DNA from: a virus
DNA: 64,000 nt
IMG/VR virus record: IMGVR_UViG_3300045970_000591
Coordinates: 1-64,000 of that record
Reading direction: 5' to 3' (one strand)
In this document: positions 1 to 64,000 of the stretch, one piece after another
How the letters are laid out: each line of letters starts with the position of its first letter
How positions within the stretch are numbered: the stretch's first letter is position 1
The notes under the pieces: generated by a model
Seen by the model: only the letters and a program-made list of their open reading frames with translations
Told to the model about the DNA's origin: nothing
Databases searched by the model: none
Position numbers and translations under genes: made by a program

Positions 1-753
1 TGTTAGGGCTTAAACTTAAATAGCGAGATTAATCTTTGTGCCTAAACCCTAGAGATAAAACCTGCAACCAGATTTGGTTTTGCGCGTGACATTTGTGCGT
101 GCATTATACACACAAGTTATGCGCGTGTATGTGTGTATACAGATATATGTATATACCTGTACAGCTTTGACACCTAGACATAGAGTTCGTGCTAGTTTAG
201 ATCTAATGCCTGCAGGCCTACAAGCACGAACTCTCTGAGACTTTGTCGATCTTTTGTCTGTCTTTTGCGTATTCTCGTAGACGACATCTGTTTATGTCTG
301 TTAGTTGTAGAACCTTAGCGAGAGTGTTCTGGACGTACGGCCGTAGGTAAGGCTGCAACTGCATTTATTGTTAGATTTTACAGGAAACCACAGACTTTGT
401 CAACAACTTTTGTCAAACAAATGTAAGATCGCGTTCTTAGCTTTGTGCCTAAGTTTAAGGTATCTCTACAGTAGCGAGATACTGTGCTTGATCAGACAAA
501 GATCGTATTAGTTCGTGCAGGTGGTTCTGAAGAACGATAGATCTACATTAGCAAGAACAGTCTAAAGCATAGGGAAAAAGTTAAACATTAATAGCTTATG
601 TATGTGTTTTGCTTAGTCAAAACGCATAGTAAGTGCTTACTTACATACGCCTTTGAGCGCGTTCGCGTTTGGTCGACATGGGCGTGCGCCTAAACGAGCG
701 AGACCATTTTACATAAGCTCTCGCTTGGTCATTTTAGGACAAAGACTAGGGCA
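1..753. other. Gene-free left end with inverted repeats
   Basis: No convincing coding region is seen in this stretch of about 750 bases. It is AT-rich and holds several short inverted repeats, including a perfect 12-bp stem at 182-193/223-234 and a 7-bp stem at 460-466/476-482. No tRNA T-arm signature was found. It may carry regulatory or structured RNA, but nothing in the sequence assigns a function. Confidence 0.5.
182..234. repeat. 12-bp perfect inverted repeat
   Basis: AGAGTTCGTGCT at 182-193 is matched by its exact reverse complement at 223-234. The 29-base loop contains two further small palindromes, TTAGATCTAA and GCCTGCAGGC. It could be a structured RNA element or a protein-binding site. 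No neighbouring gene explains it. Confidence 0.6.
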
Positions 754-817
754 AGCGTGAACTTAAAGTGCAACAAAGTGTAACACTGCACTAAATACAC
801 AAAAAATAGTTTATAAT
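754..817 (+). promoter_or_regulatory. 64-bp repeated promoter cassette, copy 1
   Basis: A 64-base block ending in TATAAT (812-817) is repeated without a mismatch at 4223-4286 and with several mismatches at 3200-3263. TATAAT is followed by 4 bases and then ACTTAGCAACAAA (822-834), a leader shared with 1987-1999 and 2545-2557. There is no good -35 hexamer, so activation may depend on the conserved upstream part. It precedes the gene starting at 849. Confidence 0.7.
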
Positions 818-848
818 GTTTACTTAGCAACAAACAAAGTAGCAAAAA

Positions 849-1130
849 ATGCAAAAAGCAAACACACTGTTTTACAAAGTGCAAATGCAAAAAAACAACA
901 GCGCGTTGTTTATTGTGTTTAGCTTTGCGGAGCCCGTGCAGCAGCGCACAGCGCACAGCGTTGTAACGCACGCGAAAACGCTTACAAGCGCAAAGTTAGC
1001 GCAGCTTGTTGCCGTGCAAGCAAAGTTTGACAACGCAGCTGACACGCTCGATGTTAGCAGCACTGCAATGTGCAAGTTGTTGCAAAAAAACGACACTTAC
1101 GCAGCAGCACAGCAAGTCGCGTACTACTAA
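849..1130 (+). CDS. Small Ala/Gln/Lys-rich protein of unknown function
   Basis: This 93-aa ORF follows repeated promoter copy 1 and is followed by a hairpin, so it reads as a one-gene cassette. I do not recognise a family. It is rich in Ala, Gln, Lys and Val and has few acidic residues. Its DNA is depleted in GA, GG, TC and CC dinucleotides but not free of them, unlike the related-looking genes at 3316 and 4293. No Shine-Dalgarno sequence is visible before the start. Confidence 0.55.
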   Translation: MQKANTLFYKVQMQKNNSALFIVFSFAEPVQQRTAHSVVTHAKTLTSAKLAQLVAVQAKFDNAADTLDVSSTAMCKLLQKNDTYAAAQQVAYY

Positions 1131-1141
1131 CGCGCAGCAGT

Positions 1142-1165
1142 TGCAGCAGCAAGCAAGATGCTGCA
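1142..1165 (+). other. Hairpin after the 849 gene
   Basis: TGCAGCA (1142-1148) pairs with TGCTGCA (1159-1165) across a 10-base loop, 11 bases after the stop codon. There is no U-tract, so it is not a classical terminator. It may protect the 3' end of the RNA. Similar hairpins follow the other cassettes. Confidence 0.5.
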
Positions 1166-1188
1166 CTGTGTAACAAATGTAACAGTGC

Positions 1189-1217
1189 TTGCAAAAGCAC
1201 TGTTTCTGCGTTATAAT
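1189..1217 (+). promoter_or_regulatory. Sigma70-type promoter, leaderless
   Basis: TTGCAA (1189-1194), a 17-base spacer and TATAAT (1212-1217) form a near-consensus promoter. The ATG of the next gene is at 1223, where transcription should begin, so the mRNA is probably leaderless. Confidence 0.75.
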
Positions 1218-1222
1218 ACACT

Positions 1223-1420
1223 ATGGTTACAAAAACATTCTCCTCCTTTACTGCATACATGCAGGCACTCTCGAAGTTAAAGGCTGCTGGATACATCCAC
1301 GTAAACGAGAGCTGGGAGGACAACCGGAAAACTGGCGGAAGTATGTTTGTTGCAACAACTCACGCAGGTTGTCTATTTATTGATGTGTGTATGCCCGAAA
1401 GTGCGCTTTCTGCGTTATAA
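1223..1420 (+). CDS. Small protein of unknown function
   Basis: The product is 65 aa. I do not recognise it. It has an amphipathic N-terminal half (residues 1-30) and a central Gly/Ser segment. The start is fixed by the promoter at 1189-1217, which leaves at most a base or two of leader. The end of the ORF overlaps the -10 element (1416-1421) of the next gene. Base composition here is ordinary, unlike the flanking dinucleotide-restricted cassettes. Confidence 0.55.
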   Translation: MVTKTFSSFTAYMQALSKLKAAGYIHVNESWEDNRKTGGSMFVATTHAGCLFIDVCMPESALSAL

Positions 1421-1421
1421 T
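1416..1421 (+). promoter_or_regulatory. -10 element before the 1427 gene
   Basis: TATAAT sits 5 bases before the ATG at 1427, the same geometry as the promoter at 1212. No clear -35 hexamer lies at the right distance, so the call is weaker. Confidence 0.45.
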
Positions 1422-1426
1422 ACATT

Positions 1427-1603
1427 ATGAACAAAGCACAAAAGATTGAGCGGCTTAAAGACATTTACAGGAAACTGTATGCTAACGAGCCCGCGGACAC
1501 ATACGACCTCGATGCTGCGGAAGAGTATTGGGCGAGTTTGAGCGAGGCACTGCTTGACATTGAGTTGGGTTTTGCAACACTTTATGACGCACTGGAAGGA
1601 TAA
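1427..1603 (+). CDS. Small acidic helical protein of unknown function
   Basis: A 58-aa ORF begins with MNKAQKIERLKDIYRKLY and ends DALEG. It is predominantly helical with an acidic centre. I recognise no family. It is the first of three closely packed genes (1427, 1608, 1760): the next start is 4 bases after this stop and the third overlaps the second by ATGA. The start lies just after a TATAAT box, suggesting leaderless translation. Confidence 0.6.
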   Translation: MNKAQKIERLKDIYRKLYANEPADTYDLDAAEEYWASLSEALLDIELGFATLYDALEG

Positions 1604-1607
1604 GCAA

Positions 1608-1763
1608 ATGAGTAAACAACAACGCAACGCTAAGGTAAAGGAAGCACTCGCCTTGCTGGATAAGGCTGAGACATTGTACTGGGAGTTGCACGGCGATGCA
1701 GACGACGATGTACACAGCGAGTTTGAAGTTGTGCGTGAAGCATTGGAGGCAGAAGCAAAATGA
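1608..1763 (+). CDS. Small acidic helical protein of unknown function
   Basis: The product is 51 aa and contains a predicted helix rich in Lys/Ala/Leu followed by an acidic stretch (GDADDDVHSEFE). GAAGGA at 1595-1600 is a good ribosome binding site for the ATG at 1608. An in-frame ATG at 1554 lies inside the preceding gene and is less likely. Like its upstream neighbour, it looks like a short helical regulator or inhibitor, but this is only inference. Confidence 0.6.
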   Translation: MSKQQRNAKVKEALALLDKAETLYWELHGDADDDVHSEFEVVREALEAEAK

Positions 1764-1957
1764 AAGAAAAACTCAAAACCTTGGAGAACCTGACCAGACT
1801 CCTCTATCAGGAACTCAAGATTGCAACATACGACACCACGCTCTGTGACAATGCCCACGCGCTCCTCAAAGAGGCATCAGTGGATGCAATCAACCTCCAG
1901 CGCAAGATTGAATCGGCGCGTTCCTGGCAAACCATAAAAGATGTAACAAAGGATTGA
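1760..1957 (+). CDS. Small helical protein of unknown function
   Basis: This 65-aa, almost fully helical product overlaps the previous gene by ATGA, indicating translational coupling. Leu/Ile residues are spaced as in a short coiled coil over residues 5-55. No family is recognised. The stop lies inside the -35 hexamer of the following promoter. Confidence 0.6.
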   Translation: MKEKLKTLENLTRLLYQELKIATYDTTLCDNAHALLKEASVDAINLQRKIESARSWQTIKDVTKD

Positions 1958-1982
1958 CAACCCTGTTCCTTTGTTGTATAAT
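1954..1982 (+). promoter_or_regulatory. Consensus sigma70 promoter
   Basis: TTGACA (1954-1959), a 17-base spacer and TATAAT (1977-1982) match the sigma70 consensus perfectly. The shared leader ACTTAGCAACAAA follows at 1987-1999. It drives the 2009 gene, which has AGGA as its ribosome binding site. Confidence 0.85.
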
Positions 1983-2008
1983 AAAGACTTAGCAACAAAG
2001 GAAACAAA

Positions 2009-2218
2009 ATGGAATACTTCATCTTTATTGTGTGTTTGGCGTTAATCGCTGCACCTGTCCTGTGTGTCTGGTTGTTCTACCGTCCGCTTACCCAGAAGCC
2101 TTCCGCAACCATTCAGCGTGCGGCAAAGAACATTATCAACCTTGCCAGCCAACTGGGCATGCCGGCAGCAGTTGACGCGAAGTGGAACCTGGTAGCTAAG
2201 GAGTTAGACGCAACTTAG
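2009..2218 (+). CDS. Small single-span membrane protein
   Basis: The 69-aa product starts with a hydrophobic segment (residues 3-24) ending in aromatic residues, followed by a short helical cytoplasmic-type tail. This is the layout of small phage inner-membrane proteins, but no family is recognised. It has its own perfect sigma70 promoter at 1954-1982 and a good AGGA ribosome binding site, so early expression is expected. Confidence 0.65.
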   Translation: MEYFIFIVCLALIAAPVLCVWLFYRPLTQKPSATIQRAAKNIINLASQLGMPAAVDAKWNLVAKELDAT

Positions 2219-2570
2219 TCCTGGCACACGCAGAGGCATTTAACCTATATGCCCTGCGTGACAATCCTAATTAGGAAAACCAACCTAACCTGCACGCCTA
2301 AACTGCACAGAAAATTCTCCCAGATGGTTTTGGTTTTTTAGGTAGGAAATGTGCCTAAGCAGCAAGATTGAAAAGTTGCCTATAGGCCTATAGACGAGCA
2401 GGCGCTAAGGTAAGCGGCCTAGGGCTTGTTCGCGCTAATAATACCTAACCTAACGCACGCAGCTGGCACGACACGCATAAGCACAGGAATGTGTAACAGT
2501 GTGTAACAGTGCAGCTAACACAAAATATTTGCTGTATAATAAACACTTAGCAACAAAAAGGGTTAGCGAA
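2219..2570. other. Intergenic region with -10 box and conserved leader
   Basis: No gene is seen. Short repeats built on CCTAA/TTAGG and CTAAGG occur between 2260 and 2460. TATAAT at 2535-2540 is followed after 4 bases by ACTTAGCAACAAA (2545-2557), the leader also seen at 822 and 1987. From 2451 onward the plus strand contains no TC or CC. Confidence 0.5.
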
Positions 2571-2852
2571 ATGTTTGATGCAGCACATAAAGCAAACAAC
2601 GGTGTAATGGTGCAATACGTTGATATGGGCACGGAGTACACACATAACGGGCATACGATGCTGTTTGTTGGCGAACAGCAGAGCGGTGAAGTTGTTGTGG
2701 ACGGCGTGTACTACGCGGAGTATATGTACAACGACGAAAGCGATACAAACAGCTTGTACAACGACGAGCGTGGCGACGAAGCGTTTGCGACGATTGGTAA
2801 CACAGATGAAGCGTATGAAGCGTATGCGTTACAAGTGTTACAAGCACTGTAG
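2571..2852 (+). CDS. Small acidic protein of unknown function, C-depleted coding strand
   Basis: A 93-aa acidic protein rich in Asp, Glu, Tyr, Val and Gly is encoded. No family is recognised. The start at 2571 follows the TATAAT plus ACTTAGCAACAAA leader; upstream in-frame codons lie inside the promoter. The coding strand has no TC and no CC dinucleotide, so Pro is absent and every Ser is an AGY codon. GA and GG are abundant. This is a one-strand version of the bias seen at 3316 and 4293. Confidence 0.6.
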   Translation: MFDAAHKANNGVMVQYVDMGTEYTHNGHTMLFVGEQQSGEVVVDGVYYAEYMYNDESDTNSLYNDERGDEAFATIGNTDEAYEAYALQVLQAL

Positions 2853-2861
2853 CGTTTAGGC

Positions 2862-2915
2862 AACAGTTACAAACTGTTACACAAGTTACGTCTTGTTACA
2901 AGTTTTACAACTTGT
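2862..2915 (+). other. Two strong hairpins after the 2571 gene
   Basis: AACAGTT/AACTGTT (2862-2868/2872-2878, 3-base loop) and ACAAGTT/AACTTGT (2898-2904/2909-2915, 4-base loop) follow the stop codon. There is no U-tract. They belong to a wider set of GTTACAA-type inverted repeats that end the cassettes of this region. Confidence 0.55.
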
Positions 2916-2981
2916 TACAATTCGTGCGCGTGCAGCAGCTTCTTTAAAGTTCTGCAGCGCGAACGTCTTGCAGCTACTTTT

Positions 2982-3179
2982 ATGGTTAAGCACGTCTGTG
3001 TAGCGCGGGTCGTCGTGCTACTTGCTTGCTTGTTGTTATGTATTAAGCGCGACAAGCTGTGTGTTTTATTTGTTTGCATAGTTGTATTATATACCCAACA
3101 TCCTCTAGTCGCGCTGTTTGGGTTAGGATTTTTTATGCCTGCAGCGCGAAGCAATAAAAACAGCTCGCGCAACTTTTAA
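2982..3179 (+). CDS. Doubtful hydrophobic ORF
   Basis: A 65-aa hydrophobic, Cys/Val/Leu-rich ORF lies in a repeat-rich interval. It has no ribosome binding site or promoter at a sensible distance. The repeat TGCATAGTTGTATTATA inside it (3075-3091) recurs in non-coding DNA at 4866-4882. It may be a chance frame. Confidence 0.2.
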   Translation: MVKHVCVARVVVLLACLLLCIKRDKLCVLFVCIVVLYTQHPLVALFGLGFFMPAARSNKNSSRNF

Positions 3180-3199
3180 CACAAAAGCTATTTAAAAAC

Positions 3200-3263
3200 A
3201 GCGTGAACTTAAAGTGTAACAATATGTAATACAGCACAAAATACACAAAAAATAGTTTATAAT
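3200..3263 (+). promoter_or_regulatory. 64-bp repeated promoter cassette, copy 2
   Basis: This is a diverged copy of the blocks at 754 and 4223. It keeps the first 17 bases, the AATACACAAAAAATAG core and TTTATAAT. The distance from TATAAT to the ATG at 3316 is longer (52 bases) than in copy 3. Confidence 0.65.
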
Positions 3264-3315
3264 ACAAGCTACAGGCAAAAGCAATAACGCACAAGCTGTT
3301 AAAATGTAAAGCAAT

Positions 3316-3927
3316 ATGCACACATTAACATTAGCACAAGCGCAAAACGCAATAGCGTTGCACGCAAACAACACTGTTGTAACTGCACAACAAATACAAA
3401 ATATGCTGCAAAACGTAAGCGTTACGTTTGCACAAATTACTTACGTTACGCAAGTAGCGTTAGCAGCGCAGCACAAAGCGCAAAACATACAAAAAGTAAC
3501 AACTGCAAACGTAATACTGTGCAGCAACATTAAAGCACACACAAGCGTTTACGCAAACAAAGTAAAGCGTAGCGCAGCAGCTATTAGCAGCAACAATGCA
3601 CAAGCTGTAGCAGCGTTTACAGCGCAGCAAAACTACTTTACGCACACAGCAACGCATTGCATTGTGCAGCATACACAGCACGCAAACAAAATGTATTTGT
3701 ATGCTATTTACAACAACGCACAAAGCGTGTATATGCACAATAACGCTGTTGTAAGCAAACAACACGTTGCAGCATACTGCACAAAAAGCGCAGCAGCAAC
3801 ATTGTTGCAACAAAGCAACGTTGTTGTAAATAAAACACACAACATAGCGCACACTGTGCAAGTGCGTACTATTGCGTTAAGCAACATAGTAAGCATTAAA
3901 GCGCGTAAGCAGCTACTTACAGTGTAG
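3316..3927 (+). CDS. 203-aa protein with no Asp, Glu, Gly, Pro or Trp
   Basis: This ORF encodes a basic protein rich in Ala, Gln, Asn, Thr, Val and His. I see no family resemblance. Not one Asp, Glu, Gly, Pro or Trp occurs, because the DNA from 3275 to 3976 contains no GA, GG, CC or TC dinucleotide on either strand. Codon use still looks three-periodic (GCA/GCG for Ala, AAC for Asn, CAA for Gln), which favours a real gene. It lies between repeated promoter copy 2 and a 9-bp hairpin. With no acidic residue it could bind nucleic acid, but that is inference. Confidence 0.6.
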   Translation: MHTLTLAQAQNAIALHANNTVVTAQQIQNMLQNVSVTFAQITYVTQVALAAQHKAQNIQKVTTANVILCSNIKAHTSVYANKVKRSAAAISSNNAQAVAAFTAQQNYFTHTATHCIVQHTQHANKMYLYAIYNNAQSVYMHNNAVVSKQHVAAYCTKSAAATLLQQSNVVVNKTHNIAHTVQVRTIALSNIVSIKARKQLLTV

Positions 3928-3937
3928 CAAATAAACA

Positions 3938-3959
3938 ACTGTTGCAGCAATGCAACAGT
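3938..3959 (+). terminator. 9-bp hairpin with GCAA tetraloop
   Basis: ACTGTTGCA (3938-3946) and TGCAACAGT (3951-3959) form a perfect stem capped by GCAA, 11 bases after the stop codon. No U-tract follows. It is probably a 3'-end stabiliser or weak terminator. Confidence 0.55.
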
Positions 3960-4222
3960 GTGCAAGCGCAGCTAGTTCACGCTAGTTGCGCTATTTTTTT
4001 AACTAAAACAGCGCGACCAAATATTGCACACAAATATGAGACCTTGTTTTATATTTTTAAATTTTAAAATTAAATAGCGCGGTCAAATTTACTTTTTGTC
4101 GTGCGTTTTTGGGGGCAAAAACCATCCTAAAAATGCACGGTGGTTCGCGCTACAACTTTTGAGGACACATGTTCTTTGCAGCGCGATACCCGTGCGTGCT
4201 GTGTTAGCTTGCGTGCAAAAGT
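3960..4222. other. Intergenic repeats
   Basis: No gene is seen. The motif AGCGCG followed by AC or GT occurs repeatedly (near 4010, 4076 and 4168). CATGTTCTTTG at about 4150 recurs near 4924. The region is AT-rich with a run of Ts at 3993. Confidence 0.45.
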
Positions 4223-4286
4223 AGCGTGAACTTAAAGTGCAACAAAGTGTAACACTGCACTAAATACACAAAAAATAGTTTATAAT
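4223..4286 (+). promoter_or_regulatory. 64-bp repeated promoter cassette, copy 3
   Basis: This copy is identical over all 64 bases to the block at 754-817. TATAAT occupies 4281-4286 and the next ATG is at 4293, exactly where transcription should begin, so the downstream mRNA should be leaderless. Confidence 0.75.
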
Positions 4287-4292
4287 ACAACT

Positions 4293-4619
4293 ATGCAAAA
4301 CACTACACAGCAAATAACTTATACGCAGCACTGCAAAGTAAAGCACAAAAAGCACTTTAGCATTGCACAACGCAACGCACGCAATGCTATGTATGCTGCA
4401 CTGTATAGCGCAGCACAGCAAGCAGTAGCGCAGCAAGTAGCGCAAGCACTGCAAGCACTGTATTTTAAGCAGCGCGTTAATATTAACTACAACGCAAAAA
4501 GCATTAGCGTGCAACTGCAAAACGCAACAGCAACGCAAGCAGTGCAGTATATTGCACGCACGCACAACGCAAGCATTAAGCAAACACAAAACAACATATT
4601 GTTACACTTGTTTGCATAA
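4293..4619 (+). CDS. 108-aa protein with no Asp, Glu, Gly, Pro or Trp
   Basis: The product is basic and rich in Ala, Gln, Asn and Thr, like the 203-aa protein at 3316, though the two do not obviously align. GA, GG, TC and CC are absent from the DNA between 4229 and 4699, which removes all acidic residues, Gly, Pro and Trp. Promoter copy 3 ends 6 bases before the ATG, so translation is probably leaderless. GTTACAA-type hairpins follow the stop codon. Function is unknown. Confidence 0.6.
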   Translation: MQNTTQQITYTQHCKVKHKKHFSIAQRNARNAMYAALYSAAQQAVAQQVAQALQALYFKQRVNINYNAKSISVQLQNATATQAVQYIARTHNASIKQTQNNILLHLFA

Positions 4620-4733
4620 AGCAACAACTACAAGTTGTAACAACTGTTGCAACTTGTTACAACTGTAACAACTTGTAACTGTAACATTTTGTAACAGTTC
4701 GTGCGCGTTGTTGTATGCGTGCTACACTTTTGT
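4620..4733. repeat. Cluster of overlapping inverted repeats
   Basis: The segment is built from alternating GTAACAA/TTGTTAC and CAAGTTG/CAACTTG units. One example is the 7-bp stem 4631-4637/4650-4656. Several mutually exclusive hairpins can form. It resembles the sequence after the 2571 gene (2862-2920). Confidence 0.55.
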
Positions 4734-4882
4734 GCGCGAACCCCTTGCAACATACAGCGTTGCGTGCTATAATAGTAGCGCGAACCCCTTGCAGCTTGTT
4801 GCTTGTTTGTTATAATAGTAGCGCGAACATCTTGTTGCTTACAGCAGCAGCGTATTGTATTTGTGTGCATAGTTGTATTATA
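4734..4882 (+). promoter_or_regulatory. Stacked sigma70-type promoters in 43-44 bp repeats
   Basis: Units starting GCGCGAAC at 4734, 4778 and 4821 repeat every 43-44 bases. The first holds TTGCAA (4745-4750), 17 bases and TATAAT (4768-4773). The second holds TTGCAG (4789-4794), 16 bases and TATAAT (4811-4816). A third pair is TTGTAT (4855-4860), 16 bases and TATTAT (4877-4882). No gene starts between them. An inverted copy of GCGCGAACCCCTTGC lies at 4936-4950. Confidence 0.65.
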
Positions 4883-5015
4883 CACTATATTTGTCTCTGC
4901 CGCGCAGCTTAGGGCTGAGAAATCATGTTCTTTGTAGCAAGGGGTTCGCGTAGGATGGTTATAAAATCCTAACCTAAACAGCGCGAACGCTCATTTGTAA
5001 CAGTTGTAACAGTGC

Positions 5016-5064
5016 TTGCACTTTAACAAAACTTGTGCTATAATACAAGTCAGCACTATAAATA
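5016..5064 (+). promoter_or_regulatory. Sigma70-type promoter overlapping a T4-type late box
   Basis: TTGCAC (5016-5021), a 17-base spacer and TATAAT (5039-5044) make a strong promoter. TATAAATA, the exact T4 late consensus, lies just downstream at 5057-5064. No ORF starts nearby; the transcript would run through the repeats at 5115-5200 towards the array. Confidence 0.65.
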
Positions 5065-5114
5065 GCGAGGCGAACAGTTTTACGAGAGCGCGGGTAAGCA
5101 CGCCCTAGATTTTT

Positions 5115-5200
5115 CTCCTATCTCTATAGGTCCCACCCTAAGCTGAAATTTTTCTCCTATCTCTATAGGTCCCACCCTATCTCTATAGGTCCCACCCTAA
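5115..5200. repeat. Direct repeats with an internal palindrome
   Basis: TATCTCTATAGGTCCCACCC occurs three times (from 5119, 5159 and 5179), the last two directly abutting, with a degenerate fourth copy after 5198. The first two copies extend upstream to TTTTCTCC. CCTAT and ATAGG around CTCT can pair. It lies between the 5016 promoter and the array promoter, so an operator or RNA leader element is possible. Confidence 0.7.
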
Positions 5201-5213
5201 CTCTATGCGTCCG

Positions 5214-5242
5214 TTGACTTCTAACGTAAGACCATATATACT
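5214..5242 (+). promoter_or_regulatory. Promoter of the paralog array, leaderless
   Basis: TTGACT (5214-5219), a 17-base spacer and TATACT (5237-5242) form a good sigma70-type promoter. The predicted first base is 5249, the A of the first array start codon. No Shine-Dalgarno sequence exists for that gene. Confidence 0.8.
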
Positions 5243-5248
5243 AACAGT

Positions 5249-5485
5249 ATGTCTACCGATTCTTATTCATATCCACATTCCAGTCATTTCTATCAGACGC
5301 TAGTCAGGCGTTATAAAAATGTCACGAATGATATGATGACTGAATCCCGCAATATGAAGATATGGTTGATTGCTAATGTGGTAGATCATGAATATGGTTG
5401 TTATTCAAACGGATTACTTATGGAAGTAGTTTGTTTCAAGAACCCAAAAGACTTGGTAGCCTTCAAGTTAAAGTTTGGAGTATAG
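5249..5485 (+). CDS. Array protein 1 (FKLKFG family)
   Basis: This 78-aa protein heads the array and ends DLVAFKLKFGV, the family signature. Members share a short N-terminal strand, a helix with a Trp, a variable middle, and a C-terminal strand, acidic turn, DAVAF and KLKFG. The N-terminal 40 residues here are unlike other members. Translation appears leaderless from the 5214 promoter. Function is unknown. Confidence 0.75.
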   Translation: MSTDSYSYPHSSHFYQTLVRRYKNVTNDMMTESRNMKIWLIANVVDHEYGCYSNGLLMEVVCFKNPKDLVAFKLKFGV

Positions 5486-5486
5486 T

Positions 5487-5672
5487 ATGGATTGGCCTAT
5501 TACTGTTTACATACCATATGACAACAAAACACTCAGTGTATTAGCATGGATGCACGCATATGTTGGTCAGGTAGGTGTTGATTGGGATTACATGCATATT
5601 GATAACATAAACTATATATGCTTTTCCAATGAGTTGGATCGTATGACTTGTAAGTTAAAGTTTGGAGTATAG
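5487..5672 (+). CDS. Array protein 2 (FKLKFG family)
   Basis: A 61-aa member ending CKLKFGV. It opens MDWPI, as does the next gene, and shares a W-x10-VDWDY pattern with it, so the two are recent duplicates. The ATG at 5487 is preceded by GGAG, formed by the end of the preceding gene's Gly-Val codons, at a normal ribosome-binding distance. A TTG at 5475 is inside the previous gene and is rejected as the start. Confidence 0.75.
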   Translation: MDWPITVYIPYDNKTLSVLAWMHAYVGQVGVDWDYMHIDNINYICFSNELDRMTCKLKFGV

Positions 5673-5673
5673 T

Positions 5674-5859
5674 ATGGATTGGCCTATTATAGTTAACATA
5701 TCCTATACACTTAACGCAGCTGATATACTCGACTGGTTGGAAGAGTGTGTAGGTGAAATAGATATTAGTTGGGATTGGCAACATATTAATAATAGAAACT
5801 ATGTATGCTTTGCCAGTGAAGAAGATCTATTAGCTTGTAAGTTAAAGTTTGGTATATAA
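5674..5859 (+). CDS. Array protein 3 (FKLKFG family)
   Basis: This 61-aa member is the sister of protein 2: same length, same MDWPI start, same CVG-x4-SWDW centre and the ending LLACKLKFGI. The ATG is again spaced 6 bases from a GGAG supplied by the preceding gene's codons. Cys replaces Phe of the FKLKFG core in both sisters. Confidence 0.75.
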   Translation: MDWPIIVNISYTLNAADILDWLEECVGEIDISWDWQHINNRNYVCFASEEDLLACKLKFGI

Positions 5860-6044
5860 TGGAATACTTGTTATTTGTAGATATTAGTATAATGATAGAA
5901 GCATTTCCGTGGTTGTTGGATAATGTGGGACCACTGGATGTAGATTGGCAGTTAGAGGATGCGCCACCGAAGTTCAAGAAGATATTTATATACTTTAATA
6001 AGGGTGAGGATGTGGTAGCATTCAAGTTAAAGTTTGGATTATAA
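5859..6044 (+). CDS. Array protein 4 (FKLKFG family)
   Basis: A 61-aa member whose ATG shares its A with the TAA of the previous gene. It carries the helix-Trp (PWLLDNVG), the VDW element and the ending DVVAFKLKFGL. The following 53 bases have no ORF, and a stretch there may be the remnant of a lost member. Confidence 0.75.
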   Translation: MEYLLFVDISIMIEAFPWLLDNVGPLDVDWQLEDAPPKFKKIFIYFNKGEDVVAFKLKFGL

Positions 6045-6097
6045 ACTTCAAGGTATGGATTTTCAAGACAGTAAGAAATTTTTTACAGGAATTTTTC

Positions 6098-6304
6098 ATG
6101 GTTAGTAACATGGGCACCTTATATGTTAGTATACCCACTGGGCGGGCCGAGGGCTGTTCGTTTTGGGCTAAGGAATATTGTCCTAGTTATATTACTTGTG
6201 ATTTACACATGGATGGATATAATACACATGATTCTACCAGGATTGATTACTTCTTTGGTGACGCGGAAGATGCTGTAGCGTTTAAACTAAAGTTTAGTGT
6301 ATGA
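6098..6304 (+). CDS. Array protein 5 (FKLKFG family)
   Basis: The 68-aa product ends DAVAFKLKFSV, with Ser in place of the usual Gly. It is one of the few members with an independent ribosome binding site (AGGA at 6087-6090). It restarts translation after the 53-base gap and overlaps the next gene by ATGA. Confidence 0.75.
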   Translation: MVSNMGTLYVSIPTGRAEGCSFWAKEYCPSYITCDLHMDGYNTHDSTRIDYFFGDAEDAVAFKLKFSV

Positions 6305-6483
6305 TACAAGTAACAATAAAAGAAAGAGTTACCTGGGTTGAACAGATAAGTTGGATTACAACAAACTGTACTGGTGCGAAAGACATGACAAACTGGACGA
6401 TGTGGTCTTTAGGTTTAGATGATATTCTTTATATGATGGAAGAGAATGATGCAGTGTATTTTAGACTAAAGTTTGGTGTATGA
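6301..6483 (+). CDS. Array protein 6 (FKLKFG family)
   Basis: A 60-aa member ending DAVYFRLKFGV. It carries a Trp-rich helix region (WVEQISW) and overlaps both neighbours by ATGA, so it is translationally coupled on both sides. The start MIQV is shared with the next gene. Confidence 0.75.
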   Translation: MIQVTIKERVTWVEQISWITTNCTGAKDMTNWTMWSLGLDDILYMMEENDAVYFRLKFGV

Positions 6484-6650
6484 TACAAGTAAATCTAGGT
6501 CATGGTGTGTCGAGATATTTTGAAATACTCGACTGGTTGAATAGTGAAGATATAGAGTACACGATTACAGGAAGTGATATTGATTGGCCATGTATTTTGG
6601 AAATGGAAGAGGTAGACGCTGTGGCATTAAAGATAAAGTTTGGATTATAG
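6480..6650 (+). CDS. Array protein 7 (FKLKFG family, ALKIKFGL subtype)
   Basis: A 56-aa member, among the shortest, ending DAVALKIKFGL. With the next gene it forms a two-gene unit that recurs at 8658-9025, where an equally short ALKIKFGL protein precedes a SIFNGLLF protein. The shared pattern NLG-x-G near the N terminus and ILDW/ILVW in the helix supports a block duplication. Confidence 0.75.
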   Translation: MIQVNLGHGVSRYFEILDWLNSEDIEYTITGSDIDWPCILEMEEVDAVALKIKFGL

Positions 6651-6651
6651 T

Positions 6652-6885
6652 ATGGTTATTGTTAATGTCCCACTAACGGAAAATATACAGTATGATGATA
6701 TGTGTGAATGGATAGAAAATAATATGGATTTAGTTTCTGTCTTGGCTGGGCCTTCTATAGTCACATATTACATTAATGGTAAGCCAGTGCCAGGGCGTGG
6801 CTGTAGTGGGAAGTCTATCTTTAATGGATTATTATTTGGTGATGAACAAGATGCAGTGTACTTTAAACTGAAGTTTGGAATATGA
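6652..6885 (+). CDS. Array protein 8 (FKLKFG family, SIFNGLLF subtype)
   Basis: The 77-aa product contains SIFNGLLF before DEQDAVYFKLKFGI. The closest relative by eye is array protein 19 (8825), which shares VNV, the SIFNGLLF block and DEQDAVYFKLKFG. The ATG at 6652 is 1 base after the previous stop; a TTG at 6640 is rejected as a start. Confidence 0.75.
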   Translation: MVIVNVPLTENIQYDDMCEWIENNMDLVSVLAGPSIVTYYINGKPVPGRGCSGKSIFNGLLFGDEQDAVYFKLKFGI

Positions 6886-7079
6886 CATACTTACATTTTA
6901 TGACAGGATGGGATGCTTATGTGGAAGCTGCGACGATAGATCGGAATATTATGTATAGCGTGTGGGTTGAACAGTTTGGAGCAAAAGTTGTTGATGTAGG
7001 GCTATTAAGACCTGTCGCAATGTTAGAGTTTCTAAACAAAGGCGATGCAGTGTATTTTAAACTAAAGTGTAGAACATGA
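6882..7079 (+). CDS. Array protein 9 (MTYL subtype)
   Basis: A 65-aa member of the MTYL-x3-TG subtype, which also includes genes at 7076, 7267, 7485 and 8479. It has WVEQFGAKVV in the centre and the ending DAVYFKLKCRT, where CRT replaces FG-x. It overlaps both neighbours by ATGA. Confidence 0.75.
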   Translation: MTYLHFMTGWDAYVEAATIDRNIMYSVWVEQFGAKVVDVGLLRPVAMLEFLNKGDAVYFKLKCRT

Positions 7080-7270
7080 CATACTTACCTTATATGACTG
7101 GATTTAATGATTACCACGGTGAAATGGAAAGAACAAGTGGTAAGTTCCTTGCATATAGAGACTGGGTTAAACAGTACGGTGGAGAAGTTGTTACGACGCA
7201 AACACTTGCTAGACTAGAGTTTGAAGATGAAGGAGACGCAGTGTATTTTAAACTAAAGTGTAGAACATGA
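7076..7270 (+). CDS. Array protein 10 (MTYL subtype)
   Basis: A 64-aa close relative of protein 9: MTYLPYMTG start, WVKQYGGEVV centre and identical DAVYFKLKCRT end. Near-identical DNA at both gene ends and a variable middle fit recent tandem duplication with divergence of the central loop. Confidence 0.75.
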   Translation: MTYLPYMTGFNDYHGEMERTSGKFLAYRDWVKQYGGEVVTTQTLARLEFEDEGDAVYFKLKCRT

Positions 7271-7488
7271 CATACTTACCTTATATGACTGGCCATAATG
7301 CTTATGCATCTATAAACGGAGGCCCGCTGACCGTCGCAGGCAGAGGATGGTTCCACCGAGATTGTTGGGTATGGTTAGATCTACGTGGAGGCAAAGTTAT
7401 TAATACAGATCTACCTATATCAGAATGGAAGATAGAGTTTAAAGATGATGCCGATGCAGTGTATTTTAAACTAAAGTATAGAACATGA
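7267..7488 (+). CDS. Array protein 11 (MTYL subtype)
   Basis: The 73-aa product repeats the MTYLPYMTG start and ends DAVYFKLKYRT. Its centre carries an extra Gly/Trp-rich insertion (residues 16-32) not present in protein 10, with RGGKVI as the core equivalent of YGGEVV. Confidence 0.75.
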   Translation: MTYLPYMTGHNAYASINGGPLTVAGRGWFHRDCWVWLDLRGGKVINTDLPISEWKIEFKDDADAVYFKLKYRT

Positions 7489-7697
7489 CATACTTACCGT
7501 ATCCATATGGTTGGAGTGATTATAGTAAGGAGTATCCTATGGCTGTGGTATCGGGAGGCGGCAAGCTATGTTACTGGCAATGGGTTGAACAATATGGAGG
7601 AAAGGTTGTTGACCAGGAATTACATGTTGTTAAATGGAGATTAGAGTTTAAGAACGATGAAGATGCGGTAGTGTTTAAACTAAAGTTTGGAAAATGA
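7485..7697 (+). CDS. Array protein 12 (MTYL subtype)
   Basis: A 70-aa member that starts MTYLPYPYG and has WVEQYGGKVV in the centre. It ends DAVVFKLKFGK, so it combines the MTYL start with the regular FG ending. It overlaps both neighbours by ATGA. Confidence 0.75.
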   Translation: MTYLPYPYGWSDYSKEYPMAVVSGGGKLCYWQWVEQYGGKVVDQELHVVKWRLEFKNDEDAVVFKLKFGK

Positions 7698-7906
7698 AAC
7701 ACATTTCTTTTAAACAGTCTGCCCTATATGGTAGAGTTTCTGAGTTTATAAGATGGAAAGAAGAATGTGGTGGTACAGTGGCTTATGCTTATGCATATAC
7801 TGAATATACCGGATATGTTTTTGATCCACCCGCCGGTACATTTGATGGGTTAGTATTTTCTAATGACGAAGACGCAGTAGCATTTAGATTAAAGTTTGGA
7901 ATATGA
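7694..7906 (+). CDS. Array protein 13 (LYG subtype)
   Basis: The 70-aa product contains LYGRVSEF, a counterpart of LYGKVSAV in the following gene, so these two are sisters. A Tyr/Ala-rich central insertion distinguishes it. The end is DAVAFRLKFGI. Confidence 0.75.
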   Translation: MKHISFKQSALYGRVSEFIRWKEECGGTVAYAYAYTEYTGYVFDPPAGTFDGLVFSNDEDAVAFRLKFGI

Positions 7907-8091
7907 CAGATATTATTTTTACACATGATAGGCTTTATGGTAAAGTTTCTGCCGTAGCAAACTGGATAGCAACCATTGAAAATAAGGTATATGCTGTCTA
8001 TGAGACACGAGGTAACAAGAGTATATTTAATGGATTACGATTTGTGGATGAAGCTGATGCAGTAGCATTTAGATTAAAGTTCGGAATATGA
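7903..8091 (+). CDS. Array protein 14 (LYG and SIFNG mosaic)
   Basis: A 62-aa member that looks like a mosaic. Its N-terminal half (LYGKVS) matches protein 13, while its SIFNGLRF segment matches proteins 8 and 19. The end is DAVAFRLKFGI. This suggests recombination between array members at the variable/conserved boundary. Confidence 0.75.
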   Translation: MTDIIFTHDRLYGKVSAVANWIATIENKVYAVYETRGNKSIFNGLRFVDEADAVAFRLKFGI

Positions 8092-8270
8092 CAAAAGTAA
8101 AATGGCCGATGAATGATAAGGTACCCGATTCTGTAGTATGCGATTGGTTGGAAGATCTAGTAGAACAATCTCCCGGCGAGTTGGTGTTTACATATGCTAC
8201 TGCCGAAACAACCTTATGCTTTGTAAGAGAAGTAGACGCAGTAGCATTTAGATTAAAGTTCGGAATATGA
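8088..8270 (+). CDS. Array protein 15 (FKLKFG family)
   Basis: This 60-aa protein has a basic N terminus (MTKVKW), the helix CDWLEDLVE and the ending DAVAFRLKFGI. It has no special subgroup signature. It is coupled to both neighbours by ATGA or TGA-ATG overlaps. Confidence 0.75.
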   Translation: MTKVKWPMNDKVPDSVVCDWLEDLVEQSPGELVFTYATAETTLCFVREVDAVAFRLKFGI

Positions 8271-8482
8271 GTACCATAGTAGAGATAGATTTACGAATCG
8301 ATAAATCTAAAGAATTAAATGGATTCGGCGTGTTAGATGTAGACCTCTACCTTAACATATTGGATTGGCTAATAAGGTATAAAATAGAATATACCCGAGT
8401 ACAAAATCGTGTTGCATGGGCGCCTGCATTTGAATTGGAAGATATTGACGCAGTAGCATTTAGATTAAAGTTTGGATTATGA
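8267..8482 (+). CDS. Array protein 16 (FKLKFG family)
   Basis: The 71-aa product contains ILDWLIRYKIEYT, similar to ILDWLNSEDIEYT in protein 7, and ends DAVAFRLKFGL. The start overlaps the previous stop in the arrangement ATGA. The N-terminal 20 residues are charged and unique. Confidence 0.75.
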   Translation: MSTIVEIDLRIDKSKELNGFGVLDVDLYLNILDWLIRYKIEYTRVQNRVAWAPAFELEDIDAVAFRLKFGL

Positions 8483-8661
8483 CATACTTATTATATATGA
8501 CCGGAATGAAGGGCTATCTTAGAGATCCTAAACACTACGTAGAGTGGCTTGAGGAATATGGGGCAAGAATTATTGATACACATTTATCTATAATACAATG
8601 GCGGATACAGTTTAAGGATGCGGCAGATGCAGTAGCATTTAGATTAAAGTTTGGAATATGA
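8479..8661 (+). CDS. Array protein 17 (MTYL subtype)
   Basis: A 60-aa member of the MTYL-x3-TG subtype placed away from the 6882-7697 cluster. It has WLEEYGARII in the centre and the ending DAVAFRLKFGI. The FRLKFGI ending is that of its local neighbours, which hints at exchange of 3' ends within the array. Confidence 0.75.
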   Translation: MTYLLYMTGMKGYLRDPKHYVEWLEEYGARIIDTHLSIIQWRIQFKDAADAVAFRLKFGI

Positions 8662-8828
8662 CAATAATAAACTTAGGTCCGGGGTATGTGGACAGCATGA
8701 CCTTTACTGATATATTGGTATGGTTAACAATGAACGATTTATATTATGAATTTAAAAATACGTCGGATTGCATTATATCGGTAGACGACGAAGATGCAGT
8801 TGCACTAAAAATAAAGTTTGGATTATGA
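8658..8828 (+). CDS. Array protein 18 (ALKIKFGL subtype)
   Basis: A 56-aa product of the same length and ending (DAVALKIKFGL) as protein 7. It also precedes a SIFNGLLF protein. The pair 8658/8825 is therefore a second copy of the block 6480/6652. Confidence 0.75.
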   Translation: MTIINLGPGYVDSMTFTDILVWLTMNDLYYEFKNTSDCIISVDDEDAVALKIKFGL

Positions 8829-9025
8829 TACCTATTATAGTTAATGTTAGAACAAACATTGTCTGGTACGTCTTAGCCGATATAGCCGAGTGGGTGGTTA
8901 ATAATCCGGATATTGTATCTGTGTGCCCTAATGATGGATCCCTGCCCGTAACATCTATCTTTAACGGATTATTATTTGCTGATGAACAAGATGCAGTGTA
9001 CTTTAAACTAAAGTTCGGATTATAG
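8825..9025 (+). CDS. Array protein 19 (SIFNGLLF subtype), end of first array block
   Basis: The 66-aa product ends DEQDAVYFKLKFGL and contains TSIFNGLLF, matching protein 8. The ATG at 8825 overlaps the previous TGA; an in-frame ATG at 8768 lies inside protein 18 and is rejected. A 9-bp inverted repeat follows the stop codon and closes the first half of the array. Confidence 0.75.
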   Translation: MIPIIVNVRTNIVWYVLADIAEWVVNNPDIVSVCPNDGSLPVTSIFNGLLFADEQDAVYFKLKFGL

Positions 9026-9029
9026 TTTA

Positions 9030-9091
9030 CGCGGTAAGTAAGATAGGTTATATGTGTATATAATAGGTGTGGAAAAATTTGGCTTACCGCG
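9030..9091. terminator. Inverted repeat closing the first array block
   Basis: CGCGGTAAG (9030-9038) pairs with CTTACCGCG (9083-9091) across a 44-base AT-rich loop. It lies between the last gene of the first array half and the end of the convergent 9117 gene. It may terminate in both directions, although no U-tract follows directly. Confidence 0.4.
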
Positions 9092-9116
9092 CTCTGCGCA
9101 CTGAAACCAAACCTGC

Positions 9117-10607
9117 CTAACCTACCTTAGGCTCGGTAATATTAGTGTATTCTAACCATACTATTTGATTCTGCTGTAGTTTATCAAGTATTTCTTCTGG
9201 TTTGGTTTTATCTTTTCTATATATCATTACTGCATATCTAAGCAGGTATTCCATTTCCGCATAAGCATTGTCGGCATCTGTTACATATTGTACCATTGCT
9301 GCTTCGCCTTGTTTAAATCGTGTCTTGAATAGATCTACATAATATAATGCTGCTTCACCGTCTTTGGCAATTTCAGATAATGCAAAAGATGGAATTTGTA
9401 GTTTGCATTTTCTAAATGCATTTATTAGGTTGCACATTTCATCTGTTTCCCAATCTTCTTCTGCATAAAAGGATTCAATAAGGGAGTTTTTGCAGACTTC
9501 AATCATTTCTTCTGTCAATGTATAACTATGCCCCCGCAATGTATATACTGATTTATAGTCGTGCCGTAATGCTGTAAGAATAGCCTTTTCACTAATACCT
9601 TCTGTAGAATAGCTAATATATTCAAACAATAATGAAAGCACGTCACCGGCATTATCGTCGGATCTATTACACCATGCTATTTGCACTGCTTCAGTAAGTG
9701 CTAATGGGTCCGTAGAAGAGGCTCCCGCTTGCAAAATTCCTTGTATTGTGTATATATTAAAGTTTGCGCAGGCCAATAGTACACCTTCGTTTATATAGCC
9801 ATTGTCTAAAAGATATAATGTGCGGCCGGGACTTTTTTCTATTTCATCTGCAACATCTTGCGGAGATATTTCTGTTCCTACAGCTAAAAACGGTTCATCA
9901 TCGTCATTATACATATCGGGGTGCAAAGAAAATATACCTTTTAGTTTTCTTGATTTATTTATGTTATTGGCCCATTCGACTACAGTGTTCGCAAACCACG
10001 GTGGTGCATTGCCGTATACTATACCATTTACTCCTAACGCAACATCTTTTCTACTATTAATAAATGGTTTTATTAATACTCGGGCAACAGGGCGCTCTAT
10101 ATTATTATCGTCTCTTTTTACAAGATAGGCAATGATCGTTCCTTCTCTCACATCAACTGCTACATATTTTTTATTTGAGCCTATGTTTATATTCATACAA
10201 GAGGACCAACCGCGGTTGGTACTCATTCCTGCTATATCATATGGGTGTCTACTTATGATAATTCTGTACTCTTTATTTTGCGTATTTGAGCCCGAGCGTG
10301 CCGGATCATTTGCGAACCGTTTTATTAAATCAGGATCGGTAATCAACTTTCCTATTCGTATTATTCTGCCTGTCTTTAGTGATTTTGCCAACCCCGCTGT
10401 GTAGTCGTGAATTTCATATCCCATTAACATAAGCTCTCGGTCTAAATATGGATCTGGTTTAATCTGTTTACGATCTTTATCAGGTGTAGGTAGCTCTATG
10501 CGATATTTCCCACCAAATATATCTTCATACTTAGTCTTATCCCAACCTTTCACATACTTTCTGTACTCGCTGGGTTTAAGTGCTTCTAATAGTTCATATA
10601 TTTTCAT
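9117..10607 (-). CDS. 496-aa phage protein of unknown function, late
   Basis: I do not recognise this protein. It has a globular N-terminal region with a conserved-looking block around residues 115-145 (SRHPYDIAGMST, GWSSCMN) and a helical, acidic C-terminal half with Leu/Ala-rich repeats. The block reads like the active or binding centre of an enzyme-like domain, but no catalytic motif is named with confidence. The gene interrupts the paralog array on the opposite strand. A late-type box GATAAATA ends 4 bases before the ATG, so the mRNA should be leaderless and late, unlike the early array genes. It is divergent from the 10657 gene. Confidence 0.75.
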   Translation of the reverse strand: MKIYELLEALKPSEYRKYVKGWDKTKYEDIFGGKYRIELPTPDKDRKQIKPDPYLDRELMLMGYEIHDYTAGLAKSLKTGRIIRIGKLITDPDLIKRFANDPARSGSNTQNKEYRIIISRHPYDIAGMSTNRGWSSCMNINIGSNKKYVAVDVREGTIIAYLVKRDDNNIERPVARVLIKPFINSRKDVALGVNGIVYGNAPPWFANTVVEWANNINKSRKLKGIFSLHPDMYNDDDEPFLAVGTEISPQDVADEIEKSPGRTLYLLDNGYINEGVLLACANFNIYTIQGILQAGASSTDPLALTEAVQIAWCNRSDDNAGDVLSLLFEYISYSTEGISEKAILTALRHDYKSVYTLRGHSYTLTEEMIEVCKNSLIESFYAEEDWETDEMCNLINAFRKCKLQIPSFALSEIAKDGEAALYYVDLFKTRFKQGEAAMVQYVTDADNAYAEMEYLLRYAVMIYRKDKTKPEEILDKLQQNQIVWLEYTNITEPKVG

Positions 10608-10611
10608 CTAC

Positions 10612-10619
10612 TATTTATC
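10612..10619 (-). promoter_or_regulatory. Late promoter GATAAATA for the 10607 gene
   Basis: GATAAATA on the minus strand is followed by GTAG and the ATG. This puts the expected transcription start within a base of the start codon. The motif differs from T4 TATAAATA only at the first base. Confidence 0.65.
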
Positions 10620-10642
10620 GACTTATTATATTTTAAATGAGT

Positions 10643-10650
10643 GATAAATA
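10643..10650 (+). promoter_or_regulatory. Late promoter GATAAATA for the 10657 gene
   Basis: GATAAATA lies 6 bases before the ATG at 10657, back to back with the minus-strand box at 10612-10619. The two flanking genes should be co-expressed late from leaderless transcripts. Confidence 0.65.
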
Positions 10651-10656
10651 TGTGTT

Positions 10657-11616
10657 ATGAACTTAAAAGAAATACTTACCGAACTTAGAAGTAACCCTAA
10701 GCAAAATCTTCAGAAGATCGCCGGTCACCAAGAAGCGATACAATTTTTAAAGAGTAAAGGATGCACAAGGTATCACGACAATGGATATGCTGTTAGCATG
10801 ACTTCATTGCCAAAGTTAGGTGTTAATCCTAAAAGTCCGTATAATACACCAATCGGTATATACTTTTATGATGCAGCTCATTATATTGAAAGAAAGGAAG
10901 ATGATCACTATTTAAACTTTCAAGATGGTGCAGCATACATACAAATATTTAAGTATAGGGATGATGCTGAAATTATAAACATAGACGAGGTAGATGTAGA
11001 CGAATACAACCGTTACATACAAATGCTCTTTAGTAGTACAGAAATACCTACGATACTTGGTATAAGCCAAAAACAGGTAACAGATGTATTGGTCAAAGCA
11101 ATGGCAGAGTCACATGCGGAGGCTCGTATTAAATCCTATGGTGGATATTTATGGTATGTATTAATGTCACTTAGTCAATCGAGGGAAATAGGATCACGCA
11201 AGAACGCCGGTGTTGCATCGCGTTCAGCGGTAATATGGAACAGATTGATCAGAATACTGAAAATAGATGTTATAATAGATTATGGATCGAGCATAATACA
11301 TGAGAACGAGCCTGACCAAGGTGTGGTGCTCAATCCACGGGCTATAGTGCTGGTCAATACTATAGCAAATACCACACCTAGAAAGAGGCCTCCTGTTATA
11401 CCGGCAAAGAAAGGTTCCGTGCCGGCGAATAAAAAGAGTGAAGGAACTATTCATTATGCGGCCAAGTTTGCGTTTTATGATCAACTCCAAGGGAAATACC
11501 AAACAGAAACTATTAAGGTTTATGCACTTAATAACAAAGACGCAAAGGATATAGCATTCAACTTACTCGGCATAGATGTCAAAGATCTTGTGTCGACTAA
11601 GGTTACCCCGATATAA
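10657..11616 (+). CDS. 319-aa phage protein of unknown function, late
   Basis: No family is named with confidence. Notable elements are PKLGVNPKSPYNTPIGIYFY around residues 52-71, which resembles a conserved loop of an enzyme domain, and IIHENEPDQGVVLNP around residues 215-229. A basic Pro/Lys linker (residues 239-258) separates a C-terminal domain. The gene faces away from the 9117 gene and shares the same kind of late promoter, so the two probably act together, perhaps as virion-associated proteins. That role is inference. Confidence 0.75.
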   Translation: MNLKEILTELRSNPKQNLQKIAGHQEAIQFLKSKGCTRYHDNGYAVSMTSLPKLGVNPKSPYNTPIGIYFYDAAHYIERKEDDHYLNFQDGAAYIQIFKYRDDAEIINIDEVDVDEYNRYIQMLFSSTEIPTILGISQKQVTDVLVKAMAESHAEARIKSYGGYLWYVLMSLSQSREIGSRKNAGVASRSAVIWNRLIRILKIDVIIDYGSSIIHENEPDQGVVLNPRAIVLVNTIANTTPRKRPPVIPAKKGSVPANKKSEGTIHYAAKFAFYDQLQGKYQTETIKVYALNNKDAKDIAFNLLGIDVKDLVSTKVTPI

Positions 11617-11627
11617 CTCTAACCTTA

Positions 11628-11656
11628 TTGACTTGTATCGTCATACAGTGTATAAT
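11628..11656 (+). promoter_or_regulatory. Promoter of the second array block
   Basis: TTGACT (11628-11633), a 17-base spacer and TATAAT (11651-11656) form a near-consensus sigma70-type promoter. The expected start is about 2 bases before the ATG at 11665, again essentially leaderless. Confidence 0.8.
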
Positions 11657-11664
11657 GTCTAAAT

Positions 11665-11910
11665 ATGATACATTCAACCTTAAACTTATCGCAAGACGTT
11701 AAAACATATCCTCTTAGGATGTTGGTATGGGAGTACCCGGAAGTATATAAGGCGGCAGAAGAATGGCTAACCAAGTATTGTACGATTGGGTATTTTAACT
11801 ATATACACGGTTTGTCACACATCAACGGTACCCCGTATGCAAGAGCAGTTAGTTTCGTTAATGAAACTGACTACTTGGTATTCAAACTTAAATTCCCGGA
11901 ACTATGTTGA
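11665..11910 (+). CDS. Array protein 20 (FKLKFG family)
   Basis: The 81-aa product heads the second block and ends DYLVFKLKFPELC, a variant of the signature with Pro replacing Gly and three extra residues. Like array protein 1 it is led by its own promoter and has no Shine-Dalgarno sequence. It overlaps the next gene by 7 bases. Confidence 0.72.
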   Translation: MIHSTLNLSQDVKTYPLRMLVWEYPEVYKAAEEWLTKYCTIGYFNYIHGLSHINGTPYARAVSFVNETDYLVFKLKFPELC

Positions 11911-12110
11911 ATATACGAGCTACCATAGATGATTATAAAATATCACTATGCTATAAACACCAGCTTGGCCCCGATAGGTGTGCTATCGTCGAAGAGTGGT
12001 TGGCAGAAAATGTAGGCGTTGAGAATGTGGATTGGCATTGGGAAAGATTCACTATTGCATTAGATAGTAAAGAAGATATGGTTGCTCTTAAACTAAAGTT
12101 TGGATTATGA
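11904..12110 (+). CDS. Array protein 21 (FKLKFG family)
   Basis: A 68-aa member with the full family pattern: EEWLAENVG helix, VDWHW element and DMVALKLKFGL end. It resembles proteins 3 and 4 of the first block in the centre. It overlaps the next gene by ATGA. Confidence 0.75.
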   Translation: MLNIRATIDDYKISLCYKHQLGPDRCAIVEEWLAENVGVENVDWHWERFTIALDSKEDMVALKLKFGL

Positions 12111-12277
12111 TTTTAAATATTGGAACACTTAAGGTCTCTGAGTGGGCGGCAGCTCAAAAATGGATGACAGATAATAATATTATGTCGTGGGAAGAATTCG
12201 ATAAATGGGATTGGCGATTTAATATTGAGATGAGTGAAGAAGATGCAATAGTATTTAAACTAAAGGTTGAACTATGA
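12107..12277 (+). CDS. Array protein 22 (FKLKFG family)
   Basis: A 56-aa member ending DAIVFKLKVEL, where VEL replaces FG-x. It keeps a Trp-rich centre (KWDWRF) and is coupled to both neighbours by ATGA. It was identified by reading the frame between genes 21 and 23. Confidence 0.72.
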   Translation: MILNIGTLKVSEWAAAQKWMTDNNIMSWEEFDKWDWRFNIEMSEEDAIVFKLKVEL

Positions 12278-12504
12278 TTTTTCCTATCGCGCCGTATTGG
12301 CTATCTATCGTAGATCATTATTATAAGCAGGGCGGCCGCGAGGATAAGACTATCTGGAAAATGTTGGAAGAAGATTATTATGCTAAACGGTCACATCGAT
12401 ATAAAGGCGACACACATCGTAACTATTTAACAATCGACGAGCCTGAAGATTTGGTTGCATTCAAACTAAAATTCGCAGAACAACGATGTGACTTAAATAT
12501 ATGA
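12274..12504 (+). CDS. Array protein 23 (PYWLS subtype)
   Basis: The 76-aa product and the next gene are sisters: both have PYWLSI near the N terminus, IW-x-MLE-x2-YYAK in the centre and DLVAF in the signature. This one ends KLKFAEQRCDLNI, a C-terminal extension of eight residues past the core. Confidence 0.74.
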   Translation: MIFPIAPYWLSIVDHYYKQGGREDKTIWKMLEEDYYAKRSHRYKGDTHRNYLTIDEPEDLVAFKLKFAEQRCDLNI

Positions 12505-12704
12505 TTATAGCAGTAGAGCCATATTGGTTGTCTATCTTAGCATATTATTATGATGTTAGTCTTATTAGCCGCGGTATATCTATTTGGGATATGTTAGAGA
12601 AAGAATACTATGCTAAAAAAGTTCTTAGAAAAGATGCGATTCATTTAGAGTTTAAAGAGAAAGAGGATTTAGTTGCATTTATTTTAAAGTTTGCTAAAGA
12701 ATAA
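12501..12704 (+). CDS. Array protein 24 (PYWLS subtype)
   Basis: A 67-aa sister of protein 23, ending DLVAFILKFAKE. Ile replaces Lys in the core. An 8-base gap separates it from the next gene, one of the few places in the block without overlap. Confidence 0.74.
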   Translation: MIIAVEPYWLSILAYYYDVSLISRGISIWDMLEKEYYAKKVLRKDAIHLEFKEKEDLVAFILKFAKE

Positions 12705-12712
12705 ACAGATAT

Positions 12713-12919
12713 ATGATTTATGTTCCTATACTTCAGCCTACTGATAACAACATAGTAGGGGCCATCTCTCGATTTTCTGAATATGCTAAGTGGTGTGATG
12801 AGGTGGCTGGTGTGGAAGATACAGATTGGCGGTGGATGCGTGGAGATCTGTATGGCAAGGGTATATACTTTAAAGACGAGCAGGTAGCCGTAATGTTTAA
12901 ACTAAAGTTTCCTGTATGA
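12713..12919 (+). CDS. Array protein 25 (FKLKFG family)
   Basis: This 68-aa member shows the helix-Trp (AKWCDEVAG), the TDWRW element and a degenerate end VAVMFKLKFPV. It overlaps the next gene by ATGA. No ribosome binding site is obvious, so re-initiation from the preceding gene is likely. Confidence 0.74.
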   Translation: MIYVPILQPTDNNIVGAISRFSEYAKWCDEVAGVEDTDWRWMRGDLYGKGIYFKDEQVAVMFKLKFPV

Positions 12920-13161
12920 TAACTATTCCGTATTTAGATAGGGCCGGTGTCTACGCCGGTGGTGAATACTATAGAAAGCACATACGAGGCTATTCCTGCC
13001 GTGAGTCAATACCGTCTTATCAGGAATGGATTAAAGAACAAGGCGGCAAGTTTGTGTCGGGATATAATAAAGAAACAAGGATAGGACACGAAAGCTGGTC
13101 GGCGTATATCGAGTTCGAGAGTGAAGAAGACGCGGTCGTGTTTAAGCTAAAATATGTATAG
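12916..13161 (+). CDS. Array protein 26 (FKLKFG family)
   Basis: An 81-aa member with WIKEQGGKFV in the centre, reminiscent of the MTYL subtype, and the ending DAVVFKLKYV, two residues shorter than usual. The next ATG lies inside its last codons. Confidence 0.74.
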   Translation: MITIPYLDRAGVYAGGEYYRKHIRGYSCRESIPSYQEWIKEQGGKFVSGYNKETRIGHESWSAYIEFESEEDAVVFKLKYV

Positions 13162-13321
13162 TATATCTGTTCCTTTTAGCAGCAATGCGGGATTCTACGT
13201 AGAGCTTGCTACTTGGCTGATTGAGCGAGAGGTAGCATGTAGGTGGAACGATAACCAGTATAAGATTATATTTGCTAATGAGGAAGACGCAGTAGCATTT
13301 AGATTGAAGTTTGGATTATGA
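13154..13321 (+). CDS. Array protein 27 (FKLKFG family)
   Basis: A 55-aa member, the shortest, starting inside the last codons of protein 26 (8-base overlap) and ending DAVAFRLKFGL. It reduces the family to its minimum: one strand, the helix ATWLIE, a short strand and the signature. Confidence 0.74.
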   Translation: MYSISVPFSSNAGFYVELATWLIEREVACRWNDNQYKIIFANEEDAVAFRLKFGL

Positions 13322-13560
13322 CATTAGTTGAATATGACCATAAAAAGATAAGGCAATATTTTATAAAGAATATTATGCCTAACTATCCTGCATGGGATCC
13401 GGACAAAGACGGAGAAGAACTACCTATGGTAAAATGGTTGAGAGATATAGGTGCTAAGTTTGTTGTTAAAGAAGTAAATGAGATGGGTGAAGCAACAAGC
13501 CATCAACTACAGTTCGAAGATGAGGCAGATGCAGTAGTATTTAAGTTAATGATTGGATGA
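13318..13560 (+). CDS. Array protein 28 (FKLKFG family)
   Basis: The 80-aa product has WLRDIGAKFV in the centre and ends DAVVFKLMIG, a degraded form of the signature. It is linked to the next ORF by ATGA. Confidence 0.72.
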   Translation: MTLVEYDHKKIRQYFIKNIMPNYPAWDPDKDGEELPMVKWLRDIGAKFVVKEVNEMGEATSHQLQFEDEADAVVFKLMIG

Positions 13561-13847
13561 ATATGAGTTTAACACCAACGACAGAGGAGCTCGACTCTTT
13601 TATTAAACAGTTTAATATACAGAACTTTTCTGTCGATATACCACACGAAGATTTTAGTTCTCACGGGTATTCCTATGCTGTTAATACTGGTAATGCAAGA
13701 GTCAAGATGGCAGCAACTATGCCAGATTTCTATCACCTCGTTAATATAGTAAGTCAAAGAAACGAAGAACAGATGATAAGAGATAGATCAGAAACAGTTC
13801 GTAAGGCGTACGAAGAATATGTGATTTTACTGAAACTATCGAGATGA
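13557..13847 (+). CDS. 96-aa protein in the array lacking the signature
   Basis: This ORF is embedded in the array and coupled by ATGA on both sides, but it does not end in DAVAFKLKFG. Its C terminus reads YVILLKLSR, so it could be a strongly diverged member. A start at 13563 is possible. The N-terminal half has a helical segment (residues 5-20); function is unknown. Confidence 0.65.
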   Translation: MNMSLTPTTEELDSFIKQFNIQNFSVDIPHEDFSSHGYSYAVNTGNARVKMAATMPDFYHLVNIVSQRNEEQMIRDRSETVRKAYEEYVILLKLSR

Positions 13848-14290
13848 TTTCAAAATATTATCTTCAGTTTTACAACGATGATAGAACCTACTATGCACTG
13901 ACGCAGGTAGGCAAATGGCCGTTCAGCATTATACAAGAGGCACACAAGGCTTGGGTGGAAGACCATACAGGGAATATTAGAGAGATTAAGAACAGAGACG
14001 GGCCACACAACGGAAATATAACTCAGGAAGAGTATAAGACGCTTAAAGAAATAAGTCAGAGGATAGATATGATTTCAATAATACAGCGAACAAACGGAAC
14101 AGTTCAGTTGAACTTTCCATACAGTAAATATGAGAATAATATACCCGATGGTATGGTAGAATGGTTGATTGAAAATACAGAACAGAAATGGACATACGGT
14201 AAATGGCAAATGGGTGATGAGGCTAAACGGATTGGAATAGAAATAACACAAGAAGATTTGGTAGCACTTAAACTAAAGTTTTCATTATGA
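13844..14290 (+). CDS. 148-aa double-length array protein
   Basis: The C-terminal 72 residues are a normal array member: MVEWLIENTEQKW helix and DLVALKLKFSL end. The N-terminal 75 residues are extra, beginning MISKYYLQFY. The start of the second half (MISIIQ) looks like a former start codon, so this may be a fusion of a signature-less protein with an array member. The next gene begins MKYYLKL, loosely like this N terminus. Confidence 0.7.
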   Translation: MISKYYLQFYNDDRTYYALTQVGKWPFSIIQEAHKAWVEDHTGNIREIKNRDGPHNGNITQEEYKTLKEISQRIDMISIIQRTNGTVQLNFPYSKYENNIPDGMVEWLIENTEQKWTYGKWQMGDEAKRIGIEITQEDLVALKLKFSL

Positions 14291-14535
14291 AATATTATCT
14301 GAAGTTGGCTGAACACCTATTTATGTGTCCTCAGTGCTGGCAAGGGTTTGTTAAATCACTCGATCACGTAGAGTCGCCCGAGTTGGACTTCGACGGTGGT
14401 TATTCAACAGCCTTTATTAATAAACACCTTACTCCGCACCACGCAGAATTTACTGACCTGGTTGAAGATATAAGTGCTTATGTGACATTCGAAACAGAAG
14501 CAGATGCTATAGTATTTAAGTTAAAGTATGGTTGA
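14287..14535 (+). CDS. Array protein 31 (FKLKFG family)
   Basis: An 82-aa member ending DAIVFKLKYG. It has a CPQCW motif near residue 15, the only CxxC pair in the array. It overlaps the preceding gene by ATGA and the next by 8 bases. Confidence 0.73.
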   Translation: MKYYLKLAEHLFMCPQCWQGFVKSLDHVESPELDFDGGYSTAFINKHLTPHHAEFTDLVEDISAYVTFETEADAIVFKLKYG

Positions 14536-14743
14536 TATTCCTATCTCTCGACATAACATTCACACTGTGCATCAGTGGTGTGAAAAGCATATATCGCCGA
14601 GGTCGTATTGGATGCATAACAAGATTGGTGGGCCGGGGTGGATATTACATTCTATGCCCCGTAATGAACAGGACTGGCGTGTTGCGTTTAATGATGACCA
14701 TGATGCTATTGTTTTTAAGCTATCAGTCCTGTTAGATGATTAG
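14528..14743 (+). CDS. Array protein 32, last member
   Basis: The 71-aa product ends DAIVFKLSVLLDD, a decayed signature. It has a HQWCEKH helix in place of the usual helix-Trp and a Trp-rich centre. It closes the array; the next gene has a different promoter type. Confidence 0.72.
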   Translation: MVDIPISRHNIHTVHQWCEKHISPRSYWMHNKIGGPGWILHSMPRNEQDWRVAFNDDHDAIVFKLSVLLDD

Positions 14744-14793
14744 GTTGCTATACATCAAAATATAAGTTACAATAGCTTAACTTAGATTAATAG

Positions 14794-14822
14794 TTGACGG
14801 TCGGAAATACAGGTAAATAATA
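14794..14822 (+). promoter_or_regulatory. Late-type box with possible overlapping sigma70 promoter
   Basis: GGTAAATA at 14812-14819 puts the expected start exactly on the ATG at 14825. TTGACG at 14794-14799 with an imperfect -10 (ATAATA) overlaps it. Late use is favoured because other GGTAAATA boxes precede late genes. Confidence 0.5.
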
Positions 14823-14824
14823 GT

Positions 14825-15007
14825 ATGACAACTATTACTATTATATCTACCATATGTATGGTTTTTATATTAGTATCAGAAAGAGTGGAAAAGAAGAAAG
14901 TAGAGCGGCTTAAAATAAATGCAGCAAGAAAACGAGCTCACGAAAAATATATGCTTAAGAAAGCAGCCAAGTTAGATAACACACAGAAAGACACAAATGT
15001 TAAATAG
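14825..15007 (+). CDS. Small membrane-anchored basic protein
   Basis: The 60-aa product has one hydrophobic segment (residues 3-18) and a Lys/Arg-rich helical tail. This is the layout of small phage membrane proteins such as lysis accessory proteins, but no family is identified. The start is fixed by the late-type box just upstream. It overlaps the next gene by 11 bases. Confidence 0.6.
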   Translation: MTTITIISTICMVFILVSERVEKKKVERLKINAARKRAHEKYMLKKAAKLDNTQKDTNVK

Positions 15008-15167
15008 AGAAGATGTTGAAAGAATAACACAGTTGGTGTTAAAACAACTAAAGATAGAAGTCATCGCGCAGACACGCTACAAAAGAACAATATACCTAAA
15101 ACTCGGCGACGAAGTTCTCACCCAGGCCGACCTCGATATAACTCCCGAAACTGTTTTCTTTCGTTGA
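14997..15167 (+). CDS. Small protein of unknown function
   Basis: A 56-aa ORF with an amphipathic N-terminal helix (residues 1-25) followed by a short strand-rich segment. It overlaps the preceding gene and ends just before the next start. No family is recognised. Confidence 0.55.
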   Translation: MLNREDVERITQLVLKQLKIEVIAQTRYKRTIYLKLGDEVLTQADLDITPETVFFR

Positions 15168-15169
15168 AT

Positions 15170-15439
15170 ATGGAAGATAAAAATAAAGTGTTGATAGCGC
15201 GTATCAAAGCTATGCCTGTAGAATCATTAATGGCATATAGTTATACCATGCCGTTGATAAGCAGAATATGTAATGTGTGTGGTGTAACTACCATGCTGGT
15301 TTGCATGTTTTTATATTCCTTACCTATACTTCTTGCAACAATATTATTGGTATGGTTCTTTAGTGCATTTGCTGTAAAGGCAGATATGATTAGACATATC
15401 GTAGAGGGCGAGTTAGCAAAATCGAACATAGGTAAATAG
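15170..15439 (+). CDS. Small membrane protein, one or two spans
   Basis: The 89-aa product has hydrophobic segments at about residues 29-50 and 52-68 and charged ends. It could be a two-span inner-membrane protein of holin-like layout. That role is only inference: the endolysin gene is 33 kb away. ATG at 15170 is preferred over the TTG at 15164. Confidence 0.6.
   Translation: MEDKNKVLIARIKAMPVESLMAYSYTMPLISRICNVCGVTTMLVCMFLYSLPILLATILLVWFFSAFAVKADMIRHIVEGELAKSNIGK
15431..15438 (+). promoter_or_regulatory. Late-type box GGTAAATA
   Basis: The box lies at the end of the preceding gene and 4 bases before the ATG at 15443. This gives a leaderless late transcript. Confidence 0.55.
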
Positions 15440-15442
15440 TAT

Positions 15443-15856
15443 ATGGACTATCCTTATCCCTTACTAACTATAGCTACACCCGAAGGCACAATAGCACTTG
15501 GTGCAAATGTGCAAGCAGTTATCAACGCAATAAATGCAGACGCGGTTGCACCGTTTGGTAAGTTTGGTGGGCCTCACCTGTATTGGTTTCAGCCTGTAAA
15601 TAACGGGTTAGGTAATATCATATACACAGTGTTTGATAAGATTACCACTTTAGGGTTGGCAAGCTATACAGTAAGATATGGTGCGGCAACAACAATACAA
15701 CAAATATTATTTGAGCCTTTTCCGAAGACCGAGATTAAGTTGCAGTTTATTATACTTCCAAACATACCTGGTATAACAGATCCTGATCCAACGGTGGGTG
15801 GAGTTGGTCCTGTGCAACAACCATATAATATAGTACCACCAACAACAGTTTATTAA
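15443..15856 (+). CDS. 137-aa protein of unknown function, probably structural
   Basis: The sequence is rich in Gly, Pro and aromatic residues with no charged clusters, and the C terminus (residues 108-137) is Pro-rich and probably extended. This is typical of minor virion proteins, but no family is recognised. The late-type box at 15431-15438 supports late expression. Confidence 0.6.
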   Translation: MDYPYPLLTIATPEGTIALGANVQAVINAINADAVAPFGKFGGPHLYWFQPVNNGLGNIIYTVFDKITTLGLASYTVRYGAATTIQQILFEPFPKTEIKLQFIILPNIPGITDPDPTVGGVGPVQQPYNIVPPTTVY

Positions 15857-15867
15857 GAAAGAAAAGT

Positions 15868-16389
15868 ATGAGTAGAGATGTAAGTATTGATGTCGAAAGC
15901 GACGGACCTTGCCCCGGTATGCACTCAATGATTTCCTTTGGGGCAGTTATAGTAGAGGCAGGGTTGCAGAGAACATTTTATGCAGAACTAAAACCTATAT
16001 CCCAACTATGGGTTCCGGAGGCATTAGCAGTAAGTGGCTTCACACGGGAACAAACAATGAAGTTTAAGGATCCGAGAGATGCTATGCAAAACTTCCTAAT
16101 ATGGCTTACTAAAAATGTTGAGGGGCGCCCAGTAGGTTGGTCAGATAATAACGGGTTCGACATGGGGTTCATGAACTATTATTTCTGGCAACAACTCGGC
16201 CATAATCCGTTTGGGTGGAGTTCTGCTAACATCGGTTCTTATTACAAAGGATTAAGAAAAGATACATATGCAACTTTTAAACATTTACGCGACACAAAGC
16301 ATACACACAATCCAGTGGATGATGCTAAAGGAAATGCAGAAGCATTACTAAAAATGTTCGATATGATGAAGAACGGAAATGTCTACTGA
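15868..16389 (+). CDS. DnaQ-like 3'-5' exonuclease
   Basis: The 173-aa product carries the DEDDh exonuclease motifs. Exo I is DVESDG with Asp8 and Glu10. Exo II is around NNGFDMGFMNYY. Exo III is the C-terminal H-x3-PVDDAKGNAEAL, with the catalytic His and Asp. The length suits single-domain RNase T/oligoribonuclease-type enzymes that remove nucleotides from 3' ends of DNA or RNA. The specific substrate cannot be told. It overlaps the next gene by 11 bases. Confidence 0.85.
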   Translation: MSRDVSIDVESDGPCPGMHSMISFGAVIVEAGLQRTFYAELKPISQLWVPEALAVSGFTREQTMKFKDPRDAMQNFLIWLTKNVEGRPVGWSDNNGFDMGFMNYYFWQQLGHNPFGWSSANIGSYYKGLRKDTYATFKHLRDTKHTHNPVDDAKGNAEALLKMFDMMKNGNVY

Positions 16390-16627
16390 TCTTGTATATG
16401 TTAAATGGATTGCTGCTAACTTACCGTGTGTAGGTATTCGCAGAACTGATGAGCGGCTGTATATGTCCAAGAGAGAACTGCTTGCTATGCGTGATGAAAT
16501 AAATGAGTTTATTGCGTATTATAAAGACAGTTTTGATTCTGATAACATCGACGAAAGCGTTGATAATGGTCCTTACTATGGCTGGGGTGTCAGCGAAGAC
16601 GGCCCCAACTGTACAGGCGAATCTTAG
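16379..16627 (+). CDS. 82-aa protein of unknown function
   Basis: Acidic C-terminal region and a helical centre (residues 28-48, KRELLAMRDEINEFIAYY) are visible; no family is recognised. Its start overlaps the end of the exonuclease, implying coupled translation. It converges on the minus-strand tail block 10 bases later. Confidence 0.6.
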   Translation: MSTDLVYVKWIAANLPCVGIRRTDERLYMSKRELLAMRDEINEFIAYYKDSFDSDNIDESVDNGPYYGWGVSEDGPNCTGES

Positions 16628-16637
16628 AAATGTTATA

Positions 16638-17018
16638 TTATAGTTTACCTGCTGCAATAAAAAGCTGATCTATCATATCATCAGTTAAATTCAGCGCAGC
16701 AGCCATTGCTGCCACAACAGGTGAGGATCTGTAGACCATGTTAGAAAATTCCCATTCTATCTGTATATTTTCGGGCGAAGATGCCACAACTGTCTGAACC
16801 TGAGAATACATGTTGGCAGCATATAAGGCAAGCCGGGCCTGCCGCATAGTGACAGACGTTGGTGGAATTTGTGCCATGCCTGCAGCCTTTGCGGCTAGCA
16901 AAGCAGCTAAGTCCGAGTCGTTAATAGGCACCGTATCGGTGCCTATTAACGAGTCTTGGCTTCCATCTAGCTCGTATGCGAAGATTTCTGATGTGGTTTG
17001 ATTTATATAATATTTCAT
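16638..17018 (-). CDS. Probable tail-fibre-associated (assembly-type) protein
   Basis: The 126-aa product starts MKYYIN, with AAAGGAAAAC immediately upstream as a clear ribosome binding site. An upstream TTG at 17033 overlaps that site and is rejected. The order of an N-terminal strand pair, a DSDL-type turn and a helical C-terminal half resembles small proteins encoded just after tail fibres. It lies directly downstream of two fibre genes. A chaperone or fibre-tip role is inferred from context. Confidence 0.5.
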   Translation of the reverse strand: MKYYINQTTSEIFAYELDGSQDSLIGTDTVPINDSDLAALLAAKAAGMAQIPPTSVTMRQARLALYAANMYSQVQTVVASSPENIQIEWEFSNMVYRSSPVVAAMAAALNLTDDMIDQLFIAAGKL

Positions 17019-17041
17019 GTTTTCCTTTAACAAAATTTGTT

Positions 17042-18370
17042 TTATCGTAACTCACACCATGCTGATATTCCATAGCTTGTGGCAAGTCTATAGTTCTGGC
17101 CATTCGGGACAATGAAGCTCAGTGTATTTACAGAGTTTACCATACTAGGTACATCCATGACAGTCACACCACCGATTGTTAAAAAAATCCCCAGGAATGC
17201 GTTGGTTAAAATCATAACCTGAATAGGCCTACCGGTACTATTAGTATAAGTGATACCCGGCACCCTGGTTAATGTAAGATCTTGCCAGGTCTGCCCAACA
17301 CCAACTACACCGTCCCCGTTTGATGCTGAGGTTACCCTACCTTGTGCATCAATCGTTATACTTGCATTTGTATAACTAGACGCACCCGGGCCCGTGTTAG
17401 GCATAGAAATAGTACCGGTAGTCGAAAATGTTCCGCCACTTAATCCAGTTCCCGCTGTAACAGAGGTAACTGTGCCACTTATTGTTCCGTTTGCAGCTGA
17501 TGTAATTCTACCATATGCATCTACAGTTATATTTGCATTTGTGTATGATGATGCTGTTACAGAAGTAGTTGGTAAATTTATTGTAAGTGTGCCTGACCCT
17601 GTTATAGGACCGCCACCCACTGTAACGGTTCCTGAGATAGAACTAACACCGACAGAAGTAACTGTGCCTATTCCACCAACAGTTATATCTGTTGTAGTGA
17701 CATTTGTCACCAATCCTTTTGCATTAACTGTTATAACTGGAACACTTGTTCCGCTTCCGTGTGTGCCTACTGTTGAATTAACTGTTGCCAGTGTTGCTAC
17801 AACCGAACCAGTACCGCTCGCAGTAATATCATTTGTAAGTGCTGTTATACCGCTGCCACCGCCGGAGCCGTTTGCTGCCGATGTAATTCTGCCATATGCA
17901 TCAACGGTTATATTTGCATTTGTATATGACGCTGCTGTTACAGCGGTAGTTGGTAAGGAAATAGTTCCTGTAGAAGTTATGGTTCCGCCAGATAACCCTG
18001 CCCCTGCCGTGACTGATGTTACGACACCAGAACTTCCAACAGTTAATATTTCTGACCATGTGCCCGGACCTGTGCTTGTCTTTACTTTTAATTTTCCTAC
18101 AGAAGAATCGAACCATGTTTGCCCCAATAGCGACTGTGTGTCGTTGGGCGTGGTGGGGCTGGCAAAATTCTCCATTAACTGCAGGAAATTCTGTGCTATT
18201 ACAGCACCGTAGCCCGGCTTTGCCTTGCCTACTAACTGCAGACCTGTGCCTGCACCACCCGACAGTCCTGCTCCTGCTGTACCGCTATATGTAGTGGCAG
18301 TATATATTGCTGCACCGGGTATTGTTAGTGTTGTTGCGCCGTCAGCATGATAGATTACATAATCAGCCAT
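17042..18370 (-). CDS. Tail fibre-like protein
   Basis: The 442-aa protein is a low-complexity Gly/Ser/Thr-rich fibre with repeats of the type AGLSGG, TSVTAGTG, SYTNANITVDAYGRI and AANG. Its N-terminal 100 residues are paralogous to those of the upstream 551-aa protein: MADY start, AQNF-x-QLMENFAS, LLGQTWF. Both therefore probably dock at the same virion site. The C-terminal 80 residues form a compact head domain with no S74 motif. Start and stop overlap those of the neighbour, so translation is coupled. Confidence 0.75.
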   Translation of the reverse strand: MADYVIYHADGATTLTIPGAAIYTATTYSGTAGAGLSGGAGTGLQLVGKAKPGYGAVIAQNFLQLMENFASPTTPNDTQSLLGQTWFDSSVGKLKVKTSTGPGTWSEILTVGSSGVVTSVTAGAGLSGGTITSTGTISLPTTAVTAASYTNANITVDAYGRITSAANGSGGGSGITALTNDITASGTGSVVATLATVNSTVGTHGSGTSVPVITVNAKGLVTNVTTTDITVGGIGTVTSVGVSSISGTVTVGGGPITGSGTLTINLPTTSVTASSYTNANITVDAYGRITSAANGTISGTVTSVTAGTGLSGGTFSTTGTISMPNTGPGASSYTNASITIDAQGRVTSASNGDGVVGVGQTWQDLTLTRVPGITYTNSTGRPIQVMILTNAFLGIFLTIGGVTVMDVPSMVNSVNTLSFIVPNGQNYRLATSYGISAWCELR

Positions 18371-20025
18371 TATTTATTTCCTTTTAATACTTCTATCTCT
18401 GCTTTTAGTTCCTTAATAGCTTCGATTAATAATCCAACCATGTTGCCATATGCCACGCTATACATACCACTTTCTGTTTCTGTTACTACTTCCGGTAACA
18501 CCTTTAATACTTCTTGTGCCAACACACCAGCCTTTCTTGGAACGGTTATATCTGTGCGATCAAATGTATATCCGTTCAGCCGGCATACTTTGTTTAATGC
18601 ATCTGGGATTATTTCAAGATTAGTTTTAATCCTTGCGTCCGAGTATGCCGTAATATCACCGGTGTTTATTAATCCACCCGATGCAGAAATATTTAATGTT
18701 CCTGCGCCAATAGTGCCTGTACCGGGCCCGCAATCTAATCTAACATCATAGTCTGTTGCTGCACCAGTGCCGCCGTGCATATCAATATATCTACCAAGCT
18801 CTACTGTGCTACCTGCTGCTCCGCCCACTGCTGGTGCAGCATACCATGCTGTTCCGTTTGATGTTAAAACATACCCGGATGTGCCAGGAACGATTAAGTT
18901 AACAGTTCCAGCATCATTGCCACTCAACAATGCATTGGCCGTTAGTGTAGTTCTACCTGTTCCACCCTGTGGTACTGTTATTGCTGTTGTTAATCCCGTT
19001 AGTGATGTTATATCTGAGTTGGCACCACCTGTGGCAGACAACCCGTATGGCTGATATGTTATTACTTCTACAGTGTCAGTATCGATTGCGCGTAAGGTAA
19101 CATAGATAGGGTTGGTTGATGCCGGTATGGATACTCCGCCGGGGCATTGGAGTAAGCCACCGTGTGTAAGACCACATTTCGTTAGTTTGCATCTTATCAC
19201 TCTGCCTCTTACCACAGTGAACCCTGTTATAGATACAGGTGTGCCGGTGGGAGGGGATAGGAAAATATCGTCTGAATACGGTATGCTTGTTGTTAGATTT
19301 ACAACACCGCCTGTAGTGGTAATAGGCACCGCAACAGCCTGCGGCGCAACACTTAGATTAAATCTTGCACCATTTGCATCTGTTGCACCTGTACCACCTT
19401 GGCTGACTAATATAGTTCCACCGAGTGCACCACCCGAGCCGTTTGCTGCTGCTGTGATTCTACCTTTGCTGTCGATTGTTATATTTGCGTTTGTATATGC
19501 ACCTGCCGTTACTGCTGTGTTTGCTAGTGTGGCCATACCTGTTACATTATTTGTTCCATCAAATGCTGCAGATGTCCAGTCGATATCTCCTGTTGCAGAT
19601 ATAGTTCTTGCTGTGGTTAGTTTAGTTGCTGTTGCTGCGGAATCGGCAGATAGGGCATTTCCAGCATATTGACCTGGTGTTGTTTCGACGAAAATCTTTT
19701 GCCAGTCTGCTATAGATCCGTCGCCCGTACCAGTGACCTTTACATATAAGCTGCCGGCGGTTTCCGAATCTTTCTTAAACCATGTTTGCCCTTGTAACGA
19801 TGCTATCTTAAGTGGCGGTGTTGTGCTGGCAAAGTTTTCCACCAGTTGCACAAAGTTTTGTGCAACGTGCTTACCATAAGCTAATGCATTTTGGCCTAAT
19901 AGTTGAACACCTGTGGTGTGGCCCGCTACTGCCGCGTTAACAGATCCGGTGACGGGTGTTATCTGCGCATTACCTACGCCGATTGTCGATATGCCATCTG
20001 CTTTGTCTAGAGTATAATCTGCCAT
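18370..20025 (-). CDS. Tail fibre/spike with C-terminal S74 self-cleaving chaperone
   Basis: The 551-aa protein has an N-terminal docking region shared with the 442-aa fibre. A Gly/Thr-rich shaft follows, and then a C-terminal intramolecular chaperone of the endosialidase (peptidase S74) type from about residue 460. The diagnostic SDARIKTN starts at Ser462, followed by GVLAQEV and a final helix ending in KELKAEIEVLKG. In this family the domain trimerises the fibre and then cuts itself off at the Ser. A late-type box lies 19 bases upstream of the start and AAGGAA serves as ribosome binding site. Confidence 0.85.
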   Translation of the reverse strand: MADYTLDKADGISTIGVGNAQITPVTGSVNAAVAGHTTGVQLLGQNALAYGKHVAQNFVQLVENFASTTPPLKIASLQGQTWFKKDSETAGSLYVKVTGTGDGSIADWQKIFVETTPGQYAGNALSADSAATATKLTTARTISATGDIDWTSAAFDGTNNVTGMATLANTAVTAGAYTNANITIDSKGRITAAANGSGGALGGTILVSQGGTGATDANGARFNLSVAPQAVAVPITTTGGVVNLTTSIPYSDDIFLSPPTGTPVSITGFTVVRGRVIRCKLTKCGLTHGGLLQCPGGVSIPASTNPIYVTLRAIDTDTVEVITYQPYGLSATGGANSDITSLTGLTTAITVPQGGTGRTTLTANALLSGNDAGTVNLIVPGTSGYVLTSNGTAWYAAPAVGGAAGSTVELGRYIDMHGGTGAATDYDVRLDCGPGTGTIGAGTLNISASGGLINTGDITAYSDARIKTNLEIIPDALNKVCRLNGYTFDRTDITVPRKAGVLAQEVLKVLPEVVTETESGMYSVAYGNMVGLLIEAIKELKAEIEVLKGNK

Positions 20026-20044
20026 AAAATTCCTTAATAAGTGC

Positions 20045-20052
20045 TATTTATC
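20045..20052 (-). promoter_or_regulatory. Late promoter GATAAATA for the S74 fibre
   Basis: GATAAATA on the minus strand lies 19 bases before the ATG at 20025, leaving room for a short leader with AAGGAA. Confidence 0.6.
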
Positions 20053-20056
20053 ATAC

Positions 20057-20767
20057 TTACATCGCACCCATTTGTATTCTTAAGGTGTAAATAATCTCTA
20101 AAGATCTGTTTGCTGCTTTTTGTACTGGGTGAAAAATAGCGTGTGTTAGCATTGTTTTTGCGTCCGACCCTGTAAATGTTGTTACGTCCAAATCTGATTG
20201 GGTGTCATTATTCACAAATATATTGGTAGGCCCTGCAAATAACCCTATCTCATTAAATACTAAGGTGTTTGTTGCGCCCGATGTATAATCTGGTGTAGGT
20301 GTTACTCCGTCGGCAAATCCTACAAATGACGAATTATCTATAGCAGCCTGCGATATTGTGGCAAATGACGGTTCGCTGTAATCTAAGGTTACAGTGACAT
20401 CTATATCACCATAGTTTGTTCCCGGTGTAATACCTGAGTAAGAAGTATCCGATATTATACCGTTTGACTCATTCTTTATTTTCTTAACATATATAGTGTT
20501 GTATAAAACTTCATTCTGTGTATAAGTTGTATTTGTTACACCTTTTGAGTCTTTATATAAAATACCACTTATGTCTATATATGCGCCGCCGTTGCCGAAT
20601 GCCATGTATGTGAGGAAGTTATTGGTATCACCATTTAGTGCGCGGGCTAAAATAACTGACATATTCGCGTGTAGAACATCATTGTGTGTATCTACAAGAA
20701 TCTCGCCTGTGGCCTTATCCTTTATTTTTAGAAACCCCTGTATTGAACAGCGGACAGTATCAAGCAT
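20057..20767 (-). CDS. Virion structural protein, baseplate or fibre connector
   Basis: The 236-aa protein is strand-rich with few charged clusters. It has an N-terminal module (IQGFLKIKDKATGEILVDTHND) and a central MAFGNGG motif, a pattern I associate with baseplate-peripheral proteins of T4-like marine phages, though I cannot name the gene. It sits between the giant structural gene and the fibres. The N-terminal module is repeated in the 48-aa gene just upstream. Confidence 0.65.
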   Translation of the reverse strand: MLDTVRCSIQGFLKIKDKATGEILVDTHNDVLHANMSVILARALNGDTNNFLTYMAFGNGGAYIDISGILYKDSKGVTNTTYTQNEVLYNTIYVKKIKNESNGIISDTSYSGITPGTNYGDIDVTVTLDYSEPSFATISQAAIDNSSFVGFADGVTPTPDYTSGATNTLVFNEIGLFAGPTNIFVNNDTQSDLDVTTFTGSDAKTMLTHAIFHPVQKAANRSLEIIYTLRIQMGAM

Positions 20768-20771
20768 CTTT

Positions 20772-20918
20772 TTAACCCCTTTTATTTACAAGAATTTCTC
20801 TTGTATCTTTATCTCTTATAAGAATACGACATTGAACATCTACTGGTACAACATCTACAAATCCGCTTTCTTTTGGTAGAGCCGGCGTTGTTTTATCTTT
20901 GTTTTCTTTATTTATCAT
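20772..20918 (-). CDS. 48-aa truncated paralog of the following gene's N terminus
   Basis: The ORF ends 4 bases before the 20767 start. Its second half (CRILIRDKDTREILVNKRG) aligns by eye with residues 8-28 of the next protein. It may be a remnant of a duplication or a small accessory protein. A late box GATAAATA (20910-20917) overlaps its first codons, so transcription from that box would miss its start. Expression would then depend on read-through from the 20953-29841 gene. Confidence 0.45.
   Translation of the reverse strand: MINKENKDKTTPALPKESGFVDVVPVDVQCRILIRDKDTREILVNKRG
20910..20917 (-). promoter_or_regulatory. Late-type box inside the 20918 gene start
   Basis: GATAAATA occupies bases 2-9 of the small ORF on the minus strand. 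It is probably the promoter for the 236-aa protein gene downstream rather than for the ORF in which it lies. Confidence 0.4.
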
Positions 20919-20952
20919 AATAGTTATATACCTATTTTATATAAGGGTTACA

Positions 20953-23900
20953 TTACAGTATAGTTGGTGACGCTTTTAAAAACTCTGCCTCCGGAGTAGC
21001 AGAATACCATAGGCCACCCGCTGTATCAATATATACATCCCAATCGTCTGTATCCCAATCCAGCGTATCTAATGAGCCTACTATATCTCCGGCTGTATTC
21101 CATAAGGTTGTGTCTGTTCCTGCATAGCTAAATGCATCACCGGTTATCGAGTTTCTATAATATGTTCTGGTGCCATTGCTGCTAACAGCCTGCACATAGG
21201 TTATACATATAGGTAATATTTCTACTGTGCCTACCCGAGTTGCATCATAGTTTGCGAACCACCCCGTGCCGTATGATCCGCCCGGTGAGGTAAGAAGCCA
21301 TGCATTTACAGCAGCAGACATCAGCGGATCCACATCTGATACTGTTTCGTTGTATGGTGCAAGTGGGTAATATCTATTGTCTTGTCGGAGGACAGGCAAC
21401 TTGGTAATAACTTTAATCCACTTAATAGAGTCTGTAGATCTATCGTTTGCTGTTGCAGGTGCAGGTGTTGTATCATATGTATAACCCGGTGTCGGTATGA
21501 TATCCCACGCAATAGCATCCCACGGTGCTACGCCGGCTGCATCCCACACACCCGGTGCAAGAGGTTCACTATAGGATGGACCCATTGCAACCGTGATTTT
21601 AAACTTTGTTGTGTCAGACACCAAACATTCAGCTATATTAGTAACTGTATTAGTGCTTGTATAATCTCTTATTTGAGTATGGTAAGGTTTGACATCAGTT
21701 ATATAATCAATGATGTTGGTTATTTGGTCTGATATATACCATGCATCTTGCGACAGAGGCATATTGTTTTCTTTTATGTAAATGTAAGACGATTTAAAAA
21801 CCCAGTCTGGGTGATTCTGTTCACTCATTACATAGTTTATCATAGCAACAAATAATATATTCTGATCTACAATATATTTGTTTACAAACACTGTTGTCCT
21901 TAATGCAGATAATATTAGCCTTAGTTCAACGGATAATGCATAAACATTGTTGGTTGTATATATTGTATCTAACAGTGCTATTGCGCCTAACTCTTCGCCC
22001 ACTTTTTGCCAGCTTTGTGTAGATGATGTTGCAGATATTTCCTGAACATTATACAGTATATAACCTCTCGATGTTCCTGCGGTAACCTCTACAATATCAC
22101 CGGTTCGTAATAGGTTAGAAGATAATGCCACATCTGCGTCATATTGAGTGGCAAATACCTTTGTCGGTGTTACATTTTCGAATCCTGTCAGATACCACGT
22201 TGTATATTTCCAATATGTATTTGTTGTTAACCCGACATCAGTTGCCCAGTTTGCATTTAAGTCATATACAGGAATATGTTGCAATAATGCATTTGCTGAT
22301 TGAACAAATATTTTTCTTGCCGTTTGCAGTTTTACAAACATAGTTTGACGGGGTCGATAATCTATTCCATACCTTTCGTCCTCGCCCAGTGTAGTCGCCG
22401 GTACTGGTAAAACTTCTTTACCATTATATTCTATACTATCACTCCATTCGTTTGATATAGGCAGTTCCTTTGTATATCCGCATAAGCTGTCAACCATTTT
22501 ATTCCAGAATCTATCTGCTACAAAAGATCTTGTATCATTTTCTCGTATAAATGACCACTGTGTGTGCTTTTGATCATCGCGGTCAGTTAAATAATAGTTT
22601 ACAGAAACATTGTTACCTTGATATGATAATATTTCTGTTGCATTATAGAACATATACGAGTTATTATTTGCTGTCTGTTGTATAGGAGTAAAGTAAGAGA
22701 AATTCTGACTCTTAGGAGACAGCAGCATACCTGCAACATCAGTGGCAGTCATTGTTCTATTTTCTATATTTGGTTTAGTTGTAGTGTTTTTAACCCAGAA
22801 ATAATAATGTATCTCGGATATGTTTGTGAATTTATTTGTTGTCACTAACTGAACATAATCTGTGGTGCTCTTAGGTGTTCCTGCGCCAGCATAATCCGCA
22901 GGTGGCACAGAACTTTTCGTCCATTCATATATGCTGATAGCACTACCCGGCATAATGCTACCCCAATATTGTCTTCTATACAATAACGAATCAGTTGGTG
23001 TTTCATCTATTGCGATAGGTTGTTCATAATATACATACCTGACATCGCTTAAATCCCACCATAGTTTTCCTACCTGTTGTTCACCGAATATAATATTAGG
23101 GCTATATAATCTTGTATCTGCGCTGACATTATATCTTGCCGGATCTCTTAATAACATATACGATATGTTTTGTTTTGCTGTACCCGGTAATATGCCCTTA
23201 AATGGATCATATACTGGCAACTGTGATATTCTTGTTTCGACTACTCTATAAAATATTTGGGCATTTTCAAATAAAGATGTATTAATGAGTGCTTCTTGTT
23301 CTCTGTATTTTGTAAACACAATGCCATTGTAAGTAGACACATTCCACTTACCAGTCGGATTATCAATCCACACCTTATCACCACTAACAATGTGTGATGG
23401 TACAGAAATAGGCGCTGTGCTGAATCTCATAGATTTAAACATAAGTAGATTCGTAAACTCGGCGTATGTACCTATATCTGTTACAGTGAGTGGTATTCCG
23501 TTTATGTCAACTAAAGAATAACTATTATATGTAATAGAATCGGTATGAATATATTCTCCATTTGCGGAAAACATAATGGCATAATTCTTTGTTGCATCAA
23601 CTACACTACCGGTTATTGTTTGTAGGCATAGCATATTACCGAGGTCTGTAAAGTCTGTACCACTTGTTGAAAGTTGTGGTGTTATTGTTTCGCCCACAGG
23701 CAATAAAAGTAATAGATTATCAGCAGCATCACCCACTACGCTCCAAGATGTTACAACCGTGTCTGTTAGTTTATAAACACCCCAGTCTTCTGTGAATGTT
23801 TTTGCAACCCATAATGTATTATTTATTGTTGGATTAAAAACAGTTGTACCCCACTTGGATACAGTATTTGCTATATCAAAAGAACTGTAAACAACATCAT

Positions 23901-26900
23901 TGAAATTTACATACCCTGCATTAGGCAATGTATAATCTATTACTGGTGTGGTCGGGAATACCAAAGATATTAACGGATCTGTCGGTCTTTCAACCCATGT
24001 CTCTGTATCATCTATATCTATATCAACTATGTTTTCTGCACTTGTATCGTGCGTAATCTCACCCTGCCATACTGCATATAATACATCGGGATTACTCAAT
24101 ATAGTCGGCGTAATACTGATTGTCGGTGCAGAAGTGTATCCATAACCTACATCAGACATATCTACGCGAGATATTACTCCGGTTGAATCTAACACAACAT
24201 AAGCCTTTGCTTGCCTATAGCCTGTTATTGTGGTGTCGGGCATTCCTATTACTATGGTAGGTACTGTAGTATATCTTGTCACTGCATTGAAAATGTTGAT
24301 TTGCTTAACAGTGCCAACAGTGGATGCAACAAAGTTTAATCTTGCAATAACTACTTCGCCTGCATTTAGTTCAGGTGTTACAACAAACTCTGTTGATACT
24401 TTTTCCACTGTATTTCCAAAGTTGCCCATCTTCAGCGCCCACTCTTCGTACACCTCAATAGTTTCGTTACTTTGCACCTTTGTAGATCTGAATAACTTAT
24501 CAAAAGATTGCACGGTGCCTTTCTGTTTAATAGCGCCCTGATAAAACAAATACTGCACATCATCCTCGACTTGCAGATTGTTTAGATATTCCTTGTTTTC
24601 AAATCCTATTAGGTGTCTGCCTAAACTTTCTAAACTTGTATTATCTATTGTATGATCGGGGTCGTAATAATATCTCATTGCATCAACAATGGAATCATAG
24701 TTTGGTATCATTTGATTATCTATAATCAAATAGCCCGGTGCTTCCATTTTGCCATACCAGCCGTTACTTCTGAATCCAGTAAACCTTAATCTATGTTGGC
24801 GAGCACGTAACAACGGGTCATATATAACATCGCTGAAACTGGTAGAGTTGTCAAATATTAATATGTGTTCTGTTTCAGCAGCACTTACCTGTAAGAAATA
24901 AATACCGCCCGACGATAAATCAACCGGCGATACCTTAATGGATTTACCGTCCCGCTCTGTTGATGTTCTGTCGGCCGTTATTGCTACACCGTATTTGTCA
25001 AGTGTGCTATATATTCCGTTTGATACTGTTTCTGTAGCATTAGGATATCCTGCATCTACTACCAGTGTTGCAGAATTAGCAGCGGGGCTAAGTTGTATTG
25101 CTGCATCAGGTGCCCAGCTTGTGTTCAGCCAATATAAGAATTGTTTTGCCGAATATAACCAGTCACTTAATATATTTGTTTCTGGTGTTACTTCGTTGAA
25201 ACTCCATCCTTGTGTTTCTAAGTATGCACCCCACCCTATTAACAAATCAAATACCTGTTGTGCGTTATTCAATACAGTTCCGTAAGGCACTCTTGTTGAT
25301 GTGTTTTCTGAAACAGGTCTATGTGTTACTGATATTCCACCAGTAATAGGTAGGGCGCTAAGTTTTTGCCATGTGTCTATATTAAACTTGGTAACTGTTT
25401 GATCGACACGACTATAATAATATACTCCGTTATATCTTACTATCTCGCCCACGACATAGAAATCACCAGCAGTATATGTTTTATACGGTGCAGGAGTACC
25501 ACCGATTGTTACATCAAATGCTTGTGAATTAGATCTATCTAACACAATAAATTCTGCGTTTAATAAATCATATCCATACACAACAAACTTACCGTTTTCT
25601 AATGCGCGAATAATAACTCCACTATAGGAGTATGTCTTAATCGGCTGACCTTTATGCAGCACAACGGTGTAGTTATTTGAAGGTATAGATAGGCTGGTTG
25701 TTGATGCGCCCGGTGTGATAGATTCTATATATGCCGCGGTGGTATCTTTGTTTGTAAATCCTGCAAACTTATTTGCTAAATTCACATCAAGTGTTCTAAC
25801 TTTATTACCAAATGCAGATGTTACATCAATTCCTAAGAATAGCAACCTATCGCTTATCCAACGCTGATAACCAAATCGTAGTTGTATCACATTATCTATA
25901 TCTTCGCCGTGTGTATACTGAAACTTATTCTTTGGTCTCATCCAAGCAAATGTCGGATCTGCGTTAGTATATACATCATTCTGGACATATTGCCAGTCGG
26001 CGAAAGATTGCACAGGAGTATCAACCCCTGCTACCGTGAAGTTTCCATAACATATTTCGGTGCCTAATGTGTCCCACAACAGCTCGCCGAATCGTGCAGG
26101 TTTCATAATGAACAAGAATTCTTGCACACTAAACGCATATTCGGATGTTGCCATCCACGCTTGTTCGACTGGCCCACCATCGCCATACACCCAGTCGTTA
26201 TCAAACCCGTCAAACGGTGATTGAACACTTGCAATAGTTATACCAAATATATCTGCAATAGTTCTTATCTCGCCGGTTGCATCTACGGGTAGTATGCTGC
26301 TCAACCCGGGTCTCGCCCACAGCGGATTAGGTAGTGCATGTGTTGTTAACGCAGGATTGAATATAGCAGTCGGTCCTTGTTGAATAACACCGTGTTCTAT
26401 ATCTGTCCACATTCCAATATTAGTAGATGTATAGTTTGTGCCATACACAGTCACCCACCAACTAGGTTGATTTGTAAAACCTAACATCTCCCACGGATGT
26501 GTGTTAGGGCGAACAGTATCATAATAATATTGATATATACCTTTCCAGTTACCCGGTAAATATGCACCTGCACTGTTTATAGCAGACGAATAGTTATATG
26601 ATTTCCATTCTGATCCTAATACATAGTTTATATCGTTTGAGCGATAGTTTGCCCTGTTTTTAGCTGACCATTTATTTAGATAAGATTGAGTTATTTCTAA
26701 ATACTCATCTCTAGAATATCCCGTATCACGGAAAGCGCCGGGCTTCACATTTTCTAATCTTAACGGGCTAGAGTATTGGTTTCTGTATTTCGGTTGTAAC
26801 AGATTATATATTCTTTTCTCTAGTTCTAATAATAAGTCATCCCTATAATCGCCGTACGCTACTGTTTTAGATCCGTCGTGCCCTATAATAACATTAATAG

Positions 26901-29841
26901 GTGTTATGTATGATCTGTCAAGTTCTATATGAGGAATATATGTGCCATACGCGCCTACTTTTGTTGGAGTGGATGCAATATACGCGGGCAGTGCATCCTT
27001 ATATAGTATAATAGATACAGTCGATATTGTTGGATTTAATATATGTATGTTTATATCAGTGGCAGTGAATGTAACTGTATATTCTTCATCTATTAATAAT
27101 ATTCTTTCCTGCGACGATGTGTCATACACATACATAGCATTTTTAAAGTCAGTAAGATCTACTACTTCCGTGCCCGTTAATGATATAATGCCGGATATTG
27201 GCACCGATTTAGCAAGAGTAATAAAAGGAGTACCGTTTGCTAACATATACGAATATGCAAACGACTTAGAAAATTCTTTAGATATATTTACAGTCTTTAG
27301 TATCTCATCGACCCAAGAATTTATTGATATAGTGTTATTATGGTACTGAAGTGGGTCAAACTCTCTGTTAATAAGTTGCAATGCGGTGCTTAAATACTTA
27401 TTCTTAAACTTAGTATATTCATCTTGACTAAATCTAATGCCAGATATAATATCTAACTCCGGTGTAGATGAAATCAACATAGATTTAAGGGCCGGTGACA
27501 CATTTTGTAATATGTAGTTACCCAATGATACATTTTTATCGGAGTCCCTATAGTTTGTAGGTCCGCCAAATGCAGTGCCACTAAATGTGGGCTGATTTTC
27601 TATAATAGATGCAAAGTGTTTCGTTAAGTTGCTACCACTTATATAATATACTTCTTGCTGTGTTGGATTAGCTTCTAATGATTGTGGTATTTCAAAATAG
27701 CCAGTAGAGTTGTCGCTTAACAAATCGCGAGTATATGTTTGTAGTTCAACAATAGGTGCTACGGTCTGCGTAGTTAAAAATAGTGATGTTAGTTCCGTAG
27801 TTAAATCAACATATAAGGCACCGTTCACGTTTAGTATATATGTATCGGTATCTACGTCTGCTATAACTACCTCTGTGTCATTAATATGCACAGTAATATC
27901 GCCTACAGTGTTTCCTGCCTCATAGCCCAGTGGCGTAACACTTAACTTAAACTTAAACTCTGTACCATATCCTACTACATATCGATCTATTACTCTCTGT
28001 TTACTTTGACCAGCGAAAGTCTCACCCGACGACGGTACATTTGCGTTATATGGTGAATATAGATTCCACCCGTTTGACATAAAAGGTTTTTGTGTAGAGT
28101 TATAGTAATAATATCCCTCAATAGGTGTTAGTGCTGCACTGTATGTATATCTGTTTGTTAGGAGATTATTTTCGAATACAATATCTGATGCTTGACCTAA
28201 GGATGTATAAACGATTGGCAGATTCAATATAGGATCTGTGTATGCGCCCGATGTTGTATTTTCTTTATATGAAAATATTTTGCTGCCTGTAAACGAACTT
28301 GCAGGATATACTGTTGCATCGTCTAACGATATACCGTTATGATCATATAGTTGAAATAATGGTGGCTGATTAACTGTTGTCTTATCATTCACTGCTTGTG
28401 CCCATACAGTGCCGTTATAATACCATGTTTCACCTTTTTGTGCAGAATATTTATGAAGAGAATCTTTCGGTCCGTCTACTGTGACAAATACAATATCTCC
28501 GGTCATAATCGGTTCTGACCACGGGTCACCACCTAATACCTGATAAGGGGTAAATGTTACAACGCCTGCTGTAATGGTTGCAACAAATATAAAGTTACTC
28601 ATTGACAGATTACCTGCGTCCCATGTGTTAGGATCGTCCCACCCCGGGTCTCCAAGTAGACCGGGTAAATCACTATCCCAATAATCAACTGACGCAGTAT
28701 CGTTAAAGAAACAAACTAAATCACCTGTTGAAAATGTAATACCTAACGCCGCAATAACGCTCGCAGCATCAAGCCCGTTTATATCTTCGAATAATACAGG
28801 TGCATTGGCTAAGTTATTTGCTAAACCATATTGTATTTCTTGTCTAAACTGTGTTCCTGAGTTGTATAATATAAGGTCTGCACTAAACTGAATAATAGGA
28901 CGCACTGCCCTTGTGGCATTAAGTGGAAATGCGGCACCTATGGCATTTGTAGTCGCTGTGATAGCACCTATGTGAACCCATTTATTTGTTCTGGACCATG
29001 CATTTCTATCTGCTGAACCTCGCTCTATAGTTATATAATCTGTGTTGCCCGGTTGCGACTGAGTATCCCACGGGTTAGCATCCCATTTTGTATTATCTAT
29101 TATCCTACTTGTAACTAATGTTGTAGAAGAATCCCATGGCAAATATTCAAACAGTGTTCCAGATGTATAATCAGGAAATAGAGGAACCAATCTGATACCA
29201 CCTGTTAAGGTACTTGTACCCGGATACTCACGATATCCTACATTCTCAACAGTATATACATCCGGATATTTTACTGATCCTGCAAACTGTACTTGCATAC
29301 CTGTTGTTAGTGTTAGATTAAGTGGCGTTACGGCACCTAATAGGGCTGTATTAGCTGTAGTAAATGATGACCTCCCAATAACAAGCGTGTCTATTTCGTT
29401 GTCGGTCATGCCCACTATTTGTATTGTTTGCAGCCCGTGTTCAACCCAGAAATAGTTATTGTAGTTAATAAACATATCAACATCAATGGGCGGTGACCAG
29501 CTATAGTATTCTGTTTCAAATAATCTATCTTGATTTAATGTATTACCACCAACATAGTTTATTTTGTTTAACAGATCTTCATAAAAGAATATGTTAGACT
29601 TTGTGTTATCTGTATTCCGCGCAAACGCAGTCGCCTCGAGCTGCCACCATGTGCGGTTCTTGGTAGGTTCGGGCAAATAAAAATCTGTTACAGGGTTATG
29701 TTTATTAGGTACTCGACGACCCAAATATCCGTGTATACGATCGCTATCTTTTTTCGAAAATACCTGATCTACAGTAGCATCGAAAAACTTCTTCTCTGTT
29801 GTTGTTTGGAAAACTGCTGGCAGTTTCTTTATCATTTGCAT
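20953..29841 (-). CDS. Giant virion structural protein (2,962 aa), probably baseplate/tail periphery
   Basis: The protein starts MQMIKKLPAVFQTTTEKKFFD and is a long chain of strand-rich modules with many aromatic residues (for example NYFWVEHG, WVDNPT-type turns, repeated YYY and WY motifs). No coiled coil or transmembrane segment is seen. In T4 the gene after 6 is 7, a large baseplate wedge protein, so position and size suggest a gp7-like or fused wedge/periphery role. I did not see residue-level homology to T4 gp7. A CATAAATA late box lies 31 bases upstream. It is 13.9% of the window. Confidence 0.7.
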   Translation of the reverse strand: MQMIKKLPAVFQTTTEKKFFDATVDQVFSKKDSDRIHGYLGRRVPNKHNPVTDFYLPEPTKNRTWWQLEATAFARNTDNTKSNIFFYEDLLNKINYVGGNTLNQDRLFETEYYSWSPPIDVDMFINYNNYFWVEHGLQTIQIVGMTDNEIDTLVIGRSSFTTANTALLGAVTPLNLTLTTGMQVQFAGSVKYPDVYTVENVGYREYPGTSTLTGGIRLVPLFPDYTSGTLFEYLPWDSSTTLVTSRIIDNTKWDANPWDTQSQPGNTDYITIERGSADRNAWSRTNKWVHIGAITATTNAIGAAFPLNATRAVRPIIQFSADLILYNSGTQFRQEIQYGLANNLANAPVLFEDINGLDAASVIAALGITFSTGDLVCFFNDTASVDYWDSDLPGLLGDPGWDDPNTWDAGNLSMSNFIFVATITAGVVTFTPYQVLGGDPWSEPIMTGDIVFVTVDGPKDSLHKYSAQKGETWYYNGTVWAQAVNDKTTVNQPPLFQLYDHNGISLDDATVYPASSFTGSKIFSYKENTTSGAYTDPILNLPIVYTSLGQASDIVFENNLLTNRYTYSAALTPIEGYYYYNSTQKPFMSNGWNLYSPYNANVPSSGETFAGQSKQRVIDRYVVGYGTEFKFKLSVTPLGYEAGNTVGDITVHINDTEVVIADVDTDTYILNVNGALYVDLTTELTSLFLTTQTVAPIVELQTYTRDLLSDNSTGYFEIPQSLEANPTQQEVYYISGSNLTKHFASIIENQPTFSGTAFGGPTNYRDSDKNVSLGNYILQNVSPALKSMLISSTPELDIISGIRFSQDEYTKFKNKYLSTALQLINREFDPLQYHNNTISINSWVDEILKTVNISKEFSKSFAYSYMLANGTPFITLAKSVPISGIISLTGTEVVDLTDFKNAMYVYDTSSQERILLIDEEYTVTFTATDINIHILNPTISTVSIILYKDALPAYIASTPTKVGAYGTYIPHIELDRSYITPINVIIGHDGSKTVAYGDYRDDLLLELEKRIYNLLQPKYRNQYSSPLRLENVKPGAFRDTGYSRDEYLEITQSYLNKWSAKNRANYRSNDINYVLGSEWKSYNYSSAINSAGAYLPGNWKGIYQYYYDTVRPNTHPWEMLGFTNQPSWWVTVYGTNYTSTNIGMWTDIEHGVIQQGPTAIFNPALTTHALPNPLWARPGLSSILPVDATGEIRTIADIFGITIASVQSPFDGFDNDWVYGDGGPVEQAWMATSEYAFSVQEFLFIMKPARFGELLWDTLGTEICYGNFTVAGVDTPVQSFADWQYVQNDVYTNADPTFAWMRPKNKFQYTHGEDIDNVIQLRFGYQRWISDRLLFLGIDVTSAFGNKVRTLDVNLANKFAGFTNKDTTAAYIESITPGASTTSLSIPSNNYTVVLHKGQPIKTYSYSGVIIRALENGKFVVYGYDLLNAEFIVLDRSNSQAFDVTIGGTPAPYKTYTAGDFYVVGEIVRYNGVYYYSRVDQTVTKFNIDTWQKLSALPITGGISVTHRPVSENTSTRVPYGTVLNNAQQVFDLLIGWGAYLETQGWSFNEVTPETNILSDWLYSAKQFLYWLNTSWAPDAAIQLSPAANSATLVVDAGYPNATETVSNGIYSTLDKYGVAITADRTSTERDGKSIKVSPVDLSSGGIYFLQVSAAETEHILIFDNSTSFSDVIYDPLLRARQHRLRFTGFRSNGWYGKMEAPGYLIIDNQMIPNYDSIVDAMRYYYDPDHTIDNTSLESLGRHLIGFENKEYLNNLQVEDDVQYLFYQGAIKQKGTVQSFDKLFRSTKVQSNETIEVYEEWALKMGNFGNTVEKVSTEFVVTPELNAGEVVIARLNFVASTVGTVKQINIFNAVTRYTTVPTIVIGMPDTTITGYRQAKAYVVLDSTGVISRVDMSDVGYGYTSAPTISITPTILSNPDVLYAVWQGEITHDTSAENIVDIDIDDTETWVERPTDPLISLVFPTTPVIDYTLPNAGYVNFNDVVYSSFDIANTVSKWGTTVFNPTINNTLWVAKTFTEDWGVYKLTDTVVTSWSVVGDAADNLLLLLPVGETITPQLSTSGTDFTDLGNMLCLQTITGSVVDATKNYAIMFSANGEYIHTDSITYNSYSLVDINGIPLTVTDIGTYAEFTNLLMFKSMRFSTAPISVPSHIVSGDKVWIDNPTGKWNVSTYNGIVFTKYREQEALINTSLFENAQIFYRVVETRISQLPVYDPFKGILPGTAKQNISYMLLRDPARYNVSADTRLYSPNIIFGEQQVGKLWWDLSDVRYVYYEQPIAIDETPTDSLLYRRQYWGSIMPGSAISIYEWTKSSVPPADYAGAGTPKSTTDYVQLVTTNKFTNISEIHYYFWVKNTTTKPNIENRTMTATDVAGMLLSPKSQNFSYFTPIQQTANNNSYMFYNATEILSYQGNNVSVNYYLTDRDDQKHTQWSFIRENDTRSFVADRFWNKMVDSLCGYTKELPISNEWSDSIEYNGKEVLPVPATTLGEDERYGIDYRPRQTMFVKLQTARKIFVQSANALLQHIPVYDLNANWATDVGLTTNTYWKYTTWYLTGFENVTPTKVFATQYDADVALSSNLLRTGDIVEVTAGTSRGYILYNVQEISATSSTQSWQKVGEELGAIALLDTIYTTNNVYALSVELRLILSALRTTVFVNKYIVDQNILFVAMINYVMSEQNHPDWVFKSSYIYIKENNMPLSQDAWYISDQITNIIDYITDVKPYHTQIRDYTSTNTVTNIAECLVSDTTKFKITVAMGPSYSEPLAPGVWDAAGVAPWDAIAWDIIPTPGYTYDTTPAPATANDRSTDSIKWIKVITKLPVLRQDNRYYPLAPYNETVSDVDPLMSAAVNAWLLTSPGGSYGTGWFANYDATRVGTVEILPICITYVQAVSSNGTRTYYRNSITGDAFSYAGTDTTLWNTAGDIVGSLDTLDWDTDDWDVYIDTAGGLWYSATPEAEFLKASPTIL

Positions 29842-29872
29842 TATGTATGGTCCAGTTTATATCTATCTTATG

Positions 29873-29880
29873 TATTTATG
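29873..29880 (-). promoter_or_regulatory. Late promoter CATAAATA for the giant structural gene
   Basis: CATAAATA lies 31 bases upstream of the ATG at 29841 on the minus strand. A C at the first position also occurs at 49618 and 62161. Confidence 0.5.
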
Positions 29881-29898
29881 CTATATGAAAATACCATA

Positions 29899-32800
29899 TT
29901 ATATCCGCAAGTTAGCATTGGTAAGATTTGATATAAGCTGCACATTATTTACTGTAGCAGTCGACATAAACAGTTGATTAGCACTTGCTGCAATCTCAAA
30001 TAAGTTACCAAACTGCGATCCCGCATTAGACGGCACAATCACAACAGAACTAATAAGTCTCGATAGTTGTTGATGTATAAATGCTGCTAATTCTGTGTAG
30101 AAGAATTTTTCACCAAAATCCCAGTTCCTTATATCAAAATAAGCATCAATGGCATCCACTACGCGAGTTTTAATTTCGTTATCGCTTACGCTCGTTGATG
30201 GCGATTTAACTACCTTGAATGTGCATTGCAATTCTGTTGCCGCCTGTGGGCCAAATAATATTTTGAATTCACCCGAGTTCCATATCATAGAATCACTAAC
30301 CATTTTATATTGTTCTAAGTCTTGGAACTGAATTCTTAATTCTTCAGTAGTAGGAGCAGCAGGCAATGTCGACAAACTACCTGCAACATTCTTCCATATT
30401 AACATATCTCTATAATAGCTATTTGTTATGGCAATCATATCTATGATATTTGTAACGGCAGGATCTATTCTTTGGTCGATAGGTGCATAATGATTCCACT
30501 TATAATATAATGGGAGTTGATTTACCGCAAGCATGTTTTGTGTAAATATCTTTCCATTTTTATCATAGTATCTTGTATCTTTTACCTTTGTGATCTTACC
30601 TGACGGATAAGTTCCTGTATCGGGGTTATATGCAAACTCAAATGTATAAAATTCGCCATAGCCGGGTTTTGCTCCATTTATAAGGAATGTTTTACTTATG
30701 AAACTGTTATTAACGATATACAGTTTATTTGTCATAGGACTATTGTAGAAGAAATCATTTAATGCATCTGCTATATTATCTAACTGTGATATGATAGGAA
30801 TAAGCATCAAATCGTAGTTATCCAAATATACAACGGGTGGCACAACACCTGATGATGTTGTTATTGAGGGGCCGGAATCAGATATGTTAGTTGACGACGG
30901 GGCGAACGGAAAGTCTACTGTCATTGTGCCTGTAAATGGCGGTATTGGATCTGCCGGCGGTGCAGGTTGTGCCGGCACAAGTTCCATGTTCCATCTTGCT
31001 ATCCACGGTCTTGTGCTTTGATAACCGGTCACTTCGTTTGTATAATATTCGAATACAACTCTATTATCGGCGCCGACGATTTTATCAAACCCTGTAGGGT
31101 CATCAGCTATACCATCATTGTTATTATCTATCAAGGATACTTCTACTTTTGACGAATCAACATATCCGTCGTCTTGTAAAAATATATCAGTTATATTAAA
31201 GTTTACAGCAGTGCTTAAAAATGCAGTAGACGGAGTAATAACCGAATCTATATTATTATCTACGGTGCTATTTGTGTTTACATACGGCATGATTTGAATA
31301 ATATCTTGTAATGCTTGCCCTGTTGTACTATCAACCACAATCTGGTTAGGTTCCCAATAAAACCGAGTATCTTTGTATGACTCGAAAACGTATGATCTAC
31401 CGCGTGCAGTTATATCGTATACCGAGGTTGTTAAGGTTACCGAAGTTATATTAACAAAAACTAACCCACCCGAATCAGCGTTCCAGTTTGATACGTACGA
31501 TGATATAGATGGTGCAGGGTACACAAATGCGTTGTTATATGCAGGAGATACAGACATACTGGTAGATGTATTCCACGTATCTGATATTAAATCGTAGTAC
31601 ATCCAAAAAGACATGCCTGCAGATATACGAGCATTAATGTTTATTCTTTCATCCGAAGTAAGTGTTGATCTAAATGCAGGACATATTTTTACTGCTTGGT
31701 TATTATCAGGTACTTCTGCACCTAACTCAACAGAACCCACAGTAGCATATGCTGCCGACGGATCAAGCACAAGCAACTCGCCTGCCTGAAGTACATGGAT
31801 TACAGGAACACTAACCTTAGGAGAAATACCGTTCCATACATGAGTGGTAGGGTCAACGCTTGCAAACTCAACAGCGGCACCGTCTTTTATAAATCCCCAC
31901 GGATTACTTGGTAAAGAGTTAATAAGAAGAGTATAGTCAGCTGATGCAAAATCACTACCAAAATATCCTGTGTCGTTTTTAAACTTTGTAGGTGCAGTTT
32001 TCCAATATAAGTGATCGGGGTTAGATGCAAGGTCGAGCATAGAGTATCCCAATGGTTGCACCTTAGCTTCAAACTGTGTTAGATATTCATCATAGAAGAA
32101 TGTTGAAGCTTTTTTATCTCGTAACATTTCTTGTATTGTGTCTATTATTGTTGTTGCTATTGTACCTTGATTTCCAGCATCCGATGTTAAACTTTGCAGT
32201 ATGTTTTGATCGTCTCTATACAATGCACCGTCTTGACCCAATATAGTTAAATCTTTATGGAACCCCGTAGGATCATTTAAGTCAATATACCTGCTTTGGC
32301 CACTGTATGTTCTGTCAAGTGCCTGCACTTTAAGAAGTTGATTTCCATACACCAACGGTAATACATTATAGTCGCTGCCATTTACCATTCGGGACTGTGT
32401 AGAAAATACCTCAGGGGCACGAAGCTTTATCTGTTCGTCTGTTTCTGACGCTGCTGCATTACCTATTGTCTGTTCTAAGTTGAACACCACTGACATTGTG
32501 TATCTTTGGCCATCCACACCTACATAAGGAATAGATAGCTGTAATCCACGGGCGTTGTCTGGCCTAATAATGATTGCTTGATTTGCACTTGTGCGAACCC
32601 ATGTTCTAAACAGTCCAGTAGGTACGTTACCAAAGTTACCGTCAGCAAACCTAATAGTAACCGTGTCGTTTGCACCAGTTATAACATCAAATACATTTCT
32701 CTGTGAAAAGTGTATGCTATTGTAAATAATGTTTTCACCCGACAGAGCAGGCACTTTAATCCATTTGTTTATAACATTACCTGATTGATCTGTTTCCTGT

Positions 32801-33678
32801 ACATACACATCATCTTGGTTAATATTCTGTATATCTATCGGGAATAACCTATTAGGCATAGGGAATTCAAAGTTGGCATCTACATTCATTAGCGTGCCTT
32901 GTTTGAAGAACAAGAAGAATCCTGTGTTTGCAGATGATACACCTAAGCTATCATTTCTGTATATGAAGTTGAATGCATTAGCAGGGTCAGGATCTCTTTC
33001 AAATATTGTTTGATTTGTTACAAAATCTGGATTGCATATATCGATTGGATATTGTTGGCCTGTAATAGAAACTGTTGTAGGATATGTTACTGATAGGTTT
33101 CTAACATTATTCAACTGATACAAATCAGTAGGTATACTTCCTATAGAGCCACTCTTTGTTGGGCGGCCGAACGGATTAAGCGTATTGAATCCTGCGTTAC
33201 ATATTTGCACAAACTGGTCAAACCAGTTGTTATTGTTTGAGTCATTCCAAAATACAGCAGTATTAGAAATAGCTACTCCGTTAGCATCGACTAAGGGTTG
33301 GTCTGTTTGCACTGCTGCAATCTTAAATAAACCACTGGCAGAAATATTTCTACGCGGAACATAGTTAACCATTTGCGCTAAACGGATAATACTTTCCCTA
33401 CGTTCTGCTGTATCTATAAAGTTTTCTCTGCTATTCAAGTCTGTTCTAAATGCTAAACTTGTGCCGAGGTATGCCAACAGCTCTATTATAGCAATAAACT
33501 CTGAACTTTCAATATAATCATTAAAGTCTTCTGGATAATATGTCTGAATATAATTCACCATCGCTTGTTTAAGCGTGTCAAAATCATATGCTGTATAATC
33601 TATGTATTGATAGGATTTAAATACCTTCTTATAGTCTTCTGCCGAAAACAGATTGGTTGTTCTTACTGATCCGCTCAT
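29899..33678 (-). CDS. 6: Baseplate wedge protein gp6
   Basis: The 1,259-aa protein has the gp6/baseplate-J-like N terminus: FKSYQYIDYTAYDFDTLK, an IQTYYPEDFNDYI segment and ELLAYLG-x3-AFRTDLNSRENF, followed by RRESIIRLAQMVNYVPRR. In T4 gp6 dimers form the inner ring that joins the wedges around the hub. T4 gp6 is about 660 aa, so this version is nearly twice as long and carries a large inserted central region. AAAGGA precedes the ATG. The gene follows gp25 by 9 bases, as in T4. Confidence 0.9.
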   Translation of the reverse strand: MSGSVRTTNLFSAEDYKKVFKSYQYIDYTAYDFDTLKQAMVNYIQTYYPEDFNDYIESSEFIAIIELLAYLGTSLAFRTDLNSRENFIDTAERRESIIRLAQMVNYVPRRNISASGLFKIAAVQTDQPLVDANGVAISNTAVFWNDSNNNNWFDQFVQICNAGFNTLNPFGRPTKSGSIGSIPTDLYQLNNVRNLSVTYPTTVSITGQQYPIDICNPDFVTNQTIFERDPDPANAFNFIYRNDSLGVSSANTGFFLFFKQGTLMNVDANFEFPMPNRLFPIDIQNINQDDVYVQETDQSGNVINKWIKVPALSGENIIYNSIHFSQRNVFDVITGANDTVTIRFADGNFGNVPTGLFRTWVRTSANQAIIIRPDNARGLQLSIPYVGVDGQRYTMSVVFNLEQTIGNAAASETDEQIKLRAPEVFSTQSRMVNGSDYNVLPLVYGNQLLKVQALDRTYSGQSRYIDLNDPTGFHKDLTILGQDGALYRDDQNILQSLTSDAGNQGTIATTIIDTIQEMLRDKKASTFFYDEYLTQFEAKVQPLGYSMLDLASNPDHLYWKTAPTKFKNDTGYFGSDFASADYTLLINSLPSNPWGFIKDGAAVEFASVDPTTHVWNGISPKVSVPVIHVLQAGELLVLDPSAAYATVGSVELGAEVPDNNQAVKICPAFRSTLTSDERININARISAGMSFWMYYDLISDTWNTSTSMSVSPAYNNAFVYPAPSISSYVSNWNADSGGLVFVNITSVTLTTSVYDITARGRSYVFESYKDTRFYWEPNQIVVDSTTGQALQDIIQIMPYVNTNSTVDNNIDSVITPSTAFLSTAVNFNITDIFLQDDGYVDSSKVEVSLIDNNNDGIADDPTGFDKIVGADNRVVFEYYTNEVTGYQSTRPWIARWNMELVPAQPAPPADPIPPFTGTMTVDFPFAPSSTNISDSGPSITTSSGVVPPVVYLDNYDLMLIPIISQLDNIADALNDFFYNSPMTNKLYIVNNSFISKTFLINGAKPGYGEFYTFEFAYNPDTGTYPSGKITKVKDTRYYDKNGKIFTQNMLAVNQLPLYYKWNHYAPIDQRIDPAVTNIIDMIAITNSYYRDMLIWKNVAGSLSTLPAAPTTEELRIQFQDLEQYKMVSDSMIWNSGEFKILFGPQAATELQCTFKVVKSPSTSVSDNEIKTRVVDAIDAYFDIRNWDFGEKFFYTELAAFIHQQLSRLISSVVIVPSNAGSQFGNLFEIAASANQLFMSTATVNNVQLISNLTNANLRI

Positions 33679-33687
33679 ATCTATCCT

Positions 33688-34110
33688 TTAATTTGTATTT
33701 TGTTTATCGTTCAAAGAAAACGTAACAAATAAACTGTCTCTTATTGCATCGGGTTGAAACAATAGAACCATACTAACCGTTAATGTCTGATCTTCCTGAT
33801 ATGTGTCTATGCTAACAAGCGATACTCTCGGATCACTTGACACAACTCTTGTCGCATCTTCTATGATTGCGCTCTTTGTATATTCGTCGAACGGGTCGAA
33901 CAAATATTCGTGAATTTTTGTGCCGAAAAACGGTAGCATAACGCGAGATCCCATAGGCGTAGCAAAGTGATTTTGTAAATCCCGCTTTACTATATCTACA
34001 TTTGTTAATGCATATGGCGGATTTATTTGATCAACCGTATTAAACCCCACGAAATAGGGCTTTCGTGTGATTTGCGTTTTTATTATTTGATTGCGTTGTA
34101 TAGTTGACAT
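33688..34110 (-). CDS. 25: Baseplate wedge protein gp25
   Basis: The 140-aa protein is a gp25-like (lysozyme-fold, non-catalytic) wedge component. It has IKRD-type DIVKRDLQNHFATPMGSRVMLP, FGTKIHEYLFDPFDE and a C-terminal strand region. gp25 joins sheath and wedge in contractile systems. The gene directly precedes gp6. A late box lies 16 bases upstream of the start. Confidence 0.9.
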   Translation of the reverse strand: MSTIQRNQIIKTQITRKPYFVGFNTVDQINPPYALTNVDIVKRDLQNHFATPMGSRVMLPFFGTKIHEYLFDPFDEYTKSAIIEDATRVVSSDPRVSLVSIDTYQEDQTLTVSMVLLFQPDAIRDSLFVTFSLNDKQNTN

Positions 34111-34126
34111 ATAATTCTCTTTTTGT

Positions 34127-34134
34127 TATTTATC
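34127..34134 (-). promoter_or_regulatory. Late promoter GATAAATA for gp25-gp6
   Basis: GATAAATA on the minus strand sits 16 bases upstream of the gp25 ATG, in the 55-base gap after the M15 peptidase gene. Confidence 0.6.
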
Positions 34135-34165
34135 AGGAAAATTATATGATGTTTTTATAAAGACG

Positions 34166-34981
34166 TTATCCGTAGCTGTGCAGGCCCGGGCTATACTGAT
34201 TTCTGTACATAGTCATTATTTTTGACGCATCTGAAACAGGTCGATTACCCGACGGTTTGAAACTTAGGTGATACCATACAAGCCCTGTCTTATCACTATG
34301 TTCGTATATAAACTGGTCATATGGAATATTATCCTTAACCCATGCTGCATTTTCCCAGTATCTTGCATAAGTCCATCCAGCAAACTGAATGTCCATTGCT
34401 TGCCCTAATATGTGTTGGCTTACCTTGTCGGGTTTTGTTGATGATTTATTTCTGAGTGCAGAGTTTATATTAAGTGCACCAAACTTTGCACGCATTGGTT
34501 CTGCCACATTTATTGCGAGTGCTTTAAGACAGTTAAATCTGGCATCAATACTACCTTGCCCGGCATACAGAGGAGGCAACGAACCGGTGTAAGTAATCAA
34601 CTCATTTTTAAATACAGCATTTATTGTGAAATGTCTAACCTTGTAATTCGTGCTAAGTTGCTCGTCATAAGATCCCGACCATACAGTTGATGTTGTTGCA
34701 ACAGGCGGAACAACTCGCGGCGGCGTTACAACACTCTTGGTAGCAGGTGCCGATATAGGTGGCGGCAAGGTTGTCTGCATAGCCGGTTGAGCTGTAGCAG
34801 GTATCTGCACACCTGTTTTACTCTGCGTATTATTGCCGTTGGCAATATTTTCGTCGTGTTCGTCTAAGGTAGGATCTCCATTATCACTACTAACAGTGTT
34901 CACTAATTCAGCGGAGTTTTCAAAATCGCTTGTAGAAAGTGTTACTCCGCCTACCGTAATTGTTGGTGCTGTGCAAGCCAT
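34166..34981 (-). CDS. M15-type peptidoglycan peptidase in the baseplate operon
   Basis: The 271-aa protein has an acidic N-terminal region, a Pro/Thr-rich linker (residues 58-98) and a C-terminal M15-like domain. SQHILGQAMDI supplies His190 and Asp197, and WYHLSF supplies His238, the expected zinc ligands of D-Ala-D-Ala carboxypeptidases and phage L-Ala-D-Glu peptidases. It is encoded immediately after gp5. It is therefore probably a virion-borne cell wall peptidase working with the gp5 lysozyme during entry. Confidence 0.75.
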   Translation of the reverse strand: MACTAPTITVGGVTLSTSDFENSAELVNTVSSDNGDPTLDEHDENIANGNNTQSKTGVQIPATAQPAMQTTLPPPISAPATKSVVTPPRVVPPVATTSTVWSGSYDEQLSTNYKVRHFTINAVFKNELITYTGSLPPLYAGQGSIDARFNCLKALAINVAEPMRAKFGALNINSALRNKSSTKPDKVSQHILGQAMDIQFAGWTYARYWENAAWVKDNIPYDQFIYEHSDKTGLVWYHLSFKPSGNRPVSDASKIMTMYRNQYSPGLHSYG

Positions 34982-34982
34982 A

Positions 34983-37601
34983 TTATCCTACCTTTGTCTT
35001 ATTTGTCGGATCTATATTATTTCCTATCATAGCACATATATTAGGACCTCGTTTTCCTACCTGTCTATACCACTTTGATGTTGATAATTCTATATCAGCC
35101 CTGGCAAAGTCTTTTGCTTTTATTGCAGCAAGAAACTTTACGAATTTAGATAACCCGCCCATACCGAGGTTATAAGCGAGATCGATTATACCTCGTTTTC
35201 TTATATCAGATAATTCATCCCATGTATCTCCTACCAACTTTTGTGCAATCTTTGTGGCAGAGCTTGAGTCGGCAGAATACCAGTTTTCTATCTGGTCAGT
35301 CTCGATGGGTGTCCCCACCGGATATAACGGTATTTCATTAACCCTCATTAAGTGGCCTATACCGCCTGTTATTAGTCCTACTGTATCAGTGTATGATTTA
35401 TCCTTAAGACCTTCGTGTATCACAAGTTGTTTCCTTAATGCAGATGTTAATATATTACTGGCTATGTTACTATCCGCTAATGAATCCCCTGTCACTGATT
35501 TGTTCGAGGAACCCGGATTTACAGCAGCAGGTGGCGGCGCGGGCGGGGAATATCCATACCCCGTCATACTCATTTGAGCGTGTGTGTTGCCGACACCTGC
35601 GGAGCCCATATATGTGGCATCGTCCGGTGTTATAACAGGTGCACCACCTGCCACATTGCCTTTGTTGAAGTTCTCATGCTCTGGACACGGTTCGTATGTA
35701 GGGAACCCCGAAACAATAGTCTGTATAGGAGCCGAGTTTCGTTTAAACTTAGATAGCGGCGTAGGCGTAACAGTTGTCCAGTTTGATGGATTAAATGCAC
35801 CCTTAGGTTGCGTTACTTTGCTCTTGTAAAATAACCCATCTGCTTCGTATTTCACTACATCGTCTACTTTATATGATACCGATGTAGAAAAGTATGTCCA
35901 GTTTGTGTCTGTAGGATCACTCCATGTTGCAAGAATGTTTAGTTTATTATTGAGGGGTTTAACTTCTGCAGGCCTTGCTGTACCAGCTGACATAGCACCT
36001 TCTGCGACAAGTGGAGTCTCTACCGCTGGTCCATCGGCGGACCCATCACTTGTTGCGCCGAGCCCGCCGGCAATATTTGCCCAGGTAGATTTCAGATTTG
36101 CAGTCTGTGACGACGAAATAATACCAGTGACCCCGAGGCTTCCGCCGATAAGAGTATTTGTGCCTATATTTAATGACGATGCATCTAACGACATAGATCC
36201 TGCAGCAGTTTCTATTATATTACTCATAGCATTTAAGCTCATATTTGAGTTAGTGCAAAATACAACATCACCCATACCCACCACAGATATCGTACCCTTT
36301 GATCCTACACGAATATTTCCTGTGGCTGATACATCTACTGCTGCATCTGTTGTTAGTTTTATACCCTTCTTAGAGTTGAAATCTTGGCCACCGTTTTGTG
36401 TAGTAACACTTAAAGAGTTACCTATTTTAACATTTATATCGTTTTCTACAGCAGTTAAGAATACACCTTTCTGCGATGTGCTCTGTAGGTTGTTGAGCGT
36501 CTGTAATACAATATTACCGCCGTCACCTTTACCTTCTCCAACATATCCCCACTCTGGTATATTTTTCGTGACTGGTGCATTATTAACATCGTATGTAAAT
36601 GTTGTTGTCTTTTCTTTTGTATCTTTAGCAGCCTTCATAAAGATATTCTGGCCTGCTTCTATATTGATATTCCTATCAGCACGGATATTGAAGTCTCTTT
36701 GGGCACGCATAGATATATTCTTTGCACCAAAAATATCTACATTTCCATCTTTATCCATTTGCACCCAGGATGTTCCGTCTCTGTTTATCATGTATATGAA
36801 TCCGTTAGATTCATTTATGTGTATCTGCGCACCGGATTTCGTGCTAAGTTGCACATACTCGCTGTTCTCTGCATCATCCATAACAAATGATGATCCACCT
36901 TTTCGTCTAATATCACTTTTATTCTTACTGCCTTTTATTACTGGCCCCGGAGTAGATATGCCGAATACCTCACTTGGAGATTCTCGGCGAGCGCTTGAGT
37001 TTGTTGATCCGCGAACAGGATCATTGATCAGTCCTTGATTTCCTACACCATTAAACTTTGTTGCATGGTATGGTTTTTTAACCGTATCTGCATCAGTGGT
37101 ATTACCTATTGATTTATTGTATTCTGCAACAGGTATATTCTTCCCCGGATATTGATAGTTATTTGCAGACGATGCTGTACCGGGTATGCTATTATTTACA
37201 AACTGGTTAAATAGGCTTCCTATCCACACCCCTTTACCCGGATTACCATTAATAAACATAACCAACACTATGTTGCCCAAATCGGGCGGCACCATCCACA
37301 TACCGTATGTTGTCTGTGTGCCTTCAAACTGTTGTGTGTTGTTTTTATCTATTGTAGCAACATTGGTTGATCCTGCAAAAGGAGAGCAATAGCTTACTGT
37401 TGTCCATCCTTTTTCGTTTTCGGGCGAAGAGGCAAACTCTGGAATCCATACCATCATTCTACCGTTCTTTTGCACATCTGCTGTATTCTTAACAATACCC
37501 ATATATAGGCCGAGGAGTAACGGAGATCTACCACCTGCCTGTAGGCTATCGTTTGTTGTTGCTGAAACTGTTCTATCGTTTGTATTTAAGTATGCTGTCA
37601 T
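34983..37601 (-). CDS. 5: Baseplate hub spike gp5 with C-terminal lysozyme
   Basis: The 872-aa protein has an N-terminal OB-fold-like domain (GLYMGIVKNTAD-x-QKNGRMMVWIPE) and a central beta-helix of short repeats (for example IRADRNINIEAGQNI, residues about 240-520). The C-terminal T4-type lysozyme (GH24) starts at about residue 722. The catalytic triad Glu730, Asp739, Thr745 keeps exactly the 9- and 6-residue spacing of T4 lysozyme E11/D20/T26. In T4 gp5 the lysozyme lies between the OB-fold and the beta-helix; here it is at the end. It should pierce the outer membrane and digest peptidoglycan. Confidence 0.9.
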   Translation of the reverse strand: MTAYLNTNDRTVSATTNDSLQAGGRSPLLLGLYMGIVKNTADVQKNGRMMVWIPEFASSPENEKGWTTVSYCSPFAGSTNVATIDKNNTQQFEGTQTTYGMWMVPPDLGNIVLVMFINGNPGKGVWIGSLFNQFVNNSIPGTASSANNYQYPGKNIPVAEYNKSIGNTTDADTVKKPYHATKFNGVGNQGLINDPVRGSTNSSARRESPSEVFGISTPGPVIKGSKNKSDIRRKGGSSFVMDDAENSEYVQLSTKSGAQIHINESNGFIYMINRDGTSWVQMDKDGNVDIFGAKNISMRAQRDFNIRADRNINIEAGQNIFMKAAKDTKEKTTTFTYDVNNAPVTKNIPEWGYVGEGKGDGGNIVLQTLNNLQSTSQKGVFLTAVENDINVKIGNSLSVTTQNGGQDFNSKKGIKLTTDAAVDVSATGNIRVGSKGTISVVGMGDVVFCTNSNMSLNAMSNIIETAAGSMSLDASSLNIGTNTLIGGSLGVTGIISSSQTANLKSTWANIAGGLGATSDGSADGPAVETPLVAEGAMSAGTARPAEVKPLNNKLNILATWSDPTDTNWTYFSTSVSYKVDDVVKYEADGLFYKSKVTQPKGAFNPSNWTTVTPTPLSKFKRNSAPIQTIVSGFPTYEPCPEHENFNKGNVAGGAPVITPDDATYMGSAGVGNTHAQMSMTGYGYSPPAPPPAAVNPGSSNKSVTGDSLADSNIASNILTSALRKQLVIHEGLKDKSYTDTVGLITGGIGHLMRVNEIPLYPVGTPIETDQIENWYSADSSSATKIAQKLVGDTWDELSDIRKRGIIDLAYNLGMGGLSKFVKFLAAIKAKDFARADIELSTSKWYRQVGKRGPNICAMIGNNIDPTNKTKVG

Positions 37602-37605
37602 AGTA

Positions 37606-40173
37606 TTATACGCCGCTTGCCCTTTCTGGACCTCTTGTTGAACTTCCTGAGCCAGGGCCCGGCGGTAATGCCCTGAGCGTGTCTAAAAAATCTACATATT
37701 TGAGTTTACCTGGCGCAGTTTTATCATACGGCACAAGACCCATTGATTCTCGTGTCGGATTTTTAACTGCGGCGGGCGGTATGGTTGTGTTAGATAGCTT
37801 CTCTGTTGCAATAGGTGTGTCTGCGGTATATGCAGCAGTCTTCATTTGTTTTAAGAAGCCTAATATATCTACCATAGGATCGATATTACAGGTAAGCTCT
37901 TGAGTAAACTTACCCATTTCAAACTTACTAAGTACGGAAATGACCTTATACACCCCACTAAAGGTTTCTATATTTTCAAATGAGTCAATCACACCTGTTT
38001 CGTCTATTGCCATTTGTGGTGTTCTAAACAATATGACAATAAAGTTATCTGTACCGTAAAAATTCACAGATGACGAATTTTTTCTATGACTGTTTTTGAT
38101 TTCGTCTATAGCAAGCGTTTTTGTATCCATCATAGACTTATATGGTAGTACAGTTATATTATGACCTACACTTCTCGGGAATAACCAAAATGGGTCACCT
38201 TTTATAAGCAACTTTACAATAGTAAGACTTGCATCTACTGTTGAGTATAATGCTGTTGAAAATATATTAGATACTCTGGCGCGACCACCCTCTGTAGTGG
38301 TGTCTATACCACCGGGCCCTACAGTGTTTTCTTGTGCTCCTTCTCTACGTGGGATAGGTCTTAGTTTGCTTCTTCTTGTGTCTATATTAGTTGATATTGC
38401 TGCCTTGGCGTCGGCTGATCCTGAATTTACGTCAGATATAAACTTATATCCATTCACAGGTTCTGCGAGAGATTTGGCTGTAATTTTTGTTTTCGTATCT
38501 GGCTCACCAGATCGTGTTGTTCCGCCTGCAGCTATTATGCTTGTTGTATGGTTGCGGCGGTCTGCTGGCCTAGCAGATTCCAACAGTTTATTATACCGCA
38601 GGGCCAACTCAGTATCTTTTAGTTTTGCATTATCTATTTCTGCTCGAGTTTCTGATATTTTCTTCAAGATATCTGTCTCACTCGTTGCATCATTTATGAA
38701 ATGTATTGCTTCTCTAAGTTTTTCCTTTAGCTTTTTTTCTGTTTCTCTGGCTTTATCTATATTAAGCCCAGTATCCGACGTCGACGAGTCCGAGTATACA
38801 CCGCCGAATCGGGCTAAGGTTGCGGCATACGCAAAATTCATAGTAAGATCGAACTGAAGTATCTGGTCATTCAGTCCGGTGAAAATATAACTATATTTTT
38901 TATTAAGTATTTTATTTTTTATATACTCATTTACTATTTTATTGGATAGTTTTGCTTCATCAGCAGATGTTGAAACTTCTTGAGTGTCATCTATAGCACC
39001 CATATCATATTGGACAATATAAATAGTGACTTCAACTGCATTATCCTGTCTCACAGGATCATACACAATGGGTCTAGTTTCAGTAACTATTCTCCATAAT
39101 TTTCTCATCGCCCACGGGATTTGATCTGCTTTTTTAACTTCGCCGTCCGGTGTATCTGTGCCTTGTAGTTGTGTCTGGTACTTTTCTGAGTTTGCCAATA
39201 AAGAATCTACTATCTTATCTATACTTGTACCGTCTTTATAGGTTGCGGATTTCTTCTTTAAATCAATAAAAGACCCGCCACGAGCAGTATTCTTAATCAT
39301 CGAGTCTGGTGCTAATACCAGTGGTGCTAGTTCATCATCAACTACTATGTTATACACATCGGGGATACTATAGTTATCGATTAGTTTTATATATTGATCA
39401 GCATTTATCTTGTCTGCCAACCTTTTCATAGAATCTTCAAATGTAGTTATGTTATCGAGTGTTATCGAATGCTGTATGCTAAAGTATGCATTGGCTTGTG
39501 CAAGCTCATTATAAACTATGCCGCTGAAATCGTATCGGGTACCTATATTAGCAACGTGCGCTTTTACATCAGTCACCTTAATGGGCCACACCCATAGTTG
39601 GTCTCCAAGGCCGCCCGGTGCAGATGATGGTATAGCGGTTGCTTCCTCTGGTGTTCTTCCTCTAAATTCTAACTGTAGAAAGCAAGGCATAACAAGCCAG
39701 TTACCTATACCTAGCGCACTTGCTTCTGCATACATTTTATCTAATAGACCAGCGCCGGATGGTTCAACAATTTCGAACTTAACAATAGTTTGGGTTCCTG
39801 TACCTGCTTCTACAGAAGGCACTGCGATACCGTTGAATTCTACCTTATCTATTGTTAAGTCAGTTACACCACTTTCTGCTATTATAGTTTGATTTTCAGG
39901 AGATAATACTGCACCGGAATTCGCATTAGCAGTGGATGTTATAAACAACTTCCAGTGATATGTATATGTGTCGTAGTTATCTAACATATTAGGTGAGAAA
40001 TCTAACTTATATACTTCTTTCTCTGTTGCGGGTAGGCTGTGCCTGTATGCGTTTATTTCTCCCGCGGTAGGACCACCGGCGCCGCCACGGCCGCTGCCGC
40101 CCTGAGTCTTTGGCTTCCATTTGCCACCGCTGCCCCAGTTTTTTGAACCACTTGATGAAGGTATACCTGCCAT
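37606..40173 (-). CDS. Large baseplate hub-region structural protein
   Basis: The 855-aa protein begins with a Gly/Ser/Lys-rich flexible segment (residues 1-40). Strand-rich domains (LWVWPIKVTDVKAHV and similar) are followed by a helical insertion rich in Lys/Glu (residues about 480-560). It lies between gp53 and gp5 in a close-packed operon, the place where a hub protein such as gp27 could be expected. No residue-level match to gp27 was recognised, so it is called only hub-region. Spacing to gp5 is 4 bases. Confidence 0.65.
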   Translation of the reverse strand: MAGIPSSSGSKNWGSGGKWKPKTQGGSGRGGAGGPTAGEINAYRHSLPATEKEVYKLDFSPNMLDNYDTYTYHWKLFITSTANANSGAVLSPENQTIIAESGVTDLTIDKVEFNGIAVPSVEAGTGTQTIVKFEIVEPSGAGLLDKMYAEASALGIGNWLVMPCFLQLEFRGRTPEEATAIPSSAPGGLGDQLWVWPIKVTDVKAHVANIGTRYDFSGIVYNELAQANAYFSIQHSITLDNITTFEDSMKRLADKINADQYIKLIDNYSIPDVYNIVVDDELAPLVLAPDSMIKNTARGGSFIDLKKKSATYKDGTSIDKIVDSLLANSEKYQTQLQGTDTPDGEVKKADQIPWAMRKLWRIVTETRPIVYDPVRQDNAVEVTIYIVQYDMGAIDDTQEVSTSADEAKLSNKIVNEYIKNKILNKKYSYIFTGLNDQILQFDLTMNFAYAATLARFGGVYSDSSTSDTGLNIDKARETEKKLKEKLREAIHFINDATSETDILKKISETRAEIDNAKLKDTELALRYNKLLESARPADRRNHTTSIIAAGGTTRSGEPDTKTKITAKSLAEPVNGYKFISDVNSGSADAKAAISTNIDTRRSKLRPIPRREGAQENTVGPGGIDTTTEGGRARVSNIFSTALYSTVDASLTIVKLLIKGDPFWLFPRSVGHNITVLPYKSMMDTKTLAIDEIKNSHRKNSSSVNFYGTDNFIVILFRTPQMAIDETGVIDSFENIETFSGVYKVISVLSKFEMGKFTQELTCNIDPMVDILGFLKQMKTAAYTADTPIATEKLSNTTIPPAAVKNPTRESMGLVPYDKTAPGKLKYVDFLDTLRALPPGPGSGSSTRGPERASGV

Positions 40174-40174
40174 A

Positions 40175-40456
40175 TTATTGTATCACACTGTCTGGCACAT
40201 AAATCTCTGTACCTGCTATAAAGTCGTTTATAGGGTCGATTAATGTGTCTGGATTTCTTACTGCAAACACCCACCACAATGATGGGGTACCATATTCGGC
40301 CTGACTTAGCAGATCGGGCCGCTGATCATACTCCGCAGGTATCTTAACAATCTTATCGTAGTCGCTTTTAGGCACCTTGAGTGTAGGCATTATATCTAAA
40401 TACCAATCATTAATAGGCGTGTTTACATAAGGACTCGATTTTTTAAACTGTGACAT
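40175..40456 (-). CDS. 53: Baseplate wedge protein gp53-like
   Basis: The 93-aa protein carries the gp53/LysM-like signature: RPDLLSQAEYGTPSLWWVFAVRNPD followed by INDFIAGTEIYVP. gp53 joins adjacent wedges of the baseplate. It is shorter than T4 gp53 (about 196 aa) and matches the small N-terminal type seen in cyanophage-like T4 relatives. The start overlaps the stop of the upstream gene by 1 base. Confidence 0.8.
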   Translation of the reverse strand: MSQFKKSSPYVNTPINDWYLDIMPTLKVPKSDYDKIVKIPAEYDQRPDLLSQAEYGTPSLWWVFAVRNPDTLIDPINDFIAGTEIYVPDSVIQ

Positions 40457-41136
40457 TAAATATATCCCCCGGTTATAAGATTGCCGCTACGGAATTTATC
40501 TAAGTTAAAGTTGTTTCTTGTTTTAATCGGTGTGTATTGTGTTTCTAGTTCTATTTCAACTTTTATGTGTGTAGGAACCCAAGAGTAGCCGTTGCTTTTT
40601 CCAGCCGGTAAAGATAGGCCGTCTCCGTTAGAGTTTAATCCTGCCGTATAAACAGGCACATAATCTACAGCAGCGTCTAAAGTATATCCGAAGGATTTCA
40701 CTACAACGGGAACATCATTAAACTGATGATCTCCTAAATAGTTAAATAATAACACAGGCGGAGGCGTGCCCGATGTTTTGTATGTTTGCACACCAAAATA
40801 AAGTTTAGTTGATGATTTAAAAAAGTGTATAACTGCTAACATATAGAATGCTTCAGCATCTGACTGTGCTGTAAACTCTGTAGATATGTTAATCGGCTTA
40901 GGATACGAACGAACATACGCATTATACCCGTAGTTAGAATGTATGAATGGACTTAAATCATACTCTGCTTGACTTCCTGCGGTAACAGACGGGGTATAAG
41001 GAAATAATATGCCATTAGTGGCATGGAGTGGCCAGAGTATATTTGATTGATCTGCAGGGCCTAATATGCCTGTTTCTGTTTTTGCCGCCGACACACTCTT
41101 CGGGCCTAATCTTGCTCTAAAATCTTGTCCTGCCAT
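40456..41136 (-). CDS. Tail tube-associated baseplate protein
   Basis: The 226-aa protein is strand-rich with a conserved-looking core (LFPYTPSVTAGSQAEYDLSP, EAFYMLAVIHFFKSSTKLYFG, DVPVVVKSFGYTLD). This layout is typical of tube-fold proteins. In T4, gp48 and gp54 cap the baseplate and start the tube; this protein is the first gene of the hub operon and may do the same, but the exact equivalent is not settled. AGGAG precedes the ATG, and a GGTAAATA late box lies 22 bases upstream. Confidence 0.65.
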   Translation of the reverse strand: MAGQDFRARLGPKSVSAAKTETGILGPADQSNILWPLHATNGILFPYTPSVTAGSQAEYDLSPFIHSNYGYNAYVRSYPKPINISTEFTAQSDAEAFYMLAVIHFFKSSTKLYFGVQTYKTSGTPPPVLLFNYLGDHQFNDVPVVVKSFGYTLDAAVDYVPVYTAGLNSNGDGLSLPAGKSNGYSWVPTHIKVEIELETQYTPIKTRNNFNLDKFRSGNLITGGYI

Positions 41137-41158
41137 AAATATATTCTCCTAACTTGCT

Positions 41159-41166
41159 TATTTACC
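41159..41166 (-). promoter_or_regulatory. Late promoter GGTAAATA for the hub operon
   Basis: GGTAAATA on the minus strand lies 22 bases before the ATG at 41136 and heads the run of genes to gp5 and the M15 peptidase. It is divergent from the sigma70-type promoter at 41201. Confidence 0.6.
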
Positions 41167-41200
41167 AGAATAATAAACTACTGTTTTTATTAAGAAATCC

Positions 41201-41229
41201 TTGACCAAGCATGTTAGATATGTTATACT
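41201..41229 (+). promoter_or_regulatory. Sigma70-type promoter for gp55-47-46
   Basis: TTGACC (41201-41206), a 17-base spacer and TATACT (41224-41229) give a good promoter with an expected start near 41236. This rules out an in-frame ATG at 41211 as the gp55 start. Confidence 0.75.
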
Positions 41230-41255
41230 TATACGAAACCCACTTTGGAGAATCT

Positions 41256-42167
41256 ATGATAGAGTTTGATGACGACGAAGACAGTGAAGACATTATTCAG
41301 GAAGTTTCGGTATTTCCAGTTAAAAAGATTAACTATCTGAATAACAAGGATATGCTAAAAGAAATACACAAAAGTAAAAATTCATTTAGTGAGTATGTGG
41401 ATCCGAAGTACGAAGACTACGACGTTATAGTTGAAAAGGTAGAAGATATGTTGCTTGACGATACAATAACACGAGCAAAGGCTACTAGAGCATCAAGAAT
41501 AGCAGCAAGGAACTACGAAGCAGCGTTATTGGCAGCTGGTGTTGTTACTAAAGCTGATAAGCCAAAGTTAGCTGAATATAAAGTCAAGCCGGATACTATT
41601 TCAGTTGACGATCTTGTATTTCGTGTATTAGGGTTTGATCATATACCGATGGCACCAGGAAGAAAAAAATCTCCAAAATCTACTGCCGACGGTCATATGA
41701 AACTAAACTTCTTCCCATTTAAGCATTATATATTGGTAAATAGTATACCGGTAGAGGTTGGAAGATCACATTCCAAGAAAGGGGCATTTAGTTTAGATCA
41801 CGGGTCTATAACAAATAAACTTGCCAAAATGTTTATTCTTATGGTTAATAAGTATGGACAACGAGGTAACTGGCGCGGATATACCTATTTAGATGAAATG
41901 AAAGGGCAAGCATTGCTACAGCTATCTCATATGGGCTTACAGTTTGATGAATACAAATCTGACAACCCATTTTCGTATTATACTGCATCTGTAAGTAATA
42001 GCTTTACAAGAGTGTTTAACTTAGAAAAGAAAAGTCAAGATTTACGGGATGATTTACTAATAGATAGTGGTGCAAGTCCTAGCTTTACACGGCAACTTGA
42101 GTTAGAAACAGAAGTAAGACAACTAAGAGAGGATGCACAGGATGCTGCCAAACAAGGGATTATTTAA
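41256..42167 (+). CDS. 55: Late promoter sigma factor gp55
   Basis: The 303-aa protein has a sigma-region-2-like block typical of gp55: GYTYLDEMKGQALLQL, then SDNPFSYYTASVSNSFTR and an EKK basic end. gp55 replaces the host sigma factor and directs RNA polymerase to TATAAATA-like late promoters. T4 gp55 is 185 aa; the extra N-terminal 120 residues here are acidic and helical. GGAG at 41247-41250 is the ribosome binding site for the ATG at 41256. It is transcribed from an early-type promoter, as expected for a late regulator. Confidence 0.85.
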   Translation: MIEFDDDEDSEDIIQEVSVFPVKKINYLNNKDMLKEIHKSKNSFSEYVDPKYEDYDVIVEKVEDMLLDDTITRAKATRASRIAARNYEAALLAAGVVTKADKPKLAEYKVKPDTISVDDLVFRVLGFDHIPMAPGRKKSPKSTADGHMKLNFFPFKHYILVNSIPVEVGRSHSKKGAFSLDHGSITNKLAKMFILMVNKYGQRGNWRGYTYLDEMKGQALLQLSHMGLQFDEYKSDNPFSYYTASVSNSFTRVFNLEKKSQDLRDDLLIDSGASPSFTRQLELETEVRQLREDAQDAAKQGII

Positions 42168-43161
42168 AAAGTGTGCTGTTTTTACAGATATACACCTCGG
42201 TCTAAAGCATAATTCTAAAGATCATAACGAAGATTGCATTGAGTTTTTAAAATGGTTTATCGCCCAAGCAAAAGCTAAGGGCGCCGAAACCTGTATATCA
42301 ATGGGTGATTTTCATCATCATAGAAACAGTGTAAATGCAGTTACACAAAACTACATGATAACTGCATTGCAAATGTTAAATGATAACTTTGAAAAGGTAT
42401 ATTTTCTCGTAGGTAATCATGATTTATATTTCAGGGAAAATAGATCAATAACAACATCAAGATTTGCTACATTATTTCCAAATGTCATAATGGTTGACCA
42501 GCCAATAATAATAGATGACACAGCACTTGTGCCATGGTTGGTAGAGGATGAGTGGAAAGACGTTGCCGAAATGAAAACAAAATATCTATTTGGCCACTTA
42601 GAATTGCCGGGCTTTAAAATGAATGCAATGATCGACATGCCGGATCACGGTATGTTAAATGCAACACACTTTGAATTTCAGGATTATGTGTTTTCAGGTC
42701 ATTTCCATTTACGCCAAACTAAGGGTAAAATAAACTACATAGGCAACCCGTTTGGACATAACTTTTCAGATGTGTGGGATTTCGATCGAGGTGCAATGTT
42801 TTTAGAGTGGAACGGAGAACCAGAGTATGTGAATTATGCAGACGGTCCGCGATTCATTAATATACCGTTATCATCGTTAATGGCCGATCCAGAAAAATAT
42901 CTATTACCAAAAACACACCTACAGGTTGTGTTAGATATAGATATTACATACGAAGAAGCAACATATTTACGAGAAACATTCATAGAGCAATATTCGATAC
43001 GAGAGTTTAAGCTAATACGAAGTAAAGAAGAAACTACCTCAACTGAAGGTAAAGATATCACTATGAAAACGGTAGATACTATTGTTATAGAGCAGTTACT
43101 AACTGTAGTAGATGGTACATGCACTGGCGCAAAGTTAATAGAAATATATAATAGGTTATAA
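42142..43161 (+). CDS. 47: Recombination endonuclease subunit gp47 (Mre11-like)
   Basis: The protein carries calcineurin-like phosphoesterase motifs in order: FTDIHLG, GDFHHHR, GNHDL and GHFHLR, binding two metal ions. With gp46 it resects DNA ends for recombination-dependent replication. ATG at 42142 (339 aa) is preferred because GAGAGG lies 9 bases upstream; an ATG at 42133 directly abuts that site. It overlaps gp55 and is followed 3 bases later by gp46. Confidence 0.9.
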   Translation: MLPNKGLFKKCAVFTDIHLGLKHNSKDHNEDCIEFLKWFIAQAKAKGAETCISMGDFHHHRNSVNAVTQNYMITALQMLNDNFEKVYFLVGNHDLYFRENRSITTSRFATLFPNVIMVDQPIIIDDTALVPWLVEDEWKDVAEMKTKYLFGHLELPGFKMNAMIDMPDHGMLNATHFEFQDYVFSGHFHLRQTKGKINYIGNPFGHNFSDVWDFDRGAMFLEWNGEPEYVNYADGPRFINIPLSSLMADPEKYLLPKTHLQVVLDIDITYEEATYLRETFIEQYSIREFKLIRSKEETTSTEGKDITMKTVDTIVIEQLLTVVDGTCTGAKLIEIYNRL

Positions 43162-43164
43162 TAA

Positions 43165-44964
43165 ATGCTCCAAATAAACAAACTAACAATACAAAACTTT
43201 CTATCTGTTGGAAATATAACCCAACAGGTGGAATTCAGCAGAAGTGAGCTTGTATTGGTATTAGGCGAGAATTTAGATTTAGGTGGAAATGACAATCGCA
43301 ACGGTGTCGGTAAGAGTGCCATTGTGAATGCATTATCTTATGCACTGTATGGCACAGCATTAACAAATATAAGAAAAGATAATCTTATAAATGTTTCTAA
43401 CTCAAAGAATATGTTGGTTACACTTACGTTCGATATTAATGGAAAAGCATACACTATTAAACGTGGTAGAAGACCTAATATATTTAAGTTTATAGAGGCA
43501 GGTAAAGAGACAGAGGAAGAAGATACATTAACCAAAGTAAAAGCTGCTGACATCGATGAATCGCAGGGCGAGGGTAGGAATACACAAGAAGAAATAGTAA
43601 GAACTATCGGCATAACGCACGACATGTTCAAGCACATCCTTGCGCTTAATACTTATATAGAACCGTTTCTTGCGTTACGCACAAATGATCAAAGGGTTCT
43701 GATAGAACAACTTTTAGGTATTACGAAGCTATCTGAAAAAGCTGAAAAGTTAAAGGAAGAGGCAAGGATTACAAAAGATGAAATTAAAGCGGAAGAATTT
43801 CGTATTGCGGCAGTTGCAGCGGCGAATAAAAGAATTGAAACTAATATTTCGGGATTGGAAACCAAATCGCTTACGTGGAACAGTGAAAAGACGAAAAAAA
43901 TAAATGAGTTACAAACTTCTATCTTAGAATTTATGGCAGTGGATATAGATAAAGAGATAGAGTTGCATAAATCTAAAAAAGAAGTAGAAGATCTTACTGC
44001 AGAATATAGGGCATTATCCCGTGAACTAACTGCGTTAGAAAAGGATGTGGTAGAATCTACCAAAGCAGTAGCGCGGCTTGATAAAATATTATCCACATCT
44101 GTAGAAAAAATATGTCCAACATGCTCTCAGGAAATGGACAAAGATACTCACGAACAAGTACACAACGAGTATGTAACCAGACAGAAAGACGAAAAAGACA
44201 AACTTGTTACAAAGAAACTCAAGAAAGAAGAAGTGTCAACACTTGCAACATCGGTTAAAGCAATCATCCCTATATTGCCTGACACATTTTACGACACAAT
44301 AGATGAGGCATATGAGCACAAAACAACACTTAGTAACCTCGGTAATAGCTTAGAGAGTGAATTAGCAACTGCTAATCCATATGTAGAGCAAATCGAATCC
44401 TTAAGAAAAGATGGTATTCAGGAGATTAAGTTCGATGTAATGAACGAGTTGGTTAAGCTAAAGGATCACCAGGATTTTCTTCTTAAACTATTAACTAATA
44501 AAGATAGTTTCATTCGTAAAAAGATTATCGACCAAAATCTAACATATTTAAATCATAGATTAGCACAGTATCTAATAGACATTGGGTTGCCCCACACAGT
44601 GAAGTTTAAGTCTGATCTTGAGGTAGAAATTACAATGTATGGAAAAGAGTTTGACTTTGATAATCTGAGTAGGGGAGAAAGAACGCGGCTTATATTATCA
44701 CTATCCTGGTCATTTAGGGATGTTTTCGAATCAATGAATGATAAGATAAATCTACTGTTTGTTGACGAGCTACTCGATAATGGGTTGGATACAAGTGGAG
44801 TGGAATCATCATTAGTTATATTGAAAAAGATGGCAAGGGATCATAAGAGGAATGTATTTTTGATTTCACACCGCGATGAATTAGTGGGTAGAATATCTAA
44901 TGTATTGAAAGTTGTCAAGGAAGGCGGGTTTACCAACATCGAAAGTGTCGAAAACGACGAATAA
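43165..44964 (+). CDS. 46: Recombination endonuclease subunit gp46 (Rad50-like)
   Basis: The 599-aa SMC-type ATPase has a Walker A (NRNGVGKS, residues about 46-53), a coiled-coil arm interrupted by a CPTC zinc hook (near residue 316), an LSRGERTRL signature and a Walker B (LLFVDELLD). It dimerises through the hook and drives the gp47 nuclease. The length is slightly above T4 gp46 (560 aa). Confidence 0.9.
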   Translation: MLQINKLTIQNFLSVGNITQQVEFSRSELVLVLGENLDLGGNDNRNGVGKSAIVNALSYALYGTALTNIRKDNLINVSNSKNMLVTLTFDINGKAYTIKRGRRPNIFKFIEAGKETEEEDTLTKVKAADIDESQGEGRNTQEEIVRTIGITHDMFKHILALNTYIEPFLALRTNDQRVLIEQLLGITKLSEKAEKLKEEARITKDEIKAEEFRIAAVAAANKRIETNISGLETKSLTWNSEKTKKINELQTSILEFMAVDIDKEIELHKSKKEVEDLTAEYRALSRELTALEKDVVESTKAVARLDKILSTSVEKICPTCSQEMDKDTHEQVHNEYVTRQKDEKDKLVTKKLKKEEVSTLATSVKAIIPILPDTFYDTIDEAYEHKTTLSNLGNSLESELATANPYVEQIESLRKDGIQEIKFDVMNELVKLKDHQDFLLKLLTNKDSFIRKKIIDQNLTYLNHRLAQYLIDIGLPHTVKFKSDLEVEITMYGKEFDFDNLSRGERTRLILSLSWSFRDVFESMNDKINLLFVDELLDNGLDTSGVESSLVILKKMARDHKRNVFLISHRDELVGRISNVLKVVKEGGFTNIESVENDE

Positions 44965-44979
44965 GGAAGTATTAAATAA

Positions 44980-45948
44980 ATGAAACCATTATATATGTGG
45001 GCTGGTGGGAAAAACAAAATGATACAGAAATATCTGCTTGATCCGGGCATACCATACACGGGATATGACACCTATGTTGAACCATTTTTCGGCGGTGGCG
45101 CGATGATGATACATATTGCCGAAAATAATCCATCGGTTACTAAGTTTGTTCTTAATGACATAAATCCGGAAATAGTAGGGCTATATACCGCAATCAAACA
45201 TGATGTAAACAATTTTATTTTATACTGTGATCAGTTATGCAATCAGTATCTGCCATTAAGTAAAGAAGATCGTAAGGTATTTTTCTATAAGATAAGAAAA
45301 GAATACACAACAGATTATAAAAAATGGTCATCTGTTCAAGAATCAGCGACATTATATTTCTTAATGAAGACAGCATTCAATGGTATTTTTCAGAGTACCA
45401 TAGAAGCAAAAGGTAGATTTTGCACACCGTGTGGGTTGTTAAGTCATACAGATAAAGTATATGATAAAGACAATGTATTAGAGTGGAATATATTTTTACA
45501 AAAAGTAGACATCTATACAGGCAACTGGGAAGATTGTTGTGATAAGGTTGCAGGTAAGGCATTATATTTTCTCGACCCACCGTATCGTGGCAGTTTTACA
45601 CAATATGGGCAAGATTTTACAGATGCTAAACAACTAGAGGTTATTCATTTCTGTAAAAAAGCCACAGTAGACGGACATTTAGTAATGTTCTGTAATAGAG
45701 ATACAGGTGATTCTTTTTACACCGATAATAAAGGAAGCCTACTGATTAGTTATTACACTGTGACATACACTGCCGGGAGACGGGCAACTGACAAAGACGG
45801 AAATAGGTTAGCTAAGGCAGCGACGGAAATATTATTATATTCAGAAGATATTGTTAATATGAAATGTCAGCGAGTTATAGAAGCTAAGAAAGAAAAGAAA
45901 AAAGTAAAGAAAGAAAACGAATATAAGACACTTTTTCATGTTGTATAA
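44980..45948 (+). CDS. D12-class DNA adenine methyltransferase (Dam-type)
   Basis: The 322-aa protein has the N6-adenine methylase order: MWAGGKNKM, the AdoMet motif EPFFGGGAMM and the catalytic DPPYRG, with a Lys-rich C terminus. It methylates adenine in DNA; GATC is the common target of this class, but the site cannot be read here. AAGGAAG precedes the ATG. The two following genes encode nuclease-like proteins, which raises the possibility of a restriction-modification set. Confidence 0.85.
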   Translation: MKPLYMWAGGKNKMIQKYLLDPGIPYTGYDTYVEPFFGGGAMMIHIAENNPSVTKFVLNDINPEIVGLYTAIKHDVNNFILYCDQLCNQYLPLSKEDRKVFFYKIRKEYTTDYKKWSSVQESATLYFLMKTAFNGIFQSTIEAKGRFCTPCGLLSHTDKVYDKDNVLEWNIFLQKVDIYTGNWEDCCDKVAGKALYFLDPPYRGSFTQYGQDFTDAKQLEVIHFCKKATVDGHLVMFCNRDTGDSFYTDNKGSLLISYYTVTYTAGRRATDKDGNRLAKAATEILLYSEDIVNMKCQRVIEAKKEKKKVKKENEYKTLFHVV

Positions 45949-45969
45949 GATGATATGTATTTGATATTC

Positions 45970-45998
45970 TTGACTTTGTGATATGTTTACTACACAAT
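45970..45998 (+). promoter_or_regulatory. Possible sigma70-type promoter before the 46046 gene
   Basis: TTGACT (45970-45975), a 17-base spacer and CACAAT (45993-45998) lie in the 97-base gap after the methylase. Four of six -10 bases match. Confidence 0.4.
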
Positions 45999-46045
45999 AA
46001 CTACTGTCGTGCAGACACTATATTATTTAAACAAGGAGTTATATT

Positions 46046-46951
46046 ATGACAACATTTACATCATTTGATACAAAAGTGACTGATCTATTAAGTAAACGCG
46101 GTATGATTCCATCTGTAGGCACCGGCATAAAACATTTTGTTGATTATTTTCGGGCATTCTCGTGGTATGCTCATACCATACATGGCGACGGAGATAATAT
46201 GTTAGATATATTATTAGATGATAACAACTTAATCAGTAATGTTATTTTAGATTCTAATTTTCTTAAACCGTTGGCTAAATTTTATCCATCTGCGCTTTCT
46301 AATAATAATTCCTGGAAATATTTATTTGAAACACTATTAAGATACACCCCTAAGGGTGTTGGTGTAGGAGAACTATGTTTTCCGTTAATTATACAGGGAT
46401 GGTCTTGTATCGGAAATGGGGATGGTACACTATTTCGTGCAGGCGAAATACTTAGGCTAGAACTAAAGAAAAACGGTGCTAGTTTAAAACCTAATAGAGA
46501 AATTCTTCGTGTTCAGAAGGAGTTAAACCGCCGTGTTTTCGAAGGACACAGGGCTGGCCCAGCACGCAATTTTAAACAGCATAGGGACTGGATTAAAACA
46601 AAGCCTTCAGCAGAAACTATATATTTAGAATATTTCCCCAATCTATGGAGAGATTTTAAAGATTCTCCCGATGTAGAGCATATGTGCAAACGACTTGCAA
46701 CTATAGACGACTGTAAAATGTTCTACAATGTTATTGGTACAACAGTTTTAAAACAATATAAACAGATAGACGGATGGTATTCACTTATTGTTATTGATCC
46801 AACCAAGATGTTTATTGCCAATCTAGTTGATATATCCGATATAGGGTTACAGATATTTGGTGATAAGTTAGGATTTCGCTGGATTAGTGATTCAGGTAAA
46901 GATACACAGGCCGTTAGTGATGGATATGTAAATATCACGTTTAAAGAATAA
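46046..46951 (+). CDS. Possible PD-(D/E)XK nuclease next to the methylase
   Basis: This 301-aa protein has a central segment with GVGELCFP, GDGTLF and EILRLELKKNGASLK (residues about 105-150). The order fits the Glu, Asp and (D/E)-x-K of PD-(D/E)XK nucleases, a fold used by many restriction enzymes. The assignment rests on these motifs only. AAGGAG precedes the ATG. It follows the methylase by 97 bases and precedes another unknown by 7 bases. Confidence 0.45.
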   Translation: MTTFTSFDTKVTDLLSKRGMIPSVGTGIKHFVDYFRAFSWYAHTIHGDGDNMLDILLDDNNLISNVILDSNFLKPLAKFYPSALSNNNSWKYLFETLLRYTPKGVGVGELCFPLIIQGWSCIGNGDGTLFRAGEILRLELKKNGASLKPNREILRVQKELNRRVFEGHRAGPARNFKQHRDWIKTKPSAETIYLEYFPNLWRDFKDSPDVEHMCKRLATIDDCKMFYNVIGTTVLKQYKQIDGWYSLIVIDPTKMFIANLVDISDIGLQIFGDKLGFRWISDSGKDTQAVSDGYVNITFKE

Positions 46952-46958
46952 CACCCGA

Positions 46959-47480
46959 ATGTCCTATCCTATCGCTGAACGCCTTTGTCTTAAACACTTC
47001 ACCTTCCTGTGGCCGCTGGCATATCCTAATAGATCTACCGAATCATATTTCGATCATTATCAAACCGTCGCAGATGGTTCTTGGACAAACCTGGGATCAT
47101 TGCTAGAACATGCTATACATGTTACCGGCAGTATTTCTAAACATAATGCTGCTGGTGAGGATTTTCATGATGAATCAGATGCTAAACTTTCGTCTGTTAG
47201 GATATCCGGTAAGGGCACTAAATACGGGGCACCTATAACTAACCTACACAGGAAAGGTGGCTATATACGGGCAGTTGTGTATGAACGAAAACAAGATAAG
47301 TTTTATTTTTTCTTGATACCTTTTTCAGCATATTTTCATATTTCTAAAACAAGTAACATTGAAGTACCGTTCAATATGGACGGGTCGCCCAAAAAGAAAA
47401 ATAAATGTAAAGTGAATTGGTGGGATTACAATAAAGAAACATTTGACGAAATTTGTGTTCCAGTCGAACGTATTACATAA
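46959..47480 (+). CDS. 173-aa protein, possibly restriction-enzyme-like
   Basis: The protein contains GEDFHDESDAKLSSVR (residues 65-80), a D-x3-D-x-K arrangement that could be a PD-(D/E)XK core, followed by strands with many aromatic residues. No family is named. It follows the 46046 gene by 7 bases with no clear ribosome binding site. If nuclease activity is real, it would form a three-gene group with the methylase. Confidence 0.4.
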   Translation: MSYPIAERLCLKHFTFLWPLAYPNRSTESYFDHYQTVADGSWTNLGSLLEHAIHVTGSISKHNAAGEDFHDESDAKLSSVRISGKGTKYGAPITNLHRKGGYIRAVVYERKQDKFYFFLIPFSAYFHISKTSNIEVPFNMDGSPKKKNKCKVNWWDYNKETFDEICVPVERIT

Positions 47481-47484
47481 TATT

Positions 47485-47994
47485 TTAAGTAGATAACAAA
47501 AAGAATAATGTGTTGTCTGACGCCAATACCGAAGTCAGTGTATAAGCATAATAACCCTTATACACTAATATCTCGTCTATCTCTAACTTATTTTTAACAA
47601 ATACAAATTCCGGGACATTATTATACTTTATTATAAGTAGTGGTAGTTTTCCGGCGCTTGTAGAATCTTGTTCTACCTGTTTGATCCACCCATCCCATTG
47701 TGTAACTTCTTTGTTTATAACTGATTGGAATGATGGTGCAGTTTTATAGTGTTTGCACTCGACTGAAAACTTAAAGTTGACAGGGCACATCAGGTCGCCA
47801 AATACTGCATGATCCATATCGTGCTTTTCTACTCTAAATACATTCTTTCCACCAAAATAGGAACCGCTATCCGAGTTTCTACGAAATCCTGTATCTATAC
47901 CTAAAAAATCTTTGAATCTTGCAGACAACAGATTAGCCATTTTTCTTTCAAATGTATTGCCCTTATTCTTTCCGTTTACTTTACCTGTTGCCAT
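47485..47994 (-). CDS. Holliday-junction-resolvase-like PD-(D/E)XK nuclease
   Basis: The 169-aa protein opens with KGNTFERKMANLLSARF and FRRNSDSGSYFGG, followed by GDLMCP and FSVECKHY. This is the usual order for Hjc/VRR-type nucleases: N-terminal Glu helix, an Arg/Ser loop, Asp, then E-x-K. A role in resolving recombination junctions or replication debris is inferred. It is convergent with the 46959 gene, separated by 4 bases. Confidence 0.6.
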   Translation of the reverse strand: MATGKVNGKNKGNTFERKMANLLSARFKDFLGIDTGFRRNSDSGSYFGGKNVFRVEKHDMDHAVFGDLMCPVNFKFSVECKHYKTAPSFQSVINKEVTQWDGWIKQVEQDSTSAGKLPLLIIKYNNVPEFVFVKNKLEIDEILVYKGYYAYTLTSVLASDNTLFFLLST

Positions 47995-48009
47995 ATTATA
48001 ATATCTCTT

Positions 48010-48276
48010 TCAACTTTCTTGTAAATAACCTGTCGCCTTATTCTTTAACAACATGGTTGATTCATCTTCATTTAACTGCGCGTCAATAATTCGATTTATA
48101 TTATATTCTATCTGTTCGATTCTCGGTATCCAGAAGTTATTTCTGTGTGGGCTTTTTAGTTTTAGGAGTAATCTTAAAATTTCGGTGGCTTCTTTGAAAT
48201 CTGTATCTATATCAAGATTTATACCTGCTGTTACCGCCCAGGTTCGATCTAAATCATCTATTTCTTTTAATTTCAT
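48010..48276 (-). CDS. 88-aa helical protein of unknown function
   Basis: Mostly helical, with an acidic N terminus (KLKEIDDLDRTW) and a Leu-rich middle. No family is recognised. Its start overlaps the end of the 57-aa gene upstream by 23 bases in another frame, so the pair is probably co-translated. The nuclease gene follows 15 bases later. Confidence 0.6.
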   Translation of the reverse strand: MKLKEIDDLDRTWAVTAGINLDIDTDFKEATEILRLLLKLKSPHRNNFWIPRIEQIEYNINRIIDAQLNEDESTMLLKNKATGYLQES

Positions 48277-48427
48277 TATTTTTCTTTTGTTCGTGTTGGA
48301 GGACTTCTTTACGGAGAGTATTTAATGCCTGGTTCCTTTCTGTTCTATTTGCAATAATGTCTTTCCGAATTTCTTCTAATATTTCGCTATTTGTCTTATT
48401 CTTAAGTTCTTTTATTAATTCTACCAT
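48254..48427 (-). CDS. 57-aa coiled-coil-like protein
   Basis: A short, highly charged helical protein (MVELIKELKNKTNSEILEE onward) with heptad-like Leu/Ile spacing. AGGGAG lies 6 bases before the ATG and late-type boxes precede it. No family is recognised; a small adaptor or inhibitor is possible. Confidence 0.65.
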   Translation of the reverse strand: MVELIKELKNKTNSEILEEIRKDIIANRTERNQALNTLRKEVLQHEQKKNNEIKRNR

Positions 48428-48446
48428 AATAACTCCCTATTTAACA

Positions 48447-48467
48447 TATTTACCATTTGGATAAATA
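48447..48467. promoter_or_regulatory. Divergent late promoters
   Basis: GGTAAATA on the minus strand (48454 to 48447) and GATAAATA on the plus strand (48460-48467) sit back to back. They serve the 48427 and 48487 genes. The plus box overlaps a TTG-started extension of the endolysin ORF and so decides its start. Confidence 0.65.
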
Positions 48468-48486
48468 TGCTATTAGGGAGAAAGAT

Positions 48487-49068
48487 ATGTATTCGGACGC
48501 TTTCGAGGCTGCGATTAATCATGCCATGTTATATGAAGTCGGTGGATTTTGGAAAATGACCCCAGATGTTGAAGCAGGGCTTATATCTACTCCTCAACAG
48601 CGTAAAGCAGTGGGTTATGTAAATGACCCCGATGACTCGGGCGGCGAAACAAAGTTCGGGGTCGCAAAGAACGCGAATTTAGACTTAAATATAACCGATC
48701 TAACATGGGCACAGGCCAAAGCAGTCTATTACAAGCGATATTGGTTATTAGGCTCTTGCGACAAACTTTCTCCGCGTACCGGTATATTGCACTTAGATGG
48801 ATGCATCAATCACGGTGTAGGCAGAGCAAGTAAGTTTTTACAAAAGGCATTATTGGTAGAGGAAGATGGTAAGATAGGTCCTGCTACCTTAGAAAAAGCC
48901 ACTAATGCAGATCAGATTGTGCTATGCAACGCAATCTGTGATAACAGAGAACAGTTTTATCGTGACATTGCGGCCAATAAACCCACGCAAGAAAAGTTCT
49001 TGGCAGGGTGGCTTCGCCGTATAAAAGAGATGAGGGTTTTTACAACAGATCCCGAATCATTTAACTGA
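48487..49068 (+). CDS. Endolysin, GH108-type muramidase with C-terminal binding domain
   Basis: The 194-aa protein has the GH108 pattern: YEVGGFW with the catalytic Glu near the N terminus, YVNDPDDSGGETKFGV, and LHLDGCINHG before a helical peptidoglycan-binding region (KIGPATLEKA, KFLAGWLRR). It cleaves the glycan strands of the cell wall to release progeny. AGGGAG at 48475-48480 fixes the ATG at 48487. The TTG at 48457 lies in the promoter. No signal peptide is seen, so a holin would be needed. Confidence 0.85.
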   Translation: MYSDAFEAAINHAMLYEVGGFWKMTPDVEAGLISTPQQRKAVGYVNDPDDSGGETKFGVAKNANLDLNITDLTWAQAKAVYYKRYWLLGSCDKLSPRTGILHLDGCINHGVGRASKFLQKALLVEEDGKIGPATLEKATNADQIVLCNAICDNREQFYRDIAANKPTQEKFLAGWLRRIKEMRVFTTDPESFN

Positions 49069-49594
49069 CTCAATATTATTAGCCATAGTTGTGTCGCGAT
49101 GATAAAATAGTATAACAACAAAAAGTTGTTCAATAACATTTAAATAATAAGTAGATAGCAGGACTGACGCGCCCTGTGAACTTTCAAAGACAAAAGCGTA
49201 AATCTTTCAAATCATTTCAAATCAATATAAATCAGCGCGTTGCGTATCACAGCGGTATGCGGCAAAGACATACATTATAAGGTTAGCGAGCCTAGTTAAA
49301 TATTTCGCAGGCGTGTCGTTCAGAATAGAGCGCAACAGCCAAGTCCGTTGAATGTACATCGGCAAGATCATATGAAAGATAGAGCTACAGAGGCTCGGGC
49401 GAACGGAGGAATCCATGCACGTCACAAGTAAGATGATCGAGTTTAAGTTTGCAGCAGGTATGTGAAAACAGGGTATGGCTTGCTGGTCGTGTAAATATTG
49501 TCTGAAAAGTATTTACATATGCGATGAGGACGTGTGGTGTTACAACACCTTGTCCCCCTTCCGAAACGCTATAAAGCAATAACCTAGCGCGTAG
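49069..49594. other. Gene-free segment after the endolysin
   Basis: No credible ORF is seen. The DNA contains a short direct repeat (TTTCAAATCA near 49207 and 49217) and many G-rich stretches unlike the AT-rich coding regions. It forms the first part of a 750-base gene-free interval and could hold a structured RNA. No known RNA class was recognised. Confidence 0.45.
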
Positions 49595-49625
49595 TTGACA
49601 TAATCAATCCAACACTACATAAATA
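49595..49625 (+). promoter_or_regulatory. Composite promoter TTGACA + CATAAATA
   Basis: TTGACA (49595-49600) is followed after 17 bases by CATAAATA (49618-49625), which reads both as a late box and as a weak -10. No ORF follows, so the product is probably a non-coding RNA. Confidence 0.5.
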
Positions 49626-49815
49626 TTTCGGTTCAGAGTCTGGCGATGCTGTCAAGCATTTTCGGTATCCAAGGTTTTGGATACCCTTGGTCTGACTTCT
49701 ACCGTCAGGACACTTAAATACCGATCATCTTTCTTAAAAAGTTGTCTGAATAAATGCATCGCTGAGTTTACGAAGCGAAGGCATTTATGAAAGACTTGGT
49801 CTGTAAGACCGATTA
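49626..49815 (+). ncRNA. Candidate structured non-coding RNA
   Basis: A series of hairpins follows the promoter: ATGCT/AGCAT, GGTATCC/GGATACC, CTGAC/GTCAG, and a two-part stem ATAAATGC (49750-49757) with GCATTTAT (49781-49788) enclosing TCGCT/AGCGA. GGTCT/AGACC and a terminal TATATAG/CTATATA hairpin complete it. No ORF of note is present on either strand. I could not match it to a known RNA family. Confidence 0.4.
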
Positions 49816-49821
49816 GTTGAG

Positions 49822-50325
49822 CTATATAGTTTTTCTATATATCTTCTTGAGTAGCTTTATTACTTCTGCATTTGTCTCTGCAGGCATAAGTGCTGATGAC
49901 TTAAGGGATATTGAGTATATATGTGAGCCTATAGTGGTCATTGATATGATACCTGAATATTTCTGGAAATACATAGATATGAATGCTGCTATTTGTAATT
50001 CTATATTGCCATTAATGGATACGAATGACTTTGAAGATATATCTAGTGATCTTGAATATTTGATCTCTCCCTTGACTATGCACAGCTCTGTAAGTATTTT
50101 ATCGCCAGTGGGTTCTTTGATAAAAATATGAGCAGGAAATATTTCGATATCTGTGTCTATATCTATACAAATAGCCGAATGAGTTAATGACTGGGTTTTA
50201 TATAAACTCCAATCTATATTCTGTGCATCTAGCAGTCTTGAAAGATCATAGACCCATCTATGCTTAGGGTATCTCTCCCAACATTCTATATCGTTTAAAG
50301 GAATATCAGTTTCTATCGTATCCAT
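49822..50325 (-). CDS. 167-aa protein of unknown function
   Basis: An alternating strand/helix protein with an acidic N-terminal half and a KIYRKTI end. No family is recognised. Its ATG overlaps the stop of the gp26-51 frame (TAA/ATG sharing a base), so it belongs to the gp26 operon and is probably a late tail-assembly factor. The ribosome binding site AAAGGAG lies 7 bases upstream of the ATG. Confidence 0.6.
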   Translation of the reverse strand: MDTIETDIPLNDIECWERYPKHRWVYDLSRLLDAQNIDWSLYKTQSLTHSAICIDIDTDIEIFPAHIFIKEPTGDKILTELCIVKGEIKYSRSLDISSKSFVSINGNIELQIAAFISMYFQKYSGIISMTTIGSHIYSISLKSSALMPAETNAEVIKLLKKIYRKTI

Positions 50326-50558
50326 TACATATACTCCTTTGCATTAGGATTCTGTTCTTTTATCTTTTTGTTTATTACTCTTATTGCCATTTCTCTATCT
50401 GTAAAACACATTCTCCATGCCGATTCAAGTTCTATACCACCTTTCATGAAATAACATATTTCCATTACTTGTTCTTTCAACGCCCTTGTCTCAGCAGCAT
50501 ATGATTTAAGTAGGTCTTGAAGCTGCTCTGGTGGCAGGAAGATTAAAGACCTTATGAA
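50325..50558 (-). CDS. 51: gp51-like frame expressed by -1 frameshift from gp26
   Basis: A 77-codon open frame follows gp26 in the -1 frame. It has no ATG, GTG or TTG before its conserved-looking core (LPPEQLQDLLKSYAAE, then ICYFMKGGIELESAW). An in-frame stop closes it just upstream of the shift site. A slippery heptamer A AAT TTT at 50564-50558 is in the right phase and leads into this frame. The product would be a gp26-51 fusion of about 356 aa. In T4, gp51 is a separate hub-assembly factor. The gene name rests on position and the C-terminal motif. Confidence 0.6.
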   Translation of the reverse strand, partial: FIRSLIFLPPEQLQDLLKSYAAETRALKEQVMEICYFMKGGIELESAWRMCFTDREMAIRVINKKIKEQNPNAKEYM

Positions 50559-50564
50559 AAATTT
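50512..50564 (-). other. Candidate -1 ribosomal frameshift signal
   Basis: The heptamer AAATTTT (50564-50558, minus strand) reads A AAT TTT in the gp26 frame. Five bases later AGGTCTT (50552-50546) can pair with AAGACCT (50518-50512); the 27-base loop holds an inner CTGC/GCAG stem. Heptamer, 5-base spacer and hairpin are the standard parts of a programmed -1 frameshift. The gp26 stop codon overlaps the start of the stem. Confidence 0.7.
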
Positions 50565-51394
50565 ACTGGATTAAAATCTATCTCACTCTCCCACGAATGT
50601 CCGCATTTATCGCAGTTGGCAATAAAAGATCTTTTTATACCTATTAGGTTTATTTCTTTTATTAGGTCTGATATTTTATCATATTCGGTTTTGTTAATAT
50701 TATTAAGAAACTCGGCTATAAATGCTCTATCAGTTACATTAATATTATTATTTTCATCTACTACCTTTATAACAGAGTTGCATAGTAGGTCTCTTGTTAT
50801 AACAATCATTTCTTTAAATGCATCCGAAAACATCTTCATTCTTTTATCTTCGTTGATTTCTTCATTGGCTATAGACCTTGATATTTTACTTTGTTCGAAC
50901 TGTGCGTGAAGTCCTTTTAGTAACTCTGGAAAACCGTAAGGCTTAACAAATATACTAACTCCACTGTCAAGATTAACTACATAGTCTTTTTCAAGATATG
51001 TCATGTTATCTATTGAATACTGTAAGTCTAGTTTAAATAAGTGTTGAGTTCCACACGACGGGCAAACTAGTTCTGTTTCAAGCGTATCCTCGTATGTGGC
51101 AAATCTTATAGCAGTGATTAACGCATCAATGTCGTTAGTAAGTAATGCTGTTGCTTTTTTAACGGCAGGCACACAACTATTAATAATCTCGACTAATGCC
51201 TCACCGTTTAGCAGTGCATCGGGGTTCTTTAATAGTAGTTCATCTTTACCTGTCATAGGCATAACACCTATTTCTCCGGTGGTAGTAAATTCTACAACAT
51301 TATCGGTATAGTATGATGTTCCGCTAGGTAGTTTCATATAAAGTTTAATCTGACGGAAATATTGTTTGAGTGGATTGTTAGCTTTTTGATCCAT
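50552..51394 (-). CDS. 26: Baseplate hub subunit gp26-like (T4_baseplate family)
   Basis: The 280-aa protein has an N-terminal strand-rich region (RQIKLYMKLPSG), a central helical region and two CxxC pairs (CPSCG near residue 116, CDKCG near residue 267) that probably bind zinc. This is the layout of cyanophage-type gp26. In T4, gp26 helps build the hub. TAAGGCG precedes the ATG at 51394; an upstream start at 51430 lies beyond the ribosome binding site. The last codons carry the frameshift heptamer. Confidence 0.75.
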   Translation of the reverse strand: MDQKANNPLKQYFRQIKLYMKLPSGTSYYTDNVVEFTTTGEIGVMPMTGKDELLLKNPDALLNGEALVEIINSCVPAVKKATALLTNDIDALITAIRFATYEDTLETELVCPSCGTQHLFKLDLQYSIDNMTYLEKDYVVNLDSGVSIFVKPYGFPELLKGLHAQFEQSKISRSIANEEINEDKRMKMFSDAFKEMIVITRDLLCNSVIKVVDENNNINVTDRAFIAEFLNNINKTEYDKISDLIKEINLIGIKRSFIANCDKCGHSWESEIDFNPVNFS

Positions 51395-51415
51395 AATGCG
51401 CCTTATTTTATATTT

Positions 51416-51452
51416 GATAAATAGTATCAAATATGTATTACTTTTATTTATC
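51416..51452. promoter_or_regulatory. Opposed late promoters of gp26 and the tape measure gene
   Basis: GATAAATA at 51416-51423 faces right and GATAAATA on the minus strand (51452 to 51445) faces left. The two transcripts would overlap by about 20-30 bases at their 5' ends. Confidence 0.6.
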
Positions 51453-51475
51453 TATATACTTAATTGCCGGAAATT

Positions 51476-53992
51476 ATGACTGAAAATGTTTTTATCGCAG
51501 GGTCGAATGCAGGGTCTCTCTTTGGCGCATTAGATGGATATCCTCCCTGGGCCACCGAGGCCACGGCTAACAGAATACAAACTCATTTAGCTCAAAGCCT
51601 GAAAATTCAGAATTTAACGCTGGGTCAGCTTATGAAAAGTGCTACAGGGAAAGGTTCGGCACTATCTCCTGCAGAGGTTAATAAGCTCGATGATGCATTA
51701 AAGCAGGTAATAAATGATGCCGTCGATTTAACAAAAGAGAATAAGAAACGACGTAAGTTTTGGGGCGAAGAAGAAAAAGAAGCCGATCAAATACGCAGAA
51801 GATGGGGTGAATGGAAATCAAATAATGTCATAAAGGTTGCACTATTTGCTTCTTTAATGAAGTTGGGCCAGAGTATTACCTCAACATTTAAAGAAAACTT
51901 CAATACATTTACTAAGTTAAATGAGGCAGGGTTAGCCGTAACAAGTGGATTTGCCGAAGGGACAAGCGGATTCGCTGCATTGCAAGGATTAGTTAAGGAA
52001 GCAGGAGTGAGATATACAGATTTATCGGCTGCTATGATGAAATATAGTAATGCGATAAATTTAATAGGCGTAAAGAAATTTGCCACTACAATATCGGGTG
52101 CTCAACAAGGGCTCAGCTCGTTTGGGTACTCTACAAAAGAGACAGCAGATTTATTGGGTGCAATGACGACTGCACAAATGGCCCATGCCGATGTCACAGC
52201 ATTGACAGATAAAGAAAGAAGCGATAGTTTAGTAAAACTGGGTGGTAGTATATTTAAGCTAACAATGGCAACCGGCATGGCCCGTGGCGCAATGCTTTCT
52301 AACCTAGAATCAATATCAAAGAGTACCGATGCAAACGTGTTGGCTGGTCGAATAGGTAATGAATCGGCGTTAGAGATGGAGACCTTTTTAGCATCATTCA
52401 AAGATCAAAATATAGCTAAACAGATTCTGAAGTTAATGTCTGACCCTATCAAGCCATTAAATGCTACGTTTATGAATTTACAAAAAGCAGGTATGGGCGG
52501 CTTCGCACAAAAGTTTACTGCCTTTACAAATACCTTGGGTGATATGCCTGCAGATTTGAAAGCCCAAGAGATGAAGTCTTTTGTTGCAGCAAACAGAATG
52601 GAATTCAGTGTAAAAAAACAACAGCTTGCCCTACTCGCCCAAGCAGGATCAGCCGAAGCACAAGCATCCTTAGACTTTATTGTTTCGTTAGAACAACAGG
52701 CCGATTCTACAAAGGCATTAACAGAAGAAGAGCGAAAATTACGAGACGCTCAAATGAAAACAAATGAAGTGAGGTCTAAGCTATCTACTGCATTAGATAA
52801 GCTATCTGCGAGTTTTCAACTACTATTTGCACCGACAGAAGGTATGATTAAAGGCTTTACGATGCTAGTAGACGGTATTAACTGGGTTGTTACTAAGATT
52901 TATGACATATTCGGCCCTACTGTACTTTCCTGGGCCGGTGCCCTAGTAGCAGGAACAGCAGCAATAGTTGCATTCGCTTCAGGATTCGGCGTAGTCATAG
53001 ACATGTTTGCTAAGTTTAAAGATTGGAGAGGTGGTAAGAAAGGTTCTGCATCAGACGGATGGACTACTTCTTTAGGCGCGGATGGATCCGGCGGCAAAAC
53101 AAAGGGCGGTAAGAAAGGTAAAGGCGGTGGATTGTTAGATGGATTGGGTGGACTTGACGGCGGTATGCTCGAAGGCCTTGCAGCAGGACTAAAGGCCTTC
53201 GGCACAGGCAGTCTTCTCATAATAAAAGGTGCCGCTGTATTAGCTGCCAGTATAACTATTATAAGCGCAGGTATAGCAGCATCGGCATATATAATCGGCT
53301 GGGCATTGCCGAAGTTAGCAGAGGGATTTGAAGCATTTACTAAGGTAGATGGAGCAAACTTAATTAAAGTGGCATTAGGTGTCGGTGCATTAGGCGTAGC
53401 ATTTGGTGTATTTGCCGCAGGTAGCGTAGCTAGTTCGTTCGGAATGGGACTGAGCACAATAGGCAACGGTTTCTCTAAACTGTTCGGCGATGGATCAATA
53501 CTAGACCAACTTACTAAACTTTCTGGCATGGGTGACTCATTACAAGTTACAGCAAGTTCGATGTCGTCTATAGCAACAGGTATGTCTACACTATCTTCTG
53601 CACTATCATCATTTACTGGGTTAAATACATTAAAAGGTATAGTAGAAACAGTCAACAGTATAAGTGTTGTAAAGGCAGCAGCATTTGCTGCGTTATCATT
53701 AACAGGTATAGGATTACCATCTCCTACATCCCCGTCGGGCGTATCTAATCCTACCTCGCCGAGATTAACTACTGTGTCTAGTCCTTCTGCAACACCGGCA
53801 GCAGCAGGTTTGTCGCCACCTTCTAGCGATTCGTCTATACCGTCGAAACCCGGAATAGAGAAGGCAGCAGACAAAACCGACATAAATAGCGTTATAGCAT
53901 ACCAAAGTTCTGTTTTAGAACAAATATTGTTGAGTACAAACAACTTAGTAAGCGTCAATAAAGACATACTAAGAGCATCGAAGAATCGATAA
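51476..53992 (+). CDS. Probable tail tape measure protein
   Basis: The 838-aa protein has a helical N-terminal half with Ala/Lys/Gln-rich segments and a hydrophobic Gly/Ala-rich stretch from about residue 470 to 690 (for example LSWAGALVAGTAAIVAFASGF). A Gly/Lys-rich loop lies near residue 515 and a Ser/Pro-rich segment near residue 760. That order is typical of tape measure proteins, which set tail length and enter the host envelope. Homology to T4 gp29 is not visible. ATG at 51476 is preferred over the TTG at 51464. It is divergent from gp26-51, as tail chaperone genes often are near tape measures. Confidence 0.65.
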   Translation: MTENVFIAGSNAGSLFGALDGYPPWATEATANRIQTHLAQSLKIQNLTLGQLMKSATGKGSALSPAEVNKLDDALKQVINDAVDLTKENKKRRKFWGEEEKEADQIRRRWGEWKSNNVIKVALFASLMKLGQSITSTFKENFNTFTKLNEAGLAVTSGFAEGTSGFAALQGLVKEAGVRYTDLSAAMMKYSNAINLIGVKKFATTISGAQQGLSSFGYSTKETADLLGAMTTAQMAHADVTALTDKERSDSLVKLGGSIFKLTMATGMARGAMLSNLESISKSTDANVLAGRIGNESALEMETFLASFKDQNIAKQILKLMSDPIKPLNATFMNLQKAGMGGFAQKFTAFTNTLGDMPADLKAQEMKSFVAANRMEFSVKKQQLALLAQAGSAEAQASLDFIVSLEQQADSTKALTEEERKLRDAQMKTNEVRSKLSTALDKLSASFQLLFAPTEGMIKGFTMLVDGINWVVTKIYDIFGPTVLSWAGALVAGTAAIVAFASGFGVVIDMFAKFKDWRGGKKGSASDGWTTSLGADGSGGKTKGGKKGKGGGLLDGLGGLDGGMLEGLAAGLKAFGTGSLLIIKGAAVLAASITIISAGIAASAYIIGWALPKLAEGFEAFTKVDGANLIKVALGVGALGVAFGVFAAGSVASSFGMGLSTIGNGFSKLFGDGSILDQLTKLSGMGDSLQVTASSMSSIATGMSTLSSALSSFTGLNTLKGIVETVNSISVVKAAAFAALSLTGIGLPSPTSPSGVSNPTSPRLTTVSSPSATPAAAGLSPPSSDSSIPSKPGIEKAADKTDINSVIAYQSSVLEQILLSTNNLVSVNKDILRASKNR

Positions 53993-54006
53993 CATAGAGA
54001 AAACCA

Positions 54007-55767
54007 ATGTCATTTAAAAAATATTTCAAACCCGTTAATTCAGTGTTACCAGTTGCACAACGTGCAGTTGATAATACCGGTGCATATACAGCATCTAACA
54101 AATATAACAGTTGGTTACCAGAAGTGTACTCCGGCCCGCCAGATAGACTGCAACGATACACTGTATATGATCAAATGAATTATGATCACGAAATTAGCGC
54201 AGCACTGGACACTATTGCCGATTTCGGTGCCGAGCCCGATGAAGTAACAAAGTTACCGTTGTTGATAGAATATAACGACGAACCTACTCCTAGCGAAATA
54301 CAGATATTAGAAAAGACTTTAAGTCAGTGGGTTAGGTTGAATAAACTCAATCGAAGATTATGGAGAATGTTTCGCTCTACATTAGTATACGGAGATCAGT
54401 TCTTTTTACGAGACCCCGAAACATTTGAACTTTATTGGATTGATCCAGTTAAAGTAGAAAAGGTTATTGTCAACGAAAGCGAAGGTAAGAAAATAGAAAG
54501 CTATTTCATTAAAGATATTGATTTAAATCAGAAGAATTTAATAGCAACAAATCAACTAAACAAGCTATCTACACAAGCATTTGGATCTAATAGTATTGTA
54601 TTTTCCCCACCAATGGCAGGTAATATGAACTATGTATCGGGTGGGTTTGGCAGTGCAGGTTCTGCTAACTACCAAGACGGAAGTGCTACGGCAGTTGATG
54701 CAGCACACATTGTTCAACTATCGCTTACTGACGGAATGAATATAGCTTGGCCGTTTGGATTAAGTATACTAGAACAAATATACAAAGTTTATAAACAAAA
54801 AGAACTGCTCGAAGATGCTATTTTAATATATCGCATACACCGTGCTCCAGAAAGACGTATGTTCTTTATTGATGTGGGCACAATGCCACCTAATAAAGCA
54901 CAACAATATTTGGAACGTGTTCGTTATGAAGTTCAACAAAAGCGCGTGCCTAGTAGAACAGGTGGCGGTGCCAGTGTTGTTGATTCAACATACAATCCTA
55001 TGTCTATGCTAGAAGATTATTTCTTTGCTGTGACAAGTGAAGGCCGTGGTTCAAAAGTAGAAACATTACAAGGCGGAGATAACCTAGGTGATATCGATGA
55101 CTTAAAATATTTCAACAATAAGATGTTAAGGGCGCTCGGCGTTCCTAGTTCTTATCTACCTACAGGACCGGAAGACGGCACAGCAGCAATGGGCGACGGA
55201 AAAGTAGGTACAGCATTTATTCAGGAGTTTAGATTTTCAAAAGTAGTAACTAGGTATCAACAGCAGATAATAGAGCCTATAGATGATGAGTTTAAGTTAT
55301 TTCTTAAACATAAAGGAATAACAATAGATAATAGCTTGTTCCAGCTTACGTTTACTCCTGCACAATCTTTCTCTGAGTATAGACAGTTAGAACTAGATTC
55401 TGCTCGCATTAATACATTTCAGGCACTTACAGATATATCTTTTGTGTCTAAACGGTTTATTCTTAAAACGTATCTTGGTTGGACAGAAGCTCAACTTAAT
55501 GAAAACGAAGTTATGTGGAAAGAAGAACGTAGTAGACTCTCAAGGCCTTCTGCATCTGCAGGTGGCGGAGCAGGTGGCGGAGCAGGTGGCGGAGGCGGCA
55601 TGGGTGGTATGGGCGGCGGCTCTCCCGCAGCAGGCCTATCCGATGTTGGTATAACAAGTTCCGGAATCGACGGTATGGCACCTCCAGAAGAGGGTGATGG
55701 TATGGGAGATGACGCAGGTGGAGCCCCTGTGTCCGACACAGAAGTAAGCGGGTTCGGTAGTCAGTAA
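54007..55767 (+). CDS. 20: Portal vertex protein gp20
   Basis: The 586-aa protein matches the gp20 portal pattern: YDQMNYDHEISAALDTIADFG, DQFFLRDPETFELYWIDP and IYRIHRAPERRMFFIDVG-MPP, followed by RALGVPSSYLP. Twelve copies form the DNA-packaging vertex. The C-terminal 75 residues are Gly-rich and low-complexity (residues about 512-586). The next gene's ATG overlaps its TAA. Confidence 0.92.
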   Translation: MSFKKYFKPVNSVLPVAQRAVDNTGAYTASNKYNSWLPEVYSGPPDRLQRYTVYDQMNYDHEISAALDTIADFGAEPDEVTKLPLLIEYNDEPTPSEIQILEKTLSQWVRLNKLNRRLWRMFRSTLVYGDQFFLRDPETFELYWIDPVKVEKVIVNESEGKKIESYFIKDIDLNQKNLIATNQLNKLSTQAFGSNSIVFSPPMAGNMNYVSGGFGSAGSANYQDGSATAVDAAHIVQLSLTDGMNIAWPFGLSILEQIYKVYKQKELLEDAILIYRIHRAPERRMFFIDVGTMPPNKAQQYLERVRYEVQQKRVPSRTGGGASVVDSTYNPMSMLEDYFFAVTSEGRGSKVETLQGGDNLGDIDDLKYFNNKMLRALGVPSSYLPTGPEDGTAAMGDGKVGTAFIQEFRFSKVVTRYQQQIIEPIDDEFKLFLKHKGITIDNSLFQLTFTPAQSFSEYRQLELDSARINTFQALTDISFVSKRFILKTYLGWTEAQLNENEVMWKEERSRLSRPSASAGGGAGGGAGGGGGMGGMGGGSPAAGLSDVGITSSGIDGMAPPEEGDGMGDDAGGAPVSDTEVSGFGSQ

Positions 55768-56201
55768 TGAAAGCGGCAGAGTTTAGTATACCAGAGTCGC
55801 TTGATAGTGATATACAATCGACAGTAAGCGCTCATGCATCAGAGTTTAGAACAAGGGCAACTATAGGTAATAGAAATGTTGACTTCGAAGCATTAAAATA
55901 TAGCAGTGCCAACAAGTGGGAAATTGCGTTTACAGAGTCGCGCCCAGGTAGGAAATATGTCAGTAAAACAGGGTCGGGGAGCGAATTACAAGTTTTTTCT
56001 TTTGTGATTGCATCTATAAAAGACTTTATTGCTAGATATGCACCAGAGTCAGTTGAGTTTTCATCACACAAAGACGACGGCAACAGGACATCATTGTATA
56101 ACAGAATAATCAATCGTATTAAAATAGATGGTTATCATTTACAAGATGTAGAGTCTGGCACCTATGATGATAGATTTATTATTGTTCGAAATGATAAATA
56201 A
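55767..56201 (+). CDS. 144-aa protein in the capsid operon, unknown function
   Basis: The protein has a central strand-rich part followed by SVEFSSHKDDGNRTSLYNRIINRI, a block I have the impression of seeing in proteins next to portal genes but cannot name. Translation is coupled to gp20. A late box for the next gene lies inside its last codons. Confidence 0.6.
   Translation: MKAAEFSIPESLDSDIQSTVSAHASEFRTRATIGNRNVDFEALKYSSANKWEIAFTESRPGRKYVSKTGSGSELQVFSFVIASIKDFIARYAPESVEFSSHKDDGNRTSLYNRIINRIKIDGYHLQDVESGTYDDRFIIVRNDK
56193..56200 (+). promoter_or_regulatory. Late promoter GATAAATA for the gp67-like gene
   Basis: GATAAATA overlaps the end of the preceding gene and lies 5 bases before the ATG at 56206, exactly the leaderless geometry. 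Confidence 0.6.
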
Positions 56202-56205
56202 CTGT

Positions 56206-56433
56206 ATGAATGTTAAAGAACTACTTTTCGAATTCTATGATCCTGCAGATGATCAAATGGGAATTACACACATGGATGATACAAGGCGTCCGCGACTAAC
56301 TATACTTCATTTACAGAAGCTAAGGAAGGCCCGCGATGTCGAAAAATACGAAACTGCACAGCATCTTAACTTCATTCCCGACATGTATGGACAGGCAGCA
56401 GCTCAGGAAGCTGGCGGCATGCCAGGCATGTAA
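56206..56433 (+). CDS. 67: Prohead core protein, gp67-like
   Basis: The 75-aa protein starts MNVKELLFEF and has RPRLTILHLQKLRKARDVEK followed by MYGQAAAQE. This matches the small protein found between genes 20 and 21 in T4-like phages (LTL-x-HL-x-KLRK, then YG and a low-complexity tail). The protein is part of the scaffold core in T4. An upstream ATG at 56164 is rejected because the late box lies after it. Confidence 0.6.
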   Translation: MNVKELLFEFYDPADDQMGITHMDDTRRPRLTILHLQKLRKARDVEKYETAQHLNFIPDMYGQAAAQEAGGMPGM

Positions 56434-56447
56434 TACTCCTGTTTTTT

Positions 56448-56525
56448 AGTAAATAACTAAAAAATATACAAAATGGCGTCTTTTATAGCCATTTCCACCT
56501 ACGATCGCGGCCATTTAGTTAAATA
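56448..56525 (+). promoter_or_regulatory. Two possible late promoters
   Basis: AGTAAATA (56448-56455) and GTTAAATA (56518-56525) lie in the 150-base gap before the acidic core gene. They are weaker than GATAAATA. An AAGGAGAGG ribosome binding site follows at 56570-56578. Confidence 0.4.
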
Positions 56526-56583
56526 AGCTAGAACACCATTAATATGGGCTTTAAATTTTTAACTAAACAAGGAGAGGCTAGGC

Positions 56584-57633
56584 ATGTCACAACAAAAAAA
56601 GCTAGAACAGGTATTAGACCTTCTGTTATCAGAAGACTCGGACCGGGCTGCTGAATTACTACATTCTATCATTGTAGAAAAAGCAAGAACTATTTATGAA
56701 AGTATTGTCGACGAAGAAGATGACGTTGTAGGTGGCGAACCTAGCGAAGACTTCACAAACGATATCTCTGCAGATGCCGATGATATTGATTCGGACGAAC
56801 AAAACGACGGTGAAGCTGACGACAGCGAAGAAGGCGAAGAAGGCGACGATGAATTCGGCGGCGAAGAAGGCGAAGGCGAAGAAGGTGAAGGCGAAGAAGG
56901 ATCCGTGGAAGATAGGATCGAATCTTTGGAAGACCAACTTGCTCAACTAACTGCTGATTTTGAAGAAATCATGTCCGGTGGAGAAGGTGACGGCGATGCA
57001 GACGATTTCGGCGGCGAGCCTGACGGCGATGCAGACGATTTCGGCGGCGATGATGAGTTTGGTGGCGAAGAAGACTTCGGTGGCGAACAAGACTTTGGTG
57101 GCGAAGAAGACTTCGGTGGCGAACAAGACTTTGGTGGCGAAGACGGCGAAGAAAAAGTTATCGGCGAAATCACAGCAACAATGTTCGAGAAACAAAAAGC
57201 AAAGAAGGCAGTCGACGATAAGGCAGCAAAACTTAAACTTGCAGCACAAGCAAAAGACAAAAAGAAAGATAAGAAAGTCGACGAAGAAACAAAGTTTCTT
57301 AACGCAGTAGGCGATACAGGTCAAAAAGGCACAGCTAAGTTAGTCGGTACAGGTAAAGGTATGTCTTTGGGCGCTGAACAAAATCAGTCACCATATACAC
57401 ACGCACCTGCTAAGAAAGACTTCGGTGGCGGCCCAGTTAAGATTGGTAAAGGCACTGGCGGCGAGTATGGCAAATACCACGGTGATTCTGCAACAAATAA
57501 AACACCATCGGATAACGTAAAAGTAACACCGAAGAATGTTTCTACAAAAGCAGATACAACAGCTAAGTTTACCGGTGGTAAAGTAGCAGGCGATGGTTTT
57601 AGCAAATCTCCATTGTCAAAGAAACCAGCGTAA
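56584..57633 (+). CDS. Acidic prohead core protein with DFGGE repeats
   Basis: The 349-aa protein has a short helical N terminus (LEQVLDLLLSEDSDRAAELLHSIIVEKARTIYESIVDEE), an Asp/Glu/Gly-rich segment (residues about 45-195) with repeats of EEDFGGEQDFGG, and a basic Lys-rich C-terminal half. A helical core followed by acidic and basic low-complexity parts is typical of prohead core proteins near gene 21, such as gp68, but the exact T4 equivalent is not certain. It is followed by gp21 after 12 bases. Confidence 0.6.
   Translation: MSQQKKLEQVLDLLLSEDSDRAAELLHSIIVEKARTIYESIVDEEDDVVGGEPSEDFTNDISADADDIDSDEQNDGEADDSEEGEEGDDEFGGEEGEGEEGEGEEGSVEDRIESLEDQLAQLTADFEEIMSGGEGDGDADDFGGEPDGDADDFGGDDEFGGEEDFGGEQDFGGEEDFGGEQDFGGEDGEEKVIGEITATMFEKQKAKKAVDDKAAKLKLAAQAKDKKKDKKVDEETKFLNAVGDTGQKGTAKLVGTGKGMSLGAEQNQSPYTHAPAKKDFGGGPVKIGKGTGGEYGKYHGDSATNKTPSDNVKVTPKNVSTKADTTAKFTGGKVAGDGFSKSPLSKKPA
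57064..57135 (+). repeat. Two tandem 36-bp coding repeats
   Basis: A 36-base unit encoding GEEDFGGEQDFG occurs twice in tandem with no difference, within the acidic core protein gene. Expansion or contraction would stay in frame. Confidence 0.75.
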
Positions 57634-57645
57634 GGACTGACGTAA

Positions 57646-58278
57646 ATGGCAAATAAACTGTACGAATTCTTATCGTTTGATAAGGCGCATGTACAACTTC
57701 TTGAAGAAGATAACAAGATTGGTGGTAAAGATCTCTGCATGAAAGGGATCTTTATCCAAGGTGACGTAAGAAACCAAAACCAACGTGTATATCCTGCGAG
57801 AGAAATAGCCAAAGCAGTTCATTCGATTACAGAAAAGTTAAGTACCGGTCAATCAGTTATGGGCGAGCTCGACCATCCAGAAGAGCTCTCTATTAACCTA
57901 GACCGTGTTAGTCACCTCATTACAGAAATGTGGATGGAAGGTGCAGATGGATACGGTAAGCTGAAAATAGTCCCAACCCCGATGGGCAACATTATTAAGA
58001 CATTGTTGCAGTCGGGGGCGAAGTTGGGCGTTTCTTCCCGTGGTTCCGGTAATGTTGGTAATGACGGGGCAGTTTCCGAATTTGAGATTGTTACTGTTGA
58101 TATCGTTGCACAACCAAGTGCTCCAGATGCATTTCCGAGAACAGTATATGAAAGTCTTTATAACATGAAGGGTGGTTCAAATGTGATGCTGACCGCAAGA
58201 GCAGCGTTAACAGAGGCCTCTGCACAAAAACAGCTTGTTAAAGACATTCAGAGATTTATTCAAGAGTTAAAAATTTAG
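57646..58278 (+). CDS. 21: Prohead protease gp21
   Basis: The 210-aa protein carries the gp21/S78 serine protease pattern: the nucleophile region GVSSRGSG, the His in GELDHP and KLKIVPTPMG. It removes the scaffold and trims the capsid proteins during head maturation. T4 gp21 cuts after (L/I)-x-E; a site LAE near the N terminus of gp23 here (residues 40-42) fits. Confidence 0.9.
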   Translation: MANKLYEFLSFDKAHVQLLEEDNKIGGKDLCMKGIFIQGDVRNQNQRVYPAREIAKAVHSITEKLSTGQSVMGELDHPEELSINLDRVSHLITEMWMEGADGYGKLKIVPTPMGNIIKTLLQSGAKLGVSSRGSGNVGNDGAVSEFEIVTVDIVAQPSAPDAFPRTVYESLYNMKGGSNVMLTARAALTEASAQKQLVKDIQRFIQELKI

Positions 58279-58289
58279 GAGAACTCAAG

Positions 58290-59408
58290 ATGGCAAAAAA
58301 GTTAGATGAACTCTTGAGTGAAAGCGTTGGATTATCCGAGGATACCAAAACTCAAATAGTTGGGTTATGGGAAACAAAGATCACCGAAGCGCGTGAAGAA
58401 GTTGCAGCAACACTCCGCGAGGAATTTGCACGTAAATTCGACCACGACAAAGGTGTTTTAGTTGAATCCATGGATAGGTTCTTAACAGACCAAGTCCGCG
58501 TCGAGCTCGAAGAATTCGCAGATGATAAGAGAAAACTTGTCGAAGAACGGGTAGCCTACAAAGGTAAGCTCGTAGAACACACAAAAATGTTAAACACATT
58601 TATCACAGAGTCCGTAGCTAAAGAAATGAAAGAGTTTTATTCTGAAAAGAAGGCGATGAAGGAAAACTTCACAAAACTTGAAAACTTTCTGTTGAAACAA
58701 CTTGCTGAAGAAATTCGCGAGTTCCGTGCTGATAAGAAGTCCCTTGTGGAACAAAAAGTCAAAATGGTCACAGAAGGCAAGAAGAAGCTACAAGAAACAA
58801 AGGTGAATTTTGTTAAGCGTGCAGCTCAGATTATCGAATCAAACATCGATAATACATTGCGTGCAGAAATTGGACAATTCAAAGATGACATCCGTGTCGC
58901 CCGCGAAAACGATTTCGGCCGTAAGATTTTTGAGAGCGTAGCAGCAGAATTTATGACTTCGTACTTAAACGAAGGTACAGAAATCAGCAAAATGCAAAAA
59001 ATGGTAGAATCTAAGACAAACGAATTGAAGGCAATGAGGGCGACAGTCCTTAAGAGCAAGCAACTTGTTGAATCGATGGATTCGAAGTTACGCGCATCCA
59101 AAGATTTAGTCGAAAGACAAACTGTGATGAACGAATTACTTGCCCCATTATCGAAAGATAAGCAAGGTGTAATGAAAGAATTGCTTGAGTCGGTGCAGAC
59201 AAAGAATTTACAAGGTTCGTATAACAAATACTTGCCAAGTGTTCTAAATGAAGCCGGAAATCGTAAACCTGTGTTTAAAACAACACAGTTAAATGAAGCA
59301 GCATTGTCAGCCAAGACAGGTGACAGAGCGAAGGTCGCTCAAACCGATGAAGAAACTCAAGATTCGTTGGAACTTAGTAGAATATTAGCCCTAGCCGGCA
59401 GAAAATAA
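58290..59408 (+). CDS. 22: Prohead scaffold protein gp22
   Basis: The 372-aa protein is almost wholly charged coiled coil (EELKEKK-type segments such as EMKEFYSEKKAMKENFTKLE) with LSE-type sites near residues 9-18 that could be cut by gp21. It follows gp21 and precedes gp23, exactly the T4 order. Scaffold proteins guide head assembly and are then degraded. It is longer than T4 gp22 (269 aa). Confidence 0.85.
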   Translation: MAKKLDELLSESVGLSEDTKTQIVGLWETKITEAREEVAATLREEFARKFDHDKGVLVESMDRFLTDQVRVELEEFADDKRKLVEERVAYKGKLVEHTKMLNTFITESVAKEMKEFYSEKKAMKENFTKLENFLLKQLAEEIREFRADKKSLVEQKVKMVTEGKKKLQETKVNFVKRAAQIIESNIDNTLRAEIGQFKDDIRVARENDFGRKIFESVAAEFMTSYLNEGTEISKMQKMVESKTNELKAMRATVLKSKQLVESMDSKLRASKDLVERQTVMNELLAPLSKDKQGVMKELLESVQTKNLQGSYNKYLPSVLNEAGNRKPVFKTTQLNEAALSAKTGDRAKVAQTDEETQDSLELSRILALAGRK

Positions 59409-59423
59409 TTTAGGAGAAAAATA

Positions 59424-60596
59424 ATGGCAACAAAGCTATTTGAATCAAACTGGGGCGCTACAAAACAAGCCCTTTTAGAAGGCCTATCAGGAACCCGCCG
59501 CCAATCCATGGACACAGTGTTTGAAAACACTCGTAGATATTTGGCAGAATCGGCAACTGCTGGTGCCACACAATCAGGTAATATTGCAGTTCTTAACAAA
59601 GTAATGCTACCTTTAATCCGTCGGGTTATGCCGACCGTTATCGCTAACGAAATCATGGGTGTTCAGCCTATGACAGGTCCTGTGGGTCAAATCCACACCC
59701 TGCGCGTTCGTTACGCTAACACTGCCGCTGGTGTAACAGCTGGTACAGAAGCACTTGGTCCATTCGAAATTGCTAAGGCATATTCGGGTAACGAAGTTGC
59801 TGCTAATGCCGCAGCCGCATCGACAGCACGTTTAGAAGGCGTACCAGGTAACAAGTTAAGCATCCAAATCTTGAAAGAGACCGTGGAAGCTAAGACACGT
59901 AAGTTATCAGCTCGCTGGACATTTGAAGCAGCACAAGATGCTAATGCTATTCATGGTATTGACATCGAAGCAGAAATCATGCAAGCTCTTGCACAAGAAA
60001 TCACTGTTGAAATCGACCAAGAAATGTTGTTCAAGTTAGGTAGCTTAGTGCCAGTTGCACCAACTACATTCAACCAAGCAGCAGTGTCTGGAACAGCTAC
60101 TTATGTTGGTGACGAAATGGCCGCTCTTGCAGTCATGATCAACCAGCAAGCAAACTTGATTTCCACTCGCACACGTCGCGGTGCAGCTAACTGGGCAGTT
60201 GTTTCGCCAACAGCGTTAACAATTCTTCAGTCTGCTACTACATCGACATTTGCTCGTACCACAGAAGGTACATTCGAAGCACCTACAAACACAAAGTTTG
60301 TTGGTACATTGAACAGCACAATGCGCGTGTATGTGAACCAATACGCAAGTGATGGCGACCCTATTTTGTTAGGTTACAAAGGCCCAACAGAAACAGACGC
60401 AGCAGCTTACTACTGCCCATACATTCCATTGATGAGCATCGGCCCAATCATGGATCCACAGACTTTCGAGCCAGTGGTTTCGTTCATGACACGCTATGGC
60501 TACTTGGAATTGACCAACACAGCAAACAGCTTCGGTAACGCAGCTGACTATTTGTCCAAGGTTGGAATAGACAGCAGCACATTGAAATTTTATTGA
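59424..60596 (+). CDS. 23: Major capsid protein gp23
   Basis: The 390-aa protein has the gp23 core: LPLIRRVMPTVIANEIMGVQPMTGPVGQI near residue 65, RKLSARWTFEAAQD and a C-terminal DPQTFEPVVSFMTRYGYLELTN. A gp21-type site LAE|S lies at residues 40-43, so the mature protein should begin near residue 43. AGGAGA precedes the ATG. T4 gp23 is 521 aa; the shorter form is typical of marine T4-like phages. Codons are notably richer in C-ending types than in the small accessory genes. Confidence 0.92.
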   Translation: MATKLFESNWGATKQALLEGLSGTRRQSMDTVFENTRRYLAESATAGATQSGNIAVLNKVMLPLIRRVMPTVIANEIMGVQPMTGPVGQIHTLRVRYANTAAGVTAGTEALGPFEIAKAYSGNEVAANAAAASTARLEGVPGNKLSIQILKETVEAKTRKLSARWTFEAAQDANAIHGIDIEAEIMQALAQEITVEIDQEMLFKLGSLVPVAPTTFNQAAVSGTATYVGDEMAALAVMINQQANLISTRTRRGAANWAVVSPTALTILQSATTSTFARTTEGTFEAPTNTKFVGTLNSTMRVYVNQYASDGDPILLGYKGPTETDAAAYYCPYIPLMSIGPIMDPQTFEPVVSFMTRYGYLELTNTANSFGNAADYLSKVGIDSSTLKFY

Positions 60597-60602
60597 TCAA
60601 AA

Positions 60603-60665
60603 AGGAAGTATTCAACTACTTCCTCGGATAATAAAAATAAGAAGCCTCACTTTGTGGGGCTTTTT
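60603..60665 (+). terminator. Rho-independent terminator after gp23
   Basis: AAGCCTCAC (60642-60650) pairs with GTGGGGCTT (60654-60662), one G-U pair included, and a T-tract runs to 60665. A second 8-bp stem AGGAAGTA/TACTTCCT at 60603-60624 precedes it. The T-rich sequence on the other side suggests it also ends the convergent homing endonuclease transcript. Confidence 0.8.
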
Positions 60666-60670
60666 CTTGA

Positions 60671-62122
60671 CTATATTATATTTAATATCCATGTAGACTG
60701 GCCGCAATCCCAGTATCGTCTATACCCTGCCAAGAACATATTTTCAGCTTGAGATTTAGTTGAATCATAAGTTTTTAACCATTTCTGTAGTTGAGCTGTT
60801 TGACTTTTATGCCGCGATATAGGGTAGTTTCCGTCGGTCCAATAAAACCCTGGGGCAATATTTCTCGATAATGTAAATCCGAGTGTTTTATATAGTGCCC
60901 CTGTGAATTTACTCATGTCACAATATGATACTATTATTTTATTATTGAATATATTTTTAATGGCGTTAAATAACTTATGTGCGCCACCTACGACTATATA
61001 ATCTAATCTTGTGCATACTCTTAATAGTTCGATGTCTGCTATTTTAGAAAAACGAGATTTTCCTATGCTCATTAACATGCATAATTCATTATTAAAATAT
61101 AAACCAACGGCATACGACGATGCAATATACCCCTGCAAATGATTTCTATTTAGAAATGATTTTTCTTCTTCTTTGTCAACTTGCTTTAATACGAGTTTTC
61201 TTGCATATACCTTTGTTGAAATACCTACTTTTGTTTTGATTATAGATTTTATAATATCTGTTTTATTTGCCCACTCAAAATCGGTTATTTGTATAAGATT
61301 AATTCCAGTTTTAATAGCTAAATCGGTTTTATATTTGTGTTTATTCTTATCCTCGATTTTCGGTGTATGAGGGCAATAAGGGTTGTGCGAATGCCAATAC
61401 AGGCCATTTAATTCTATTCCCAATCTGTAATCGGAAATATAAATGTCGAGTTCTTTTGATTTTAACACCTCCCAATCACTGTGTATATATGATATGTCTA
61501 TGCTATCTAAAAATGCACAAATTTCTTTTTCTTGTATAGAGTATTGTGTTCTTTGTCGAATTGTGAAATTGTGCTTCCTACAATACTCACCCACAGTGCC
61601 ATAATATACATTTAGGTCCTGTGCAATTTCAGTTAATGATTTTTGTTTATCTATGTATTCTTTGTGCAGCCATTTTTCGTCATTTAATAATATTTCGTTT
61701 TCGGGCGTAAGTTTTGATTTTGATAATGTTTTTCTTACACTGTCTCTTTGCATACTAAAAGGTACACCGAATCGCTGAATCATTGTGTCCTCTCGTTTTT
61801 TATTTATTATATCATTTTCTTCTTTAGTAGTTTTGCTTTTTGTACTAATGACGCCTGCTGATATATTTTCCTTGGTACACTGACACTTATTTGCAGGTCC
61901 ACAACACACCCATCCTTCGGATATTCTATTGAGCGTTTTTTTATTACCGTATTTACAAATATTACTTTCGCCGTTTAGCGCAGAGTATATTACTGTAGGA
62001 TAATGAGTTGATTCGATTAACGTATTATTACTTACCCAAGATGACATATCACTTGATTTTTTAATAATCGATGAGTAATGTTTCGGTTTTTCTTTTATAA
62101 TATTTAAAATCTTAGCTCTCAT
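60671..62122 (-). CDS. Homing endonuclease, EDxHD (VSR/PD-(D/E)XK-like) type
   Basis: The 483-aa free-standing nuclease has a Cys cluster (CCGPANKCQC, near residue 75), a helix-turn-helix (SLTEIAQDLNVYYGTVGEYCRKHNF) and the catalytic block LDIYISDYRLGIELNGLYWHS with GINLIQITDFEW. This type cuts a homologous allele so that its own gene is copied in. It sits just after gp23, on the opposite strand. AAAGG precedes the ATG at 62122; a TTG at 62173 overlaps the promoter and is rejected. Confidence 0.8.
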   Translation of the reverse strand: MRAKILNIIKEKPKHYSSIIKKSSDMSSWVSNNTLIESTHYPTVIYSALNGESNICKYGNKKTLNRISEGWVCCGPANKCQCTKENISAGVISTKSKTTKEENDIINKKREDTMIQRFGVPFSMQRDSVRKTLSKSKLTPENEILLNDEKWLHKEYIDKQKSLTEIAQDLNVYYGTVGEYCRKHNFTIRQRTQYSIQEKEICAFLDSIDISYIHSDWEVLKSKELDIYISDYRLGIELNGLYWHSHNPYCPHTPKIEDKNKHKYKTDLAIKTGINLIQITDFEWANKTDIIKSIIKTKVGISTKVYARKLVLKQVDKEEEKSFLNRNHLQGYIASSYAVGLYFNNELCMLMSIGKSRFSKIADIELLRVCTRLDYIVVGGAHKLFNAIKNIFNNKIIVSYCDMSKFTGALYKTLGFTLSRNIAPGFYWTDGNYPISRHKSQTAQLQKWLKTYDSTKSQAENMFLAGYRRYWDCGQSTWILNII

Positions 62123-62153
62123 ATAACCTTTGATGTTACAGCTTATTATACCG

Positions 62154-62161
62154 TATTTATG
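62154..62161 (-). promoter_or_regulatory. Late-type box CATAAATA for the homing endonuclease
   Basis: CATAAATA on the minus strand lies 31 bases upstream of the ATG at 62122. It shows that this mobile gene uses a phage-type promoter. Confidence 0.45.
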
Positions 62162-62195
62162 ACCTCTAATCAAGAATCCTAATATTTAAAATGAA

Positions 62196-62203
62196 GATAA
62201 ATA
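62196..62203 (+). promoter_or_regulatory. Late promoter GATAAATA for the collagen-like fibre
   Basis: GATAAATA lies 19 bases before the ATG at 62223, followed by a GGAG ribosome binding site (62212-62215). Confidence 0.6.
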
Positions 62204-62222
62204 AAGTAATCGGAGTTAATAA

Positions 62223-64000
62223 ATGGTAATCAAAGTCAGCACACTGCTAAAAAGCACTACATCACTATCAGCTGATCCAGCACCCAAACTATTTGCGCCA
62301 TTAGACACAAATAACTTTGCTATTGCAAACGGTGTAAATCCTGTAACAATATCATCAAATAAATATCCAACAACACAAGGCAGTAACGGACAAGTTTTAA
62401 CGACAGACGGCACAGGCAACCTATCTTGGGGTGCAGGTGGCGGAAGTGGCTATAGTGGCTATAGCGGATTTAGAGGCTTATCTGGATATTCGGGATTAAA
62501 TGGTACCTCTGTTGCATTAAAAGGATCTGTTGCAAACTTTGCAGCACTGCCGTTGGTTGCTACCGCAGGTGATTTATGGGTTACATTGGATACAGGTCAC
62601 GGTTGGGTGTCGGACGGTGCAAACGGCTGGTCAGATGTGGGGCAGATTCAAGGACCAACTGGTATAACAGGCACAAGCGGATATTCAGGTACAAGTGGAT
62701 ATAGCGGTACTAATGGTGCATTTGGTTTCAGTGGATTCAGCGGTACGTCGGGTTATAGTGGCTTTAGCGGTACATCTGGTTTAGATGGAACAAGTGGCTA
62801 CAGCGGTGTAAGTGGTTACAGCGGCATTGACGGTGCAGTGGGCACAAGTGGCTACAGCGGGTGGTCAGGTATTAGCGGCGCAAGCGGTTATAGTGGTGTA
62901 AGTGGTTCAAATGGAACTAATGGAACATCCGGTGTAAGTGGATATAGCGGCATCAGTGGAACAAATGGCTACAGTGGCGCAACAGGAACAAGTGGCTATA
63001 GTGGCGCAACAGGAACAAGCGGTTTCAGTGGTTATAGTGGTGCCGGTGCGGTATTAGGCACAGACATTCAGCGTTGCGGTTTCTTAAATCAGACAGAAAC
63101 AACTATTGCCTTCGATGGTACTAATACATTTACGTTAGGTGATGCAGGATCTGGTTGGTCATATTACCTAAACGGTACAAAATACACTGTTTCGGGTGCT
63201 AAGACTGTCACTTTAAGTGCCACACCTCCCGCTGCAAAAGCAGTTTATTTTATTAGTATTTCAAATAACACAACAGGTACATTAAGTGTTTCGACTACTG
63301 CCTGGGATTTAACTGATCCACTCACAATACCTGTTGCAATAGTTAACTGGGATAATTCACTAACTCCTAAGTTTTGGTTAGCAGATGAGCGCCACTCAAC
63401 TAAGATTGATCGTAGGGTGCATTATTACCTACACTCAACACAAGGTACAAAAGTACAGACAAGTGGTGCTATAGCAGGATATACTGTTTCACCAGCAGTT
63501 CCTACTAATGTAAACAATACATTCTCTATAGGCGCAACAGTAATCGAAGACGAAGATATTATTCTAAGTCTTGCAGCATTAGCAGACCCGAACGGCACTG
63601 CAACAGATTATGTAAATCTATATAGAACAGCAGCATCAACCTATGCATGGGCAGTATCTGCATTACCATATCCGTCATCTGCTACATTTATTCAATATGA
63701 TAATGCTGGCACACTAACAACAGGCGTTACAGGTAGATTCTATAACTCATATCTATTATATACTGACTACGAAGGTGCAGGACGTTACTTAATGGTGCCC
63801 GGTAGAGCCCAGTTTACAACTTTAGCCCTTGCACAAGCAGAGAGCCCATCAACATTTGATTGGACAGGTATTGGCATCTCTGAGTTTGTAATAGCCTACC
63901 AATTCACATGGTTTACTGATGTTGCATATACAACAACAGGTAGGGCTAGATTAGCAGCGACACCAGTTAAAGTAAATATATCAACAGTAAGCGCAACTGC
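62223..64000 (+). CDS. Collagen-like tail fibre protein (partial)
   Basis: The open frame starts MVIKVSTLLKST and runs past the window edge, so at least 592 aa are present. Residues about 75-275 are collagen-like Gly-x-y repeats, mostly GTSGYSG, GYSGFSG and GATGTSG, interrupted by a compact domain (residues about 95-140, with ALPLVATAGDLWVTLD). A strand-rich C-terminal region follows. Phage collagen repeats form trimeric fibre shafts. The N terminus (LSADPAPKLFAPLDTNNF) would attach to the virion. Its C-terminal end lies outside the window. Confidence 0.75.
   Translation, partial: MVIKVSTLLKSTTSLSADPAPKLFAPLDTNNFAIANGVNPVTISSNKYPTTQGSNGQVLTTDGTGNLSWGAGGGSGYSGYSGFRGLSGYSGLNGTSVALKGSVANFAALPLVATAGDLWVTLDTGHGWVSDGANGWSDVGQIQGPTGITGTSGYSGTSGYSGTNGAFGFSGFSGTSGYSGFSGTSGLDGTSGYSGVSGYSGIDGAVGTSGYSGWSGISGASGYSGVSGSNGTNGTSGVSGYSGISGTNGYSGATGTSGYSGATGTSGFSGYSGAGAVLGTDIQRCGFLNQTETTIAFDGTNTFTLGDAGSGWSYYLNGTKYTVSGAKTVTLSATPPAAKAVYFISISNNTTGTLSVSTTAWDLTDPLTIPVAIVNWDNSLTPKFWLADERHSTKIDRRVHYYLHSTQGTKVQTSGAIAGYTVSPAVPTNVNNTFSIGATVIEDEDIILSLAALADPNGTATDYVNLYRTAASTYAWAVSALPYPSSATFIQYDNAGTLTTGVTGRFYNSYLLYTDYEGAGRYLMVPGRAQFTTLALAQAESPSTFDWTGIGISEFVIAYQFTWFTDVAYTTTGRARLAATPVKVNISTVSAT
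62438..63050 (+). repeat. Collagen-like Gly-x-y coding repeats
   Basis: Repeated 9- and 18-base units encode GYSG, GTSG and GFSG. Codon variation among units (GGC TAT AGT versus GGA TAT AGC) shows the repeats are old enough to have drifted at the DNA level while the protein pattern was kept. Confidence 0.8.

What the first reader, a model, noticed from the sequence alone, without database searches (positions are those of the whole stretch)
5249..14743. Tandem array of 31 paralogous small proteins sharing a C-terminal DAVAFKLKFG core
Thirty-one ORFs of 55-148 aa lie head to tail on one strand and end in variants of [DE]-x-A-V-x-F-[KR]-L-K-F-G. Most are linked by ATGA overlaps. They share a strand, a helix with a conserved Trp, a variable middle (often with a DW element) and a C-terminal strand-acidic turn-helix core. 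Such an expansion of a single small fold in a phage is unusual. A conserved core with a variable middle suggests a scaffold that presents different surfaces, for example to different host targets or defence proteins. The binding role is inference; the architecture is directly visible.
Basis: partly seen in the sequence, partly recalled or inferred. Interest (0 to 1): 0.92.

Follow-up and report, generated by a model that had tools for sequence, protein, structure and literature searches.

The report
Jumbo-phage arrays of diversified small proteins
A giant bacterial virus carries a run of 31 small, related but highly varied proteins; the same unnamed protein family turns out to be copied dozens of times across other giant phages, including cultured ones, and looks like a fast-changing kit of binding proteins used early in infection.

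Summary
Confirmed and larger than described. The window is half of a 123-kb fragment of an uncultured T4-related jumbo phage. All 31 ORFs are one family: a profile from either half-array finds the other half with no false hit in 64 kb. AlphaFold2 gives a confident beta-alpha-beta-beta-alpha fold, repeated for an independent subfamily. No supported match in Pfam, PHROGs, PADLOC or PDB; structural matches are only unnamed phage proteins. The array is interrupted by two unrelated genes, so it is two operons, each first gene 7-9 nt after a sigma70-like promoter. Relatives carry arrays at the same site, next to the same exonuclease gene, with different repertoires: array orthologues 27-61% identical to the window's, exonuclease 74-82%. 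Relatives of 360-385 kb hold 28-43 members genome-wide; cultured Sinorhizobium phage Phosso at least 32, Agrobacterium Atu_ph07 about 11, Pseudomonas PA5oct 4, all unrecognised. Phage 121Q has none. DNA repeats concentrate in the 3' ends, suggesting recombination-driven shuffling. Best reading: an early-expressed arsenal of small binders (host takeover or counter-defence), organised like polyimmunity loci; the targets are inference. In passing: conserved DNA islands without any GA, TC, GG or CC lie just upstream of the arrays.

The parts
5249..9025 (+). Array block 1: 19 family genes (5249-5485, 5487-5672, 5674-5859, 5859-6044, 6098-6304, 6301-6483, 6480-6650, 6652-6885, 6882-7079, 7076-7270, 7267-7488, 7485-7697, 7694-7906, 7903-8091, 8088-8270, 8267-8482, 8479-8661, 8658-8828, 8825-9025)
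11665..14743 (+). Array block 2: 12 family genes (11665-11910, 11904-12110, 12107-12277, 12274-12504, 12501-12704, 12713-12919, 12916-13161, 13154-13321, 13318-13560, 13844-14290, 14287-14535, 14528-14743)
5214..5242 (+). Sigma70-like promoter TTGACT-17-TATACT (10/12); the ATG of gene 1 starts 7 nt after its -10 box, so a leaderless or nearly leaderless first gene
11628..11656 (+). Sigma70-like promoter TTGACT-17-TATAAT (11/12); the ATG of gene 20 starts 9 nt after its -10 box
5121..5197 (+). Three exact copies of TCTCTATAGGTCCCACCC (5121, 5160, 5180) between the upstream genes and promoter 1; possible operator; found nowhere else in the 123-kb record with up to 3 mismatches
9117..10607 (-). 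Unrelated interrupting gene, 496 aa, matches phrog_17056 (unknown function)
10657..11616 (+). Unrelated interrupting gene, 319 aa, no family match
13557..13847 (+). ORF of 96 aa inside block 2 with 4-nt overlaps but no core; not counted as a member
6814..6883 (+). 70-nt 3' segment of gene 8, 93% identical to 8954-9023 of gene 19, and 74% to 8020-8089 of gene 14 whose N-terminal part is unrelated to gene 8: sign of segmental exchange
15868..16389 (+). Flanking exonuclease gene (RNase_T, PF00929) used as the synteny anchor in relatives; not part of the array

Best explanation
The locus is an early-expressed operon pair encoding a repertoire of small, mostly acidic, single-domain binding proteins of one new family (beta-alpha-beta-beta-alpha, ferredoxin-like sandwich). 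The C-terminal helix and first helix form the constant scaffold; the N-terminal loop and the segment between helix 1 and the hairpin vary. Shown: the family, the predicted fold, conserved position with changing content in relatives, genome-wide expansion in several jumbo phages, 3'-end DNA homology blocks with mosaic copies, and faster protein evolution than the neighbouring gene. Inferred: transcription by host RNA polymerase soon after DNA entry (promoters), diversification by recombination between the 3' homology blocks (unequal crossover and gene conversion adding, losing and shuffling whole genes), and function, each member binding and blocking a different host factor, most likely defence effectors or other host proteins that differ between host strains, so that the phage carries a hedged set of inhibitors.
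For: One family; fold with pLDDT 90.6 and, for an independent subfamily, 89.7 with the same element order, profiles related at 95% probability, E 2.8e-8. Syntenic arrays of different content upstream of the exonuclease in L136, L137, L138, L139, L140, L141, L143, L145 and in the 385-kb G003. Reciprocal best hits to the window's members 27-61% identical against 74-82% for the exonuclease. dN/dS about 0.18-0.9 between tandem copies and 0.18-0.7 for most L136/L137 pairs against about 0.06 for the exonuclease (rough, short genes). 18-22 copies of a 48-66-nt 3' element at mostly 167-260-nt spacing and mosaic gene 14. Sigma70-like promoters 7-9 nt before both blocks, and 9 to 11 of 12 matches near array starts in L136, L137, L140 and L145. 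Mean charge -3.4 and aromatic-rich composition. Members in PA5oct carry no virion mass-spectrometry note, though their neighbours do. The single-copy subfamily sits beside genes whose sequences look like queE, mazG, a HIT protein, a phosphoribosyltransferase and a 5'-3' exonuclease (my reading of the sequences), not tail or head genes.
Against: No member matches any known anti-defence or inhibitor protein; PADLOC, Pfam, PHROGs and PDB give nothing. No expression, binding or phenotype data exist. Promoter matches over the region are barely above the shuffled expectation (62 against 53, sd 7.6), so only the two placed at the block starts carry weight. dN/dS stays below 1, so positive selection is not shown. 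Part of the 3' conservation is at the nucleotide level (AAG 23/26 against 39% background), so recent exchange or a translation signal adds to protein constraint. An Atu_ph07 member (gp038) lies in a gene cluster rich in virion proteins.
Confidence: 0.5

Rival explanations
1. Nucleic-acid binders: RRM- or ferredoxin-like regulators, each recognising a different RNA or DNA, used for phage gene control.
For: Weak, non-significant Foldseek hits of the second model to RRM and ribosomal proteins (E 0.2 and above); the element order resembles a truncated RRM.
Against: First model gives no such hits. Proteins are acidic on average and no RNP-type motif is conserved.
Confidence: 0.15
2. Virion-associated or injected accessory proteins, for example internal head proteins diversified between strains.
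For: Array sits beside tail genes; Atu_ph07 gp038 lies within CDS 31-76, a cluster in which 29 proteins were found in virions (PMC6102473).
Against: None of the PA5oct members bears the virion mass-spectrometry note that many neighbours carry. No leader peptide. Opposite strand to the tail cluster and sigma70-like promoters.
Confidence: 0.13
3. Polyimmunity or superinfection exclusion: the proteins neutralise toxins of competing phages, plasmids or neighbouring bacteria rather than host defences.
For: Organisation matches homogeneous polyimmunity loci: tandem distant paralogues, polycistronic, no toxin gene alongside, content varying between relatives (PMC3482391; PMC9484751).
Against: No similarity to any immunity superfamily in Pfam; no toxin partner known.
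Confidence: 0.12
4. Mostly dispensable genetic noise: an array kept and amplified by recombination between short repeats, a nursery of genes with few functional members.
For: Strong 3' DNA repeats, position-specific codon bias, large differences in copy number between relatives.
Against: All 31 frames are open, pN is below pS in all tested pairs, and the family persists at the same site and in at least three cultured jumbo-phage lineages.
Confidence: 0.1

Closest known systems
Homogeneous polyimmunity loci (SUKH and others; Zhang et al. 2012, PMC3482391)
   Same: Tandem array of distantly related small paralogues, one direction, no toxin gene alongside, content differs even between close relatives.
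   Different: Different, unnamed family; in lytic jumbo phages; many arrays per genome; no immunity function shown.
EsaG and TipC type VII immunity gene strings (PMC9484751)
   Same: Short blocks of high similarity shared by all copies, with recombination between the blocks driving gain and loss.
   Different: Unrelated proteins; bacterial; each has a known toxin partner.
Zinc-ribbon expansion of Bacillus phage G (about 35 copies; PMC7824862)
   Same: Lineage-specific expansion of one tiny protein fold in a jumbo phage, function unproven.
   Different: Different fold; here syntenic arrays with repertoire turnover recur in several lineages.
Unnamed BFVD proteins of 'uncultured Caudovirales phage' (A0A6J5LU01, A0A6J5KTI1, A0A6J7WDI9 and others)
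   Same: Same predicted fold and probably the same family (Foldseek probability 0.97-1.00 for most of the top 17; 12-28% identity).
   Different: No name, function or family in the databases; E-values only around 1e-3 to 1e-1.

Membership tests
Homogeneous polyimmunity locus | Tandem array dominated by one type of distantly related paralogue | tested here: met
Homogeneous polyimmunity locus | Genes in one direction, polycistronic | tested here: met
   4-nt overlaps and one promoter per block; transcript itself not seen
Homogeneous polyimmunity locus | Number and type of genes vary between close relatives | tested here: met
Homogeneous polyimmunity locus | Proteins belong to a known immunity superfamily (SUKH, SuFu, Imm) | tested here: not met
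   no supported Pfam match for 95 members
Homogeneous polyimmunity locus | Members neutralise toxins | not testable with these tools
   needs experiment
Known anti-phage defence or counter-defence families | Profile match | tested here: not met
   PADLOC gives only one-off chance hits (ZorC, E 0.004, 1 of 95); PHROGs likewise. No dedicated anti-defence library was available
RRM / ferredoxin-like fold proteins | Significant structural match to a solved RRM or ferredoxin-like domain | tested here: not met
   best E 0.76 and 0.12; element order similar but last strand missing
Superfamily with the single-copy FGLPGDRY proteins of other aquatic phages | Profile-profile match and same fold | tested here: met

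The most novel reading that the evidence does not exclude
A phage-borne repertoire system: one scaffold, expanded to dozens of paralogues per genome and reshuffled by recombination between built-in 3' homology blocks, giving each jumbo phage its own library of inhibitors against host defences, comparable in logic to an antigen-receptor or polyimmunity repertoire.
Probability: 0.35. Interest if true: 0.92.

Novelty: new variant of a known kind. Interest (0 to 1): 0.76.

Why it matters
A large share of jumbo-phage genes are reported as unique (304 of 643 protein ORFs in Sinorhizobium phage AP-J-162, 390 of 714 in Atu_ph07). Part of that dark matter in relatives such as Phosso and Atu_ph07 is here one expanded family that earlier annotation did not recognise because only a short C-terminal signature is conserved. 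If the members are inhibitors of host proteins, the arrays are ready-made libraries of small natural binders and a map of bacterial targets. The cultured phage Phosso on Sinorhizobium meliloti makes the question testable now.

Tried and rejected
Nucleotide-level artefact (the conserved tail being only a ribosome-binding or coupling signal): partly true, codon bias is strong at K64 and GGA, but tail conservation also holds in members without 4-nt overlaps and in Phosso with different wording, pN is below pS, and the fold is predicted with confidence. Bacterial origin: genome-contig scan with the FGLPGDRY subfamily found none. Iterating with all loci let the FGLPGDRY subfamily dominate the profile, so a clade profile was used. 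tblastn with single members finds nothing in cultured phages; only the profile does. TATAAATA late promoters are rare in the window (3 against 10 expected) and not informative. A 7-deazaguanine link for the dinucleotide-free islands was tested: no TGT/DpdA match in the phages. Literature: papers on Atu_ph07 and AP-J-162 do not mention paralogy. Counts per genome are lower bounds and depend on the profile (Phosso 48 at E <= 0.1 with A3, 32 at E <= 0.003 with reversed-sequence decoys at zero).
Full report
What was checked. The window is bases 1-64000 of a 123,382-base IMG/VR virus record. It carries T4-type structural genes; the major capsid protein is about 95-96% identical to many uncultured contigs, including ones of 360-385 kb, and 76% to PA5oct and Paride-like Pseudomonas jumbo phages. 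So the record is a fragment of an uncultured jumbo phage.

The array. They form two blocks, 5249-9025 and 11665-14743, split by two unrelated genes, one on the opposite strand. One more ORF (13557-13847) lies within block 2 without the core. A profile built from block 1 finds all 12 genes of block 2, and the reverse, with no other hit in six frames of 64 kb. When the core is cut off, 3 of 12 are still found at E <= 0.01 against 4 of 600 shuffled sequences, so the upstream part is homologous but much diverged. No further member lies in the remaining 59 kb of the record.

Fold. AlphaFold2 with a 95-row alignment (window and relatives) gives pLDDT 90.6 and pTM 0.76 with beta-alpha-beta-beta-alpha. 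A distant subfamily marked by FGLPGDRY, from other aquatic phages and with its own 50-row alignment, gives pLDDT 89.7 and the same order of elements; the two profiles match with 95% probability and E 2.8e-8. No solved structure matches. The nearest predicted viral structures are unnamed proteins of uncultured Caudovirales phages. Ninety-five members scanned against Pfam, PHROGs and PADLOC give only one-off chance hits. NCBIfam was not tested.

Relatives. Anchoring on the exonuclease gene 15868-16389, contigs L136, L137, L138, L139, L140, L141, L143 and L145 carry 3 to 22 detectable members just upstream, on the same strand; the 385-kb G003 has 25 at 246-253 kb beside its exonuclease copy. L144 has a different set of small ORFs there that look like another paralogous family, and L146, L147 and L148 have unrelated genes, so the site itself is variable. 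Reciprocal best hits between the window and other arrays number 1-9 per pair and are 27-61% identical, while the exonuclease is 74-82%. Genome-wide, 28, 39 and 43 members are found in three contigs of 360-385 kb, in many clusters.

Cultured phages. With the profile, Sinorhizobium phage Phosso has 48 matches at E <= 0.1 (32 at E <= 0.003 with zero hits among reversed decoys and zero in 121Q), Agrobacterium phage Atu_ph07 11 and Pseudomonas phage PA5oct 4; Escherichia 121Q, an Erwinia and a Vibrio jumbo phage have none. An alignment-free test agrees: F[KR][LIV] occurs in the last 16 residues of 8.2% of Phosso small ORFs against 1.3% in the first 16, and of 0.4% in 121Q. Nearly all these genes are annotated as hypothetical. 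The papers on Atu_ph07 and AP-J-162 that I could search do not mention paralogues.

Evolution. Inside the window 48-66-nt segments covering the gene 3' ends recur 18-22 times, mostly 167-260 nt apart; gene 8 and gene 19 share 70 nt at 93%, gene 14 shares the same 3' part at about 74% but not the N-terminal part, and repeats of 55-90 nt span gene junctions. That is what unequal crossover and gene conversion between 3' blocks would leave. Approximate dN/dS is about 0.18-0.9 between tandem copies and 0.18-0.7 for most L136/L137 orthologues, against about 0.06 for the exonuclease. Position-specific codon bias at the tail (AAG 23 of 26, background 39%) shows nucleotide-level conservation in addition.

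Expression. Block 1 starts 7 nt and block 2 starts 9 nt after the -10 box of TTGACT-17-TATACT and TTGACT-17-TATAAT. Similar sites, 9 to 11 matches of 12, lie near the array starts of L136, L137, L140 and L145. This suggests early transcription by the host polymerase and leaderless first genes; it is a consensus match, not a measurement, and the total number of promoter-like sites in the region is close to chance.

Function. The proteins are small, mostly acidic (mean charge -3.4), rich in aromatic residues, without catalytic signatures that I could see, variable between relatives at a fixed site, and apparently early. The single-copy FGLPGDRY subfamily neighbours metabolic genes rather than structural ones (gene identities read from sequence, not tested). 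The best reading is a repertoire of inhibitors or adaptors against host factors. The organisation equals that of homogeneous polyimmunity loci and of EsaG strings, but a defining feature, membership of a known immunity superfamily, was tested and not met, so I do not file it there. It may work like one.

Limits. All functional steps are inference. Member counts are lower bounds. Starts of single genes are uncertain. Supplementary virion tables could not be read.

Noticed in passing
window 3275-3977 (703 nt), 4229-4699 (471 nt), 760-929 (170 nt); L137 2620-2968, 3175-3399, 3596-4090; L145 1196-1541; L136 5607-5775: DNA islands with no GA, TC, GG or CC at all, on both strands, through coding and non-coding DNA: every C is preceded by a purine and every G followed by a pyrimidine. 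Apart from overlapping copies of the window itself, all runs of 150 nt or more in the 4.29 Mb fetched lie just upstream of these arrays in L136, L137 and L145. The encoded 203-aa protein (3316-3927) is conserved: 68% identity in L145, 44.5% in L137, and 40% in G002, whose copy has normal dinucleotides, so the gene was rewritten under a DNA-level constraint. No TGT/DpdA gene found. Deserves its own study: escape from a GR/YC-directed nuclease, modification or deaminase is possible.
   Followed up: partly
window 750-820, 3205-3265, 4228-4290: Near-identical promoter blocks (AACTTAAAGTGCAACAAAGTGTAACACTGCACTAAATACACAAAAAATAGTTTATAAT) upstream of three small genes.
   Followed up: no
window 5121-5197: Three exact copies of TCTCTATAGGTCCCACCC just before the array promoter and nowhere else in the 123 kb.
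   Followed up: partly
L144 262-4170: At the same site a relative carries a run of small head-to-tail ORFs that look like a different paralogous family, with repeated N-terminal motifs such as NMKIK...LK.
   Followed up: no
L146 7-5090: Genes that by sequence look like a glutamate synthase small subunit, serine hydroxymethyltransferase and a succinate dehydrogenase flavoprotein lie directly upstream of the phage exonuclease; captured host genes or a chimeric contig.
   Followed up: no
window 9117-10607 and 10657-11616: Both genes interrupting the array begin with MKIYELLEAL / MNLKEILTEL, reminiscent of T4 internal-head-protein leader peptides (from memory, untested).
   Followed up: no
window 1-64000: TATAAATA, the T4 late promoter core, is under-represented (3 against 10 expected), so late genes seem to use another signal.
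   Followed up: no
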